From Nectonema munidae (lineage: Eukaryota > Nematomorpha > Nectonematoida > Nectonematidae): a DNA stretch of 64,000 bases. The stretch is taken from positions 1,734,501-1,798,500 of the forward strand of contig JAUIRK010000509.1 in assembly GCA_030549495.1 (NCBI GenBank), in the 5' to 3' direction. Both the position numbers and the translations under genes were made by a program. Of the stretch, positions 1 through 64,000 are shown piece by piece (the first letter of the stretch is position 1; each line of letters starts with the position of its first letter). Under the pieces are notes generated by a model. It was not told the origin of the DNA, ran no database searches, and was given only the letters and a program-made list of their open reading frames with translations.

Positions 1-57
1 CACCTAAATCATTTTAAATTAGTATGCGCTAACAACAGCCTCATCTCCACTTTTTAC

Positions 58-168
58 TTAAGCAAGATCCATTGATAAAGGAATAACCTTCTTCGCATTC
101 GCAAAAATATCCACTTATTGTTTGAACACATTTTGAGTTTCCTGGACACGTTGACTTTGCTGGCACTT
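58..168 (-). CDS. EGF-like domain exon (partial gene)
   Basis: A 111-nt exon read on the minus strand. It is preceded by an AG acceptor and followed by a GTAAAA donor, and both introns are phase 1, as is usual for EGF modules. It encodes about 37 residues with the pattern C-x5-C-x8-C-x-C-x8-C, including CECEEGYSF before the last cysteine. This is an EGF-like fold with five rather than six cysteines. The frame joins smoothly to the exon ending at 2449 (shared Glu-Val start), so it may be a downstream exon of the gene at 2338-3401. The protein would be extracellular or membrane-anchored. The family member cannot be named. Confidence 0.6.
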
Positions 169-2337
169 CTCTACATGCATATACCACTAAAAGCATATAG
201 TAATGTTTTTATCTTGGCTATTGGAAATTTGCCCATCTGTCGTCATTTGCGTAACGGACGATTCCACAATTTTAAGGTAACACTAACCTGCATTCTCACA
301 AAGTGTCTAGCTGAACATTTTATTGTGTAACTAACCAACCAGCAATTAAAAGGCATGCTTAGTGCAATTTGAAAAGACTTTTACCTTAATCTTCATCATT
401 GAAAACTGATAAACCTATTAAACTTGAAAACGGAAAGAATTTTTATGACACTGCCAATTTGCTTTTTTACATATGGCAAAAGTCAATTTGGTGAATATTC
501 TTTGTGTTTGTTGTAAGGATTTATATAGTAGAGGGAATATACTCTAGACTGAGATTGACAATAATATATAAATTTTTATAAAAGACTTCGTGATGCTTAG
601 AACAATTTCATGTTCTAGGAATGTGCATATACAAGAGAACAAACATACAATATTCACATTGAATGCGGACATAAATTATTTTTTGTATCTAAATTAACAA
701 TATTTAAAGTGTAAGCTAAATTTAGACAAGTAGACTAAAACCTGTTTAGAATCATAGCTACCGGGGCAGCGAGTTAAATAATTTTTCAGTTGGTAGATTT
801 TACCTATATAGTAAATGAAAGATAGACACTTTGAAACCTCCTTCTCTTGTCAACAAAACACTGCTCTTTGTTAAATTATAATTTATATCCTCTCCTTAGC
901 TTTTACTTCATTACAAAACGCATATAGGTTTTGAATAAAGCAATGCAAAACTTGATCAAAAAAAAGAAGTGAGAATTTTTTAATTTATGGTATAAACATT
1001 ATATTCGATTTTATCATTTTACAAGTTTCTTTTATTTCAGAGAATAAAACAATTTTAAATATTTTTAAATACTTGAAAATGGTAGTTTTGAGTGTTTTGA
1101 CTTATTTTATTTTAAAAATAATTAACTTTTGATTTTCTACAAACTTGTCAAAAATGGTTGATTAATGACAAATTGACTGTGTTTCATAAAAAATTAAGGT
1201 CATCAATCAATTCAGCGCACTTGAAAATGGTCGTTTTAACTTATTTTATTTTAAAAATAATTATCTTTTGATTTCGGACAAACTTGTCAAAAATGGTTGA
1301 TTAATGACAAATTGACTGTGTTTCATAAAAAATTAAGGTCATCAATCAATTCAGCGCACTTGAAAATGGTCGTTTTAACTTATTTTATTTTAAAAATAAT
1401 TAACTTTTGATTTTCGACAAACTTGTCAAAAATGAAACTTTGGTATACATGAACTCATAAAAATTTTAAATTAAAAACGGAAGCTATACAAATTTTAAGA
1501 TTTTAATATAAGAATCAGGTACATTTCTAAAATAAAATCGCTTATATACACACTTTATTTAGTTAATGATGTTTTTGGAGTTTTTTTCACATTTCTGTAG
1601 AGATGTGATAAATAAAACGAATATTCAATTTAACTATAATATATGCACCGATGCATTTACATAACTTGCATGGCAGTTCGCCTCCCCTCGGTTTTTGTCG
1701 GTTTAGGTGTGCCCCTTAAAAGATACAAACTAAAAAGATAGAAAGATTTAAGTGAAAGCGATATTTTTATGCTTTTTAATAAAGTTTAACTGAAATTGCT
1801 GGCTCTGATATCGAAGATGCTGTTTACAATCTTACGAGTTATTATTTATTCTTGCACAGATGGGCGCATATAAGTAAGCATAAAAAATTAAGAGGCCTTT
1901 TTAAACCAAATGCCCTCTGGCTTTAAAAGCTAGTTACGCCTTTCCCATGATATTATATATACATAAGTAAAATGAAGTTAAATTAACAGAACCAGGGACT
2001 ATTTATTTTAAAGATAAGTGTGAGATTCTTTATTTAAAAACTACAGACTTAATATCAACCCCATCATGTTTAATTTTTTATATCTTGCTTTCTTTTGATT
2101 CCGAGAGCAGTGTGAAATATATTGACTCACAGATTCATGTTAATGGAAAAAGAAGCCGGGCTCAATTGATCTGTTCAGAAACAATTTACTTCCTCCTAAT
2201 GTCTTGAAAACACCTCGATAAAGACAGGAAATTTGAGCCCTGAACGAGTTACAACAAGAATGAATGCAGGTAGTGAACTCGTAAAAACACGTTAAATCAG
2301 ATAATAAACACAACGCAGTGTAAAAAAGGTTTTCATA
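169..2337. other. Intronic or intergenic AT-rich stretch
   Basis: No coding region can be supported here apart from the tandem repeat listed at 1072-1434. If the EGF exon at 58-168 belongs to the upstream exons, this is an intron of about 2.3 kb. A cysteine-bearing open stretch on the minus strand near 2140-2290 has no splice support. Confidence 0.5.
1072..1434. repeat. 139-bp tandem repeat, about 2.6 copies
   Basis: Three copies begin with CTTGAAAATGGT at 1072, 1220 and 1359. Copies two and three are offset by 139 bp. The first is 148 bp because of a short extra segment (GAGTGTTTTG). Copies two and three are almost identical over the shared part, and the third is truncated at 1434. The sequence is AT-rich and non-coding. 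Confidence 0.85.
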
Positions 2338-3401
2338 TTAGAGCAAGACGCAACCTGGATCTTCGGGAATTGTAACATAGTACCCATTAACTTCTGTAAA
2401 TAAATAAAATGTATTGCTTTTATGATCCTGACATAATCTTATAAATACCTTGACAATTTCCATCAATCTCCTGATAACCTTTTTTACAAAAGCATTCGTA
2501 TACTCCATGATGATGAACCCATTTCGAGTATTCTGGACACGATCTATTTTCTTTGGAAAGAGCTGTGGGAAAGTGAAATAAATCTAAAGTCCAAAGTAAA
2601 AGTAAGGGTAGCTAAAGATTTACGAAGACATGAAGATTTGTATAATTCATAGCCTTCATCACAAGCAAGATAGCGCATATCGTCTTTCTCCACACAGTGC
2701 GAGTGTGGAATATCGTAAACAGATTTCGAATTATTCATAGAGCATTCATCTATTTCTTAAAAAATGAAAGACGGCTTTAAGTAAGCGATGAGACTAAATA
2801 GCTCACATCACCATAAAATACCTCAAATAACACAAGATAATCTATAAAACTGTCTATTAAATATTACTATTTTTCCTTGTTTTAACAAGTGTCTTGATTT
2901 TAAAATCCCTTCAAAATTAGATTTTTTGGTATTTTTAGTCATCTATTATAAATTGAATTGAATAATTTATAAAAATATTTAATTTTAAAAATTATATTAT
3001 AGTATAAAAATGGTTAGTTTATTTGCTGGTTAAGATTTTAAAACGTGTAAGTTAAACTTAAAATAAAAGTATAGTTAGTACCTTCACATGTTTTTTAATT
3101 AGAATACTTTTTATTATATAAAAAATTAAAAAATCTTTAAGCACTTTGATAAATGATGCAAACTATCAAATCGTATTTTATGGTCTCGTAAGGTTTTTAA
3201 ATATGTTTGTATAGGTTTTTGGATGTTTCGGCTGAACTTTTAAAAATTGAGAGGGAAGTAAATACTTACTCTCACAAGAGCGTTCAAATGGTTTAATTCC
3301 AAGTCTTTGATCACAAATACAGATGCTTGATCCGTCTAATGTTTTCACTGCTTTTCCTTGAGGACCACATTTTTCAACTTGGAGACTCCAGGCGTACACA
3401 A
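2338..3401 (-). CDS. EGF-like repeat protein, 3' part (exons 3401-3270, 2749-2624, 2562-2449, 2393-2338)
   Basis: Four minus-strand exons are supported by splice sites and frame. Exon 3401-3270 follows TTATAG and ends GAGA|GTAAGT. Exon 2749-2624 follows AAATAG and ends CTTC|GTAAAT. Exon 2562-2449 follows CCCACAG and ends CAAG|GTATTT. A terminal exon 2393-2338 follows TTTACAG and ends in TAA. The first three are symmetrical 1-1 phase exons, each one EGF-like module of 38-44 residues with a C-x-C or C-x(n)-GY core. Cysteine counts are four or five instead of six: Trp or Ala sits where the second cysteine is expected in two modules. The final 18-residue tail has one cysteine and no membrane segment. 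The intron before it is only 55 nt, so the tail is less certain than the modules. No signal peptide exon was found, so the 5' end is missing. A secreted or matrix protein is likely; I do not recognise the gene. Confidence 0.6.
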
Positions 3402-4571
3402 CTATAAATCAGAATCAATAATATCAAAACCATTATATTAAAGAAAATATTTATATTAAACTATACAGTGAATCAATAATTTCAAAACCATTAAAATTGT
3501 TTAGAAAGAATTAAATAGAAAACAAACGTGCATGCTTACAAAGGAAAAAGTGAATTTTTGGTAGAAATCATAGCCCTCTCAAATCCTTTGATACTAGAAT
3601 ATTATTTTTGAAAAAAATAAGGTCTGAAAATCGGAATTTTTCATTTTTTTTCACCTCGAAATTGAAAATAGCTGATAAAAATTAAGTTAGTGTAAATTTA
3701 AATTTACTGGATTGATATTTTTTTATGAAAAATTAAAAAAAAGTGAAATTGATTATATTAATTTAATTTTGGAAGAAGCAACAAGATAGAAAAGTTTCAT
3801 TTCCTAAAAAAATTTTCCAGCAAATATATAAAACCACTGAGATGGTGTAGGCCATTGCTAGTAACAATTGTTTGCTCAGAACGACATAGCATTTCTTAGC
3901 TGTTGTTGTTTCCCGTAAAATGAGAGGTGATATAAAATAAAGCGAGACATCTTTAGATGACAAAATATTAAAGATTTTTACAAAATTCTCCCTCGCATTC
4001 ACTAAATATGTGATTGCGAATTTGACGCCATTTTATTTTTTTATGAAATGCAATCAAACCTGACAACCAATGCAAAGTATACAACAATATATAAATATTC
4101 TTGATTTATGTGATAGGCCTGTTTACGGTGTTTAACTCAGTTAAAATATTTAACCCGTTATACATTAACATTTATATGAGATATTTTTTAATGATTCTTT
4201 CCATGTCATCAATAGAAGGGGGACCAACTCTCTACGCGAGAGGACGTGATGTCATGTTTGCTTAAAGCTCACAAAACTTACATTTACAGATTTTTATTTC
4301 TCGTTAAATTTGTTATAACTCCATAGATGCTTCATATATTGCACAATTAATGTAATTGTTTTGGAACAATGATTTGTATAAAATCAATTACTTACACTTT
4401 AATATAGGCGTGTTCAAGGAAAAAATGAAAGAAAGATACATAGAAAGTTATTTATATAAATGTACTATCTCATAACCTGCACGGTTGAACGCCGGTAGAT
4501 AGCTTGTTTGTCATTTCCAACCTCTATACTACGCTGCATATTAGGCAGACAAGGTTGAAATTTATGTTCAT
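3402..4571. other. Non-coding stretch between the EGF-like exons and the satellite
   Basis: No exon could be supported. An open stretch on the minus strand at 3763-4002 contains a hydrophobic run after an internal ATG, which could suggest a signal peptide exon, but no donor follows it. A dispersed repeat lies at 3970-4105. Confidence 0.4.
3970..4105. repeat. Dispersed repeat, copy 1
   Basis: This stretch resembles 49558-49680. Shared blocks are TTTTTACAAAATTCT, TGATTGCG, a TCATTTTATTTTT-like run, ATCAAACCTG and CAATGCA followed by ATATA. Identity is moderate with small gaps. It looks like two old copies of one short interspersed element with no coding capacity. Confidence 0.45.
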
Positions 4572-7500
4572 AAAACCTATATTTTTGCAATTTGCACACT
4601 TTTAAATAATATATTTGTCAATTAATCAAATAATCAAAGATGCGAACACCTTATCTAACATACCCTCTCTTTCCCACCTAAAGAAAAATGGTCAAATTCG
4701 ATTCACATTGAAATTTTTCGACAATATCTACATCTTCATTAATTTCATATTTTTCTAGAAAAAGATTTAGACGATTTTACAAAAGTTAAAACCTATATTT
4801 TTGCAATTTGCACACTTTTAAATAATATATTTGTCAATTAATCAAATAATCAAAGATGCGAACACCTTATCTAACATACCCTCTCTTTCCCACCTAAAGA
4901 AAAATGGTCAAATTCGATTCACATTGAAATTTTTCGACAATATCTACATCTTCATATATTTCATATTTTTCTAGAAAAAAGATTTAGACGATTTTACAAA
5001 AGTTAAAACCTATATTTTTGCAATTTGCACACTTTTAAATAATATATTTGTCAATTAATCAAATAATCAAAGATGCGAACCCCTTATCTAACATACCCTT
5101 TCTTTCCCACCTAAAGAAAAATTGTCAAATTCGATTCACATTGAAATTTTTAGACAATATCTACATCTTCATATATTTCATATTTTTCTAGAAAAAAGAT
5201 TTAGACGATTTTACAAAAGTTAAAACCTATATTTTTGCAATTTGCACACTTTTAAATAATATATTTGTCAATTAATCAAATAATCAAAGATGCGAACCCC
5301 TTATCTAACATACCCTTTCTTTTCCCACCTAAACAAAAATTGTCAAATTCGATTCACATTGAAATTTTTAGACAATATCTACATCTTCATATATTTCATA
5401 TTTTTCTAGAAAAAAGATTTAGACGATTTTACAAAAGTTAAAACCTATATTTTTGCAATTTGCACACTTTTAAATAATATATTTGTCAATTAATCAAATA
5501 ATCAAAGATGCGAACCCCTTATCTAACATACCCTTTCTTTCCCACCTAAAGAAAAATTGTCAAATTCGATTCACATTGAAATTTTTAGATAATATCTACA
5601 TCTTCATATATTTCATATTTTTCTAGAAAAAAGATTTAGACGATTTTACAAAAGTTAAAACCTATATTTTTGCAATTTGCACACTTTTAAATAATATATT
5701 TGTCAATTAATCAAATAATCAAAGATGCGAACCCCTTATCTAACATACCCTTTCTTTCCCACCTAAAGAAAAATTGTCAAATTCGATTCACATTGAAATT
5801 TTTAGACAATATCTACATCTTCATATATTTCATATTTTTCTAGAAAAAAAGATTTAGACGATTTTACAAAAGTTAAAACCTATATTTTTGCAATTTGCAC
5901 ACTTTTAAATAATATATTTGTCAATTAATCAAATAATCAAAGATGCGAACCCCTTATCTAACATACCCTCTCTTTCCCACCTAAAGAAAAATGGTCAAAT
6001 TCGATTCACATTGAAATTTTTCGACAATATCTACATCTTCATATATTTCATATTTTTCTAGAAAAAAGATTTAGACGATTTTACAAAAGTTAAAACCTAT
6101 ATTTTTGCAATTTGCACACTTTTAAATAATATATTTGTCAATTAATCAAATAATCAAAGATGCGAACCCCTTATCTAACATACCCTTTCTTTCCCACCTA
6201 AAGAAAAATTGTCAAATTCGATTCACATTGAAATTTTTAGACAATATCTACATCTTCATATATTTCATATTTTTCTAGAAAAAAGATTTAGACGATTTTA
6301 CAAAAGTTAAAACCTATATTTTTGCAATTTGCACACTTTTAAATAATATATTTGTCAATTAATCAAATAATCAAAGATGCGAACCCCTTATCTAACATAC
6401 CCTTTCTTTCCCACCTAAAGAAAAATTGTCAAATTCGATTCACATTGAAATTTTTAGACAATATCTACATCTTCATATATTTCATATTTTTCTAGAAAAA
6501 AGATTTAGACGATTTTACAAAAGTTAAAACCTATATTTTTGCAATTTGCACACTTTTAAATAATATATTTGTCAATTAATCAAATAATCAAAGATGCGAA
6601 CCCCTTATCTAACATACCCTTTCTTTCCCACCTAAAGAAAAATTGTCAAATTCGATTCACATTGAAATTTTTAGACAATATCTACATCTTCATATATTTC
6701 ATATTTTTCTAGAAAAAAGATTTAGACGATTTTACAAAAGTTAAAACCTATATTTTTGCAATTTGCACACTTTTAAATAATATATTTGTCAATTAATCAA
6801 ATAATCAAAGATGCGAACCCCTTATCTAACATACCCTTTCTTTCCCACCTAAAGAAAAATTGTCAAATTCGATTCACATTGAAATTTTTAGACAATATCT
6901 ACATCTTCATATATTTCATATTTTTCTAGAAAAAAAGATTTAGACGATTTTACAAAAGTTAAAACCTATATTTTTGCAATTTGCACACTTTTAAATAATA
7001 TATTTGTCAATTAATCAAATAATCAAAGATGCGAACCCCTTATCTAACATACCCTTTCTTTCCCACCTAAAGAAAAATTGTCAAATTCGATTCACATTGA
7101 AATTTTTAGACAATATCTACATCTTCATATATTTCATATTTTTCTAGAAAAAAGATTTAGACGATTTTACAAAAGTTAAAACCTATATTTTTGCAATTTG
7201 CACACTTTTAAATAATATATTTGTCAATTAATCAAATAATCAAAGATGCGAACCCCTTATCTAACATACCCTTTCTTTCCCACCTAAAGAAAAATTGTCA
7301 AATTCGATTCACATTGAAATTTTTAGACAATATCTACATCTTCATATATTTCATATTTTTCTAGAAAAAAGATTTAGACGATTTTACAAAAGTTAAAACC
7401 TATATTTTTGCAATTTGCACACTTTTAAATAATATATTTGTCAATTAATCAAATAATCAAAGATGCGAACCCCTTATCTAACATACCCTTTCTTTCCCAC

Positions 7501-10500
7501 GTAAAGAAAAATGGTCAAATTCGATTCACATTGAAATTTTTAGACAATATCTACATCTTCATATATTTCATATTTTTCTAGAAAAAAGATTTAGACGATT
7601 TTACAAAAGTTAAAACCTATATTTTTGCAATTTGCACACTTTTAAATAATATATTTGTCAATTAATCAAATAATCAAAGATGCGAACCCCTTATCTAACA
7701 TACCCTTTCTTTCCCACCTAAAGAAAAATTGTCAAATTCGATTCACATTGAAATTTTTAGACAATATCTACATCTTCATATATTTCATATTTTTCTAGAA
7801 AAAAGATTTAGACGATTTTACAAAAGTTAAAACCTATATTTTTGCAATTTGCACACTTTTAAATAATATATTTGTCAATTAATCAAATAATCAAAGATGC
7901 GAACCCCTTATCTAACATACCCTTTCTTTCCCACGTAAAGAAAAATGGTCAAATTCGATTCACATTGAAATTTTTAGACAATATCTACATCTTCATATAT
8001 TTCATATTTTTCTAGAAAAAAGATTTAGACGATTTTACAAAAGTTAAAACCTATATTTTTGCAATTTGCACACTTTTAAATAATATATTTGTCAATTAAT
8101 CAAATAATCAAAGATGCGAACCCCTTATCTAACATACCCTTTCTTTCCCACCTAAAGAAAAATTGTCAAATTCGATTCACATTGAAATTTTTAGACAATA
8201 TCTACATCTTCATATATTTCATATTTTTCTAGAAAAAAGATTTAGACGATTTTACAAAAGTTAAAACCTATATTTTTGCAATTTGCACACTTTTAAATAA
8301 TATATTTGTCAATTAATCAAATAATCAAAGATGCGAACCCCTTATCTAACATACCCTTTCTTTCCCACCTAAAGAAAAATGGTCAAATTCGATTCACATT
8401 GAAATTTTTAGACAATATCTACATCTTCATATATTTCATATTTTTCTAGAAAAAAGATTTAGACGATTTTACAAAAGTTAAAACCTATATTTTTGCAATT
8501 TGCACACTTTTAAATAATATATTTGTCAATTAATCAAATAATCAAAGATGCGAACCCCTTATCTAACATACCCTCTCTTTCCCACCTAAAGAAAAATGGT
8601 CAAATTCGATTCACATTGAAATTTTTAGACAATATCTACATCTTCATATATTTCATATTTTTCTAGAAAAAAGATTTAGACGATTTTACAAAAGTTAAAA
8701 CCTATATTTTTGCAATTTGCACACTTTTAAATAATATATTTGTCAATTAATCAAATAATCAAAGATGCGAACCCCTTATCTAACATACCCTCTCTTTCCC
8801 ACCTAAAGAAAAATGGTCAAATTCGATTCACATTGAAATTTTTCGACAATATCTACATCTTCATATATTTCATATTTTTCTAGAAAAAAAGATTTAGACG
8901 ATTTTACAAAAGTTAAAACCTATATTTTTGCAATTTGCACACTTTTAAATAATATATTTGTCAATTAATCAAATAATCAAAGATGCGAACCCCTTATCTA
9001 ACATACCCTTTCTTTCCCACCTAAAGAAAAATTGTCAAATTCGATTCACATTGAAATTTTTAGACAATATCTACATCTTCATATATTTCATATTTTTCTA
9101 GAAAAAAGATTTAGACGATTTTACAAAAGTTAAAACCTATATTTTTGCAATTTGCACACTTTTAAATAATATATTTGTCAATTAATCAAATAATCAAAGA
9201 TGCGAACCCCTTATCTAACATACCCTCTCTTTCCCACCTAAAGAAAAATGGTCAAATTCGATTCACATTGAAATTTTTAGACAATATCTACATCTTCATA
9301 TATTTCATATTTTTCTAGAAAAAAGATTTAGACGATTTTACAAAAGTTAAAACCTATATTTTTGCAATTTGCACACTTTTAAATAATATATTTGTCAATT
9401 AATCAAATAATCAAAGATGCGAACCCCTTATCTAACATACCCTTTCTTTCCCACCTAAAGAAAAATGGTCAAATTCGATTCACATTGAAATTTTTAGACA
9501 ATATCTACATCTTCATATATTTCATATTTTTCTAGAAAAAAGATTTAGACGATTTTACAAAAGTTAAAACCTATATTTTTGCAATTTGCACACTTTTAAA
9601 TAATATATTTGTCAATTAATCAAATAATCAAAGATGCGAACCCCCTTATCTAACATACCCCCCTCTTTCCCACCTAAAGAAAAATGGTCAAATTCGATTC
9701 ACATTGAAATTTTTAGACAATATCTACATCTTCATATATTTCATATTTTTCTAGAAAAAAGATTTAGACGATTTTACAAAAGTTAAAACCTATATTTTTG
9801 CAATTTGCACACTTTTAAATAATATATTTGTCAATTAATCAAATAATCAAAGATGCGAACCCCTTATCTAACATACCCTCTCTTTCCCACCTAAAGAAAA
9901 ATGGTCAAATTCGATTCACATTGAAATTTTTAGACAATATCTACATCTTCATATATTTCATATTTTTCTAGAAAAAAGATTTAGACGATTTTACAAAAGT
10001 TAAAACCTATATTTTTGTAATTTGCACACTTTTAAATAATATATTTGTCAATTAATCAAATAATCAAAGATGCGAACCCCTTATCTAACATACCCTTTCT
10101 TTCCCACCTAAAGAAAAATTGTCAAATTCGATTCACATTGAAATTTTTAGACAATATCTACATCTTCATATATTTCATATTTTTCTAGAAAAAAAGATTT
10201 AGACGATTTTACAAAAGTTAAAACCTATATTTTTGCAATTTGCACACTTTTAAATAATATATTTGTCAATTAATCAAATAATCAAAGATGCGAACCCCTT
10301 ATCTAACATACCCTTTCTTTCCCACCTAAAGAAAAATTGTCAAATTCGATTCACATTGAAATTTTTAGACAATATCTACATCTTCATATATTTCATATTT
10401 TTCTAGAAAAAAGATTTAGACGATTTTACAAAAGTTAAAACCTATATTTTTGCAATTTGCACACTTTTAAATAATATATTTGTCAATTAATCAAATAATC

Positions 10501-13500
10501 AAAGATGCGAACCCCTTATCTAACATACCCTTTCTTTCCCACCTAAAGAAAAATTGTCAAATTCGATTCACATTGAAATTTTTAGACAATATCTACATCT
10601 TCATATATTTCATATTTTTCTAGAAAAAAGATTTAGACGATTTTACAAAAGTTAAAACCTATATTTTTGCAATTTGCACACTTTTAAATAATATATTTGT
10701 CAATTAATCAAATAATCAAAGATGCGAACCCCTTATCTAACATACCCTCTCTTTCCCACCTAAAGAAAAATGGTCAAATTCGATTCACATTGAAATTTTT
10801 AGACAATATCTACATCTTCATATATTTCATATTTTTCTAGAAAAAAGATTTAGACGATTTTACAAAAGTTAAAACCTATATTTTTGCAATTTGCACACTT
10901 TTAAATAATATATTTGTCAATTAATCAAATAATCAAAGATGCGAACCCCTTATCTAACATACCCTTTCTTTCCCACCTAAAGAAAAATTGTCAAATTCGA
11001 TCACATTGAAATTTTTAGACAATATCTACATCTTCATATATTTCATATTTTTCTAGAAAAAAGATTTAGACGATTTTACAAAAGTTAAAACCTATATTTT
11101 TGCAATTTGCACACTTTTAAATAATATATTTGTCAATTAATCAAATAATCAAAGATGCGAACCCCTTATCTAACATACCCTTTCTTTCCCACCTAAAGAA
11201 AAATTGTCAAATTCGATTCACATTGAAATTTTTAGACAATATCTACATCTTCATATATTTCATATTTTTCTAGAAAAAAAGATTTAGACGATTTTACAAA
11301 AGTTAAAACCTATATTTTTGCAATTTGCACACTTTTAAATAATATATTTGTCAATTAATCAAATAATCAAAGATGCGAACCCCTTATCTAACATACCCTT
11401 TCTTTCCCACCTAAAGAAAAATTGTCAAATTCGATCACATTGAAATTTTTAGACAATATCTACATCTTCATATATTTCATATTTTTCTAGAAAAAAGATT
11501 TAGACGATTTTACAAAAGTTAAAACCTATATTTTTGCAATTTGCACACTTTTAAATAATATATTTGTCAATTAATCAAATAATCAAAGATGCGAACCCCT
11601 TATCTAACATACCCTCTCTTTCCCACCTAAAGAAAAATGGTCAAATTCGATTCACATTGAAATTTTTAGACAATATCTACATCTTCATATATTTCATATT
11701 TTTCTAGAAAAAAGATTTAGACGATTTTACAAAAGTTAAAACCTATATTTTTGCAATTTGCACACTTTTAAATAATATATTTGTCAATTAATCAAATAAT
11801 CAAAGATGCGAACCCCTTATCTAACATACCCTTTCTTTCCCACCTAAAGAAAAATTGTCAAATTCGATTCACATTGAAATTTTTAGACAATATCTACATC
11901 TTCATATATTTCATATTTTTCTAGAAAAAAGATTTAGACGATTTTACAAAAGTTAAAACCTATATTTTTGCAATTTGCACACTTTTAAATAATATATTTG
12001 TCAATTAATCAAATAATCAAAGATGCGAACCCCTTATCTAACATACCCTTTCTTTCCCACCTAAAGAAAAATTGTCAAATTCGATTCACATTGAAATTTT
12101 TAGACAATATCTACATCTTCATATATTTCATATTTTTCTAGAAAAAAGATTTAGACGATTTTACAAAAGTTAAAACCTATATTTTTGCAATTTGCACACT
12201 TTTAAATAATATATTTGTCAATTAATCAAATAATCAAAGATGCGAACCCCTTATCTAACATACCCTTTCTTTCCCACCTAAAGAAAAATTGTCAAATTCG
12301 ATTCACATTGAAATTTTTAGACAATATCTACATCTTCATATATTTCATATTTTTCTAGAAAAAAGATTTAGACGATTTTACAAAAGTTAAAACCTATATT
12401 TTTGCAATTTGCACACTTTTAAATAATATATTTGTCAATTAATCAAATAATCAAAGATGCGAACCCCTTATCTAACATACCCTTTCTTTCCCACCTAAAG
12501 AAAAATTGTCAAATTCGATTCACATTGAAATTTTTAGACAATATCTACATCTTCATATATTTCATATTTTTCTAGAAAAAAGATTTAGACGATTTTACAA
12601 AAGTTAAAACCTATATTTTTGCAATTTGCACACTTTTAAATAATATATTTGTCAATTAATCAAATAATCAAAGATGCGAACCCCTTATCTAACATACCCT
12701 TTCTTTCCCACCTAAAGAAAAATTGTCAAATTCGATTCACATTGAAATTTTTAGACAATATCTACATCTTCATATATTTCATATTTTTCTAGAAAAAAGA
12801 TTTAGACGATTTTACAAAAGTTAAAACCTATATTTTTGCAATTTGCACACTTTTAAATAATATATTTGTCAATTAATCAAATAATCAAAGATGCGAACCC
12901 CTTATCTAACATACCCTTTCTTTCCCACCTAAAGAAAAATTGTCAAATTCGATTCACATTGAAATTTTTAGACAATATCTACATCTTCATATATTTCATA
13001 TTTTTCTAGAAAAAAGATTTAGACGATTTTACAAAAGTTAAAACCTATATTTTTGCAATTTGCACACTTTTAAATAATATATTTGTCAATTAATCAAATA
13101 ATCAAAGATGCGAACCCCTTATCTAACATACCCTTTCTTTCCCACCTAAAGAAAAATTGTCAAATTCGATTCACATTGAAATTTTTAGACAATATCTACA
13201 TCTTCATATATTTCATATTTTTCTAGAAAAAAGATTTAGACGATTTTACAAAAGTTAAAACCTATATTTTTGCAATTTGCACACTTTTAAATAATATATT
13301 TGTCAATTAATCAAATAATTAAAGATGCGAACCCCCTTATCTAACATACCCTTTCTTTCCCACCTAAAGAAAAATTGTCAAATTCGATTCACATTGAAAT
13401 TTTTAGACAATATCTACATCTTCATATATTTCATATTTTTCTAGAAAAAAGATTTAGACGATTTTACAAAAGTTAAAACCTATATTTTTGCAATTTGCAC

Positions 13501-16500
13501 ACTTTTAAATAATATATTTGTCAATTAATCAAATAATCAAAGATGCGAACCCCTTATCTAACATACCCTTTCTTTCCCACCTAAAGAAAAATTGTCAAAT
13601 TCGATTCACATTGAAATTTTTAGACAATATCTACATCTTCATATATTTCATATTTTTCTAGAAAAAAGATTTAGACGATTTTACAAAAGTTAAAACCTAT
13701 ATTTTTGCAATTTGCACACTTTTAAATAATATATTTGTCAATTAATCAAATAATCAAAGATGCGAACCCCTTATCTAACATACCCTTTCTTTCCCACCTA
13801 AAGAAAAATTGTCAAATTCGATTCACATTGAAATTTTTAGACAATATCTACATCTTCATATATTTCATATTTTTCTAGAAAAAAGATTTAGACGATTTTA
13901 CAAAAGTTAAAACCTATATTTTTGCAATTTGCACACTTTTAAATAATATATTTGTCAATTAATCAAATAATCAAAGATGCGAACCCCTTATCTAACATAC
14001 CCTTTCTTTCCCACCTAAAGAAAAATTGTCAAATTCGATTCACATTGAAATTTTTAGACAATATCTACATCTTCATATATTTCATATTTTTCTAGAAAAA
14101 AGATTTAGACGATTTTACAAAAGTTAAAACCTATATTTTTGCAATTTGCACACTTTTAAATAATATATTTGTCAATTAATCAAATAATCAAAGATGCGAA
14201 CCCCTTATCTAACATACCCTTTCTTTCCCACCTAAAGAAAAATTGTCAAATTCGATTCACATTGAAATTTTTAGACAATATCTACATCTTCATATATTTC
14301 ATATTTTTCTAGAAAAAAGATTTAGACGATTTTACAAAAGTTAAAACCTATATTTTTGCAATTTGCACACTTTTAAATAATATATTTGTCAATTAATCAA
14401 ATAATCAAAGATGCGAACCCCTTATCTAACATACCCTTTCTTTCCCACCTAAAGAAAAATTGTCAAATTCGATTCACATTGAAATTTTTAGACAATATCT
14501 ACATCTTCATATATTTCATATTTTTCTAGAAAAAAGATTTAGACGATTTTACAAAAGTTAAAACCTATATTTTTGCAATTTGCACACTTTTAAATAATAT
14601 ATTTGTCAATTAATCAAATAATCAAAGATGCGAACCCCTTATCTAACATACCCTTTCTTTCCCACCTAAAGAAAAATTGTCAAATTCGATTCACATTGAA
14701 ATTTTTAGACAATATCTACATCTTCATATATTTCATATTTTTCTAGAAAAAAGATTTAGACGATTTTACAAAAGTTAAAACCTATATTTTTGCAATTTGC
14801 ACACTTTTAAATAATATATTTGTCAATTAATCAAATAATCAAAGATGCGAACCCCTTATCTAACATACCCTCTCTTTCCCACCTAAAGAAAAATGGTCAA
14901 ATTCGATTCACATTGAAATTTTTAGACAATATCTACATCTTCATATATTTCATATTTTTCTAGAAAAAAGATTTAGACGATTTTACAAAAGTTAAAACCT
15001 ATATTTTTGCAATTTGCACACTTTTAAATAATATATTTGTCAATTAATCAAATAATCAAAGATGCGAACCCCTTATCTAACATACCCTTTCTTTCCCACC
15101 TAAAGAAAAATTGTCAAATTCGATTCACATTGAAATTTTTAGACAATATCTACATCTTCATATATTTCATATTTTTCTAGAAAAAAGATTTAGACGATTT
15201 TACAAAAGTTAAAACCTATATTTTTGCAATTTGCACACTTTTAAATAATATATTTGTCAATTAATCAAATAATCAAAGATGCGAACCCCTTATCTAACAT
15301 ACCCTTTCTTTCCCACCTAAAGAAAAATTGTCAAATTCGATTCACATTGAAATTTTTAGACAATATCTACATCTTCATATATTTCATATTTTTCTAGAAA
15401 AAAGATTTAGACGATTTTACAAAAGTTAAAACCTATATTTTTGCAATTTGCACACTTTTAAATAATATATTTGTCAATTAATCAAATAATCAAAGATGCG
15501 AACCCCTTATCTAACATACCCTTTCTTTCCCACCTAAAGAAAAATTGTCAAATTCGATTCACATTGAAATTTTTAGACAATATCTACATCTTCATATATT
15601 TCATATTTTTCTAGAAAAAAGATTTAGACGATTTTACAAAAGTTAAAACCTATATTTTTGCAATTTGCACACTTTTAAATAATATATTTGTCAATTAATC
15701 AAATAATCAAAGATGCGAACCCCTTATCTAACATACCCTTTCTTTCCCACCTAAAGAAAAATTGTCAAATTCGATTCACATTGAAATTTTTAGACAATAT
15801 CTACATCTTCATATATTTCATATTTTTCTAGAAAAAAGATTTAGACGATTTTACAAAAGTTAAAACCTATATTTTTGCAATTTGCACACTTTTAAATAAT
15901 ATATTTGTCAATTAATCAAATAATCAAAGATGCGAACCCCTTATCTAACATACCCTTTCTTTTCCCACCTAAAGAAAAATTGTCAAATTCGATTCACATT
16001 GAAATTTTTAGACAATATCTACATCTTCATATATTTCATATTTTTCTAGAAAAAAGATTTAGACGATTTTACAAAAGTTAAAACCTATATTTTTGCAATT
16101 TGCACACTTTTAAATAATATATTTGTCAATTAATCAAATAATCAAAGATGCGAACCCCTTATCTAACATACCCTCTCTTTCCCACCTAAAGAAAAATGGT
16201 CAAATTCGATTCACATTGAAATTTTTAGACAATATCTACATCTTCATATATTTCATATTTTTCTAGAAAAAAGATTTAGACGATTTTACAAAAGTTAAAA
16301 CCTATATTTTTGCAATTTGCACACTTTTAAATAATATATTTGTCAATTAATCAAATAATCAAAGATGCGAACCCCTTATCTAACATACCCTCTCTTTCCC
16401 ACCTAAAGAAAAATGGTCAAATTCGATTCACATTGAAATTTTTCGACAATATCTACATCTTCATATATTTCATATTTTTCTAGAAAAAAAGATTTAGACG

Positions 16501-19500
16501 ATTTTACAAAAGTTAAAACCTATATTTTTGCAATTTGCACACTTTTAAATAATATATTTGTCAATTAATCAAATAATCAAAGATGCGAACCCCTTATCTA
16601 ACATACCCTCTCTTTCCCACCTAAAGAAAAATTGTCAAATTCGATTCACATTGAAATTTTTAGACAATATCTACATCTTCATATATTTCATATTTTTCTA
16701 GAAAAAAGATTTAGACGATTTTACAAAAGTTAAAACCTATATTTTTGCAATTTGCACACTTTTAAATAATATATTTGTCAATTAATCAAATAATCAAAGA
16801 TGCGAACCCCTTATCTAACATACCCTTTCTTTCCCACCTAAAGAAAAATTGTCAAATTCGATTCACATTGAAATTTTTAGACAATATCTACATCTTCATA
16901 TATTTCATATTTTTCTAGAAAAAAGATTTAGACGATTTTACAAAAGTTAAAACCTATATTTTTGCAATTTGCACACTTTTAAATAATATATTTGTCAATT
17001 AATCAAATAATCAAAGATGCGAACCCCTTATCTAACATACCCTTTCTTTCCCACCTAAAGAAAAATTGTCAAATTCGATTCACATTGAAATTTTTAGACA
17101 ATATCTACATCTTCATATATTTCATATTTTTCTAGAAAAAAGATTTAGACGATTTTACAAAAGTTAAAACCTATATTTTTGCAATTTGCACACTTTTAAA
17201 TAATATATTTGTCAATTAATCAAATAATCAAAGATGCGAACCCCTTATCTAACATACCCTTTCTTTTCCCACCTAAAGAAAAATTGTCAAATTCGATTCA
17301 CATTGAAATTTTTAGACAATATCTACATCTTCATATATTTCATATTTTTCTAGAAAAAAGATTTAGACGATTTTACAAAAGTTAAAACCTATATTTTTGC
17401 AATTTGCACACTTTTAAATAATATATTTGTCAATTAATCAAATAATCAAAGATGCGAACCCCTTATCTAACATACCCTTTCTTTCCCACCTAAAGAAAAA
17501 TTGTCAAATTCGATTCACATTGAAATTTTTAGACAATATCTACATCTTCATATATTTCATATTTTTCTAGAAAAAAGATTTAGACGATTTTACAAAAGTT
17601 AAAACCTATATTTTTGCAATTTGCACACTTTTAAATAATATATTTGTCAATTAATCAAATAATCAAAGATGCGAACCCCTTATCTAACATACCCTTTCTT
17701 TCCCACCTAAAGAAAAATTGTCAAATTCGATTCACATTGAAATTTTTCGACAATATCTACATCTTCATATATTTCATATTTTTCTAGAAAAAAGATTTAG
17801 ACGATTTTACAAAAGTTAAAACCTATATTTTTGCAATTTGCACACTTTTAAATAATATATTTGTCAATTAATCAAATAATCAAAGATGCGAACCCCTTAT
17901 CTAACATACCCTCTCTTTCCCACCTAAAGAAAAATTGTCAAATTCGATTCACATTGAAATTTTTCGACAATATCTACATCTTCATATATTTCATATTTTT
18001 CTAGAAAAAAGATTTAGACGATTTTACAAAAGTTAAAACCTATATTTTTGCCATTTACACACTTTTAAATAATATATTTGTCAATTAATCAAATAATCAA
18101 AGATGCGAACCCCTTATCTAACATACCCTCTCTTTCCCATCTAAAGAAAAATGGTCAAATTCGATTCACATTGAAATTTTTCGACAATATCTACATCTTC
18201 ATATATTTCATATTTTTCTAGAAAAAAGATTTAGACGATTTTACAAAAGTTAAAACCTATATTTTTGCAATTTGCACACTTTTAAATAATATATTTGTCA
18301 ATTAATCAAATAATCAAAGATGCGAACCCCTTATCTAACATACCCTCTCTTTCCCACCTAAAGAAAAATGGTCAAATTCGATTCACATTGAAATTTTTCG
18401 ACAATATCTACATCTTCATATATTTCATATTTTTCTAGAAAAAAGATTTAGACGATTTTACAAAAGTTAAAACCTATATTTTTGCAATTTGCACACTTTT
18501 AAATAATATATTTGTCAATTAATCAAATAATCAAAGATGCGAACCCCTTATCTAACATACCCTCTCTTTCCCACCTAAAAAAAATGGTCAAATTCGATTC
18601 ACATTGAAATTTTTCGACAATATCTACATCTTCATATATTTCATATTTTTCTAGAAAAAAGATTTAGACGATTTTACAAAAGTTAAAACCTATATTTTTG
18701 CAATTTGCACACTTTTAAATAATATATTTGTCAATTAATCAAATAATCAAAGATGCGAACCCCTTATCTAACATACCCTCTCTTTCCCACCTAAAGAAAA
18801 ATGGTCAAATTCGATTCACATTGAAATTTTTCGACAATATCTACATCTTCATATATTTCATATTTTTCTAGAAAAAAGATTTAGACGATTTTACAAAAGT
18901 TAAAACCTATATTTTTGCAATTTGCACACTTTTAAATAATATATTTGTCAATTAATCAAATAATCAAAGATGCGAACCCCTTATCTAACATACCCTCTCT
19001 TTCCCACCTAAAGAAAAATGGTCAAATTCGATTCACATTGAAATTTTTCGACAATATCTACATCTTCATATATTTCATATTTTTCTAGAAAAAAGATTTA
19101 GACGATTTTACAAAAGTTAAAACCTATATTTTTGCAATTTGCACACTTTTAAATAATATATTTGTCAATTAATCAAATAATCAAAGATGCGAACCCCTTA
19201 TCTAACATACCCTCTCTTTCCCACCTAAAGAAAAATGGTCAAATTCGATTCACATTGAAATTTTTCGACAATATCTACATCTTCATATATTTCATATTTT
19301 TCTAGAAAAAAGATTTAGACGATTTTACAAAAGTTAAAACCTATATTTTTGCAATTTGCACACTTTTAAATAATATATTTGTCAATTAATCAAATAATCA
19401 AAGATGCGAACCCCTTATCTAACATACCCTCTCTTTCCCACCTAAAGAAAAATGGTCAAATTCGATTCACATTGAAATTTTTCGACAATATCTACATCTT

Positions 19501-21027
19501 CATATATTTCATATTTTTCTAGAAAAAAGATTTAGACGATTTTACAAAAGTTAAAACCTATATTTTTGCAATTTGCACACTTTTAAATAATATATTTGTC
19601 AATTAATCAAATAATCAAAGATGCGAACCCCTTATCTAACATACCCTCTCTTTCCCACCTAAAGAAAAATGGTCAAATTCGATTCACATTGAAATTTTTC
19701 GACAATATCTACATCTTCATATATTTCATATTTTTCTAGAAAAAAGATTTAGACGATTTTACAAAAGTTAAAACCTATATTTTTGCAATTTGCACACTTT
19801 TAAATAATATATTTGTCAATTAATCAAATAATCAAAGATGCGAACCCCTTATCTAACATACCCTCTCTTTCCCACCTAAAGAAAAATGGTCAAATTCGAT
19901 TCACATTGAAATTTTTCGACAATATCTACATCTTCATATATTTCATATTTTTCTAGAAAAAAGATTTAGACGATTTTACAAAAGTTAAAACCTATATTTT
20001 TGCAATTTGCACACTTTTAAATAATATATTTGTCAATTAATCAAATAATCAAAGATGCGAACCCCTTATCTAACATACCCTCTCTTTCCCACCTAAAGAA
20101 AAATGGTCAAATTCGATTCACATTGAAATTTTTCGACAATATCTACATCTTCATATATTTCATATTTTTCTAGAAAAAAGATTTAGACGATTTTACAAAA
20201 GTTAAAACCTATATTTTTGCAATTTGCACACTTTTAAATAATATATTTGTCAATTAATCAAATAATCAAAGATGCGAACCCCTTATCTAACATACCCTCT
20301 CTTTCCCACCTAAAGAAAAATGGTCAAATTCGATTCACATTGAAATTTTTCGACAATATCTACATCTTCATATATTTCATATTTTTCTAGAAAAAAGATT
20401 TAGACGATTTTACAAAAGTTAAAACCTATATTTTTGCAATTTGCACACTTTTAAATAATATATTTGTCAATTAATCAAATAATCAAAGATGCGAACCCCT
20501 TATCTAACATACCCTCTCTTTCCCACCTAAAGAAAAATGGTCAAATTCGATTCACATTGAAATTTTTCGACAATATCTACATCTTCATATATTTCATATT
20601 TTTCTAGAAAAAAGATTTAGACGATTTTACAAAAGTTAAAACCTATATTTTTGCAATTTGCACACTTTTAAATAATATATTTGTCAATTAATCAAATAAT
20701 CAAAGATGCGAACCCCTTATCTAACATACCCTCTCTTTCCCACCTAAAGAAAAATGGTCAAATTCGATTCACATTGAAATTTTTCGACAATATCTACATC
20801 TTCATATATTTCATATTTTTCTAGAAAAAAGATTTAGACGATTTTACAAAAGTTAAAACCTATATTTTTGCAATTTGCACACTTTTAAATAATATATTTG
20901 TCAATTAATCAAATAATCAAAGATGCGAACCCCTTATCTAACATACCCTCTCTTTCCCACCTAAAGAAAAATGGTCAAATTCGATTCACATTGAAATTTT
21001 TCGACAATATCTACATCTTCATATATT
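4572..21027. repeat. 217-bp satellite array, about 75.8 units
   Basis: A head-to-tail tandem array. Unit starts (AAAACCTATATTTTTGC) fall at 4572, 4788, 5005, 5222 and on to 20855. Unit length is 217 bp, varying by 1-3 bases through A-run and small indel changes. Seventy-five full units are followed by 173 bp of a last one, and flanks diverge abruptly at both ends. Units are almost identical but form two subtypes. Type A has CCCTCTC, AAATGGTC and TTTTTCGAC; type B has CCCTTTC, AAATTGTC and TTTTTAGAC. Type A fills the left edge and the right 14 or so units; type B and mixtures fill the middle. Each unit has the 14-bp palindrome TTTTTCTAGAAAAA. There is no sustained reading frame and no CENP-B-like box. 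A centromeric or heterochromatic role is possible but not shown. Confidence 0.97.
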
Positions 21028-21783
21028 GGCATTTTTCATAGTTATGAAAGATGCAAATTTTGGAAATTTTGAGACTTTGTATCAATATTAGCGACGCTAG
21101 ATTTTCCGTGTAGACAAGATAAACACTTCTACGAGCAGAACTTCACACATGAAATGCATGGTCGGTATTGTATTAAAAATTATTTTAAAAGCGTATTTTT
21201 CGGATCTGAAATAGAACTCGTCTTTCACAAAACGAAAGTAATTCTGATTGAACTGTGCACGGTTATGCTAAAATTGGCAGTAGAAGAGAGCCCCACCCCA
21301 CCGAAAACAAAACTCAGTTCTATTCACTAGTTTGGTTAGTGAATGAATTATACATCATGCACTTGTGTGTTGAGTCTTTATCGCATTCATTCCCACAGTC
21401 GCCGGCTCTTCATTAACTTTCCCTGTAGTTATTTATCATATACAGCTACACCCCCAACATCTGTTTCCAATGAAAATGCGCTATCTTTTTTGCTTTTTCT
21501 CATGCAGTCCTTTCTGAGAGTGAAGTGCCAGTGGTTTGCGTAGAAAAAGCTTCTTACGACAAAAAACTTTTTTTTTCCTATTTGATTGACAACTTTCTGA
21601 CGGATATAATTGCACCATAATCTTCAACATAATCCTTCTCCGTTTACCGACAACGCATGCAACAACACTATAGTGTAATCCCAGTATATGCAACTAAAAA
21701 CTTATTAGTATCATTCCACTAGTCTTGTTTAGTACACTTACTTGTTGGTTTAATAACAAGTAACTTTACGAGAATGCATAACA
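21028..21783. other. Satellite flank, no gene seen
   Basis: Single-copy sequence begins directly after the truncated satellite unit. Short open frames at 21343-21543 (plus) and 21481-21693 (minus) overlap each other in antisense and show no family pattern. This stretch may include the upstream part of the MULE relic that starts at 21784. Confidence 0.4.
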
Positions 21784-22576
21784 ATGTTAAATGATGGAAG
21801 CCGAGGTGAACTTAAAAGACAAAGTGCTTTAAGAAAAATTCGGTACAATAGAAAACGAAAGCAAGGCCCTGAAAATATATTTTTTGAAATCCCAGAGAAC
21901 TACTACAATTGCTCTAACAAGCTGTTCCTACAATATGACAAAATTTTTCAAATGAAAGAATTATGATATTTCACGGAGAAGTGATGGATCTCTTGAAAAA
22001 AGTTTCGAAAATAGATGGAATATTCCTAGATGGAACATTTAAGCTCACACCGAAACACTTCTCAAAAATTTTTACAATACATGCTTTTCATAATGAAGTT
22101 CAAATTCCAATAATGTATTGTTTGTTGGGTTCTCAAAAAGAAAAAACGTACATGTAAGCAAATTTTTTTTTTATAAATAAGCATTAATTTAGTTCAAGTA
22201 TTTTAGAAAAGTATTTGAGCATTTAAAAGAACAGATCATCTTTAAAAATCTTGAATATGTAACTGGGGATTTTGAACAAGCTCTCATAAATGTAATTCGT
22301 AAGTAAATTGTTACAGTATATATTTTCTCATATTAAAAAATTTATTTAAGACTCAGAGCTTATTTTGCAAATGATAAAGCTACTTTATGGGAGATATTAG
22401 AGTTTTTTATACTCGAAGAAAGAAAGCTACAGAAGGATATGGAAGAAATCGAAAGAGTAAACTTTTCATACGCTAAAAGTGGAGGTTCGTACGAAAAGAA
22501 GAAAAGAGAAGAGACAAACCTCTCAAACATATTTTATGAATATGAAAAAAATGGAAACATATACTTGTTTTTATGA
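21784..22576 (+). pseudogene. MULE-type DDE transposase relic, internally deleted
   Basis: The reading runs from ATG 21784 through a frameshift at about 21962 into a frame containing FLDGTFKLTPKHF and TIHAF...PIMYCLLGS. These are the first catalytic Asp block and following strand of the MULE transposase domain found with FLYWCH fingers. A clean GT-AG gap (22154-22206, 53 nt) then joins to KVFEHLK and VTGDFEQALINVI, the second catalytic Asp region. After 22298 the central part, including the third acidic residue, is missing. A lysine- and glutamate-rich C-terminal piece resumes near 22357 and ends at TGA 22574-22576. The N-terminal FLYWCH finger is absent. The element is inactive; whether the 53-nt gap is a true intron or a scar is open. 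Confidence 0.7.
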
Positions 22577-23493
22577 AGGATCAGTTCCTTAGTATTTAAC
22601 CCGAAGAAACTTGATGACAAAAGTTTTACGGATAAAAATAATTTTAATATCAATTTTTCCATTATGAATGAAACCTCTTCATCATTCTCTATTAAAAATA
22701 TTTTAAATTTTCAATAAAATGTTTTTTATATTTTACGTTTTTATTTAATGTCCAAAAATGATTTCTTTTACTTGTCAATTAGTAAACTAATGAATTATTT
22801 TAATACATAACTAATTGTTATTTTTATATAATATCGAAGTTTTCGTTATAAACGCTCTATATATACGATATTATAAATAATATAGTAAGGTGTGTATGTT
22901 CAAACTCTGGCACGCATGCTCATATTCCCACTACACACAAACACTAAAACAATAGAGAACACAGATGATCAAACAGATGCGTGTTCACAGCGCAGTTGCG
23001 AACTCTCACTTAGCTATATCGTTTTCATTGGCTAGTTGAAACGTCAATTGTCGTCATATATCCTAGAACCCCAGTGCCAGTCAGTACTTATTGCAGCATT
23101 TGTTTTCATTTCATTGCTTTTCTATTTCTCAATGAGTCTCCTCTACTAAATATTTTTACTTGTTATTGTGATTCCCTCCTCAGTTTCAATATTTTCCAGG
23201 ATCTAGCCAACAAGTTTCTTTATTAGCGTATGTTTCAATCTCATTACCAATTTTTTTCGTATATTTACAAAATTTTTATAAACTATTGTACACATGATCA
23301 CAACGGCAACAATTATTTTTCACCTGCATTTTGATTATCCTTCAATTACCATCTAGTAACTACCATCATTCGCGGAGTCTGGAATCCCCCAATTTAAAGC
23401 AGTACTTAATCATCGATGTCGCCTTGCTCCTCATCAAGGTTATGATTTTTTTATTGTAAATAATATAGACTTCATTTTTTGCATCTGGAAAAA
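22577..23493. other. No gene seen
   Basis: AT-rich sequence following the MULE relic, with an AATAAA-like site near 22715. The part at 22880-23450 is richer in GC and could be a promoter or 5' untranslated region for the finger ORF at 23494, but nothing definite supports that. Confidence 0.3.
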
Positions 23494-23700
23494 ATGTGTT
23501 TTGAATCTAAATTTTGTCCTTTTTCTTCAAATTTTATTAGACATTTGAATATGAATCACAGGTTAGAAAAAAACTTTTCTGTTGATTGTTTTGTTGAGAG
23601 TTGCAAAATTAAATATAAGAGAATCGACTCCTATCTAAAACATTTAAAAAGAAGACACATTGAATTTTATCGCGAACGCTTCAATTTATTTTTTGTGTGA
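23494..23700 (+). CDS. Small C2H2 zinc-finger protein, likely transposon-associated
   Basis: An ORF of 68 codons from ATG 23494 to TGA 23700. Residues 2-22 form a divergent finger (C-x5-C ... H-x4-H, with NFIRHLNMNH). Residues 31-55 form a good one: DCFVESCKIKY, then LKHLKRRH, that is C-x4-C-x12-H-x4-H. A pair of fingers of this shape at the N-terminus is common in orphan proteins of invertebrate mobile elements. No larger downstream ORF follows, so this is either a truncated element protein or a first exon. Binding of nucleic acid is inferred from the finger pattern only. Confidence 0.4.
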   Translation: MCFESKFCPFSSNFIRHLNMNHRLEKNFSVDCFVESCKIKYKRIDSYLKHLKRRHIEFYRERFNLFFV

Positions 23701-26559
23701 ATGTTGCTTTTATTTAATTTGTTAGTAAGCTTACTATCTTCATTAGTAGATTGAACTTATTCTCTACTAACTTGATGAATACTACTTACTTTAACATTAG
23801 TAGGGTTTAACTAACACATTAGTCGAATTTTGGACAGCAGCGTTTACTTTATAAGTTTGTAAGTGTTACTAAGAATAGAATAAAACAAAAGCTTAATTCA
23901 TAAAAAAATTTAATTAATTACAAAATCTATAATAAATCGAATCAAAAACACGAAGAATTTATTTTTTTCCGAAACGTCAAGCCTTATCTGGATGCCAAGA
24001 AAACTAAGTTCTGAAATGATCTCAACATCCTAATATCAAATAAAAGTATGTTTTTAGATAATTTTGAGGCATATATCACCAAATCTACTTGCACTTTTAC
24101 ATATTTTTTCACAGTAATTGTCAAATCGCAGAAATCATATCAACATGTTTTTTAGACAATTTAATACTTACTAGAAGATTACTAGAAGTTGACACAGCTG
24201 CATCAACATTTATGTCTTCTACATCCCAAGTGAAATTTGAAGTTATTGCAATTGCTATTTTTTTTCTCTTTCTATTTATCTAATTTTTTCTGGTTTTTAC
24301 TTGAATAAATTTCTTATTCTTCTTCTTCTATAGAAGATGTAATAAATATAACTAACTGAAACTTACAATCTATCATCAGGAGATGAATTCCAAATGTAAT
24401 TGAGAATGCAACTTTGAAATCCATGCCTTTCATTTTGCAAGAAGAAAGTAAAAATGGAGTAAAATGAAAAAACACCTACTTTTATATTTTTTATTTTAAA
24501 AAGAGATTATCAGAAGTTATAGCCAATCAGGAGACGAAAGTGCACGCCTATCATTTGAGTTCATGTATCTCAAAGTTAAGAGAGTTTAAGAACCTTGTTT
24601 GGTTGTTTATTTACTTTATGTAGGAGAAAGTTTGCTAAAAAAACACAAGTAGTTGAGATATGTATCATATTCTTATGCTTGTAATGAAAAACACCATCAG
24701 TTTCATAATCGAAGAAGCTTGAAAACAAGAGTTGTTTTTCTTAAAAATAAGATCAACAAACCAGACATTTTACTTCCTACCATGGTGATTCATTTAATTC
24801 CTCTTACTATTTACCTGTTTTCATCATCTCTTATATAATGAAATTACATACTAAAATATTAATGCACAATTTATATATACGATATACTAAATTTAATTCA
24901 ATTTTCAACACTAGATCTCAAAATATATCTATGGTGAAATGAAAGTTTGGGGTTTAAACAAAGGACATCCGTAAAAATGGATTTAAAACCCAATAAGAAA
25001 AGTTGAGTTTTCATTACAATTCATTTCGACTTTTTTAATAGAACCAACATACAATTAATATAGAATATCGAAACTTCTATTCCAGAAATTATTTTGAAGT
25101 TCTTACAAGTTGTTTTTATTTAATAAGATGGTCAGAATTACTACGAAACACTGTTTTTTTATTGATTTTTTTAAGTGATTTTTTCACTTAAAATTAAGAG
25201 AGAAATCAAGAAGAAGAGAGAGAGAGAGGATATCCGAACATCTCCGATGAATCGTGTTGAAATACAAGATGTTTTGATATGGAAGATATAGTGTTATACT
25301 ACCAAAGAGAATGATGATTGATCATATTTTGATCTCAAATTTTATTTCATTCAACATGCGTAACTAATGATTCATCAAAGTGTTGGGTTTTGTATGTCTG
25401 ACTTGTAAGACGAGAAATTTAAATAATATTTTATCTCTACCATACAAATAAAATACATGCACGCATGATGCGTATAAACACCTAAATGGATGGATCACAG
25501 AATTTATTGCTGGAAATCAATCAATTAATTAATTAAGTTGTTTGTGACGTTTCGCACGCATCCTTTCGGATATTGTGGCCCCCTGGAATGCTGAGTCCAG
25601 GTCTACCTGGACTTTCCATCCCCCTAAACGCCTACCGGTCCTTGTTACTGCATAGCTATACCTTGTTATATATATTATTTTACAAGAAGTATATTACAAA
25701 AATATACATTCAGCTAAGTGAACGATACAATCCTAACGCGAACGCTCCCAATTTGGGAAACAAATCTTAATGTCTAGAGATAGGTTGATTAATAACAAGG
25801 TTAGAATCGGGTCGCCATAGCACTACCTAACCGTAAAAACCATTGAATTCTTCGGAGGAAGAAAAGCAGGATAAAAAACCGGCACCACGGAATGTAGCTT
25901 GTTCCCAAATAAAAGAATATGATTATAAAAGTGATATGCTACAAAAATACAAGGCATGCAATATCTTATATGTTATTAATTAATAATATTTGATACGTGT
26001 TATAACGGTTAAGAAAGGTATACACAATTTAGGGCATGCTAGGTTAGGAACAATCTACCCCTGTAATTTGACGCCATCCGTTATATAAACATGATGTGAG
26101 TATATATGTTCTCCCTAGGATATATTATTTATAATAGCAATATATAAACGCTCCTACAAGCAAACTCCTGCAGAGGCCAGATTACCGACTATGCCCAACC
26201 TAGCTCGTACCATGGAACTGTTTTGGGACTCATACCTTATGCCAATCCTAAATTTAAGTCGGCGGATCTAGAACTCAGAAAAACAGAACTATATCGCAGA
26301 ACGCAGAATTCCATATCGCCCGGGGGATATTGTATATGGGTAGTCACCTAGGATAACTTTCCTCTTTTTTTAGCATATACCCCGAAGAACGCTTCAGCCT
26401 GGAATTGCGTGGCTCCCAAGCTTGGCATAATTGTGGGCAATGCTTGTGTTCTTAGTTTTTCAATAAACTTTTTATTTAATTTCTCCAATCTTTTCTGGAA
26501 CCAAGAAAAGGAGGTCCGGCTATGAGCAATAGTGAAAGGGTGGCCATGATAGTTCTAAA
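23701..26559. other. Long stretch without a supported gene
   Basis: The short open frames here (24089-24283, 24653-24838, 25573-25770) show no family pattern. Contents seen are a 10-bp-arm hairpin at 25169-25193, a GA microsatellite near 25213-25229, and from about 25550 a more GC-rich block. That block could be the 3' part of the minus-strand LINE whose reverse transcriptase lies at 26560-27345. Confidence 0.4.
25169..25193. repeat. Perfect hairpin, 10-bp arms and 5-base T loop
   Basis: TTTTAAGTGA is followed by TTTTT and then TCACTTAAAA, an exact inverted repeat. It could be a transcript-end structure or a remnant of a small inverted-repeat element. No flanking duplication was recognised. 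Confidence 0.5.
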
Positions 26560-27345
26560 AAGTTTATACACGACGTCGTCTATTTTGTTGGTCCAAGTTG
26601 AGGGAAGGCATCCAAAAATGGAGTTTCCATTTTGTCAATTTCGGCATTGTTGGATTTTAATGACCTTGCCTACCACCGTGGAATTGACTCCAAGGTCTTT
26701 AAGACATTCATATAGCGCTATGTCCTTTTTCCCCTTCTTAAGCTTTTCGTGAGCTTCAGGATGAAAACTAAATCCTGCATCCCAATTGATTCCTAGATAT
26801 TTTAGGTGGCGAACTCAGAGAATATTCTCTATGGTTGGCGTGTTATTTTTGGGACAATTAGCGCCAAAGATGATGAACTTGCTTTCACCTTAAGGTTCCA
26901 TCCAGTGAAATACCTCCCTAATATGGTATTTACATCCGTAAGGTGTTTGCAAATAAGCGGTACACATATGTCGTCAGCAAAACTGATTATCCTAGCATAG
27001 ATTGACTAATTGAAAGAGTCCGTAATGTCAGATATGTAGGCTTAGGGGTGAAACTTGGGGGACCCCGCGTCCTAGCCCTATTCTCCTGGAAAATTCGTTA
27101 TTTATTCTGTTCGGGAATAAACTACCTTGACGATGCATGATGGCACAAACATGCTACTAAGTTTGAACAGCAAAGCATCATACCGGACTGTATCAAAAGC
27201 CTTCTCCAGGTCGTAAGATATTATGCCTACGTAGAGGTCATCATTTTTGCTTTTAGCAACATCATGATGCAAGGTAAGCAAATCATGATTTGTTGATAGT
27301 CCTTTTTTAAAGCCAAACTATTCGTCTGGATCTTTAACAGGACCT
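26560..27345 (-). pseudogene. Decayed non-LTR retrotransposon reverse transcriptase
   Basis: On the minus strand, going down from 27345, the frames show FGFKKGLSTNHDLL (region 2a), then VGIISYDLEKAFDTVRYD (box A with the first catalytic Asp). Next come a decayed GSP-type block, then SFADDICVPL (the box C [FY]ADD motif), and then KYLGINWDAGF with a KLKKGKKDIALY thumb-like stretch. Several stops and frameshifts break it. Endonuclease and 5' parts are not found. The lineage is uncertain; the motifs fit a CR1/Jockey-like LINE. The 34-bp repeats at its upstream side may have grown from its own coding sequence. Confidence 0.7.
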
Positions 27346-27440
27346 AAATTAAAGGTACCAATGATCTGTCACACGTCCTAGATTAAAGGTACCAATGATC
27401 TGTCACACGTCCTAGAATCACAGTACCAATGATCTGTCAC
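27339..27440. repeat. 34-bp tandem repeat, left block
   Basis: Three copies of a 34-bp unit, approximately GTCCTAGAATCACAG then TACCAATGATCTGTCACAC. Each carries GATCTGTCAC. The block is interrupted at 27441 by the hAT-like element and resumes at 29720. Confidence 0.85.
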
Positions 27441-29719
27441 TAGGGTAATGACCTTTTTTATTGCGATACCCCTGTGTGATTTTTTAATGAATTTTTATAT
27501 TTAAAAGTTATATATGATGTTAAAATCAAAATAATTTGCAAAAAGTTGCCCCAGCATGCTCCTTATTGTTTAAAAGGTTATGAAAGTACGATTAAAGAAA
27601 ATGAATGCTTTATCATATATCATTTTTTAAAATAAACCTTAAATTTAAGTACTTATCACTTTTACAACTTTTTTTTAAATCCTCCATCAACTTTATTGCT
27701 CTCTCCGCTATCATGTTAGTTCTTGGAATGTCGATAACAGAATCCGCCTGAACCCAATGATTCAAAAACGTATTCTCAACTGCTTTGCATTTTGTTTTTG
27801 CTATGGAGTTCAAGACTTTTTCATAATTTTCAGGTATGAATTTTTGATTTGAGAACCATATTTCTTGCCACTCATAGGATATAAAGTTCGCAACATTTTC
27901 CATTATTTCTCGATATCCAGGAAAAAGAAAGTAAGCAATAAGAGCGTAAATAGCCCTCGAATTCCACCGAGCTTTGTTAAGTGCTGGAAGTGCTTTCCAT
28001 TCGATCAAAGGAAACTTGTTTTTTTCTTTGTAAGTTCCATAACCATAACACAGCGTATACAAAAACGTGAAGTCATCTCTCCATCCTAAATTTTTGAAAT
28101 CAGGCATAGGAATTTCAGCAACGTACATTTTTTTATAACTTTTAAGTGTTGGTGTTATGAATTCATAGTTCATATTTGGATCAGTTGATTTAGCTGGAAA
28201 AAAGAAGTCCAGAACATGTTTCAATACTCTGTCTAGAATATGATGTTGGCAACCAATAAACTGGGGTTTTATAAACCCTAAATTCACCATTTTTTGTTGT
28301 AGCCTAACGACAACTCCAGAATGAGAACCAGTGTTTGTAGCCGTCGTGTCACAAACAATCATTTTGATACAAGACCATGCTCCATTTTGATCCAGTACTT
28401 TCATTATTCCTTCTGCAATTCTTTTTGCAGAACTATTTTCAGTTCTGATAACTCCTAAATTTATTCTTCTGTCAGTATTTTGCAAGCAAATTACTTGATA
28501 TTCTTCAAGTTTATTGTTGTTTTTTTAACTGGTAATCGTTTACCGTCAAAATGTAAACAGAAACTTGTTTGTTCCTGTAGTAGTCTTTTAATTTTAGTTT
28601 GTATAACTTTTGCGTGTGCTATAGTTGCTTTGAATATTCCAGATTGGGATGGTGTGGGTAAATTTATTCCTTCATCTGAAAAAGATAAACATATTTTTGA
28701 AGCTTTATGTGTTGAAATAGACAGGTTTTTTACTAGTTTAACAGACTGTGACGTAGACGACTTTGTTTTATCTTTTATGCTAGTTTGAAAAGCTTTTTCT
28801 TCACTATCATTATATTCATCATCCGAGATGTCTGTTTCATTGATCTCATTTGAATTTAGGCTTGTTTCATCAAATGTTAAAAAACTATCACTTGTTTTTT
28901 TTTGTTCTTTTGGATGGATGAATAGAAGATATGGGTGCACTTTTATTTGATACATAACCAACTTTACACTTTGACTCAACTTGTTTCTGATAAAATACTT
29001 TATCCTCTTTGCATAGCCAGTTTCCATCCACCTTTGTTATGTCGAACAAATCAAGTATCTCATCTCCACATTTTTCTTTTGGGCATTTTTGATTTTTTTC
29101 GTATTCTTTGATAATTTTTTGTATTTTAGCGAAAATCGTCCGCTTACTCAGTTGTGGAAGACTCATTTTTTGCCATAAGGAAGATAACTCTTGATAGATA
29201 ATTTTAATTCTTTCTTGTTTGAGTTTTTCTCTATCAGAAAGAGTTCGATAGAAGCCTAAAATGTCAACTTTTCTAGGTAATCTTGTTAATGATGACAAGT
29301 TTTTCACTAGTGGTAAACTTCTTGAATTCTTTTTAGATACCAAGTTCTTTTTCAAAGTTTCAGAGTTTTTTAGAATAATAGTAGCAGATTTGTATTCAGC
29401 CATTACTTACTTTGAATAAAAAAATCAAAAAAAAAAATTATATATGACAAATCGTAATTTTTGTATTTATAAAAATTAATATAATTTTTGTTATATGAAA
29501 AAGATTTTAAAAATAATATACTGATAAATTATATAAGAAAATATTTGAGTTTTAGGAAATTAATAATTTATAGAATAAATGTAATTTCCTGTCCTGGGGT
29601 AAAATTTTTTTCTGATTTATAATTTTTTTTTGTGTTTTTAAACTGAAAACTGGATTGCTCACCTAAAAAAATGACAGGCCTTTTTTTATTTGAAAATTTT
29701 TCTCTGAGTTATCACCCTA
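27441..29719 (-). mobile_element. hAT-like DNA transposon, 2.28 kb, with TIRs and target duplication
   Basis: The ends are TAGGGTAATGAC at 27441 and, read inward from 29719, TAGGGTGATAAC: 12-bp terminal inverted repeats with 10 matches. Both are bordered directly by ATCTGTCAC (27432-27440 and 29720-29728). That gives an 8- or 9-bp target duplication; the exact size is blurred because the target is itself a tandem repeat containing this string. The body carries one minus-strand transposase (27613-29403). An 8-bp duplication with a TAGGGT-type end fits hAT-like elements. Sharp ends and few lesions suggest a fairly recent insertion. Confidence 0.8.
27613..29403 (-). pseudogene. hAT-like transposase, two frameshifts
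   Basis: The minus-strand reading starts at ATG 29403 and ends at 27613. It runs through three frames joined at about 28895-28903 (nine T) and 28520-28526 (seven T). The N-terminal third is basic, with a Cys pair (QKCPKEKC) and an acidic linker. The core has HFDGKRLPV (likely first catalytic Asp), then IVCDTTATNTGSHSG (second Asp) and FIGCQHHILDRVLKHV (a C-x2-H motif as in the hAT RNase H insertion), and WNSRAIYAL. Near the C-terminus NMIAERAIKLMEDL is a candidate for the last catalytic Glu. The domain order matches hAT RNase H-fold transposases, but the DTT/TNTG signature differs from classical hATs, so the superfamily is tentative. If both breaks are homopolymer errors the protein would be about 590 residues and intact. 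Confidence 0.65.
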
Positions 29720-29800
29720 ATCTGTCACACGTCCTATAATCACAGTACCAATGATCTGTCACACGTCCTAGGATGTGGCGTCCTAGAATCACAGTATTTA
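29720..29800. repeat. 34-bp tandem repeat, right block
   Basis: A continuation of the 27339-27440 repeat after the transposon: ATCTGTCACACGTCCTATAA, then a further unit with CACAGTACCAATGATCTGTC and a degraded copy with GGCGTCCTAGAATCACAGT. Confidence 0.8.
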
Positions 29801-31779
29801 GAATCCTACGTCTCGAGTGAAGCGAGAGACAAACACAGGGACCGTCTAGTCCTCTTAATAATAATCGCAAACATGAAGATTTAGAAGATTTCAAAAAGTA
29901 GAAATTTGGCGAAAAGCCAACATTGCAAACTGCTACAAAACTTAATACGTGTTCTTGATAAACAATGCCAATTATTTTGAGTCAGAGTGTAAATCAAGTG
30001 GTTTTCTCTCGAAATGCTGTTTGTGTAAGCGGGGTTTTTTGTGAGGTATTTTAGAAAAACAACCTTCCTGGTTCAGTGTACAAGAAGTAACCCTTCCAAG
30101 TGTCTCTTACGGGAGTGTTTGTTGACAATTTTCAAAGAAGTGTAAACAAAAAGCCTGCCAAGATAAGGAAAAGCGCGAGTCTGTAAGCGGAGGAGGTGAA
30201 ATGGACTGATGCTTTGAGGTGGAAACGAGTTTTAGGCGACTTTCATAGGCGTGTAGAGATGTTTATGATCAAGGCTCATTCATCTGTAGAGTCTTTTTTG
30301 AAAACACCGAAATGGCGTAACTGAACAAAATGCTCCCAATTTCCGAAAATTTTCTCATCATTTATGACATTCCCATCATTATGTATAAAATTTTGTGAAG
30401 CAGTTTTCACGTATACCCAACAGAATTATTACTTTAAGTATTTACTAGAAATTACACCCTTAGTAAAAACATTAAATTGCAATTAATATTAGTTTTAATT
30501 TTTCCATAAGAATTAGCATCTTCCAAATGAATAATTCTAAATGCATCTGACTCTATAATATTTATATTCATCCAGTACCTGATTCTTCTATAACGAATAT
30601 TTTAGTTGACTGAAGAATTTCTTTTTTCTTTGTCCAATGAAAATCTCAATTTATTTACTTCGTGATTTCAATTTAAATCTTTTAAAAGCAAACAAAGATT
30701 TTCTTTATTTTATTTAACCCTTCCATTATTAGTTCCAATCGCTCTATTTCCAAGACATTAAGTGACATCTTCATATCCTTGATGCAGAAAACTACAAATC
30801 TTTTGTGATTGATGAGCCTCTATCTCTGATCATTTGACGGGTTTATTCAGTTTTATCTCGCAGAGATAAATATGTAGACAGAGTAAAATTTTTTTCTCAC
30901 ATCTTGAATTACGGTATTCAAGCATTTCTCTTTTTTTGGCAACCCTGGGCATTTTGCAATTCCAATTATAGATTGTTTTTTGATTTAGAATTTGAAAATA
31001 CTTGTAAGCGTAAATCAAATTTGCAAATCAGGTGTTTTACACATATGTACCCATTTTCAAATAGGCTGAATCCAACAGTGATGTTTATTTTTTATAAAAA
31101 TTAATCATACCTGTCAAAAAATGATTGACATATGACATTTCAACTGAAATAAAGGACTTCATGATTAAATAGTTATACGTAGCTATATATGTAATTTATT
31201 TTGTCACAGAACAAATAGAATTATAAATGGGCAAAACAAAATTGCATAAAAAGAAAATATAACTGAAAATGATATAGAACTAAAAACGTGATTTTATACC
31301 GAATTCAATGAGGTGATTTTTTTAATGAAATTAATTAAATACAAAACAAGGACTCTGTAGAGGCATATTTTGATGCGCATCATTTTATTTGAAGGAGAAA
31401 GACAGTTCGTTTATACGTTCATTCACTCTACAATATCTCGAAACAAGCTGAATCGGTCAATTTAAATACGTTTCGTGTTTGACCATTTTGAAAAAGTTTT
31501 ATACGTATAATCAAACAATATACAAATGAACGAAGATGATAAATTTGAAACATAATTTATTTATAATAAAAATTTGATCGTTTTTTATATCTAATCATTT
31601 GGTTGTCGTATCGTTTCCCTAAATTAAAAAATATTTTCAACTCAACATGAGTTTTCTGCATAAAATTTGCTATTTTATTTAATAATTGTTGGCAGTATTT
31701 AAAAAAAGTGAATGATCTCCTTTATTAAAAACTGTCAAGGATAATAAAAATAGTTTAAAAAAAGAGAAAAATCATTATT
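29801..31779. other. No gene seen
   Basis: 29801-30300 is less AT-rich than its surroundings and might be the 5' part of the decayed LINE at 26560-27345, but no endonuclease motif could be read. From 30300 on, only short unconvincing frames occur (for example 30830-31018 minus and 30904-31104 plus, antisense to each other). Confidence 0.35.
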
Positions 31780-32340
31780 AAAAGCAAAAATAGTACCTGC
31801 ATTTACTCTTGCCGTATCTGATAGATAAGAAAAAGAGGCTACTGTCCATTTTTTTGTTTTCATTTTTGTGGATTTGTGGAATAATTTCTTATTCTCTGAT
31901 CGACTATATCCGTTCCACCCTTGAAAAAATCGTACTGTTTAAAAATTGCAAGTTTACTTTTTTCATCCTTTACTTTAATTCCTAAAATGGGGGGGGGGGG
32001 GGGGGGGGGGTCTGGAAGTCAAAACTAATACATTTTTCTTTCCTTTTGATTTAGAAAATACTACATAACTATGAATTGATAAAAATTCTCTATCTATATT
32101 CCAGCAAAACTTAAAAGAAAATTCATCTCTATTATCTAAACTTTTTATACTTTGCGGAATACATTTTCTTCTTGTGTCTATTGTACCGACTATATAATTA
32201 ATCCTTTTTTATACAGCCAATCAGCCAGCTCTATAGAGGTATACAAACGGTCAATGGCTAAATTTCGACCTCTCAAAGATAAATATGCAGTGATGATGCC
32301 TCTTATAAGTGTATAAGTTCTATATAATTTTTCTGAATAT
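31780..32340 (-). pseudogene. piggyBac transposase relic, C-terminal half
   Basis: The minus-strand reading from 32340 gives NLAIDRLYTSIELADWLYKK, in which the usual catalytic Asp-Asn pair is represented by a single Asp. After one frameshift come VGTIDTRRKCIPQS and a stretch of typical spacing. Past the G run come GGTDIVDQRIRNY (third catalytic Asp block) and WTVASFSYLSDTARVNAGT, the usual piggyBac end of the RNase H-like fold. At 31989-32010 the frame is interrupted by 22 G on the plus strand. The N-terminus, first Asp block and zinc finger were not found, and no TTAA-bounded ends could be assigned. It is an old inactive copy. Confidence 0.75.
31989..32010. repeat. Poly-G run of 22
   Basis: A run of 22 consecutive G inside the piggyBac relic, very unusual in this AT-rich sequence. 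A second run of 16 G lies at 61537-61552. It could form a G-quadruplex, or the true length could be miscalled. Confidence 0.9.
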
Positions 32341-32738
32341 ATACATCGTTACCTTGGCAAAACTTGGATGGCATTTTCTGAAGAAGAGGGAGTCTACTTT
32401 ATATACAAATGTAAGAAAGTTTGAGAAAACTTCATTCTTCCGAAATAGTAACTTACCAAATTTTGCATATCTGTATGCACTATGCACATATAAATAGAAT
32501 ATTCAAGATTTGAAAAAATTATACATAATATATTGAGGGTTCTATTTATGGATAAGAGATACATAATGTAGCGTCAAATTGTGCAAAGGTTGTTTGTTTT
32601 GTCAAATTGCTTTCATGCGAAATTGTCTTATGGTTGATTTAGTTTTATATGAGAAATCAAGTACGATGATGTCTCAGTATGAGGCATCACGACAAACGTA
32701 TACATTCAAGATACTTCAATAAAGAAGAAAACGCTTTA
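32341..32738. other. No gene seen
   Basis: An AT-rich spacer between the piggyBac relic and the MTG2 stop codon. It may contain more decayed piggyBac sequence on the minus strand, but no motif is readable. Confidence 0.35.
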
Positions 32739-32740
32739 TT
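32735..32740 (-). promoter_or_regulatory. Poly(A) signal AATAAA overlapping the MTG2 stop codon
   Basis: The minus strand reads TTTTTAATAAAGCG. The TAA stop at 32741-32739 shares its last two bases with AATAAA at 32740-32735. If used, the 3' untranslated region would be only about 15-30 nt. Confidence 0.5.
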
Positions 32741-33890
32741 AAAAAGAGGTATGTGGAAGAGGTGGAGAAACTGCTTTTTCTAGATACTTGTACTTCAACA
32801 CAATACTTTCCATCGCTTTTGCATCCAGCATCCTTCTAATGATGTTTTTAACGAGAGAAAGATTTGTGTGTTTTTTCGCAGATATACTAGTAATGGAAGC
32901 GAAATTGGGAGTACCAGACTCTTCATTTCCCTTAAAGGTTGATTTTATTTCAGAAATGATGCGCATGGTTTCCTCATCTTTATTCAGCGTATCGATTTTG
33001 TTTAAAACGATCACACACGGTTTCAGCAACAAATCATGATCATAGTGACGAATTTCATCGATTAACAGCTCCAGACATTCAATAGGAGATCTGTGTGGAG
33101 CATACACATTCATTTGAAATCCATTAACATCTATAACGAATAAGAGAATTTTTGTCCTCGTCAGATGTTTCAAAAAGTTATGACCTAGGCCACGGTCTTC
33201 ATGAGATCCTTCAATGAGACCGGGAAGATCTGCAACAGTGATAGAGCGCTTATCCAGAGAAAAAGTCATGTGACCGACTAAGGGGCGTAAAGTAGTGAAA
33301 GGATAACTCGCTATCTTGGGTTTGGCAGATGACACGGCGGCTAAAAAGCTGGATTTGCCAGCATTTGGAAAGCCGACCAAGCCAACATCAGCAATCAACT
33401 GCAGATCCAAACGCAGGGTACATGTCTGACCTGGTCTGCCGAACCAATTTGTGTCCGTGTTGCCTCCCGCGCCTCCACGTGCAGCGACAACAACACTCCC
33501 ATCCTCGTTTAACACGCCCAACTTGACTTCCTTTGAATGAACCTTCTCATACACCGTGATTCCCACTGGACACTTTATGACCAAGTCTTCGCCATTAATT
33601 CCCTTTAACTGAAATAGCTTTGAATCTTGACCTCTTGTGGAACGCATACGCTGCATTTCCATGCCTGCAAGATCGCTGAGCTTGGCTTTGGCATCTGCTT
33701 TCACAATTACATCTCCACCTTTTCCGCCAATGCCTCCATACTTGGAGAAACCATCACCTCCATTCCCGCCTCTCAAAATCAACTGTATGGAATCTACAAA
33801 GGATTTATTGCAGAGCGTACGCTTGGCGAAATTGCAGGGCACACTACTGCTCATAAGTAGCGTATGACTTTTGATGAGCGCGCGTAACAT
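32739..33890 (-). CDS. MTG2: Mitochondrial ribosome-associated GTPase 2 (Obg family)
   Basis: An uninterrupted ORF of 383 residues from ATG 33890. The first 30 residues are basic, with Ser/Leu and no acid, as in a mitochondrial presequence. Residues 31-165 are the glycine-rich Obg fold (LRGGNGGDG at 39-47, GGIGGKGGD at 52-60, ARGGAGGN at 137-144). The G domain follows: G1 GFPNAGKSS 173-181, G2 PFTT 197-200, G3 DLPGLIEG 221-228, G4 NKID 297-300 and G5 SAK 337-339. Length and order match animal MTG2/OBGH1, which binds the large mitoribosomal subunit late in assembly. There are no introns inside the ORF. A good donor sequence (CAGGTAAGT) lies about 20 nt upstream of the ATG, so a 5' exon or alternative transcript is possible. 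It is one of only two intact conserved genes here. Confidence 0.95.
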   Translation of the reverse strand: MLRALIKSHTLLMSSSVPCNFAKRTLCNKSFVDSIQLILRGGNGGDGFSKYGGIGGKGGDVIVKADAKAKLSDLAGMEMQRMRSTRGQDSKLFQLKGINGEDLVIKCPVGITVYEKVHSKEVKLGVLNEDGSVVVAARGGAGGNTDTNWFGRPGQTCTLRLDLQLIADVGLVGFPNAGKSSFLAAVSSAKPKIASYPFTTLRPLVGHMTFSLDKRSITVADLPGLIEGSHEDRGLGHNFLKHLTRTKILLFVIDVNGFQMNVYAPHRSPIECLELLIDEIRHYDHDLLLKPCVIVLNKIDTLNKDEETMRIISEIKSTFKGNEESGTPNFASITSISAKKHTNLSLVKNIIRRMLDAKAMESIVLKYKYLEKAVSPPLPHTSF

Positions 33891-35310
33891 CGAGGCGAGA
33901 TCAAGTACTTACCTGCATATCTTTAAGCGCTGTGCAAATGCGTTGATAATGGTGAGTTCTAAAAAACTAACATCATTCATTTTCATCATATTATAAGTTT
34001 TGCAAAAAAATTAGTTTAATTTTAAATTAATCTAATCTAAAAATCTCTAGATCACTTTAAGGCTACCAAGTGGGGAAAGAGACATTCGAAAGTGTTAAAA
34101 TCATTTTGATAAATTAAGTTTTTTCAAGAATTTTAAAATGTTTTATCTAATAAAATTTAAGAGTCCAAGTTGGAGTCGGCTTTTTGTAAGTATTCGGAGT
34201 AAAAATACATCAAAAAATTAAAAGGTTGCTTGGAAGCGAAATATGAGGATCACAGGGGAAGGGAAAAATAAATTTGCTTTCTATATATTATAGGAGATTG
34301 AATTAAGTAAGAAAGTTATACTCATTAAATTTCATTTGCTAGTTTCTCTTCACCCACTTTGATCCCTCAAAATGGACAAGGGCTCTGAATGTTCAACAAA
34401 GATGGCTAACGAGCTTTTAAAATCTAAAAATGGTTTAACTTTCACTAAAAATTTTGCTTAACGTTGCCTATGTATTAAATATACATATTTACTTCAAATT
34501 TTGTTAGAAAATGAAAGACAAGTTTTTTTGAATTTTTAAAGAAACTTTTTCAAAAAATTATGGACCTTCTTTACTTATATTTTTAGCATTTACAAAAAGT
34601 TTATTATAAGTTTTGTTTTTTATCACTAATTTTTTTGTTTATTAATGAGGGAGGGTAAGAAGTAAAGAAGCGCCAAGTTAATCCCTATACAAGCAGTGCT
34701 AAGACATATATCAGATATGCAAAATTCGGGTCCATTAGTTCGGGCAACGAAAATCCTAATCAACGTGGCGGACATAGTTTGAAAATGTCATTTTTATTCG
34801 CGCTCGGTTCGGATAGCATTCGATTTTTAACACGTTTTAGCTTTTCATTTTTATTGTATCTGTATTTAGATAGTCATTTAATCACAAATGCTGAATTGTG
34901 ATTTTATTTTATTACAGAATGATACCTTTCTCAAATTTTATTAGGTAAAGTATTTTGATGAATAGATCGAAGACGGGCATGCAAATCGATGGAAATAAAA
35001 TGTACTACATCTTGTATTTTTGAATAATGATAATAATAGATCTAGAAAAAGCTTTTGACAAAATCTACAAACTTGTACTCAGTTAGTTCGGTCACTGAAA
35101 ATCTCAATTAGCGGGTCAGAGACGGGTTGAAAACGTAATTTTTATTAAGGTTTGGTTCTGATAGACCTTATTTTAAATATTCAGTGCTATTTATGCATCT
35201 AAAAAAACGAATGAATTATAGTTAACAAAGAGAATAGTTTAATAAACTTTTATTTATAAGAAAGTGATAAAAATTGAGTAGTAAATTTTTCTTCCGAAAA
35301 TCATATACAG
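33891..35310. other. No gene seen; diverged internal duplication
   Basis: The first part probably holds the MTG2 promoter. Segments 34733-34840 and 35080-35190 resemble each other (both contain a TTAGTTCGG block, a GAAAATC block, then TTGAAAA and TTTTTATT), offset by about 347 bp. No coding region was found. A single reverse-transcriptase-like string at 35036-35077 is too short to call. Confidence 0.35.
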
Positions 35311-35314
35311 TTAA

Positions 35315-37676
35315 AGTACAACATGAGTATTTTTTACCCATTTGTTTTTTCCATATCTTATATATCAAAAACTTTTAACTCGATTCAAATAAAATTTATT
35401 TTATGTTAATTTCAATTTGCTTTAAAATAACTTCACAAAAAACTTGATTTTTCATATTTTCAAAAAACTGTGATAAAATATATGGGGTAAAAAATACCCA
35501 TATATGTGTCACTAATATTATATGATTTCTAAGTCTCTATAACAACATACATTCATGCTGCATGTGTCTTGTCAAATTTTGACGTATCTTACTTGCTGTT
35601 TTCATTTATCTTCATCACCTGTTCTTCGATTTTTTTCATTTACACGTCAGTTTCATTTATCATTTTGATTGAACAAACTTTGCTATTATCTTACTTCAGA
35701 GTCACCATATATATTATTTCTCAGGCTTTTTTTTACTTTTCCAATGCCTAAAGAAAGAGAGTCAAAAGAAAGAGCGTTGTGTTCCATATATCAATCTATG
35801 TTCAGCGATAGTGAAAGTGAAAATCAGGTGATAGATAAGCTTTGCCCATTTGGTGTTGAAGAAGTTGATGAATTTTCTTCTGAAGATGATGATAGTTATA
35901 ACGACGAGTTTCTCTCATCTTGTGATGAAAACGATGTAAGTGAGGATTTTTTTGAATCTGAAAGTGAGTCTGATAATGATAATATACCAGCAAATTCCAA
36001 TTCAGTAAAGTCAAATTTGATCTCGAAAGATGGAAAAACATGGATAACCGATCCGTCAAATTTTCTCAAAAAACAACAAAAAGCTAATATTTTTCGTGAA
36101 ATTCCCTTCAAAATTCGTGACTGCTTAAAACCTGACTGTGAGAGCGATGCCATTATGATATTCATCGAAAAAATTATTGAAACATCCGTTCTTTATACCA
36201 ATCTTTACGCTCGACGGCAGATAAGGAAGTTCAATTCTCAATCTTCCAAACAAAGATATTGGAAAAAAGTTTCAACAATAGAGATGAAATCTTTTTATGG
36301 GCTTCTTATTATTGCAGGTGCATACCGTGCGCATTATAGATCAACACTGAACTTTGGTCGACTGCTCATGGACATCCCATTTTCAGATCAACGATGAGTA
36401 GAGAAAGATTCATACAAATAGTCTTTTTTACGATTTGATGATGTCAAAAGAAAAAATAAATCAGATCCTTTGGCTCCAATACGTTTTTTAGTCGAAAGTT
36501 TTTTTGAAAAACTAAGAACATATGTTGTCGCACCAGAATATTTAACAATAGACGAGCAACTTTTGGAATTTCATGGAAGAGTCAAGTTCAAACAATATAT
36601 ACCTACCAAGCCAGGTAAATTTGGGATCAAGTTTTTTTTTGCTTTCAAGCTCTGATGGTGCATACGTTTTCAATGGATTTGTGTACATCGCTAAAAATAG
36701 CTTGCAGGGAAAATATCAGTCAGAAAAAACATCCACAGAAGGAATTGTTTTACAGCTTGCAGAACCCTTTTTATCCAAAGGTAGGAACATAACTGCGGAT
36801 AATTTTTTCAGTTCTTATGAATTAGCAGATAAATTACTCTCAAAAAGGACCACTTACGTAGGAACTGTCAGGAAAAACAAAAGATTTATACCTCCACAAG
36901 CACTTTCAAAAAGTAAAAACAAAGGTTCGTGCAATTTCTTTTTTCATCAAAATAAGGTTTTGTACTCATTTTACGACAAAAAATCAACACCCGTAATTCT
37001 TATTGATACTTTTGGACAAAATTTTAACCAACCTAATACACCTTCAAACTGCAAGCCAAGTACGGTGCTTTTTTATAATGAAACTAAAAGTGGGGTTGAT
37101 ATTGTTGATAAAAAAGTTCGAGCATTCACTTGTAAACGAAAGTGTAAAAGATGGCCTGTTGGTGCAATTAGTAACTTGATCGATATTGCTGGAATCAACG
37201 CCTTCTACATTTACAAGCGTGCAAACGAAAAACCTCTGCTTTCTCATTATGATTTCTACAAATGCTGGTTACCAACTGGTTGATGATCAAATAAAAGAAA
37301 GGAGGGCCAAATTTTTTGTTTACAACAAAAAAATGTTGTAAACTCCTTAGAATTATGTGGTTATGAGGTTGAGGAAAGAAATACTACATCAAATTCTAAA
37401 AAAAATCAAAATAGAAAAGCAAAGAGATGTGTTTTTCGTAAGACAGACAGAAAGTCAAAGACATTATGCTCAATGTGTCAGAAGGTCATTTGCAGCGAGC
37501 ACTCGCTACCAATCTGCATAAGTTGCTTTGAAATAAAAAAATAAACGTTACTTTTTGTTTTTTAGTCATATTATTGTTTGATACAAAAAAAGAATTTATA
37601 TTTTTATGCTTTCTCGGCTATTTTGGTTTAAATTTATAAATTTTTAATATGGGTATTTTTTACCCAGGGTTGTACT
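35315..37676 (+). mobile_element. piggyBac element 1, 2.36 kb
   Basis: Bounded by TTAA (35311-35314) on the left and TTAG (37677-37680) on the right, a TTAA duplication with one change. The ends are AGTACAAC on the left and its complement GTTGTACT on the right. Near the ends lie short palindromes GGGTA-N5-TACCC at 35485-35499 and 37651-37665, and a one-mismatch version (GAGTA start) at 35325-35339. The body encodes a plus-strand piggyBac transposase. Its good state of preservation suggests recent activity in this lineage. Confidence 0.85.
35744..37544 (+). pseudogene. piggyBac transposase (element 1), frameshifted
   Basis: I chose the ATG at 35744 (MPKERESK). An upstream in-frame start at 35669 lies in non-conserved sequence. 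An acidic Ser/Asp/Glu-rich N-terminus is followed by the conserved core. Single-base frame breaks fall at T runs 36380-36383, 36424-36429 and 36632-36640. More breaks follow near 37250 and 37325. Catalytic Asp blocks are all present: YLTIDEQLLEF, NITADNFFSS and SGVDIVDKK. VGTVRKNKRFIPP is the usual piggyBac block. The C-terminus has the cysteine-rich domain CSMCQKVICSEHSLPICISC before TAA 37544. This is a cut-and-paste transposase acting in the nucleus at TTAA. As assembled it is broken, but every lesion checked is one base. Confidence 0.85.
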
Positions 37677-39679
37677 TTAGCGCATAATTTTTTTGAAGTA
37701 CTCTAACCGTTAAGTTGCTAACGTTTCATAAAAATTTATTAATTTTCAATTTCTTGCTTTAATTTTTTTGCATTTCATGATTATGCGCAAAAACTTAAAA
37801 ATTGTTTGACAACTTTTGAGAATTAAAAAGGTTAAAATTTTAGAGCTGAAAATACGCAGAGATTAACACTAAGTTGCATTTTTAGTGAAATCCAAAATAA
37901 GGATTTTACTCCCTTTTTCCTCTTATTTATGTGCAAAAATAGAATAAATTTGAATTAAGGCAAATAATGGTAAAAAACTTGAAATTGGGGTTAAACAAGG
38001 TTAAAATTTCAAATTGTCTGTTTAAAAAATAATACCCTGATCAACTGGAAAACATCTTTCAATTACTAGTACACATGAATATTACTCGATATAAGACTTT
38101 CAATACCCATATTTTCCCAGCCTGTATCTTCTTCTTGAGGTAACATTTTAGGCACTCATTTTCATAAATTAACTATCTGGTTTTCTTTTTGAATGATTTT
38201 TATTATATACAAAAAAGGTAAAACTAGGCTAGCTTTGGCTAGTTGTGAATGACTCATCATCAAAGTGACGTATCCATTTGGACGTAGGCAACCATAGAGC
38301 GCCAGAGTTTTTCTAGTTTACCATGAGTCTTGGAGATATTATGTGATGAGGTATCGAATTCTCTTCCACGCCGTAATTGTAAGCTACGGACCTAGACTTT
38401 GTCTAATTTGACTAACTGCAAGGCAGCAGTAACTATAGGCTTATTTGGAGGCGGCCTTACTCGCCTTGTCACGACATAGTCCTGAACATGAAGAATTTAA
38501 CCTGTAGAAAGGAGTCACCCAATCTACTACTTCTTCTCGTTATGTCATCGTGGATTATTCATCAAGATAAGCTTGCTTATGTCACAACTAACCACCATAT
38601 CTGATGGCCGTTTTACTATCCACAAAGTGCGGACCCGCTCTCTAGCTGTTCCAGTCCAGGCGAGCGAGTGAATGACTAAACAAGAGAAATTCTTTAAAAA
38701 TTTTATTTTAAATCTAATGTTATAAACTCGTATTTTATGAACTTTTATGGGGCCATACATATATTACGTAAAGCAAAATTATTAAAATTTCAACTATCCC
38801 CCACCCCTCTTGTAACGCAAATGTAATACATTCACGCCTAGCCAAAAAAAACGTTTATATCTTCTATTACCCTCGTTCACCTCTTTAAATCTTCTATTGT
38901 AGACAGTATCTTTCTTTCTCTTTGATTGTGCTCTACTAATGTAATAACACCCCTGTTTATGTTTAAGAAAACGTAACTAGGCCCATAAATACCACATAAT
39001 TGATATTTTTTCTGTAAACACTTGAATTAAGTTTAGAAAATAATAAAAAAAATCAGTTTGTTATTATTTATAGTAAACTCAACACTGATTGACTGGATAT
39101 TTTGAACTATCTTCATGAACAAATAGAACTCCTAAAATGTCCAATAGATTAGATGAAATTTCTAAAATTATTTACTAAGCGATAAATAATATTAGTTTTT
39201 AATTTTTATCGAAGCCATAAGATGAATATTATAAAAAATTGTGATAAAAATTAATGATGGGAAATTTGGTCAACATCACCATTAATAATTTAGTTAGAAA
39301 TATAAATAATAAGTACAAAATAAAAATCATAATAGTCAATTTCAAATCAATTAAATATTTTTGTCGAAAATAAAAAAAGTATGAGAAAAAGATTTAAAAT
39401 GTAAAAAAATCTTATTCCTAGTTTTTTCTTTAACTATACAATTCGCCATTGAAGAAATCGATTTTTTTTATTTCATGGATAATATTTTCTATTTATTTTC
39501 ATATTTGACTCAATTACTTTACTTTACACACACCTTACTTTGGTTTACCTAGATTTTAATTGATACACATTCAAACATCTCAATTTACAATTCAATAATT
39601 AATAAGAGGTAGAAGAATATATTTATATAAACAATAAGAATAAAACGATGTAAAGTAAAGAAAAAAGAATCCTGTTGGT
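37677..39679. other. No gene seen
   Basis: The block 38220-38660 is noticeably less AT-rich than its surroundings and has the look of a dispersed repeat, but contains no recognisable RNA polymerase III boxes or coding motif. The frame at 38545-38760 (minus) has no family pattern. 38950-39650 is AT-rich with nothing clear. Confidence 0.35.
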
Positions 39680-40975
39680 GGAGCGAGGATGTGAAAAATA
39701 CACTTAGAGAAAAAAAAGTGCGCTCTAAACGTTATCGAGAAACAGAGAGGAGGAAGCATAAGGATAGGTATAAAACTAAGAAAAAAGAGCTAAAATAGTT
39801 ATATATTTGGACAGAAAAGATGGCATGCAAAAAATGTATAAATAACTAAAGAATAAAGAGGAATAAAATAGAATATATATAATCATTAAAGCTAATCAAA
39901 GAGAGAAAACGAATCTAAAAATGTAGACTTGAAAAAGACAAAGCTGAGAAAATTTTATTTAACAACATTGAGATTGGGGAAAGTTGGGCAGAGTATTTTA
40001 AAGAAATTTAAAAATGAACGAGACAAGATTGATGAACAAAAAAATGTTGTAGGAGCAGAAAAAGAAATAGAGCAAAATGAAATTGAAAACACTATAATTA
40101 AAATGAAGGCTAATAAATTAAGTAACTATAGAAATGTTTAAAGCTGGTGGCAAAATCTACATAAACTGGATGACGGAGATTCTAAACGAAGTATGGATAA
40201 ATGAGTGAATCCCAAATGAGTGAAAAAGGAGCTTGATTGTACCAATATATAAAAAGAAGGGAGATAATTTGGAATGTAGTTGCTACCGAGGCATAAAACT
40301 GTTGCAGCACTCATTCAAACTTTTTGAAAGAATAATGACAAATTGTCTCTCCAGAGAATTTGGGGCTAAAGTAGGGTTCAGCTTTGAGCCCACTTTTATT
40401 TGCTATCGTCATTGATATTATATCTGAATAACTTTGAGCAGAACTATGGGAATTATTTTCTGCCGATGACTTGATAAATTCTGGCTGAGAGTAAAGAAAA
40501 AAAGCAGAACAGAATATTTTTTTATAGCAAACATGTTTTGAAAAAGTTGGATTAAATATACTGAAAATAATGTATCGTTATGCCAAAGAATTGAATCAAG
40601 TGAGTAGATTTAAATACATTGGATCATTTATTACAGAAAGTAGGAGCTGCCAAAAATACGTACATGCAAGAATAAACCCTTGCTGAATGAAGAGGATAGA
40701 ACTTAAAGAACAGGTAAAAAATTGTACAACAATTATAAAACCGGCTATGACATATGGGGCAGAGTGTCTGAGTTTAAAGAAAAAATATTATATTAGATAT
40801 ACAACAACCGAAATGAGTATGCTGAGGAAAATAATATGAATCTCACTGAAAGATCACATGAAGAATGAAATAAGGTTATGGTTAGCGTGTTGAATGTAAT
40901 TGAATGAAGTAGACTTCGATGAATTAGGCATGTTCTAAGAAAAATAAAGAAGAATGCGGTCCGCAGAATAATATA
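39680..40975 (+). pseudogene. RTE-like LINE relic with part of the RT domain deleted
   Basis: In order along the plus strand, in several frames: a linker beginning WWSEDVKNTLREKK; region 0-1 text VGAEKEIEQNEIENTIIKMK; then EWKKSLIVPIYKKKGDNL and CYRGIKLLQHSFKLFERIM (typical RT entry); then directly GSALSPLLFAIVIDIISE (box B) and LFSADDLIN (box C). RFKYIGSFITES and AMTYGAECLSL...TTEMSMLRKI (thumb region) follow. Box A with the first catalytic Asp is missing between 40370 and 40390, so about 60 residues are deleted. No RNase H was seen. The string of motifs resembles RTE-type elements. Many stops: dead. Confidence 0.75.
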
Positions 40976-41942
40976 TTAAAAGAGTTTTTTTTAGCTAGAA
41001 AATTTATTTTAATAATGGGGAGATCTCCTAGTGGTCGAAGAGTAGATTCTTTATTCATTTTTCAACATTTCAATACCTGAATGTTACATCCCTATCATCC
41101 ATCCAGTTTAATTACTTTTAGAACAAAAAAAAAAATTCTTAAAAATATAAAATTTAAATTTAAATTTTGGTTTCAATAAAATTTAGATTCAAATAAAGTT
41201 ATAAATTAAAATGTTGTATAAGGAGATTTAAGTTAAAAGAGAGTTGTATTTATTCAAATTATTTGTCAAGGAAATAGAGAAATATTTTTGCGATTATCTT
41301 TTTAGGTTTGGCCGTAACCAGGTAAATTGAATGCATTTGTTTTGAAAAGAAACTTCAATTAAAAGTTGCTCTGTAGATGAAATTTTTTAATTCAAAATGG
41401 AAACTTGTGACCTGGTAAGATTCTTCAGTTTGGAAAAGCCAAGAAAGGTAAAACTAAAGCGTAAGCGAGTATAAATACAAATATATCTCAATAGAGAGAG
41501 AGAGAGAGAAAAAAAATTATTCAAAAAAAAAAACATTTTATGGAAGGTATTATTAAAGTGTGAAGTGCACATATATATATATATATATTTATAATGATAT
41601 ATATATATATTATATATTCACAAAATATATAACATAATTACATAATTTACAATCCTGAAAAAAACAATAGACAAAATGGCCGTCAGTTAGATTTCTCCAT
41701 TGTGAAATAAAATATGTATATCAACGCATAAATTGTTACAAATATTATCAACTTAAAAGTTCTTTTGTGAATCTTTTGGTAAAAAATACTTAATAAGTAG
41801 TTTTTTATTTTCTTTTTAAAAAAAAGCAACGACATAAAAACGTCATCAAATAGAATTTTGTTATCGAGGTAAAAATCATTACATTTATTCAAAATAGAGA
41901 TATTTGATCCTTTCAGTCTATTATAAATTTTCAAAGGTTTTC
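40976..41942. other. No gene seen; simple repeats
   Basis: AT-rich sequence with a GA run near 41494-41509 and an (AT)n run at 41569-41590 with more AT repeats to 41615. The short minus-strand frames here have no family pattern. Confidence 0.4.
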
Positions 41943-42259
41943 TTAACCCTTATGGTACCCTTATTTTCCCAACTTTATAGGTTCCTTGGGCTGTTTTCAA
42001 CCTTTTTTTTCAAAATTTTAATTCACGTGAAAAATTTTTTGAAATGGCACAAAAATTTAAAAACATTAAATTGAACAATTTATACAACATATTTCAAATG
42101 ATTTTTGCATGCAAAGTAGTCACAAATAGAGCATTTCAGAGATATTTTATTTTTTGTGTTTATGCAAAGATGACATCTTGCTTTTTTTGGCCCATGAAAA
42201 ATTTCTTCTTCAACTTCTTGATTATTTCTTTTTTTTATTTTAAGTACCAAATTTTTGCT

Positions 42260-43680
42260 TGATAAAGTTCTAGGCAGTTTTGGCCTTGCCCTAATCAGTC
42301 GTTCTATAAGTTTTTTCCTAGTGTAACCAAATATTTTCGCCTGACATCACAACAATTTTTGTTTTTTATGAAAATCTCTTTTGATAAAATAAAACTATTA
42401 AGTGCGGAAATATCAATTATGTTACTAAAAACCACAATTGGCAAGCGCTTTGTTTTTCTTTTGACAGAAAAATTTGATACCATTTGATCAACTACATCAA
42501 CAGCAACTTTGGTTTTTTTGTATTAATGTATAATCACTTCTGGTTTTTTTGTATCAGAGTCGTCGATTCTTTTAGATTTATGAAAAGAAGATAAAAGGAA
42601 GACGTTTTTGTTTTTTATAGGCATATACGAAACAAGCATGTTTTGTTCGGTGAACAAGAACACAGAAGAAAATACATGGCGCTTTTTTATATCAAGTATT
42701 GCTGGTGGTATAAACTTTTTGTTTTTACGAACTGTACCAAGAAAAGTCATTTTTTCTCTCTTTTAAGAGTCTTTTAGACAGGTTCAAAGATGTAAAAAAA
42801 ATGTCACACGTCATGTTGTGACCCTTTATTCCTTTTGTCATATCCATCACAACTGCATTTACAGGTTGCTTTCCCAAATATGGCTGGATGTTCCATACGT
42901 AAAAACTCTCAACATCTTCTAAAATCCAAAACTTTAATCCATATTTATCTGGTTTGGTAAGAATGTACTGTCTAAAAGGACAATTTCCCCTGAAGCCTCT
43001 GAGCTGCTCATCTACTGTTACTTGAAAACCGGGATTGAAAAGTTTTGGTAGAATAGCAACCCATTCATCCCAAATTTCTTGAATTAGAGCAAACTTGTTT
43101 TTTTCTCTTCTATTTTCCCTTGTTTTTTGTCATCAAATCGTAAAACTCTTGAAATCATTTTGAAGTTTTTCAGAGACATTGTAGCTCTAAAAATACTTCT
43201 CCCAGTATCATCATCCCATAAGCTGGCAGTGGACTCGTTTTTGGATTTGAAAACTACAGCAAGAATCAACAGGCCTAAATAAGCTTCAAACTTTACGGTA
43301 TCAAGCTCCACTCAGCTATCACCCATCACAACTTTGCTTTCAATGTTAGTCCACTTCATTATTGTATTCAAAATTTTTGGTTGAAAAAATTGCATAAAAG
43401 CTGTGTACTCATCTTCTATCCTTGAGCAAGCATAACTTGTTGGACCTGGCTTCATTGATATGCTATTATGACACCTTTCTTTACTTGAATAATTAAAATC
43501 GTCATGATACCATTTTCTCTCCCCATCTTTCGAAAGACAATACTCATGAGTTTCCTCATCTTCTAAATTAGAAAGCATTCCATCGGAAAAATCACTATAA
43601 CATTCTTCAGTCTCACATAATGAAACATGATCTTCTACCTCAGAAAACTCGCTAATGGAAGGGGAAGAGTCGCTGTACAT
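42260..43680 (-). pseudogene. piggyBac transposase (element 2), decayed
   Basis: The ATG at 43680 opens an acidic N-terminal part (residues 1-60) followed by SKDGERKWYHDDF, a usual start of the conserved region, and FFQPKILNTIMKWTNIE. Later frames give KFEAYLGLLILAV and MISRVLRFDDKK, then a degraded first Asp block, FLGTVRKNKKFIPPAI, VDVVDQMVSNF (third Asp block) and NIIDISALNSFIL. At least five frame breaks and stops separate these. The cysteine-rich end is not readable. It is an older copy than elements 1 and 3 and belongs to a different piggyBac family. Confidence 0.8.
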
Positions 43681-44085
43681 GCCTTTATAAAAAAATGTAA
43701 CAATTTAGTACTAAAAAAAATATAAAAAACTTAAATTATGAAAAGAAAAAATTAATTACTCTAATTTTTTCTTGCTTGGACTCTTTTGAACCCAAGATCT
43801 CAAATGTATAAAAAAATATATCCTAATAAGTTAAACATTTTATTGTGTTTTAAAAATTATTTTGTGATTTTTATATTATATGTAGGTAGGTATGGAGATT
43901 TCTAAGCACTTTCCAGCTGGAGCTGATATGCTTGCAAGTCTGCTGGAATTTGGTCTTCAAAGTGTAAGTTTAGTTTTGTGGGTCTTTCTGAAATAGAAAA
44001 AGAAAATTTGGAAGATTTTTATGGGTGTAGACATTAGATTGTTTTGTGGAATGCATGGATTAGTGGTGATAGTGGCTTATTGTTA

Positions 44086-45600
44086 TTAGATATTTGAGGG
44101 AGGAATGAGTGTTTGGGTTGCAGAGAGTATAGGTTCGATTGTGGTTATGAGAAGGGAGAGATGTTTGATGAGTAGTGGATGTTGTAGAAGATCATGTAAA
44201 GAGGATGGAATATCTTTAAAAAAGAAGCGACTTTTATCAAGGAGTTGGTGTCGGTGAGAATCAAAATTGGACAATAAAGGAGAATATGTGTAGGTGTTTC
44301 AATGTACGAACAGCTGAAACGACAGAAAGGGTTTGAGTGAAGTTTGAATTTGAAGAAGTATGCATTACAAGGGCAATGGGATGAGAGCCAGCGAATGATG
44401 TTCCGAGGGAGTGAGTGAAAGTGTTTCTTTAAAATGAGTTGTGATAATGGCATAGATGTCAGAGGTGATGTGATGGTTGAGTCGATAGATTGTTGCCACT
44501 GCAGTAGTGTAGAGTTGGTTATAGTATTTGTAAAAGTGGAGATGGGTAGAGAAAATAGGGGTAGGATCTGAGAATCGGAGATATTTGATTTTGCGATATA
44601 GTCAACGAGGTAATTTTCAAAACAGCTGGAATGAGCTGGGCACCAGACGATTTTTACTACAAAGTGATTGGATAGGTGAATAAGTTTGCGTGCTAAACTA
44701 TAAGTTGAGTGTGAGATTTTATTTTCGAGTTTTAGGTTTTTTATTAAATTTTGCGAGTCTGTGAAAAAAGTTATGTATTTGAAGGAGGTAGAAAAGGAAG
44801 TTAGGTTATTAAGGAGTATGTTGCAGGATAGTAGTACTGCGTGAATTTCAGTTTCGTGTGCAGTGATTTCTGGATCTAGGTTTGTGTGTTGGATAAGAAA
44901 AGGGTTTTTTGTGTTTTGTAGGAAGAAAGCGCATGCAGCTGAAGAGCGGTGTTGTGATTTAGAACCGTCAGTGAAAATTGAAAGTGAACAGGTATTGTTT
45001 GTTGTGCGTTGGTGAGCTATAGAGTTTAGGGCAAGATATCTGTGGTGACAGATGTTTGTGATGTAAGGAGGAGACGAAGAAGGGTGGATGAGCTCGATTG
45101 GGTGGTTTAATGGTAGTACTTGATAAGATGTTTTGTTAGGAGCAAACTGAATTAATAAGGAATTGTAATACTGCAGGGATTGGGATGTTTGAGTTGTGTA
45201 TAGGCTGGTGAAAGGATGTGGTGGGGGTGTAGAGCAGAAAGTTATAAGGTAATTTTTAAGAAGCGTTTTCTTTAGATTGAGGTGTAGCGGTAGCGTGTTA
45301 GTGAATAATTCAAGTTTTGTAGTTGGTGTAGTGTGATAGGCATTGGTGATAGAAAGAAGACACAGGCGATGAATTTTGCTGAGATGAGTGATGGATGACT
45401 GGTGTCTCAACTCTGAGCCCCATGAGAGAACTCCATATTTGAGGACAGGGAAAATTAGACTTTTATGAATGAATTTTGTGATTTTTGGGGAAAGTCCCCA
45501 TTTGTAAGAAATTCCGTTTTTAAGAGAGAAAAGGGTTTTGATTAGTTTTTGTGAGATGCTTAAGGCTATGATAATTTTGAAATTTTTAATAAAAGATAAT
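44086..45600 (-). pseudogene. 5'-truncated LINE: end of RT, RNase H and zinc-binding tail
   Basis: The minus-strand frame is open from about 45600 to 44145 (421 codons from the ATG at 45410, but it clearly extends upstream). The start is RT thumb sequence (LIFPVLKYGVLSWGSELRHQ). Then comes an RNase H domain: SLSIFTDGSKSQ (first Asp), HETEIHAVLLSC (Glu), ITFFTDSQNLIKNL (Asp) and IVWCPAHSS. A tail with HCPCNAYFFKF, then CRFSC and TPTHILLYCP, gives the C/H pattern seen at the end of I/R1/Jockey-type ORF2. A frameshift near 44200 moves the last part to the frame ending at 44086. The RNase H stretch is intact, so the insertion is not old. It sits inside piggyBac element 2; a TAGG-type short repeat near 43883 may mark its 3' end. 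Confidence 0.8.
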
Positions 45601-45648
45601 TTTTTAAAAAATAGATTTAAATGAGCCCTAGGATCTTATAAGGGTTAA

Positions 45649-46883
45649 GCTCCTAGTAAAAATCCTAGTATTTTAAATCTCCTAGTTATTTTAAATATAA
45701 AATATATTCGAATTCAATTTCATTTCTGTGAGAACAATTACATGAAAATTGTTTTGAGTATTAATCAATTCTTTTAGAATTTGCAAATTATAAAAATATA
45801 ATTATAAATACAATATGTATAGACTTCCCTCATATAATATCAAATATGTAGATTTTTTCCTAATTTTTTTTGATAGTTTACTTTTCATTAGAAATAAGGC
45901 TGTCACCAATGTTTAATGTGATGATTTAAAATTTTGATCTTTTTAAGCTGAGCTATCATGCTATTCAATTCTATAATATTATCATTTCTAATTTTTAATG
46001 CCGGAGATTACTTTGCCAATCTGACTGGCAACGGATACACTCATATAATTTTTCCATTAGTAACGATATAGTATTATATAATGACCTTATAGATATTTTA
46101 AAAATATTTAAACTTTAAATGCACTAAACATTTGGACCAAATCAGAAGAAAAATGTAATAAAATCGCTGAAAAAACAGTTTTTATATCTTTTAAACTTTT
46201 CAACTGAGAAAAGTTCAATATTTCATTTCTTTCATAGTATACAAATTGATTTTTTCTTAGCATACAAATCTAATATACGGCTATCTTGGCTTTTGATTTT
46301 TATGTCATGTAATATATTTTTATTATTTACAACTTATTAAATTGTTTTTTGAAACAGAACTTTCAAAATGGTATTTTTTTTTAGCGTTTTCTATTTATTT
46401 TGAATAAATCCCCCCTCTCTCTCTCAATTAAAGTACTAATTAATTAAAGAATTAAATATCGGTAGCTTAGTTGGGATATAAAATAATTTATACAATTTGA
46501 ATAGAGGTACCATGACGATAGAGACCTCTCTGATTACGTTTAAGGAATATTAAAAATTTAGAAGAGAATCTCTTTAAAAAATATTAAAATTCTTTAGTAA
46601 AATAATTTACTAAAGAATAAGAGTTTTGGTTTTGTTGTTTTTGTAGTTTGTTAATTATGTGTTTTCGTTGTTTTTTGTTTTTTAGTTTTTATTTAAGTCA
46701 ACTCCTATTTAAAAATGTCAGTTTTTTTTACTAAAAACTTCCAACTTGATTTGCTTTTTTGAAATTTCTTTGTAATTTTTTCTTTCCTTTTTATAATTAA
46801 TCCTTAAACTTCTAGTTTTAATTCTTCTTATAAGTTTTCTAATTTTCTTTTTGCTTCTATTTCCTTATATAATTTTAATTTAA
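45649..46883. other. No gene seen
   Basis: AT-rich spacer with a short CT run near 46410-46426. The last 200 bases may be the 5' untranslated region of the LINE that starts near 46884. Confidence 0.35.
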
Positions 46884-49520
46884 TGGAGACTGACCCTGTT
46901 TTTGGTAAGCGAACTAAATGTGATTTTTCTAGCTCTAATATTTTATCTCAACTTGGTGATCTTAAATTACAATCACCCTTAATTTATAAAGATTGCAATA
47001 AGGAAATTGAAATTTTTACTGTTAAAATTTTTGAACATATAAAAATTTATCATTCCAATTGACCGAAATAATTTCTACTCAATCTAAGCTCATTAATTAT
47101 TTAACTCCCATAAAAAAACATGCCTTATTGATTTTACTTCTGAAACTAAATTTTTCAATCCTTTCATCGCAATTAAACTAAAACTTTCAAATGATAAACG
47201 AAATAAGCTTCAAACAATTTAGTTCAAAAAAGACATTATTAATAAAATTAATCCTTGCAAGAATAAAATATCTATTGACAATATTAAGATTAATTCTGAT
47301 GGCAATGATATCATAAGTCTCGAGCACTCTTCCCAGAAAAATTTAATCTGATCTCTCTTAAAAAAAAATTTGATATTGTGACTCATTCAGATATCAAAAG
47401 TATTCCCTATGATATGAACAATTAATATATTATAAACTCTATCAATTTTTGTAATTATAACATTTAAAAATATGTGGGTGTTAAGTTGACCAAATCCTTT
47501 TGTACGACCAACAAGCATTTGAAATTTGCTGTAATTGAACATAATGCACAAGTGGCACTACTATCCAAGTTCTCGACTATTTTTTGTGGTTTAAACTGTT
47601 TACCTATAAGCTTTCTGTCATGGAACGAAAGATTTGTAAAAAGTGTGGTAAAATTGGGCACTTTAGTAAATTCTGCCTTTCTAAAAATCCCCCTTGTTTA
47701 AAATGTTCTAAATTACACTCAGAATATATTGAAATAATAACAAAATGTATTAATTGCAACGGTGAACATTCTTTTGATTATGAAAATTGTCCAAAATTTA
47801 AAAAAAAGTGTGAATCTTCCAAAATTTTCTGTTTAAATATATTGAACTCATTCCTGCAAGATGTATGGAAGATTCTATCCTAAATATAAATCTTAGAATA
47901 TCAAAAATTGCTTCGAATAATCTTATATTTCTAGAAAAATGTCCTCACGATATCATATTTTTGAATGAAACTTACCTTTGGAAAAATAGAATTGCTAGTA
48001 TTCCTCATGCCTGCACTCTAGCTGTTTCTCAGTGCGATCACCCCTTAACTGGAATTTTGTTTTGTAGTTCTCTCTGTTTTTCTCTCAAAATTGAGCTTTC
48101 TAGTTCCATCTGTTGTGCTATTTTTAGCAAAATTAGTTTTTCTTCCTTCTATTTCATTTCTGCCTATTTCCGTCAATATATCTACTCGTTATATTGACAA
48201 CTTTTTCTCAAACGTCATTGATAAGATTGAAGCTTCAGATTTTCTTGTTATCTGTGATTCTAACTCTCGTCATCAACGTTGGTACGTGAAATCAAATGCC
48301 AGAGGTCACCTGGTCAATTCTAAACTTATTGAATATAATTAGAACCTTATCAATAATAGTCTTTTTTCCTATTAATGATAATTGTCTTTCTTTTAAGGAA
48401 AATCTCACATATGAATCACATCCAAACATCTCTCTAGCTGAACGTAATAATATAATGAATAAGTTAAAAACTAAATCTTCCCCGGGAAATGATAAAATTA
48501 GTTATAAACACATAAAAATAGTTTCTCTCTTATCTCTGATCTTTTACTTTCACTGCATGCCTTAAACACTCTTTTTCCTTCTATTTTCAAACAAGGTGTA
48601 ATTACCCTTATTCCGAAAGTTCCTCATGCTTCTGCTATTTCCGATTGGGAGACCCATCACTCTTTTACTGTGTCTTGGAAAAATTTTTGAAAAAATTATA
48701 AGGACCCATATGGCGTATTCTTAATCATATCTTAATTTCAAACTGCATTAGCAATTTTCAATTCGCATACATAAATCGAAAAGCAGCAGATATTGCTAGT
48801 GAAAGACTTATTTTCCAAATATATAATTCCTTTAAATCAAAAAAATGTTTTACCTGCTTTTTCATTGATTTTAGGTAGGGGTGCTTTTAATTCTGCCTCA
48901 TGCTTTTATCCTTATTAGTATGAAAAATATGATGTTTCCTTCTTATATACTCTTTTTTTAAATTTTATTTAAACGAAAGAAAAATTTCTATTCGGAATTG
49001 CCCTGATTCCTTTTACACCTTAACTGGTTCCATTTCTCAAGGTGGTTGTCTATCAGATTTACTTACTTTTTATTATACTTATTAATCCCTTATTTCGCTT
49101 GTTTGCTTTCCATAAATGCTTCTCTCAAGGCTATTCAGATGATATTATGTTTGGCGTTGAAGGAGTTGATCCTACCAAAAACCAAAAGATGACCTCTCTC
49201 CTCTTTGTCAAGGACTTTATAAAGTTATTTATATTAATTTCAAAGACCATGCAAAACATTTTCTTTTCTTCAGAACTATTTGTTTGAATGTCTTTCTACC
49301 CATTGCCACATATGCAACACATCATTGTGCTGCATATTCAAGTGCAAAAAAATACCTAGAAACATTTCATGTTTTATACCACGCTCTTCTCAGGAAATCT
49401 TTCAAGGTGCACCCCCAGAATCCTTCTCTGTTTTTTCTCCAACTGTCTTCCACTCGACATCATATTAGAGAAATTGTTTGTTACTCTAAAAATATCAGAA
49501 ATAAATTTGTCCCACCCTAA
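46884..49520 (+). pseudogene. Jockey/CR1-like LINE relic with zinc-knuckle ORF1
   Basis: ORF1 begins with ATG 46884 (METDPVFGKRTK), breaks repeatedly, and ends with three knuckles at 47624-47800: CKKCGKIGHFSKFC, a CLKCSKLH block and CINCNGEH...ENC, a gag-like nucleic-acid chaperone tail. ORF2 follows: an APE-like endonuclease (SILNINLR, PHDIIFLNETYLWKN, DFLVICDSNSRHQRW), then RT parts (KTKSSPGNDKISYKHIK, VITLIPKVPHASAISDW, TGSISQGGCLSDLL). After 49040 comes a late part with TYATHHCAAYSSAKKY. Stops and shifts occur throughout, and catalytic Asp pairs cannot be read. The ORF1-ORF2 layout fits Jockey/CR1-type elements. Confidence 0.7.
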
Positions 49521-50072
49521 CATCCCTCCTACTACTTTTTCCTAAAATATTGAATATTTTTACAAAATTCTTGCGAGGAATAATTGATTGCGTATCTGAT
49601 GGTGTCATTTATTTTTCATAAAAATCAATCAAACCTGTCAATCAATGCAGAATATATAAACTTCACAATATATTAAAATTCAAAATTTTTATCTTGTCTT
49701 AATTCATTTAATAAAGCAACTTTTGATTTCACCTGTCTGAAACTTAGCTTATTTATCTTGTAGCTGTTCTGATACTTTGTGAATCGTTACAAGAATATCT
49801 GAGAAAAAATCAATTTGATTATGAAAGTACTTTTGTCACTCTAGATTTAAAAGTCAATATTTACACAGGTAATGAATACTCAATTTCAATGTGGTTAAAA
49901 TGGCTATATATTTGGTTAATTCGACACTACATTGACTTATATATTTAAACCCAGTCGATAAAATAATTTTCTTTCTTGATATAATAACAGGAAGAAGAAG
50001 ATATTTATTAAGACTATGTAACAGATTACAAATATATATATTGAATCAGGTGTAGATAACATTAAACATTAA
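49521..50072. other. No gene; dispersed repeat copy
   Basis: It contains the second copy (49558-49680) of the dispersed repeat seen at 3970-4105. The remainder is AT-rich without features. Confidence 0.4.
49558..49680. repeat. Dispersed repeat, copy 2
   Basis: Similar to 3970-4105 in the same orientation, sharing TTTTTACAAAATTCT, TGATTGCG, ATCAAACCTGTCAA and CAATGCAGA blocks. See copy 1. Confidence 0.45.
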
Positions 50073-50080
50073 GATAAGCA

Positions 50081-53027
50081 TACGGTGACCAGATTTTAAC
50101 ATCGGTAAGGCGGGACACCATTAACATGGGGTTCTTAATTAAAATTTAGTCTTTATTGAACAACAAAAAATTTCATAGAACACAAAAATAGTATTGTAAT
50201 ATATTTTTTCAAAGATAAGTACAATTTACAAATTTAAAATATGTATAGTATTATTTATTCTTTGGCATATTTCTCATTTGAGTGAATTTTTTTAGTAGAT
50301 GCTGTCGTTGTTTTAAAAATCATGAAATTTTTCCCAGGAACTCGTTAGATTATATTTCACACATAAAATGGCTTTTAAAGTCTCAACATTTAATTCTGAT
50401 TTTTCTGATCTCCATACTTTATTCACCGTAGAAAAAACACGTTCAGTTGCAGCATTAGTTCCTGGTAAGGACAGTGCATATTCCACCATCTTCAGTGCAT
50501 TATTGTCTGGAATATGGTTTTCTTCAAAATGATGAAATTCTTCCAACCATTTGTTCTCTATCGTGATTTTCGCTGATGCCCAAAATTTAATCTTTTCATT
50601 ATTAATATACTTTTTTAATAATGATACCTCATTAAAAAGATCATTTTCGAAAATATTACTGTATGTGAAATTTTGAGTACTATAATAGAATGATTTTTGC
50701 ACATCATTCCATTTAAGTTCTTGTTTCAATGTGACCCAATGAAAATGTTCAATATCATTGTAATGCCACGTCCACTCTTCTAAATAATCTATGCAGTTAT
50801 ATAAAACTTTTTAACACGATTCATCACATGTGCACGATTTATTGCACCTTGTTCTTCTACCTGCATTATACTATTACGAATAATTAACGGGAAGAAATTA
50901 TTTTCTAACCGCTCATGGCACTGAAATTTTAAATTAACTTCATTTGCCACTTCGATTACCGAAATTTTGTCACCTTCAATACGTTTTATAGCATTTTGAA
51001 AAAGAGCTGCTTCATTATGTGCAAACTCTAGCCAAATTTTAGAAGAATCTTTTTCAAAAAACTCTTCTAAAATTCTAGAACGTTTATCCTTTAATAGAAA
51101 GTAGGATTTCAAGGGATCATATATTTTCAAAATTCTTTCCATAGAGAGCTAACCAGCGCGTTTTACTGTATCTTTAAGCATTTCAACGCGCACAGTGTAT
51201 ATATAGAAATAAGAATAATAACAATATTTTCCACATCTACGGACAAGTCAGCAACTGTTTGAATGGCATTATGTATTATTTTGTAAAAAAAAATACAATT
51301 GGCGCCGCACAACCAACTTTTAGTTTTTGTTTAATCTATAAAAAAATATTATTTGCACTTTTTCTCGCTTTTCCTCCAAAATTTGCGTTCGTGTTGTCTG
51401 CGCATATGCAATCAATTTATGTTTTAATTTCTTTTTTTCTAGAATATTTATAATCGAGCTGAAAATTATTTGAGAAGCTTCCCTGGGCAAAGAAACAAAA
51501 TCTAAAATTCTAATTTTTATTCCACTTTCCGAATCAAAAAATCTAATAACGGTTGCAAATAACTTCTAACAATATTCTTCAAATAACAAATAATAATATA
51601 TGGATATAAAATTGATTTTTCTAGATTTTTCTTTAATTCTGAAAATGCATATGGGGAAAGCACATTACACACAATTGCTTCGGATTTTGTTCTAGCATAG
51701 GCAAATTTTTTGTTGAATAACTTTTTGACAAATTGTGATGTACATGCAGTCCATAGATCTGAAGGAATGCTTGTGATTAATAGCATGAAAAGACATAAGT
51801 CCTTCTGCTAATGCTAAATTTTTTTCTTCGTCTGCATAAGTTATTTTCCGAAAAAATTCTTGTATTTTGGAGAAGATGCAGCAGTATTTGAATATCTTTT
51901 ATGTTTCTGTGTCTCCAAGTGCTTTGAAATATCATTCTTGCCCCCGTGCGATATGGAAATTCACTATTATTACATTTCTCACATTTTACCATGTAATCGC
52001 TTTTGGTTTTTTAATAAAAGAAAATTCACCTTTTTAGATCATCTTTGAATTTGCATGATGCTCTCTTCTTACTCGTTGTGTTAAAAATCTAAAATAAAGA
52101 TATAAAATTATGTTATAAATTATTATATACATATTGCCTAATTAGTGAAATTTAAATTCAGTTTATTTCAAGATTTTTATCATGCCAAACAATCTTAATT
52201 CTCTAAGATTTTAACTGTTATAGACTTCAAAGTAAATTTAAAAAAATCACAATTATTTTAATGTTATTGCGCTTGATTTATAAAACTTAGACGCGGGTAA
52301 ATTATATATGAAGTATAAGAGGACATTTTGTACTGCTTAAACTTGATTATGTGATAAATAGGGATATTTGGAAACTTAAAATAAATTCATTTTGTTTTTG
52401 TACTTGAAGTAAAAAATAAAAGCAAAAATTTATATCAATCTAATTTATGAATTAACATTTTTAATTTAAAAAAGAAACAGTTTTTAATACGTATATTCAT
52501 GAAACATTTTTAGAAAGTAATATATTTTGAAAATTAATTTTTTCACAATTTTTTTTACAAACTCGAATTTTCATTTTTTTCGAACAATCATCTTTTATTC
52601 AGCTTTTATTGATGATAAAAAAATATTAAAACTGCTAAAACAAAAAATAAATCAAGTAAATAACAATTATAAATAGTGATAATTAATTTTTTACACCAAA
52701 CTAAAGATTGACCAGCAAAAATTAAAAACTTCGACAAAAGACGGACAAAGAGAAACATCTAATTTAAATTTGTAAATAGTTCTCGATAATCAGTTTTCAA
52801 CAATTATTATTATTAAAGTTTAACAATTATAAAATTAACCAAAATAATATGAAATTCATATTCTGGCGAAGTAGTCACATGGCCACCAAAAACTGTATAT
52901 TGCCTTCTCATTATCATGCCGTTTTATGGCTTGTCGTGCATTCTATTCTAAAATCGGGACGTTTTTAAAATGCCGCGGGACAATTTGTTGAAAATCGGGA
53001 CTGTTCCGCCAAAAGCTGGTCACTTTA
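50081..53027 (-). mobile_element. hAT transposon, 2.95 kb, perfect 8-bp target duplication
   Basis: GATAAGCA stands at 50073-50080 and again at 53028-53035. Inside it the ends are TACGGTGACCAG on the left and, read inward from the right, TAAAGTGACCAG: 12-bp inverted repeats with 10 matches. Near both ends are CGGGAC motifs, which occur several times on the right. The body contains a decayed minus-strand hAT transposase (50313-52050). The region 52050-52900 is AT-rich, with no coding found. Confidence 0.9.
50313..52050 (-). pseudogene. hAT transposase, decayed
   Basis: Minus-strand pieces in order. 52050-51517: MVKCEKCNNSEFPYRTG (finger-like start), KHLETQKHKRYSNTA, LAEGLMSFHAINHKHSFRS and ARTKSEAIVCNVLSPYA. 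About 51400-51190: a broken stretch with HNAIQTVADLSVDVENIVI, the region after the hAT second Asp. 51142-50789: RILKIYDPLKSYFLLKD and a helical insertion. 50729-50313: the C-terminal dimerisation region ALSLPGTNAATERVFSTVNK and SELNVETLKAILCVKYNL. Several stops and shifts. The last two blocks are intact and diagnostic of hAT. The host relation is a simple insertion; no regulatory site was seen. Confidence 0.85.
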
Positions 53028-53083
53028 GATAAGCACTGCACAAATAGTAAGAAATGCGCGCTTGTATGGCAGATATTTATAAG

Positions 53084-54050
53084 GAGTCTAGGTAAATTCA
53101 CCCACTTCAAGTCACCGACTGTCAATTCATCGATGTGTCAATTCACAGACAATTAATTTCACTGAAAAAAGATATATTGATTTTTAAATTCATTCTTGAT
53201 TTATTGATTACAAATTCATTTCTTCACATTTTAATTTTCCTTAGAATCAAAACTCAGAATAGAAATATTTTAATTTTTAATTATTTTTAATTAATTTAAT
53301 TATTTTAATATTTTGTTCTTTTATCTTCTGCTTTTTTTCTTTTGTTGAAATATCTTTTCTTTTTCCTTCTGCTTCTTTTTCTTTTATTAAATTCCCATTC
53401 AATACTTATTTTTTTCCAAAATATAAAGTTAAAAAGAATTATAAGCTCATAGTTATCAAACACATTTGTAATAACCCATGGCTTATCAATATATTAAATC
53501 TGAAAAAGGAAAGGAAAAGCTCTATTTAAGCTGTTATTTGTTTTTTAAAGAAAAGCAAAAAAACGAGAATGACCTCCAAAATTTAATCATGAACTGTGGA
53601 ACGTATACGATTCAGTTTTGAGCGATTTACCCCAAACAAACAATTCAGTGGAAGGATGGCATCGCGGCTTTGAATCACAACTGACAGCTTTTCATCCAGA
53701 CATAAAAAAATTCCTCGCCTATCAGAGTGAGCAAATTCTCAATGCAGCCAAAATGGAACAACAGTTTGCTGGCAATAAACCCCCCAAAGAAGAAAAGAAA
53801 ATATCACGATTGTGCAGAGAGAGAGAGAGTAAAGAATATCGTTTCAACTTTTAATCCCGAAAAGCCTCTCATTTCTTTTTTGAAAGCAATTGCCTATAAT
53901 ATTTCCTTTTAAACTTTCAAAACTATTTTATTTTTTATAAAACTTCTAATTTTTAATTTATTGTCTGTTTTTTATCATTTAAATCGTTGAATTGTTTGTC
54001 GGTGAATCGACACATCGGTGAATTGACAGTCCGTGAATTTACCGGATACC
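53084..54050 (+). mobile_element. Internally deleted MULE, 967 bp, with long TIRs
   Basis: ATTTATAAG flanks both sides (53075-53083 and 54051-54059), a 9-bp target duplication as expected for MULEs. The inverted repeats are about 55 bp: GGTAAATTCAC, GACTGTCAATTCA, CGATGTGTC and ATTCAC on both ends in opposite orientation. The left arm has about 14 extra bases. The arms themselves are built from a repeated AATTCAC(C)GA module. Only the end of a transposase remains inside, so the copy is non-autonomous. Confidence 0.8.
53573..53912 (+). pseudogene. MULE transposase C-terminal fragment
   Basis: Frame with FNHELWNVYDSVLSDLP, then QTNNSVEGWHRGFESQL and FHPDIKKFLAYQSEQI, the end of the MULE transposase domain (TNNxxEGWH motif). 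It shifts frame in an A-rich stretch at about 53790-53810 and continues as AERERVKNIVSTFNPEKPL to a stop at 53912. A GA run (about 53817-53830) lies in the coding text. All three catalytic acidic residues are missing, so it cannot be active. It belongs to the same FLYWCH-MULE group as the relic at 21784 but is a different, complementary fragment. Confidence 0.8.
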
Positions 54051-54172
54051 ATTTATAAGTTACAACACTTAACTCAAAAATCACGGAAGCAATATAAATA
54101 AGATAATAAAATAAGTAATTATTAAAACATAAATATATTTATTACATGATTAACAATCGGTAGTCGAACGCA

Positions 54173-55333
54173 CTATGGTATAATCAGATAAAAATGTGTC
54201 ATGTACAAGTTTTTAAAGCGTTTGATAGAATACAAATTAATGCGAAAAAAATTTATATTTGAATTATAAAATTGTTTCATTTTATACTCAATAGCTTGCT
54301 TAGAATTAGAACGTTTGTACGATGGGACTATCATGTTTTCTGTGAATCTAGGTGAGCATCTTTGTTTTTCGTAATTATACGAGATTGATTTTTCGAAAAT
54401 CTCAGGTAGCCAGTGACTAACATATTTCAGTGTAAGGATTGCAAACCTTAGATTTTATATATAGAGAAGGAATTTGATAGAATAACAGAGATGTATGTGC
54501 AAAGTAACTTTTGAAAACCATTAGTCTAAGTGTTTTTTTCTGAATAGACAGTAACTTCTTGGTGGGAAAGTGGCCCCAATTTACAACACTATAGTGTAAA
54601 TGAGGGAGAAGAGATTTGTAAAGAAGTATTAAACAGTGGGAAGAGAGAAATTTTCTGCAATATTTTAAAACTCCTGTAACATACAAACGTTTATTACACA
54701 CATAAAGGACTTGATCATTCCATTTAAGTTTTTCATTAATGATAAGACCCAAAAGATTAAACTTTCTCACCAAAGATACTCCTATTTTGCTAAATATTTC
54801 AGTAAAATCATTTCTTTGTTTTAGATTTGAAAAATCAATACAGTGAGATTTGTTATTAATGGTCAAAAAATTGAAAGAAAAGAACAATGGACCAAGGACA
54901 GAACCTTGGGTGACTCCATTTTGCAATTTTAATGGAAGTGATGAGAAATTATTTACAAATACTGTTTGAGATCTTTCATGATATAGGAATCAAAAAAATT
55001 GATAGCTAAATTTGCAAAACCATACAGTTTAAGCTTTTTTTAAAAGTAAGTCATATGGAATGGAGTCAAAGGCTTTTTTAAGGTCAATAAAAAAAATTAA
55101 AACTTTCTGTTTATGTTCGAGAGCATTCACAACTTTACTAATGAATATAGAATGATACATTTCGGTAGAGTAGCCTCTTCTAAACCCAAATTGTCGAGAA
55201 TAAAATAAAGAATTATAATTAAAGTGTTGGTTAATCTGGTTGTATAATATTCTTTCAAAAATTTTGGAAAGTGTGGGAATAAGAGATATCGGTCTATAAT
55301 TTTCTACATTAGAAGTACCGCCTTTTTTTTTAA
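54173..55333 (-). pseudogene. L2/CR1-like LINE ORF2, reverse transcriptase part
   Basis: Read down from 55333: KKGGTSNVENYRPISLIPT, IFERILYNQ, QFGFRRGYSTEMYHS, VLIFFIDLKKAFDSIPYD (box A with first catalytic Asp), then frameshifts, then NGVTQGSVLGPLFFSFNF (box B). The [FY]ADD box is deleted right after this. KFNLLGLIINEKLKWNDQV, LLYKSLLPHLHYSVVNWGHF and a C-terminal extension with WLPEIFEKSISYNYEKQRC follow, up to TAG at 54173. There is no RNase H, as in L2/CR1. It continues on the other side of the piggyBac insertion at 57406. A TAATAAAT string near 54150 may be its 3' end. Confidence 0.8.
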
Positions 55334-57401
55334 CACTAGAAAGACAAAGTGGTCAAAATGACCACATCGTACTTTTTAATCAATAAATTTATATAGAATC
55401 CAAAAATTAAATCATCAGTCACTTTGTGACTTTTAATATATATAATTATACTATGTTTTTAATACATGTGTTCTTCAAAACATTTATGAATTTTCTGTGC
55501 AGAGACTAACATACCTAAAAAGACAAAGTGGTCATTTTGACATCTCATCAATCAAACATTTGTTTTCAGTTGCTTGTCCTTTTTAATTCATTTTTTAATA
55601 TTTTTTATTCAATGCCTCTTCCTAAGTATAAAAGAGAAGCCTCTGCAAACGCGTTGTTATTCATTCGTAGTCTCGAGGAAGATAATTCTGGTTCAGATTT
55701 TCTCTCCAGCGAAAGCGATGAAGAAACTCTCCGTAATTTAGAGACTTCTTTCACTTCAGAAGATTCATCAAATAACTTAGAAACCGAAGAAGTAGACTTT
55801 CAAAATAATAATGATATGATTGGAAAAGATGGAACAATTTGGTCAGAAATTTCTTGCTCTGATGAACATGGACGTAAACAACAACAAAATGTTTTCAAAG
55901 TAAAATCTGGTCCAACAAATTATTCTCTTCGTAATATTGATAAAAGTTTTGTTTCAGCTTTTCGATGTATAATTTCAGAGAACATGTTGCGACACATACA
56001 AAAATGTACTAACTTTGAAGCTAAAAATTTTGAAAATGACTGGAAAATTGATTTGCACGATATTGACAAATTTATGGCACTTTCAATATTGCGCGGCGTT
56101 TTAGGGGGTAAAAATTACCCTCTCAAGTCTTTTTGGTCAAAAAAATGGGGCGTCAATTTTTTCTCAAACACTATGTCACGTTTAAAGTATGAAAAGATTA
56201 TGAAATATCTGAGGTTTGATATGAAAAGCGATCGTAATAAAAGACTTGAGAATGATAAATTTGCACTTTTTTTCCGATATTTGGAATATCTTTATAGAAA
56301 ATTGTATTCTCTCATATACACCTGACTGTTATTTGAGCGTGGATGAACAGCTTTTTCCTACTAAAGCAAGGTGCCCTTTTACTCAATACCTACCATCCAA
56401 GCCAGATAAATTTGGCATAAAGTTTTGGCTACTTGTTGAGGTTGAATCAAAGTATGTTTGTGGTGGATTTCCTTATCTTGGAAAAGATGAAGATAGAAGA
56501 AATCTTCAACTTGGTCATTATGTAGTGGATAAATTGCTTGAACAATCCAAACTGTATAATAAAGGTTACAATGTAACTTGTGACAACTATTTTACTTCCA
56601 AAAGTTTGTGCGAAAAACTGCTTGAAAAAAAAACAAGTTTGGTTGGAACTATAAAGCTGAATAGGAAAGAAATTCCTGAACTTTTGAAGCACAAGCCTAA
56701 TAAAATGCCTAAATTTTCTTCAAAAATTTTTTATTGCAATGAAAACATTTCTCTTACAGCGTATAAAGCAAAAGAAAACAAAATGGTGTTGATTTTGAGT
56801 TCTCTTCATACTAAAACAATAAAAATTTTGCAAGATAATAAAAAAAAGCCTGAAACAATTTTGTTTTATAACTCAACAAAGTATGGTGTAGATATAGTTG
56901 ACCAGATGACAAAGTTATACACTTCAAAAGCAGGAGTTAGAAGATGGCCATTAGCCCTTTTTTCAATGTTTTAGATTTAGCCGTGGTAAATTCTTATATA
57001 CTTTACAAGAAAATAAATAAATCTTCTATATCAAGACGCCAATTTATTATGAATCTTATTGAAGAGTTAGTTAAAGATCAAGTTGAAATATGCAATAGTG
57101 ATTCGGACTTTTCTTTGAATGACGACAAAATGTTATCTTCATCAACCAGAAAACTGTGCCAAACAAAACGCTGTAAAAATAAAAGTACTGAAAAGTGCAA
57201 AAAGTGTGGAAAAATGGCATGTGGTAAATGCATAAAAAAGAAGTTAATTATATGTAATAGCTGTTAGGCGTTTTTATTGTTTTTTTATTATTATTTTTAA
57301 ATAAAATAGTTCTAATTTTCAAATTTTGGATAAGTTATACAGAGTGGTCAATTTGACCACATTGTCTTTTTAGGTATAAAAAATCTTTGGTACTTCTAGT
57401 G
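55334..57401 (+). mobile_element. piggyBac element 3, 2.07 kb, inserted in the LINE
   Basis: TTAA at 55330-55333 and 57402-57405 flank the element. The ends are CACTAGAAAGAC on the left and, inward from the right, CACTAGAAGTACC. The 17-bp palindromes GTGGTCAAAATGACCAC (55349-55365) and GTGGTCAATTTGACCAC (57344-57360) lie close to the two ends. Another partial copy (GTGGTCATTTTGACATC) lies at about 55526-55542. The LINE protein reading is continuous across the TTAA when the element is ignored, which confirms the boundaries. Confidence 0.92.
55612..57267 (+). pseudogene. piggyBac transposase (element 3), two frameshifts
   Basis: I chose the ATG at 55612 (MPLPKYKREASANALL), preceded by T-rich sequence. 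An acidic Ser-rich N-terminal region (about residues 15-65) leads to the core: IGKDGTIWSEISC, VFKVKSGPTNYSL, TMSRLKYEKIMKYLRFD. Catalytic Asp blocks are CYLSVDEQLFP, NVTCDNYFTSKSL and KYGVDIVDQMTKLY. The C-terminus (57150-57267) has eight cysteines in a zinc-binding domain ending CGKCIKKKLIICNSC. Frame breaks occur only at T runs 56267-56273 and 56960-56965, one base each. Otherwise the protein is complete at about 550 residues. It is either a recent casualty or intact and misassembled. Confidence 0.9.
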
Positions 57402-57405
57402 TTAA

Positions 57406-58768
57406 TTGGAATTACTTTGGAAGTTTTAAAAACTTTAGGAAATACACCAAGCCCAGTGCATAAATTGAATAATTTCATAAACGGTGATGCATAGCGTTTC
57501 CAAGGAGTTTAATATCGGAAGGGGTTAAGCCATAAAACTTCTCACATTTACTTTTTTTAAAGTTATCTATGGCAATGAGTACATCATTGAGACTTATTTG
57601 GTGAAACTCAAAGAATAATTCATTGTGGGCTAAGTATTTTAAAATATTATTACTATCCGAGTTATGTTCTGAATATTAATTAAAATGATTATTAAAGATT
57701 TGGACTATTTCTAATGAGTCAGTTACTTCTCTTTTATCAATTGTCAGGGAAGGAATTTATTTATTTTCTCAGGTCTGATTTATAGAATTTATCATTTTCC
57801 AAGTAGATTTTATATCAGATGCACTTGAACCAAACATTGATCATATTGTGCTATTTTAGCTTTCCTAAAATTGTACTTTACCTTATTTGACATACTCACC
57901 CTTTAATTCTGAAGAAATTAATTTGAATTTCATTTTTCTATATAATTTGTCTCTATGTATTATTAAGGTCAGTATTTTAACATTCATTCAAGGCGACTTA
58001 TGACATTCATATTTATTTGTTCTGTGTATATACTGAGTAGTCTTACAGGCTTGTTTGATCATAATCAAGTTATCATTTATGCTTTTGGCTATGAATTCAG
58101 GATCGTCAGAAGAAAAACAATTCGAAAAATTTAATTTAGAAAAAGTATCAGAAAATTATTTTTCATTAATTTGACCACTAAATGAAGAAATTGTCTGAAA
58201 GCGTACCTGAAGATGGCCTAGTAGTAGAATTTATAGGAATGAAAGAAGCTGAATTCAAGATATTTAAAAAAGAAGAAACATGTATGTTCGAGAAACTTTC
58301 AAGTAAATTAAAATTAAAATCACCTACCAACAAGTTTTGTGAAGTATTAGAAAAATTACTAATGAAAATATCAAAATCATGCAGGAATGAGTTGATATCA
58401 TCATAATTATTCGATGGTTTCCCATAAAAATTATGAATATTGAGTTTAGTGCTATGCAAAAGAATTGATACACTCGCAAATTCACAAGTATTTGAAAACA
58501 CACCATTTTTCAATATTGAAAATTCAAAGGACTGATGGATATAAAAGACAAGACCATAATGTGAAGAAATGGATTTCTTAAAATTCACAAATTTATAGAA
58601 AGGTATATTGTAGCACGTAAAATCATGTTCACCTAACCAAGTCTCTTGAAGACAAATGATTGAAATAGGATGGGATGAAACAGAATGAGTATAATTTATG
58701 TAAAATTTTAACTCGATAAATTTAGATTTTAAAGAGATCATTTTTATTTTACTATCAACAAAACACAT
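57406..58768 (-). pseudogene. L2/CR1-like LINE ORF2, endonuclease part
   Basis: The minus-strand ORF from ATG 58768 to 58178 is open for 196 codons. It shows an APE-type endonuclease: ISIICLQETWLGEHDF, HYGLVFYIHQSFEF, NLLVGDFNFNLL, then SFIPINSTTRPSSGTLSDNF, the usual PTR/SxTLID end of L2/CR1 endonucleases. The frame then breaks several times before reaching FPKVFKTSKVIPI at 57406, which continues across the piggyBac element into the RT part. The GC-richer block at 58970-59130 lies upstream and could be its 5' untranslated region. ORF1 was not found. Confidence 0.8.
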
Positions 58769-60994
58769 TTTTGATCAAGACCAGTAACTATCAAGTTTAT
58801 TATAATTGAAAAAATTAAAAGAATCGGATAGGATGTGATTATTCATCATCAGAATCATATGGAGTAAGATTTTTGATATTGCTATACCTGAGGACAATTA
58901 TAACTTAATCAGAATGATTTAATATAGGACTAATTTTAATTAAGTTTAATGTTACTTCTTTTTCTTTATTCTAACCCAGTTTGTAAGCTGTCTCTCTAAA
59001 CAGCTTATACCAAGACTCTCGACTCAAGCCAGGGCGCAGACCAATGCGGATACCAACGCAGCGAAAAAACCGTACTACTCTTTCCAACACAGCAAAGTGT
59101 TTGGAGACACAGAAAGTAGGAGCATAATTATGTTTTTAGCTGTTAACGAGAAACTTGGAACAATTCAAATTTCGTCTAATTAATCTAAAACAATATTGGC
59201 AACTTAATCAGGATTAATATGCAAAAATGAATGATAGCTATTGTAGATAAGTTGAAAAGTGTAAGTTCGACTAAACCGATCACTTTTTGCCCTGCTTCGT
59301 TTGATTCCTTTTTCTTATTTGATTCTTCCTTTCATTTAAAATTACAGACAGCTTTGAACTTCGTAATATCTCAATAATAATCTAATTTTGCTCTTCATTA
59401 TAAATTGGTACTTTCATCAAGAATTCATTTTGTGCAATCTATTTTTGAAAAAACCTTTTTCAGAAGCCCAAAATTCAAACGATTTTAGAGCTTTTCTATT
59501 GAAGACAATCTCTTTGTTGATCTTATACATCCGAACCCTAACTCTTTTTTTTTAAATCAATTTCATGTGTTGTAGTTTCATAATCCTCTTTTTTTAATTA
59601 CAAAACGTTTTCAACCTGACTAAAAAATAACCCCATGTTTCGTATATATTATATATAAGTGGAACAAGATAAAAAAAACTTACAAGAAAACTTTATCCAA
59701 TTTTATCTTTGTACATCGAAATATATGGCAAACTTCTTGTGTAAAAAATAATCTGAACATAACGAATGAAATATCTAATTTTGTAGCTTGACCTTTGGGG
59801 CATGGAGGCTGTCTTGAAACATTTCTAATGTTTTGAGGGGTCTTCCAGTGCAGGTTCCCATTGATGAATAATGTTAGCAGGGGCAATTAAGCTGTCTGTA
59901 ACGGCAACACTCATCATCGAATGAGTCCGTAGTTTAAATAACATACACCTCATTGTTAAGAGAACTTTCACTGAAGGAAGCACCGATGGAGAAGGAGAGG
60001 AGGAATTTGTAGAAGACATTTTTACCGAAAAATCTCATTTCAATAAGAGTTGGTATGTTCCAAGGTTAGATGAAACAATCCATTGCCTTATCTACCTAAA
60101 CATATACTTGCTATAATCATCATATGGAAAAGTTTAGATAATAATTCAATATTCTCATAGCCTATTTTGACCGATAAAAACGCAGTCATACAAATCACGT
60201 ACTCAAGAGGAATCTCACAAATCAATAACTAACAATTTTGATTTTCACATTCGTTATATACTTCATTTTATGATCGAACTTTTAGTGCATCAAAAAGAAT
60301 CATACACTAGCTATGAAAATGAGCTCGGCCATGTTTAAAGTTTTGCAGTTGCTCAACAGTTGTTCCCATTTTATTTATTCGCTTTAAGTATGAAAAGTAG
60401 TTATTGGATGAACAGGAAATATTATTGGCTTTGATTGGTGGTGTGAGTTCAAAGTCATATTAAAACTATGCACGCACGAATCCAGGATATATTATAAAAT
60501 ACAGGGAAACATGTATACCCTGTAAGGAGACAGCATAGACCAGAAGGAAAATTAGCTACGAGTAGAAGATTAAGAGTTGTTTTGTTCTTTTCTATTTTCC
60601 AAGACATGTCTTGAAGTAGATTTATTAAAGTACCAATTGTTATTTGTTTATGAAACAAAAAAATCATTAATTTTTATGAATCAAAAAAATGCGCTACCTA
60701 ACTTAATCCAAGTTTGTGTACTTTACTGACATTCTCAATCAGTTATTTTGTATATTCTCGAAATTATGCTACCTTTATACAAATTTATTTAATACAAAAA
60801 TAGGTTATTTATTTGTATAAAGTGTTCATTAGAAGAATGATTTTTCTACCGTGTTATTGTTCCACAATGTGTTTAAAATCATTTGGGATGTCTTTTTGTG
60901 TGTATATTACAACATACTAGAGATCCTTCCAAGCCAGCATATTATTGATTTAAAAACTATATAATTAATTTTTTCAATAAAATCAATATTAATT
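58769..60994. other. No confident gene
   Basis: 58970-59130 is a less AT-rich block, perhaps LINE 5' sequence. The rest has only weak frames, the best at 59825-60019 on the minus strand, listed separately. Confidence 0.35.
59825..60019 (-). CDS. Hypothetical small ORF or relic
   Basis: An ATG-started frame of 64 codons. Its N-terminus is Ser/Pro-rich (STNSSSPSPSVLPS), followed by a mixed stretch and HQWEPALEDPSKH. An overlapping frame downstream (59886-59680) reads RQPPCPKGQATKLD and MFRLFFTQEVCHIF. The latter faintly resembles the start of a piggyBac core. The region is less AT-rich than its neighbours. It may be one broken transposase N-terminus or chance. I do not recognise it. Confidence 0.2.
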   Translation of the reverse strand: MSSTNSSSPSPSVLPSVKVLLTMRCMLFKLRTHSMMSVAVTDSLIAPANIIHQWEPALEDPSKH

Positions 60995-61290
60995 ACAGGC
61001 AAATTATAACAATATTATGTATTTAAAAATAGATGCATTTCGACTAAGACAAATTAACCTTTATAGAGTTATTATGGATGAACCAATTGTTGAAAGATTC
61101 AAGATCATCCACAATAAAAAATATACTTTTTCACAAGAGCAAAAACATCATTAATATAAATAGAAAAAAGTAGTGGCCCCAAAATAGAGCCTTGAGGCAT
61201 GCAACTAGACATATTTTAAATGGAAGAAAAACATTCGTCCGAACACGCATTGATTTCTATTAGACGAGTAGAATGACAACTTATTGGAAA
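60995..61290 (-). pseudogene. LINE reverse transcriptase fragment
   Basis: The minus strand at 61204-61120 reads SCMPQGSILGPLLFSIYIND, then VFALVKKYIFYC. This is box B of a non-LTR RT, followed after a frame break by DDLESFQQL, the remains of the ADD box. No further motifs are readable on either side. It looks like a short 5'- and 3'-eroded copy of a CR1/L2-type LINE. It is distinct from the copy at 54173, whose box B reads differently. Confidence 0.65.
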
Positions 61291-62551
61291 AACGATAACA
61301 TCAATTTATTTATTGATTTAATATTTTTTAATTTTATATAGATAGATGCAAGAAAATTTCAGTGATATCAGATTTAAAGTCCACACTCTCATATATAGAA
61401 TTTAAAAAGAAGGAATGAACTTTCACAACGCATTAAAAAATAAATATAATTTTGTTTAAATTAAAAGTAAGTAATTATGAATAAATAATTTCTTTATTTT
61501 AGAACAAATTTGACCCAAAAAAATCATTTTTGGAGCGGGGGGGGGGGGGGGGTTACTTTGCCCTGTGTCCCTCTGCATTCTCCATTGAGTTATTAAATAA
61601 TAAATTTTATAATAATGATTAACAGACAGATTTTTAAATTACCATGCATAAAAACAGTTATGAAATATGGGAAATATACTGTAAAGTTGAAAAAAAAATT
61701 AGTGAGAAGCAATATATCGAGTATATAATGAATAAAATTGCCATTTTTTTTATCTGGAATAAATTGATCAAAAGCGCCAAAATTCCTTTAAATTATGAGT
61801 AAAAAATTTAATTTGCAAAATCAGTATAACTCATCATTCAAAGTATCTGACAAATTTTTTCCAATAGTGTGGCTTCTATAGGTATGGTCGATGGGAGAGG
61901 GTGCCCTTATGCACTTAGATGGATCCGCTCTGAGGAATAATATATGTATATTTTAAACATGTGTAAAATGAAAAAAATTAATCTGAAATTGGAGTTGAAG
62001 TAGATTGCTTGTCTCATTCTTTCCATTTACGTATATGAATCAGGGTTCACGCGATTTTAATTGAAATTTTAGATGAAAGTGTTTTATTTTTCGATTGTGC
62101 TGATTCTGCTCGTTATATCTACGTTTTCCCAAAAGCATTCCTATCACTTGTATTCAGTGGCCTATTCAGAAAATTACTTTAGTGGGAGCTTTACAAGTTT
62201 TTGAGGGGCTTTAAAAGGTCATTTGTGTTGCATTTAATTTCTAATATATATCAATTTACAAAAATAACCATTTCAAAGATACTGGAAGAGAAACAAATTT
62301 AAAAGATCGATACTTCATTTTAGAGAGGGGGCTATGTCCGAATGCACCCTGCCCGCCCACCTTGAATACGCCACTGCTTGTGTATGCATAGTTTTGAAAT
62401 CCTAATATCATTACACTTTATTGTTTTCTTTTTATCTTAGCATTCTAATTAAATTCAATTAATTTTCGATTCTTATCACATTTTTGATTTATTGTTTAGA
62501 ATCAAAAATTTAAGACCTAAAATTAAACAAAGGTCCCTATTTTCTTTACTC
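61291..62551. other. Upstream region of P5C reductase; poly-G run
   Basis: No coding region was found. A run of 16 G is at 61537-61552. The final 100 bases include a pyrimidine-rich stretch and TTTAG at 62495-62499, which could be a splice acceptor for the P5C reductase gene. Confidence 0.4.
61537..61552. repeat. Poly-G run of 16
   Basis: Sixteen consecutive G in AT-rich sequence about 1 kb upstream of the P5C reductase start. See the run at 31989. Confidence 0.9.
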
Positions 62552-63376
62552 ATGAAGGTGGGCTTTATCGGATCGGGAAAAATTGCACAAGCCATGTGTT
62601 ACGGCCTAATCAAAGCTGGAGTCTTGTCCACAGATAGCATCATGTCTAGTGCTCCAAACACTTCCTTTGATTCAATTTCTTTGAAACAAATTTCACTTTT
62701 CAACATTAAAACTAGCCATTCAAATAAAGATGTCCTAAATTTTGCCGATGTTATCTTCCTTGCCGTCAAACCTGATGTCGTATTTCCTATTTTATCCGAG
62801 ATGAAAAGTAATTCACTGACGAATAAATTAATTGTCTCGTTGGCTCTGGGCATAAATTTAAGTCGTTTGGAAAGTTCCTTACCTGAAAAGTGTCGTGTTA
62901 TTCGCGTTATGCCGAACACGCCCATGCTGGTTCAATCCGGAACCTGCATTTATTGTGTCGGATCACATGCAAATGCGTCAGACGTGCACACGTTAACGAA
63001 TCTTCTGTCACCCATTGCACATTGCGAAGAAATAAAAGAAGATTTAATGGATTGTGCAACGTCCTTAACAGGTAGTGGACCAGCGTATATTTATATGATT
63101 ATAGAGTCCTTGGCGGATGGAGCCGTTAAGATGGGTATGCCCCGAAATAAAGCATACCGGCTAGCGTCTAGTATGGTTGAGGGTGCGGCGAAGATGGTTC
63201 TGAATTCGGGCAAGCACCCCGGTGAACTGAAGGATGACGTTTGCTCTCCCGGAGGCTGCACAATCGAGGGCATTTATTCGCTGGAGCGGTCAAATGTTCG
63301 CAGTTCTTTCATGTCTGCCATCGAAAAAGCCTGTAAAAAGTGTGAAGAAATCAATCTGAATAAAAATAACAATTAA
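62552..63376 (+). CDS. PYCR: Pyrroline-5-carboxylate reductase
   Basis: An ORF of 274 residues from ATG 62552. It reduces 1-pyrroline-5-carboxylate to proline with NAD(P)H. The N-terminal Rossmann fold opens at once with KVGFIGSGKIAQAM (2-15), then FLAVKPDVV (69-77) and VIRVMPNTPML (116-126). The C-terminal dimerisation and active-site part has SLTGSGPAYIYM (171-182) and the signature DVCSPGGCTIEGI (229-241). Length fits the short, non-extended form (bacterial ProC, animal PYCR3). The frame is open further upstream with no ATG, and TTTAG at 62495-62499 could be an acceptor, so an N-terminal exon is possible. Starting at 62552 needs no such exon and gives a complete fold. No intron within the ORF. 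Confidence 0.95.
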   Translation: MKVGFIGSGKIAQAMCYGLIKAGVLSTDSIMSSAPNTSFDSISLKQISLFNIKTSHSNKDVLNFADVIFLAVKPDVVFPILSEMKSNSLTNKLIVSLALGINLSRLESSLPEKCRVIRVMPNTPMLVQSGTCIYCVGSHANASDVHTLTNLLSPIAHCEEIKEDLMDCATSLTGSGPAYIYMIIESLADGAVKMGMPRNKAYRLASSMVEGAAKMVLNSGKHPGELKDDVCSPGGCTIEGIYSLERSNVRSSFMSAIEKACKKCEEINLNKNNN

Positions 63377-63442
63377 AAAAACTTGAGATTCCATATACCT
63401 CACTTTCATTTAATAGCATGTTAAATTGTTATTAAAGGTACT

Positions 63443-63448
63443 AATAAA
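63443..63448 (+). promoter_or_regulatory. Poly(A) signal AATAAA after P5C reductase
   Basis: AATAAA lies 67 nt after the stop codon on the coding strand, the first such site downstream. It is followed by T/G-rich sequence. Confidence 0.5.
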
Positions 63449-64000
63449 AATTCTATGTATATTCGTTTGTTAATATTTGAGTATAATACAAAAATCTAAT
63501 CTCAAAGGAGCTTTGAGTCTTGTCATATATGGAACATTAGCATTTTTTTTAACGAATGAAAGGCCTCTAGAAATTGTATAAGAAATGTGTCATCTTGGAG
63601 GCAGGTCAATTCAATCCGCCTTTAAATATATTGATAGTAATATTGCCTTGAGCCGTTATCTTGTAGATCTACTGTCAAAATTATTCACGCCCCTTAAGAC
63701 ATTGATAAATAAACTTCCATAGAGTTTGTGTCACATATACTAAAGTGTTGAACTTTTAAATTTAAGTCTGGTGGAATTCCTATATATTAGTTTTCCAGCA
63801 AGTTATGTAAAGTTTATGTTGGTTTTTTTCCAAACTACTGTATATCTTATTTCCAGTTTTGTCGGTAATAATAGTAATTTCTTAGCAGGTAAACATTCTT
63901 TAAAGTCACTTATAGAGGAAGTTACAAATTATAAATTATATTTTGAATATGATATCTAAATCATTCATAATAGGATTATATAATCCTAAAAACGGGTAAA
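63449..64000. other. No gene seen
   Basis: AT-rich sequence downstream of P5C reductase. The frame at 63771-63959 is hydrophobic but shows no family pattern and no gene context. Confidence 0.35.

Follow-up and report, generated by a model that had tools for sequence, protein, structure and literature searches.

Genomic context of the array

The window analyzed here, i.e., the whole stretch of 64,000 nucleotides, corresponds to positions 1734501–1798500 of contig C342 of the Nectonema munidae assembly, and genome-wide searches were run against this assembly (211.6 Mb, 748 contigs). Four EGF-like fragments of a duplicated gene family lie at its left end, and a 217-bp tandem array follows on their 5' side (Table 1). 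The contig in which the array sits is 1.95 Mb long; to the right of the array lie a GTPase gene, at a distance of 12 kb, and a P5CR gene, at 41 kb. The fragment at 44–208 scored above one Pfam cut-off (EGF, 21.9 vs. 21.5), the one at 2423–2611 stayed under the Pfam cut-offs, and those at 2547–2756 and 3181–3408 gave no match in the Pfam search and were called EGF-like by their cysteine pattern; the paralogues of 2547–2756 in addition matched 44–208 weakly. An Rfam search of the window gave no match at gathering scores. In two protein searches, the top-scoring matches reached 50% identity and, with scoring confined to the 7998 candidates that shared most words, 46% identity; chelicerates, crustaceans, insects, a priapulid, and molluscs were among the hits with a name.

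The same fragments were found in C237 and in C637 (in each arm of an inverted duplication, and partly near 5–8 kb), with stops in some frames of the C237 copy and of the C637 copy at 5–8 kb. Close DNA copies of window 1971–3500 are present in C237 (two), C637, and C145, and weaker DNA matches (approximately 68–70%, mostly to window 2317–2767) in C370, C136, C616, C728, C587, and C682. The P5CR gene (window 62.4–63.4 kb) occurs once in the assembly, and that stretch is therefore not present as two haplotigs. We considered C637 as a haplotig of this locus, a reading made less likely than paralogy by the single P5CR gene and the several close copies of the EGF locus in C237, C637, and C145; most simply, C637 and C237 would carry paralogues.

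Table 1 Features of the array and its surroundings (window coordinates)
Feature	Position	Strand	Basis
EGF-like fragments 44–208, 2423–2611, 2547–2756, and 3181–3408 of a duplicated gene family	44..3408	-	
Left remnant of the short dispersed repeat, where the array begins	4452..4570	+	
217-bp tandem array, 76 anchors, 75.8 units	4571..21027	+	TRF, anchor search, unit alignment
Left edge, approximately 41 bp of the unit absent relative to C637a	4571..4572	.	paralogue comparison
First copy of the dispersed-repeat half, truncated by the edge	4572..4638	+	paralogue comparison
First host half, 106 bp; repeat/host fusion point at 4638/4639, recurring in each unit	4639..4744	+	
Units 1–2, type A (C,G,C), with private GAACACC variant	4639..5071	+	unit alignment, haplotypes
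Units 3–60, mostly type B; mixed CGA, TGA, and CTA units; single A units 7, 20, and 55	5072..17667	+	
Units 61–62 (TTC, CTC), stepwise change from B to A	17668..18101	+	unit alignment, haplotypes
Units 63–76, type A block up to the right edge, anchors from 18102	18102..21027	+	
Last host half; passes without a break into the right flank, as it does in C637a, C637b, and C237	20922..21027	+	
Right flank, collinear with C637a (91.4%)	21028..21537	+	paralogue alignment

Size and homogeneity of the array

TRF placed the array at 4571–21027 with a period of 217, 75.8 copies, 99% matches, and 0% indels (score 32113), and the anchor GATGCGAAC was found 76 times within it at spacings of 216–219, with no N. 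Both results agree with the 16.5-kb array of about 75.8 units described in the initial annotation, and the array is real in the assembly as given. Being long, head-to-tail, and built of a homogeneous monomer, it is satellite DNA in the general sense. When the 76 units were aligned, a minority state occurred in at least three units at five columns only, three of which (31, 55, and 84) are the subtype sites treated below, while columns 34 and 124 are one-base length differences beside one-base runs. The 75 full units (unit 76, which merges with the flank, was excluded from these counts) comprise 22 distinct sequences, the commonest one occurring 30 times, with singleton changes amounting to 10 substitutions and 3 indels. 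A higher-order repeat was searched for in units 3–62 at lags of 1–44, and no lag reached p < 0.03 (3000 shuffles). In single-strand DNA folding, two type B units gave a z of – 3.3, with none of 100 shuffles equally stable.

Composition of the unit

The 217-bp unit consists of approximately 111 bp of a dispersed repeat and approximately 106 bp of local host DNA. The host half (106 bp) begins with GATGCGAAC, and the repeat half corresponds to window 4572–4638, continued by the final part of every unit. Two boundaries join the halves, and both were searched in the whole assembly with ≤ 3 mismatches. The fusion point, where repeat passes into host DNA, had 74 matches in the 211.6 Mb, all within the array; in the units themselves the pattern is exact in 72 and has one mismatch in two (74/76), and units 24 and 41 have an inserted C. 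At the tandem junction the host sequence ending in CATCTTCATATATT is followed by the repeat sequence starting with TCATATTTTTCTAG, with approximately one base (T) in common, and this junction is identical in 74 of 75 cases. Its 75 matches in the assembly all belong to this array (window 4731–20824), with no match on the opposite strand and none with the reversed control. With every junction and fusion match confined to one array, the assembly does not contain the monomer as a major abundant satellite, and the suggestion of the initial annotation that this could be a private macrosatellite next to the EGF-like gene is supported.

The array has 75 occurrences of a 14-bp palindrome, TTTTTCTAGAAAAA, which starts five bases into the repeat half. 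At the left edge, the loss of approximately 41 bp includes the palindrome and begins approximately 4 bp inside the breakpoint of the tandem junction in the repeat.

The dispersed repeat

The monomer shares sequence with a repeat dispersed at unlinked places. A search of two units against the assembly gave at least 54 matches (39 of 787 candidates scored); among the matches listed, many were short, covered one part of the unit, and were scattered over numerous contigs, and C637 and C237 had a small number of longer ones. A 22-base core of the repeat was found 568 times in the assembly (≤ 3 mismatches), i.e., 76 times in the array and approximately 492 times elsewhere, compared with three matches of its reversed control, and the core lies in both orientations (326 + and 242 –, array included). 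The monomer is not wholly contained in this repeat, as approximately 106 of its 217 bp are host DNA that is repeat-free in C637b and C237.

The remnant of the repeat to the left of the array was delimited by matches to other contigs (4452–4536) and by comparison with C637a (4537–4570). A second motif of the repeat, taken from window 4504–4529, was found 113 times in the assembly, the window copy counted. Internal direct repeats of ≥ 60 bp were present in four of the nine sequences examined (L005, L008, L011, and L014), and an inverted repeat with a span of > 150 bp on the 3' side of the repeat in two of the nine (L013 and L014). The repeat is called a putative transposon here because it is dispersed; it is short and apparently non-autonomous.

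Unamplified paralogues and flanks

The host half exists as a single copy at C637:43690 (C637a), C637:9362 (C637b), and C237:35867, and in all three paralogues it is followed by the sequence that forms the right flank of the array, with small insertions and losses. To the left of the host half, C637b (C637:9.3 kb) and C237 (35.8 kb) have other sequence and no repeat. In C637a (43.3–43.7 kb) the repeat and the host half are present once each, separated by 159 bp (43531–43689), so that the repeat occurs in two of the four loci compared (the window and C637a). The last 47 of these 159 bp are common to both repeat-free loci, which implies that the short form of the window arose by loss. Additional small insertions and losses distinguish the loci to the left of the host half, and consequently there is no clean filled/empty pair.

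The stretch C637:42156–44300 aligned with the window at 86.5% over 3241–4638 and 91.8% over 20922–21553, and on either side of the array the sequence continues in phase with that unamplified locus. Since the flanks are in phase and the unit includes local host DNA, the array must have grown in place. The insertion of a ready-made array was considered as well and was rejected because of these phase-true flanks. No expansion is found at this point in any of the three unamplified paralogues aligned. Across the 243 kb of C342, C637, and C237 examined, copy number ranges from 2 to 6 for the other tandem repeats with a period of ≥ 40; one of these, a 139-bp tandem repeat, is present at three paralogous places, with 2.5 copies at window 1094–1434 and 2.1 and 3.1 copies in C637. 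Small shifts in copy number are usual in this family, and 76 copies are far out of line.

Divergence was uneven along the locus. Relative to C637a, the repeat half has 1 difference in 111 positions and the host half 6–7 in 106, while the left-flank stretch 4233–4537 is mismatched at 13 of 305 columns and the right flank at 21 of 511, the latter alignment also having 23 gap columns. Because the two halves diverged unequally, no one divergence time fits them and local conversion must be invoked. In addition, window 21094–21536 is 98.6% identical to C237:36147–36589; the right flank is therefore nearer to C237 than to C637a although C237 has no repeat, which makes the history of the locus a mosaic. 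Pieces were probably exchanged among the paralogues, which therefore do not yield single ages.

Two unit types and their polarity

Two subtypes are defined by columns 31, 55, and 84, with C,G,C in type A and T,T,A in type B. Over the 76 units the haplotypes were TTA (42), CGC (19), CGA (8), TGA (4), CTA (1), TTC (1), and CTC (1); the linkage of the three sites is thus strong yet incomplete, with 15 of the 76 units mixed. The type A units are placed at the left (1–2), at the right (14 units, 63–76), and in isolation at 7, 20, and 55. Unit order is more clustered than expected by chance, with 29 runs against a mean of 47.9 and a minimum of 33 in shuffled orders (0 of 20000 shuffles had ≤ 29), and the longest run of type A is 14 units, compared with at most 8 in the shuffles. 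The GAACACC variant occurs in two of the 76 units, namely units 1 and 2. Hence the two subtypes at three linked sites, their layout with A at the edges and B in the middle, and the private variant of the leftmost two units were all recovered as initially described, with the mixed units as a qualification to the first. Every one of the four combinations is present at sites 31/55 and at sites 55/84, which shows that recombination or conversion took place among units.

The paralogues were used as outgroups. At site 31, C637a and C637b have T, the base of type B, while in C237 the site falls under a 7-bp loss and its base depends on gap placement. At site 55, T (type B) was found in C637a and C637b and G (type A) in C237, and at site 84, C (type A) in C637a and C637b and T, which neither type has, in C237. 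These bases in the unamplified paralogues indicate that type A probably carries the derived C31 and type B the derived A84. Over the host half, B is nearer than A by one base to C637a and C637b and more distant by one base from C237: A and B have 7 and 6 differences in 106 positions from C637a, 6 and 5 in 106 from C637b, and 6 and 7 in 98 from C237.

The initial annotation had read the layout as a B-type expansion inside an older A-type array. The presence of A at both edges supports part of this, as it suggests that the edge units were of type A while the array was still short; against it stands the finding that each subtype appears to have its own derived change. If A came first, B would have had to revert at sites 31 and 55 to the bases of the outgroups, a change hard to obtain by point mutation but easily obtained by conversion or through exchange with another allele. 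Type B is probably not just a younger descendant of A, and its relation to A is better explained by conversion or by an exchange that involved two array alleles. "B inside older A" can be kept as a description of the layout, by which descent is not proven.

Comparison with known satellites

Transposon-derived satellites have been reviewed, and the proposed mechanisms include microhomology-initiated end joining and unequal exchange (PMC12628747, PMC9659126), a rolling-circle route (RCR) being named as well (PMC12628747). Examples are the retrotransposon-derived tandem repeats of Lathyrus (PMC7004042), the SINE-derived satellites of squamates, in which longer arrays are more homogeneous (PMC10702118), and the MITE-derived Xstir and miDNA4 of Xenopus (as told in PMC12628747). 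Such satellites and the array in the window have in common that a piece of a dispersed element became the monomer of a tandem array, which was then homogenized. Their monomers are described as pieces of the element (internal repeats or internal sequence of it in Lathyrus and Xenopus) and their arrays as occupying several or many loci, whereas nearly half of the monomer described here is neighboring host DNA and the array is found at one locus.

A further possible likeness concerns the Helentron-associated elements (HINE) with central satellite-like arrays, such as Cg_HINE of the Pacific oyster (PMC7492417). Both HINE and the parent repeat are short, dispersed, and AT-rich, and some copies of the latter have the internal direct repeats, and some the 3'-side inverted repeat, described above; HINE are also characterized by subterminal inverted repeats, a 3' palindrome, the lack of a target-site duplication, and insertion at oligo-T, and the parent repeat is at most a candidate for this class. 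The array in the window differs from those of HINE in that host DNA forms part of it and in that it does not move along with the element. For human transposon-derived tandem repeats, slippage or recombination at short direct repeats and an incomplete terminal unit have been discussed in connection with initiation (PMC3389668). Local tandem duplication involving a transposon, a putative one in the window, is common to those cases and to the window, which differs from them in having 76 units and in keeping the repeat-free and single-copy stages as paralogues.

Minisatellite (VNTR) loci evolve by unequal exchange, and they share with the array in the window the single locus, the local expansion, and the occurrence of variant units in blocks; with a 217-bp unit repeated over 16.5 kb, the latter lies at the satellite end of the range. 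In a limited search of titles and the beginnings of abstracts, no satellite was found whose monomer spans a transposon-host fusion and whose earlier stages are kept as paralogues.

Origin of the array

Taken together, the array is very probably a young single-locus satellite that was born in place from the fusion of a repeat with host DNA and needs no selected function. Four steps would lead to it. First, the short dispersed repeat would have inserted in a paralogue of the EGF gene, near the host piece that is repeat-free in two paralogues. Second, the lineage of the window would have lost the 159 bp between repeat and host piece, by which the two were fused. Third, the fused stretch would have been tandemly duplicated by end joining with approximately 1 bp shared, beside the 14-bp palindrome. 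Fourth, unequal exchange and gene conversion would have produced 76 near-identical copies in which two unit types are mixed. The first two steps and the place of the junction are read from comparison with the unamplified paralogues, and the amplification in place and the recombined units likewise come from sequence comparison; the processes themselves, i.e., end joining in the third step and unequal exchange with conversion in the fourth, are inferred. Assembly or polishing could have altered the copy number and the homogeneity.

Four other explanations were weighed. It is improbable that selection favored the array, for instance in a chromatin or regulatory role 5' of the EGF-like gene: its position on the 5' side of fragments from a duplicated gene family would suit such a role, yet the expansion is seen in none of the three aligned paralogues and the window has no Rfam match at gathering scores, so that neither the paralogues nor the Rfam search would indicate a function. 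An assembly artefact, in which a short array was inflated or shuffled, is quite improbable too. The extreme identity of the units and the length differences at columns 34 and 124, which lie beside one-base runs and resemble sequencing error, are what such inflation might leave, whereas an ordered, non-random layout of subtypes in which the boundary units change stepwise, and in-phase joins at the two flanks, are not, and the fusion and junction sequences would remain even then.

The initial annotation had also proposed a centromeric or heterochromatic satellite; on such a reading the array would be a small sample of an abundant satellite, centromeric or pericentromeric, with the bulk unassembled. 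In unit length and AT-richness the array does resemble many satellites, and an assembly of 748 contigs may lack such blocks. This origin is nevertheless very unlikely, given that the junction and the fusion point (≤ 3 mismatches) are on no other contig, that an unamplified paralogue is collinear with the array's two flanks, and that the 1.95-Mb contig also carries the GTPase and P5CR genes; 76 units at one locus in such surroundings speak against a major satellite. Just as unlikely is an arrival from elsewhere through an extrachromosomal circle or the transposition of a ready-made tandem block, as rolling-circle routes have been proposed for satellites in general but the unit holds local host DNA, the flanks continue it in phase, and the block would have had to be excised and then come back to exactly where it had been.

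Beyond the birth in place from a repeat-host fusion, the locus may amount to a natural series, within one genome, of the stages in which a satellite is born, a wider reading that we advance tentatively, with somewhat less than even confidence. Its stages would be the free host piece (C637b and C237), the inserted repeat (C637a), and the fusion with its 76-fold array (the window); end joining across the boundary of transposon and host, beside a palindrome, would have founded a satellite with a monomer that belongs neither to the transposon nor to the host, and the meeting of two unit types of separate derivation in one array would testify to exchange between array alleles. As a rule, the beginnings of a satellite are lost from view once its founding locus has been overwritten. 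In this genome the unamplified, the repeat-bearing, and the amplified states coexist as paralogues, and for this reason one can read and test the breakpoints, the founder sequence, and the order in which the events took place, and can judge the polarity of the variants among units; the record of this birth is unusually complete.

Comparison of the array with its paralogues

The two halves of the 217-bp satellite unit differ in how closely they match the unamplified paralogue at about 43 kb on contig C637 (C637a), the repeat half being much closer (110/111 identical positions) than the host half (99–100/106). The closer half comprises window positions 4572–4638 and its counterpart in every unit. 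To the right of the array, the segment 21094–21536 is 98.6% identical to C237:36147–36589, on another contig carrying a paralogue, vs. 91–92% to C637a. As this high identity begins abruptly at 21094, the flank bears what, judging from the alignments, looks like a sign of conversion between paralogues.

The DNA structure predicted for two type-B units places T at site 55 opposite an A inside the stem ATTGTC/GACAAT, where the type-A variant, G, would create a mismatch, while site 84 forms a bulge adjoining this stem.

Tandem repeats and mobile-element matches

A tandem repeat with a period of 139 bp (2.5 copies) lies left of the array at 1094–1434, and its paralogues on C637 have 2.1 and 3.1 copies. 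Five ORFs within the window matched the Pfam domain DDE_Tnp_1_7 (description: Transposase IS4), four above the cut-off and one (35669–36394) below it. We take this domain to be of the piggyBac type. Pieces of reverse transcriptase and RNase H were also found.

Coordinates of features in the window and on related contigs
Feature	Location	Identity
Site 55, unit 3	window 5123	
Site 84, unit 3	window 5152	
DDE_Tnp_1_7 ORFs (five in all)	window 35669–37283, 42725–43126, 55519–56974	
RNase H piece	window 44148–45635	
Reverse transcriptase piece	window 55032–55352	
C637 inverted-duplication arms	38257–42379 vs. 83426–87688 (example)	98–99%
C637 inverted-duplication arms	49907–59188 vs. 64954–74194 (example)	99.0%
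EGF-fragment-region matches, opposite orientations (example)	C370:15655 (+), C370:27447 (−)	

Inverted duplication in the EGF-fragment family

Contig comparison revealed a large, imperfect inverted duplication at C637:24487–98708, the second arm of which had no match > 250 bp to the satellite-progenitor region. Like C637, contigs C370, C136, and C616 contain matches to the EGF-fragment region, here weaker, in both orientations within one contig. Inverted duplication may be a habit of this gene family.
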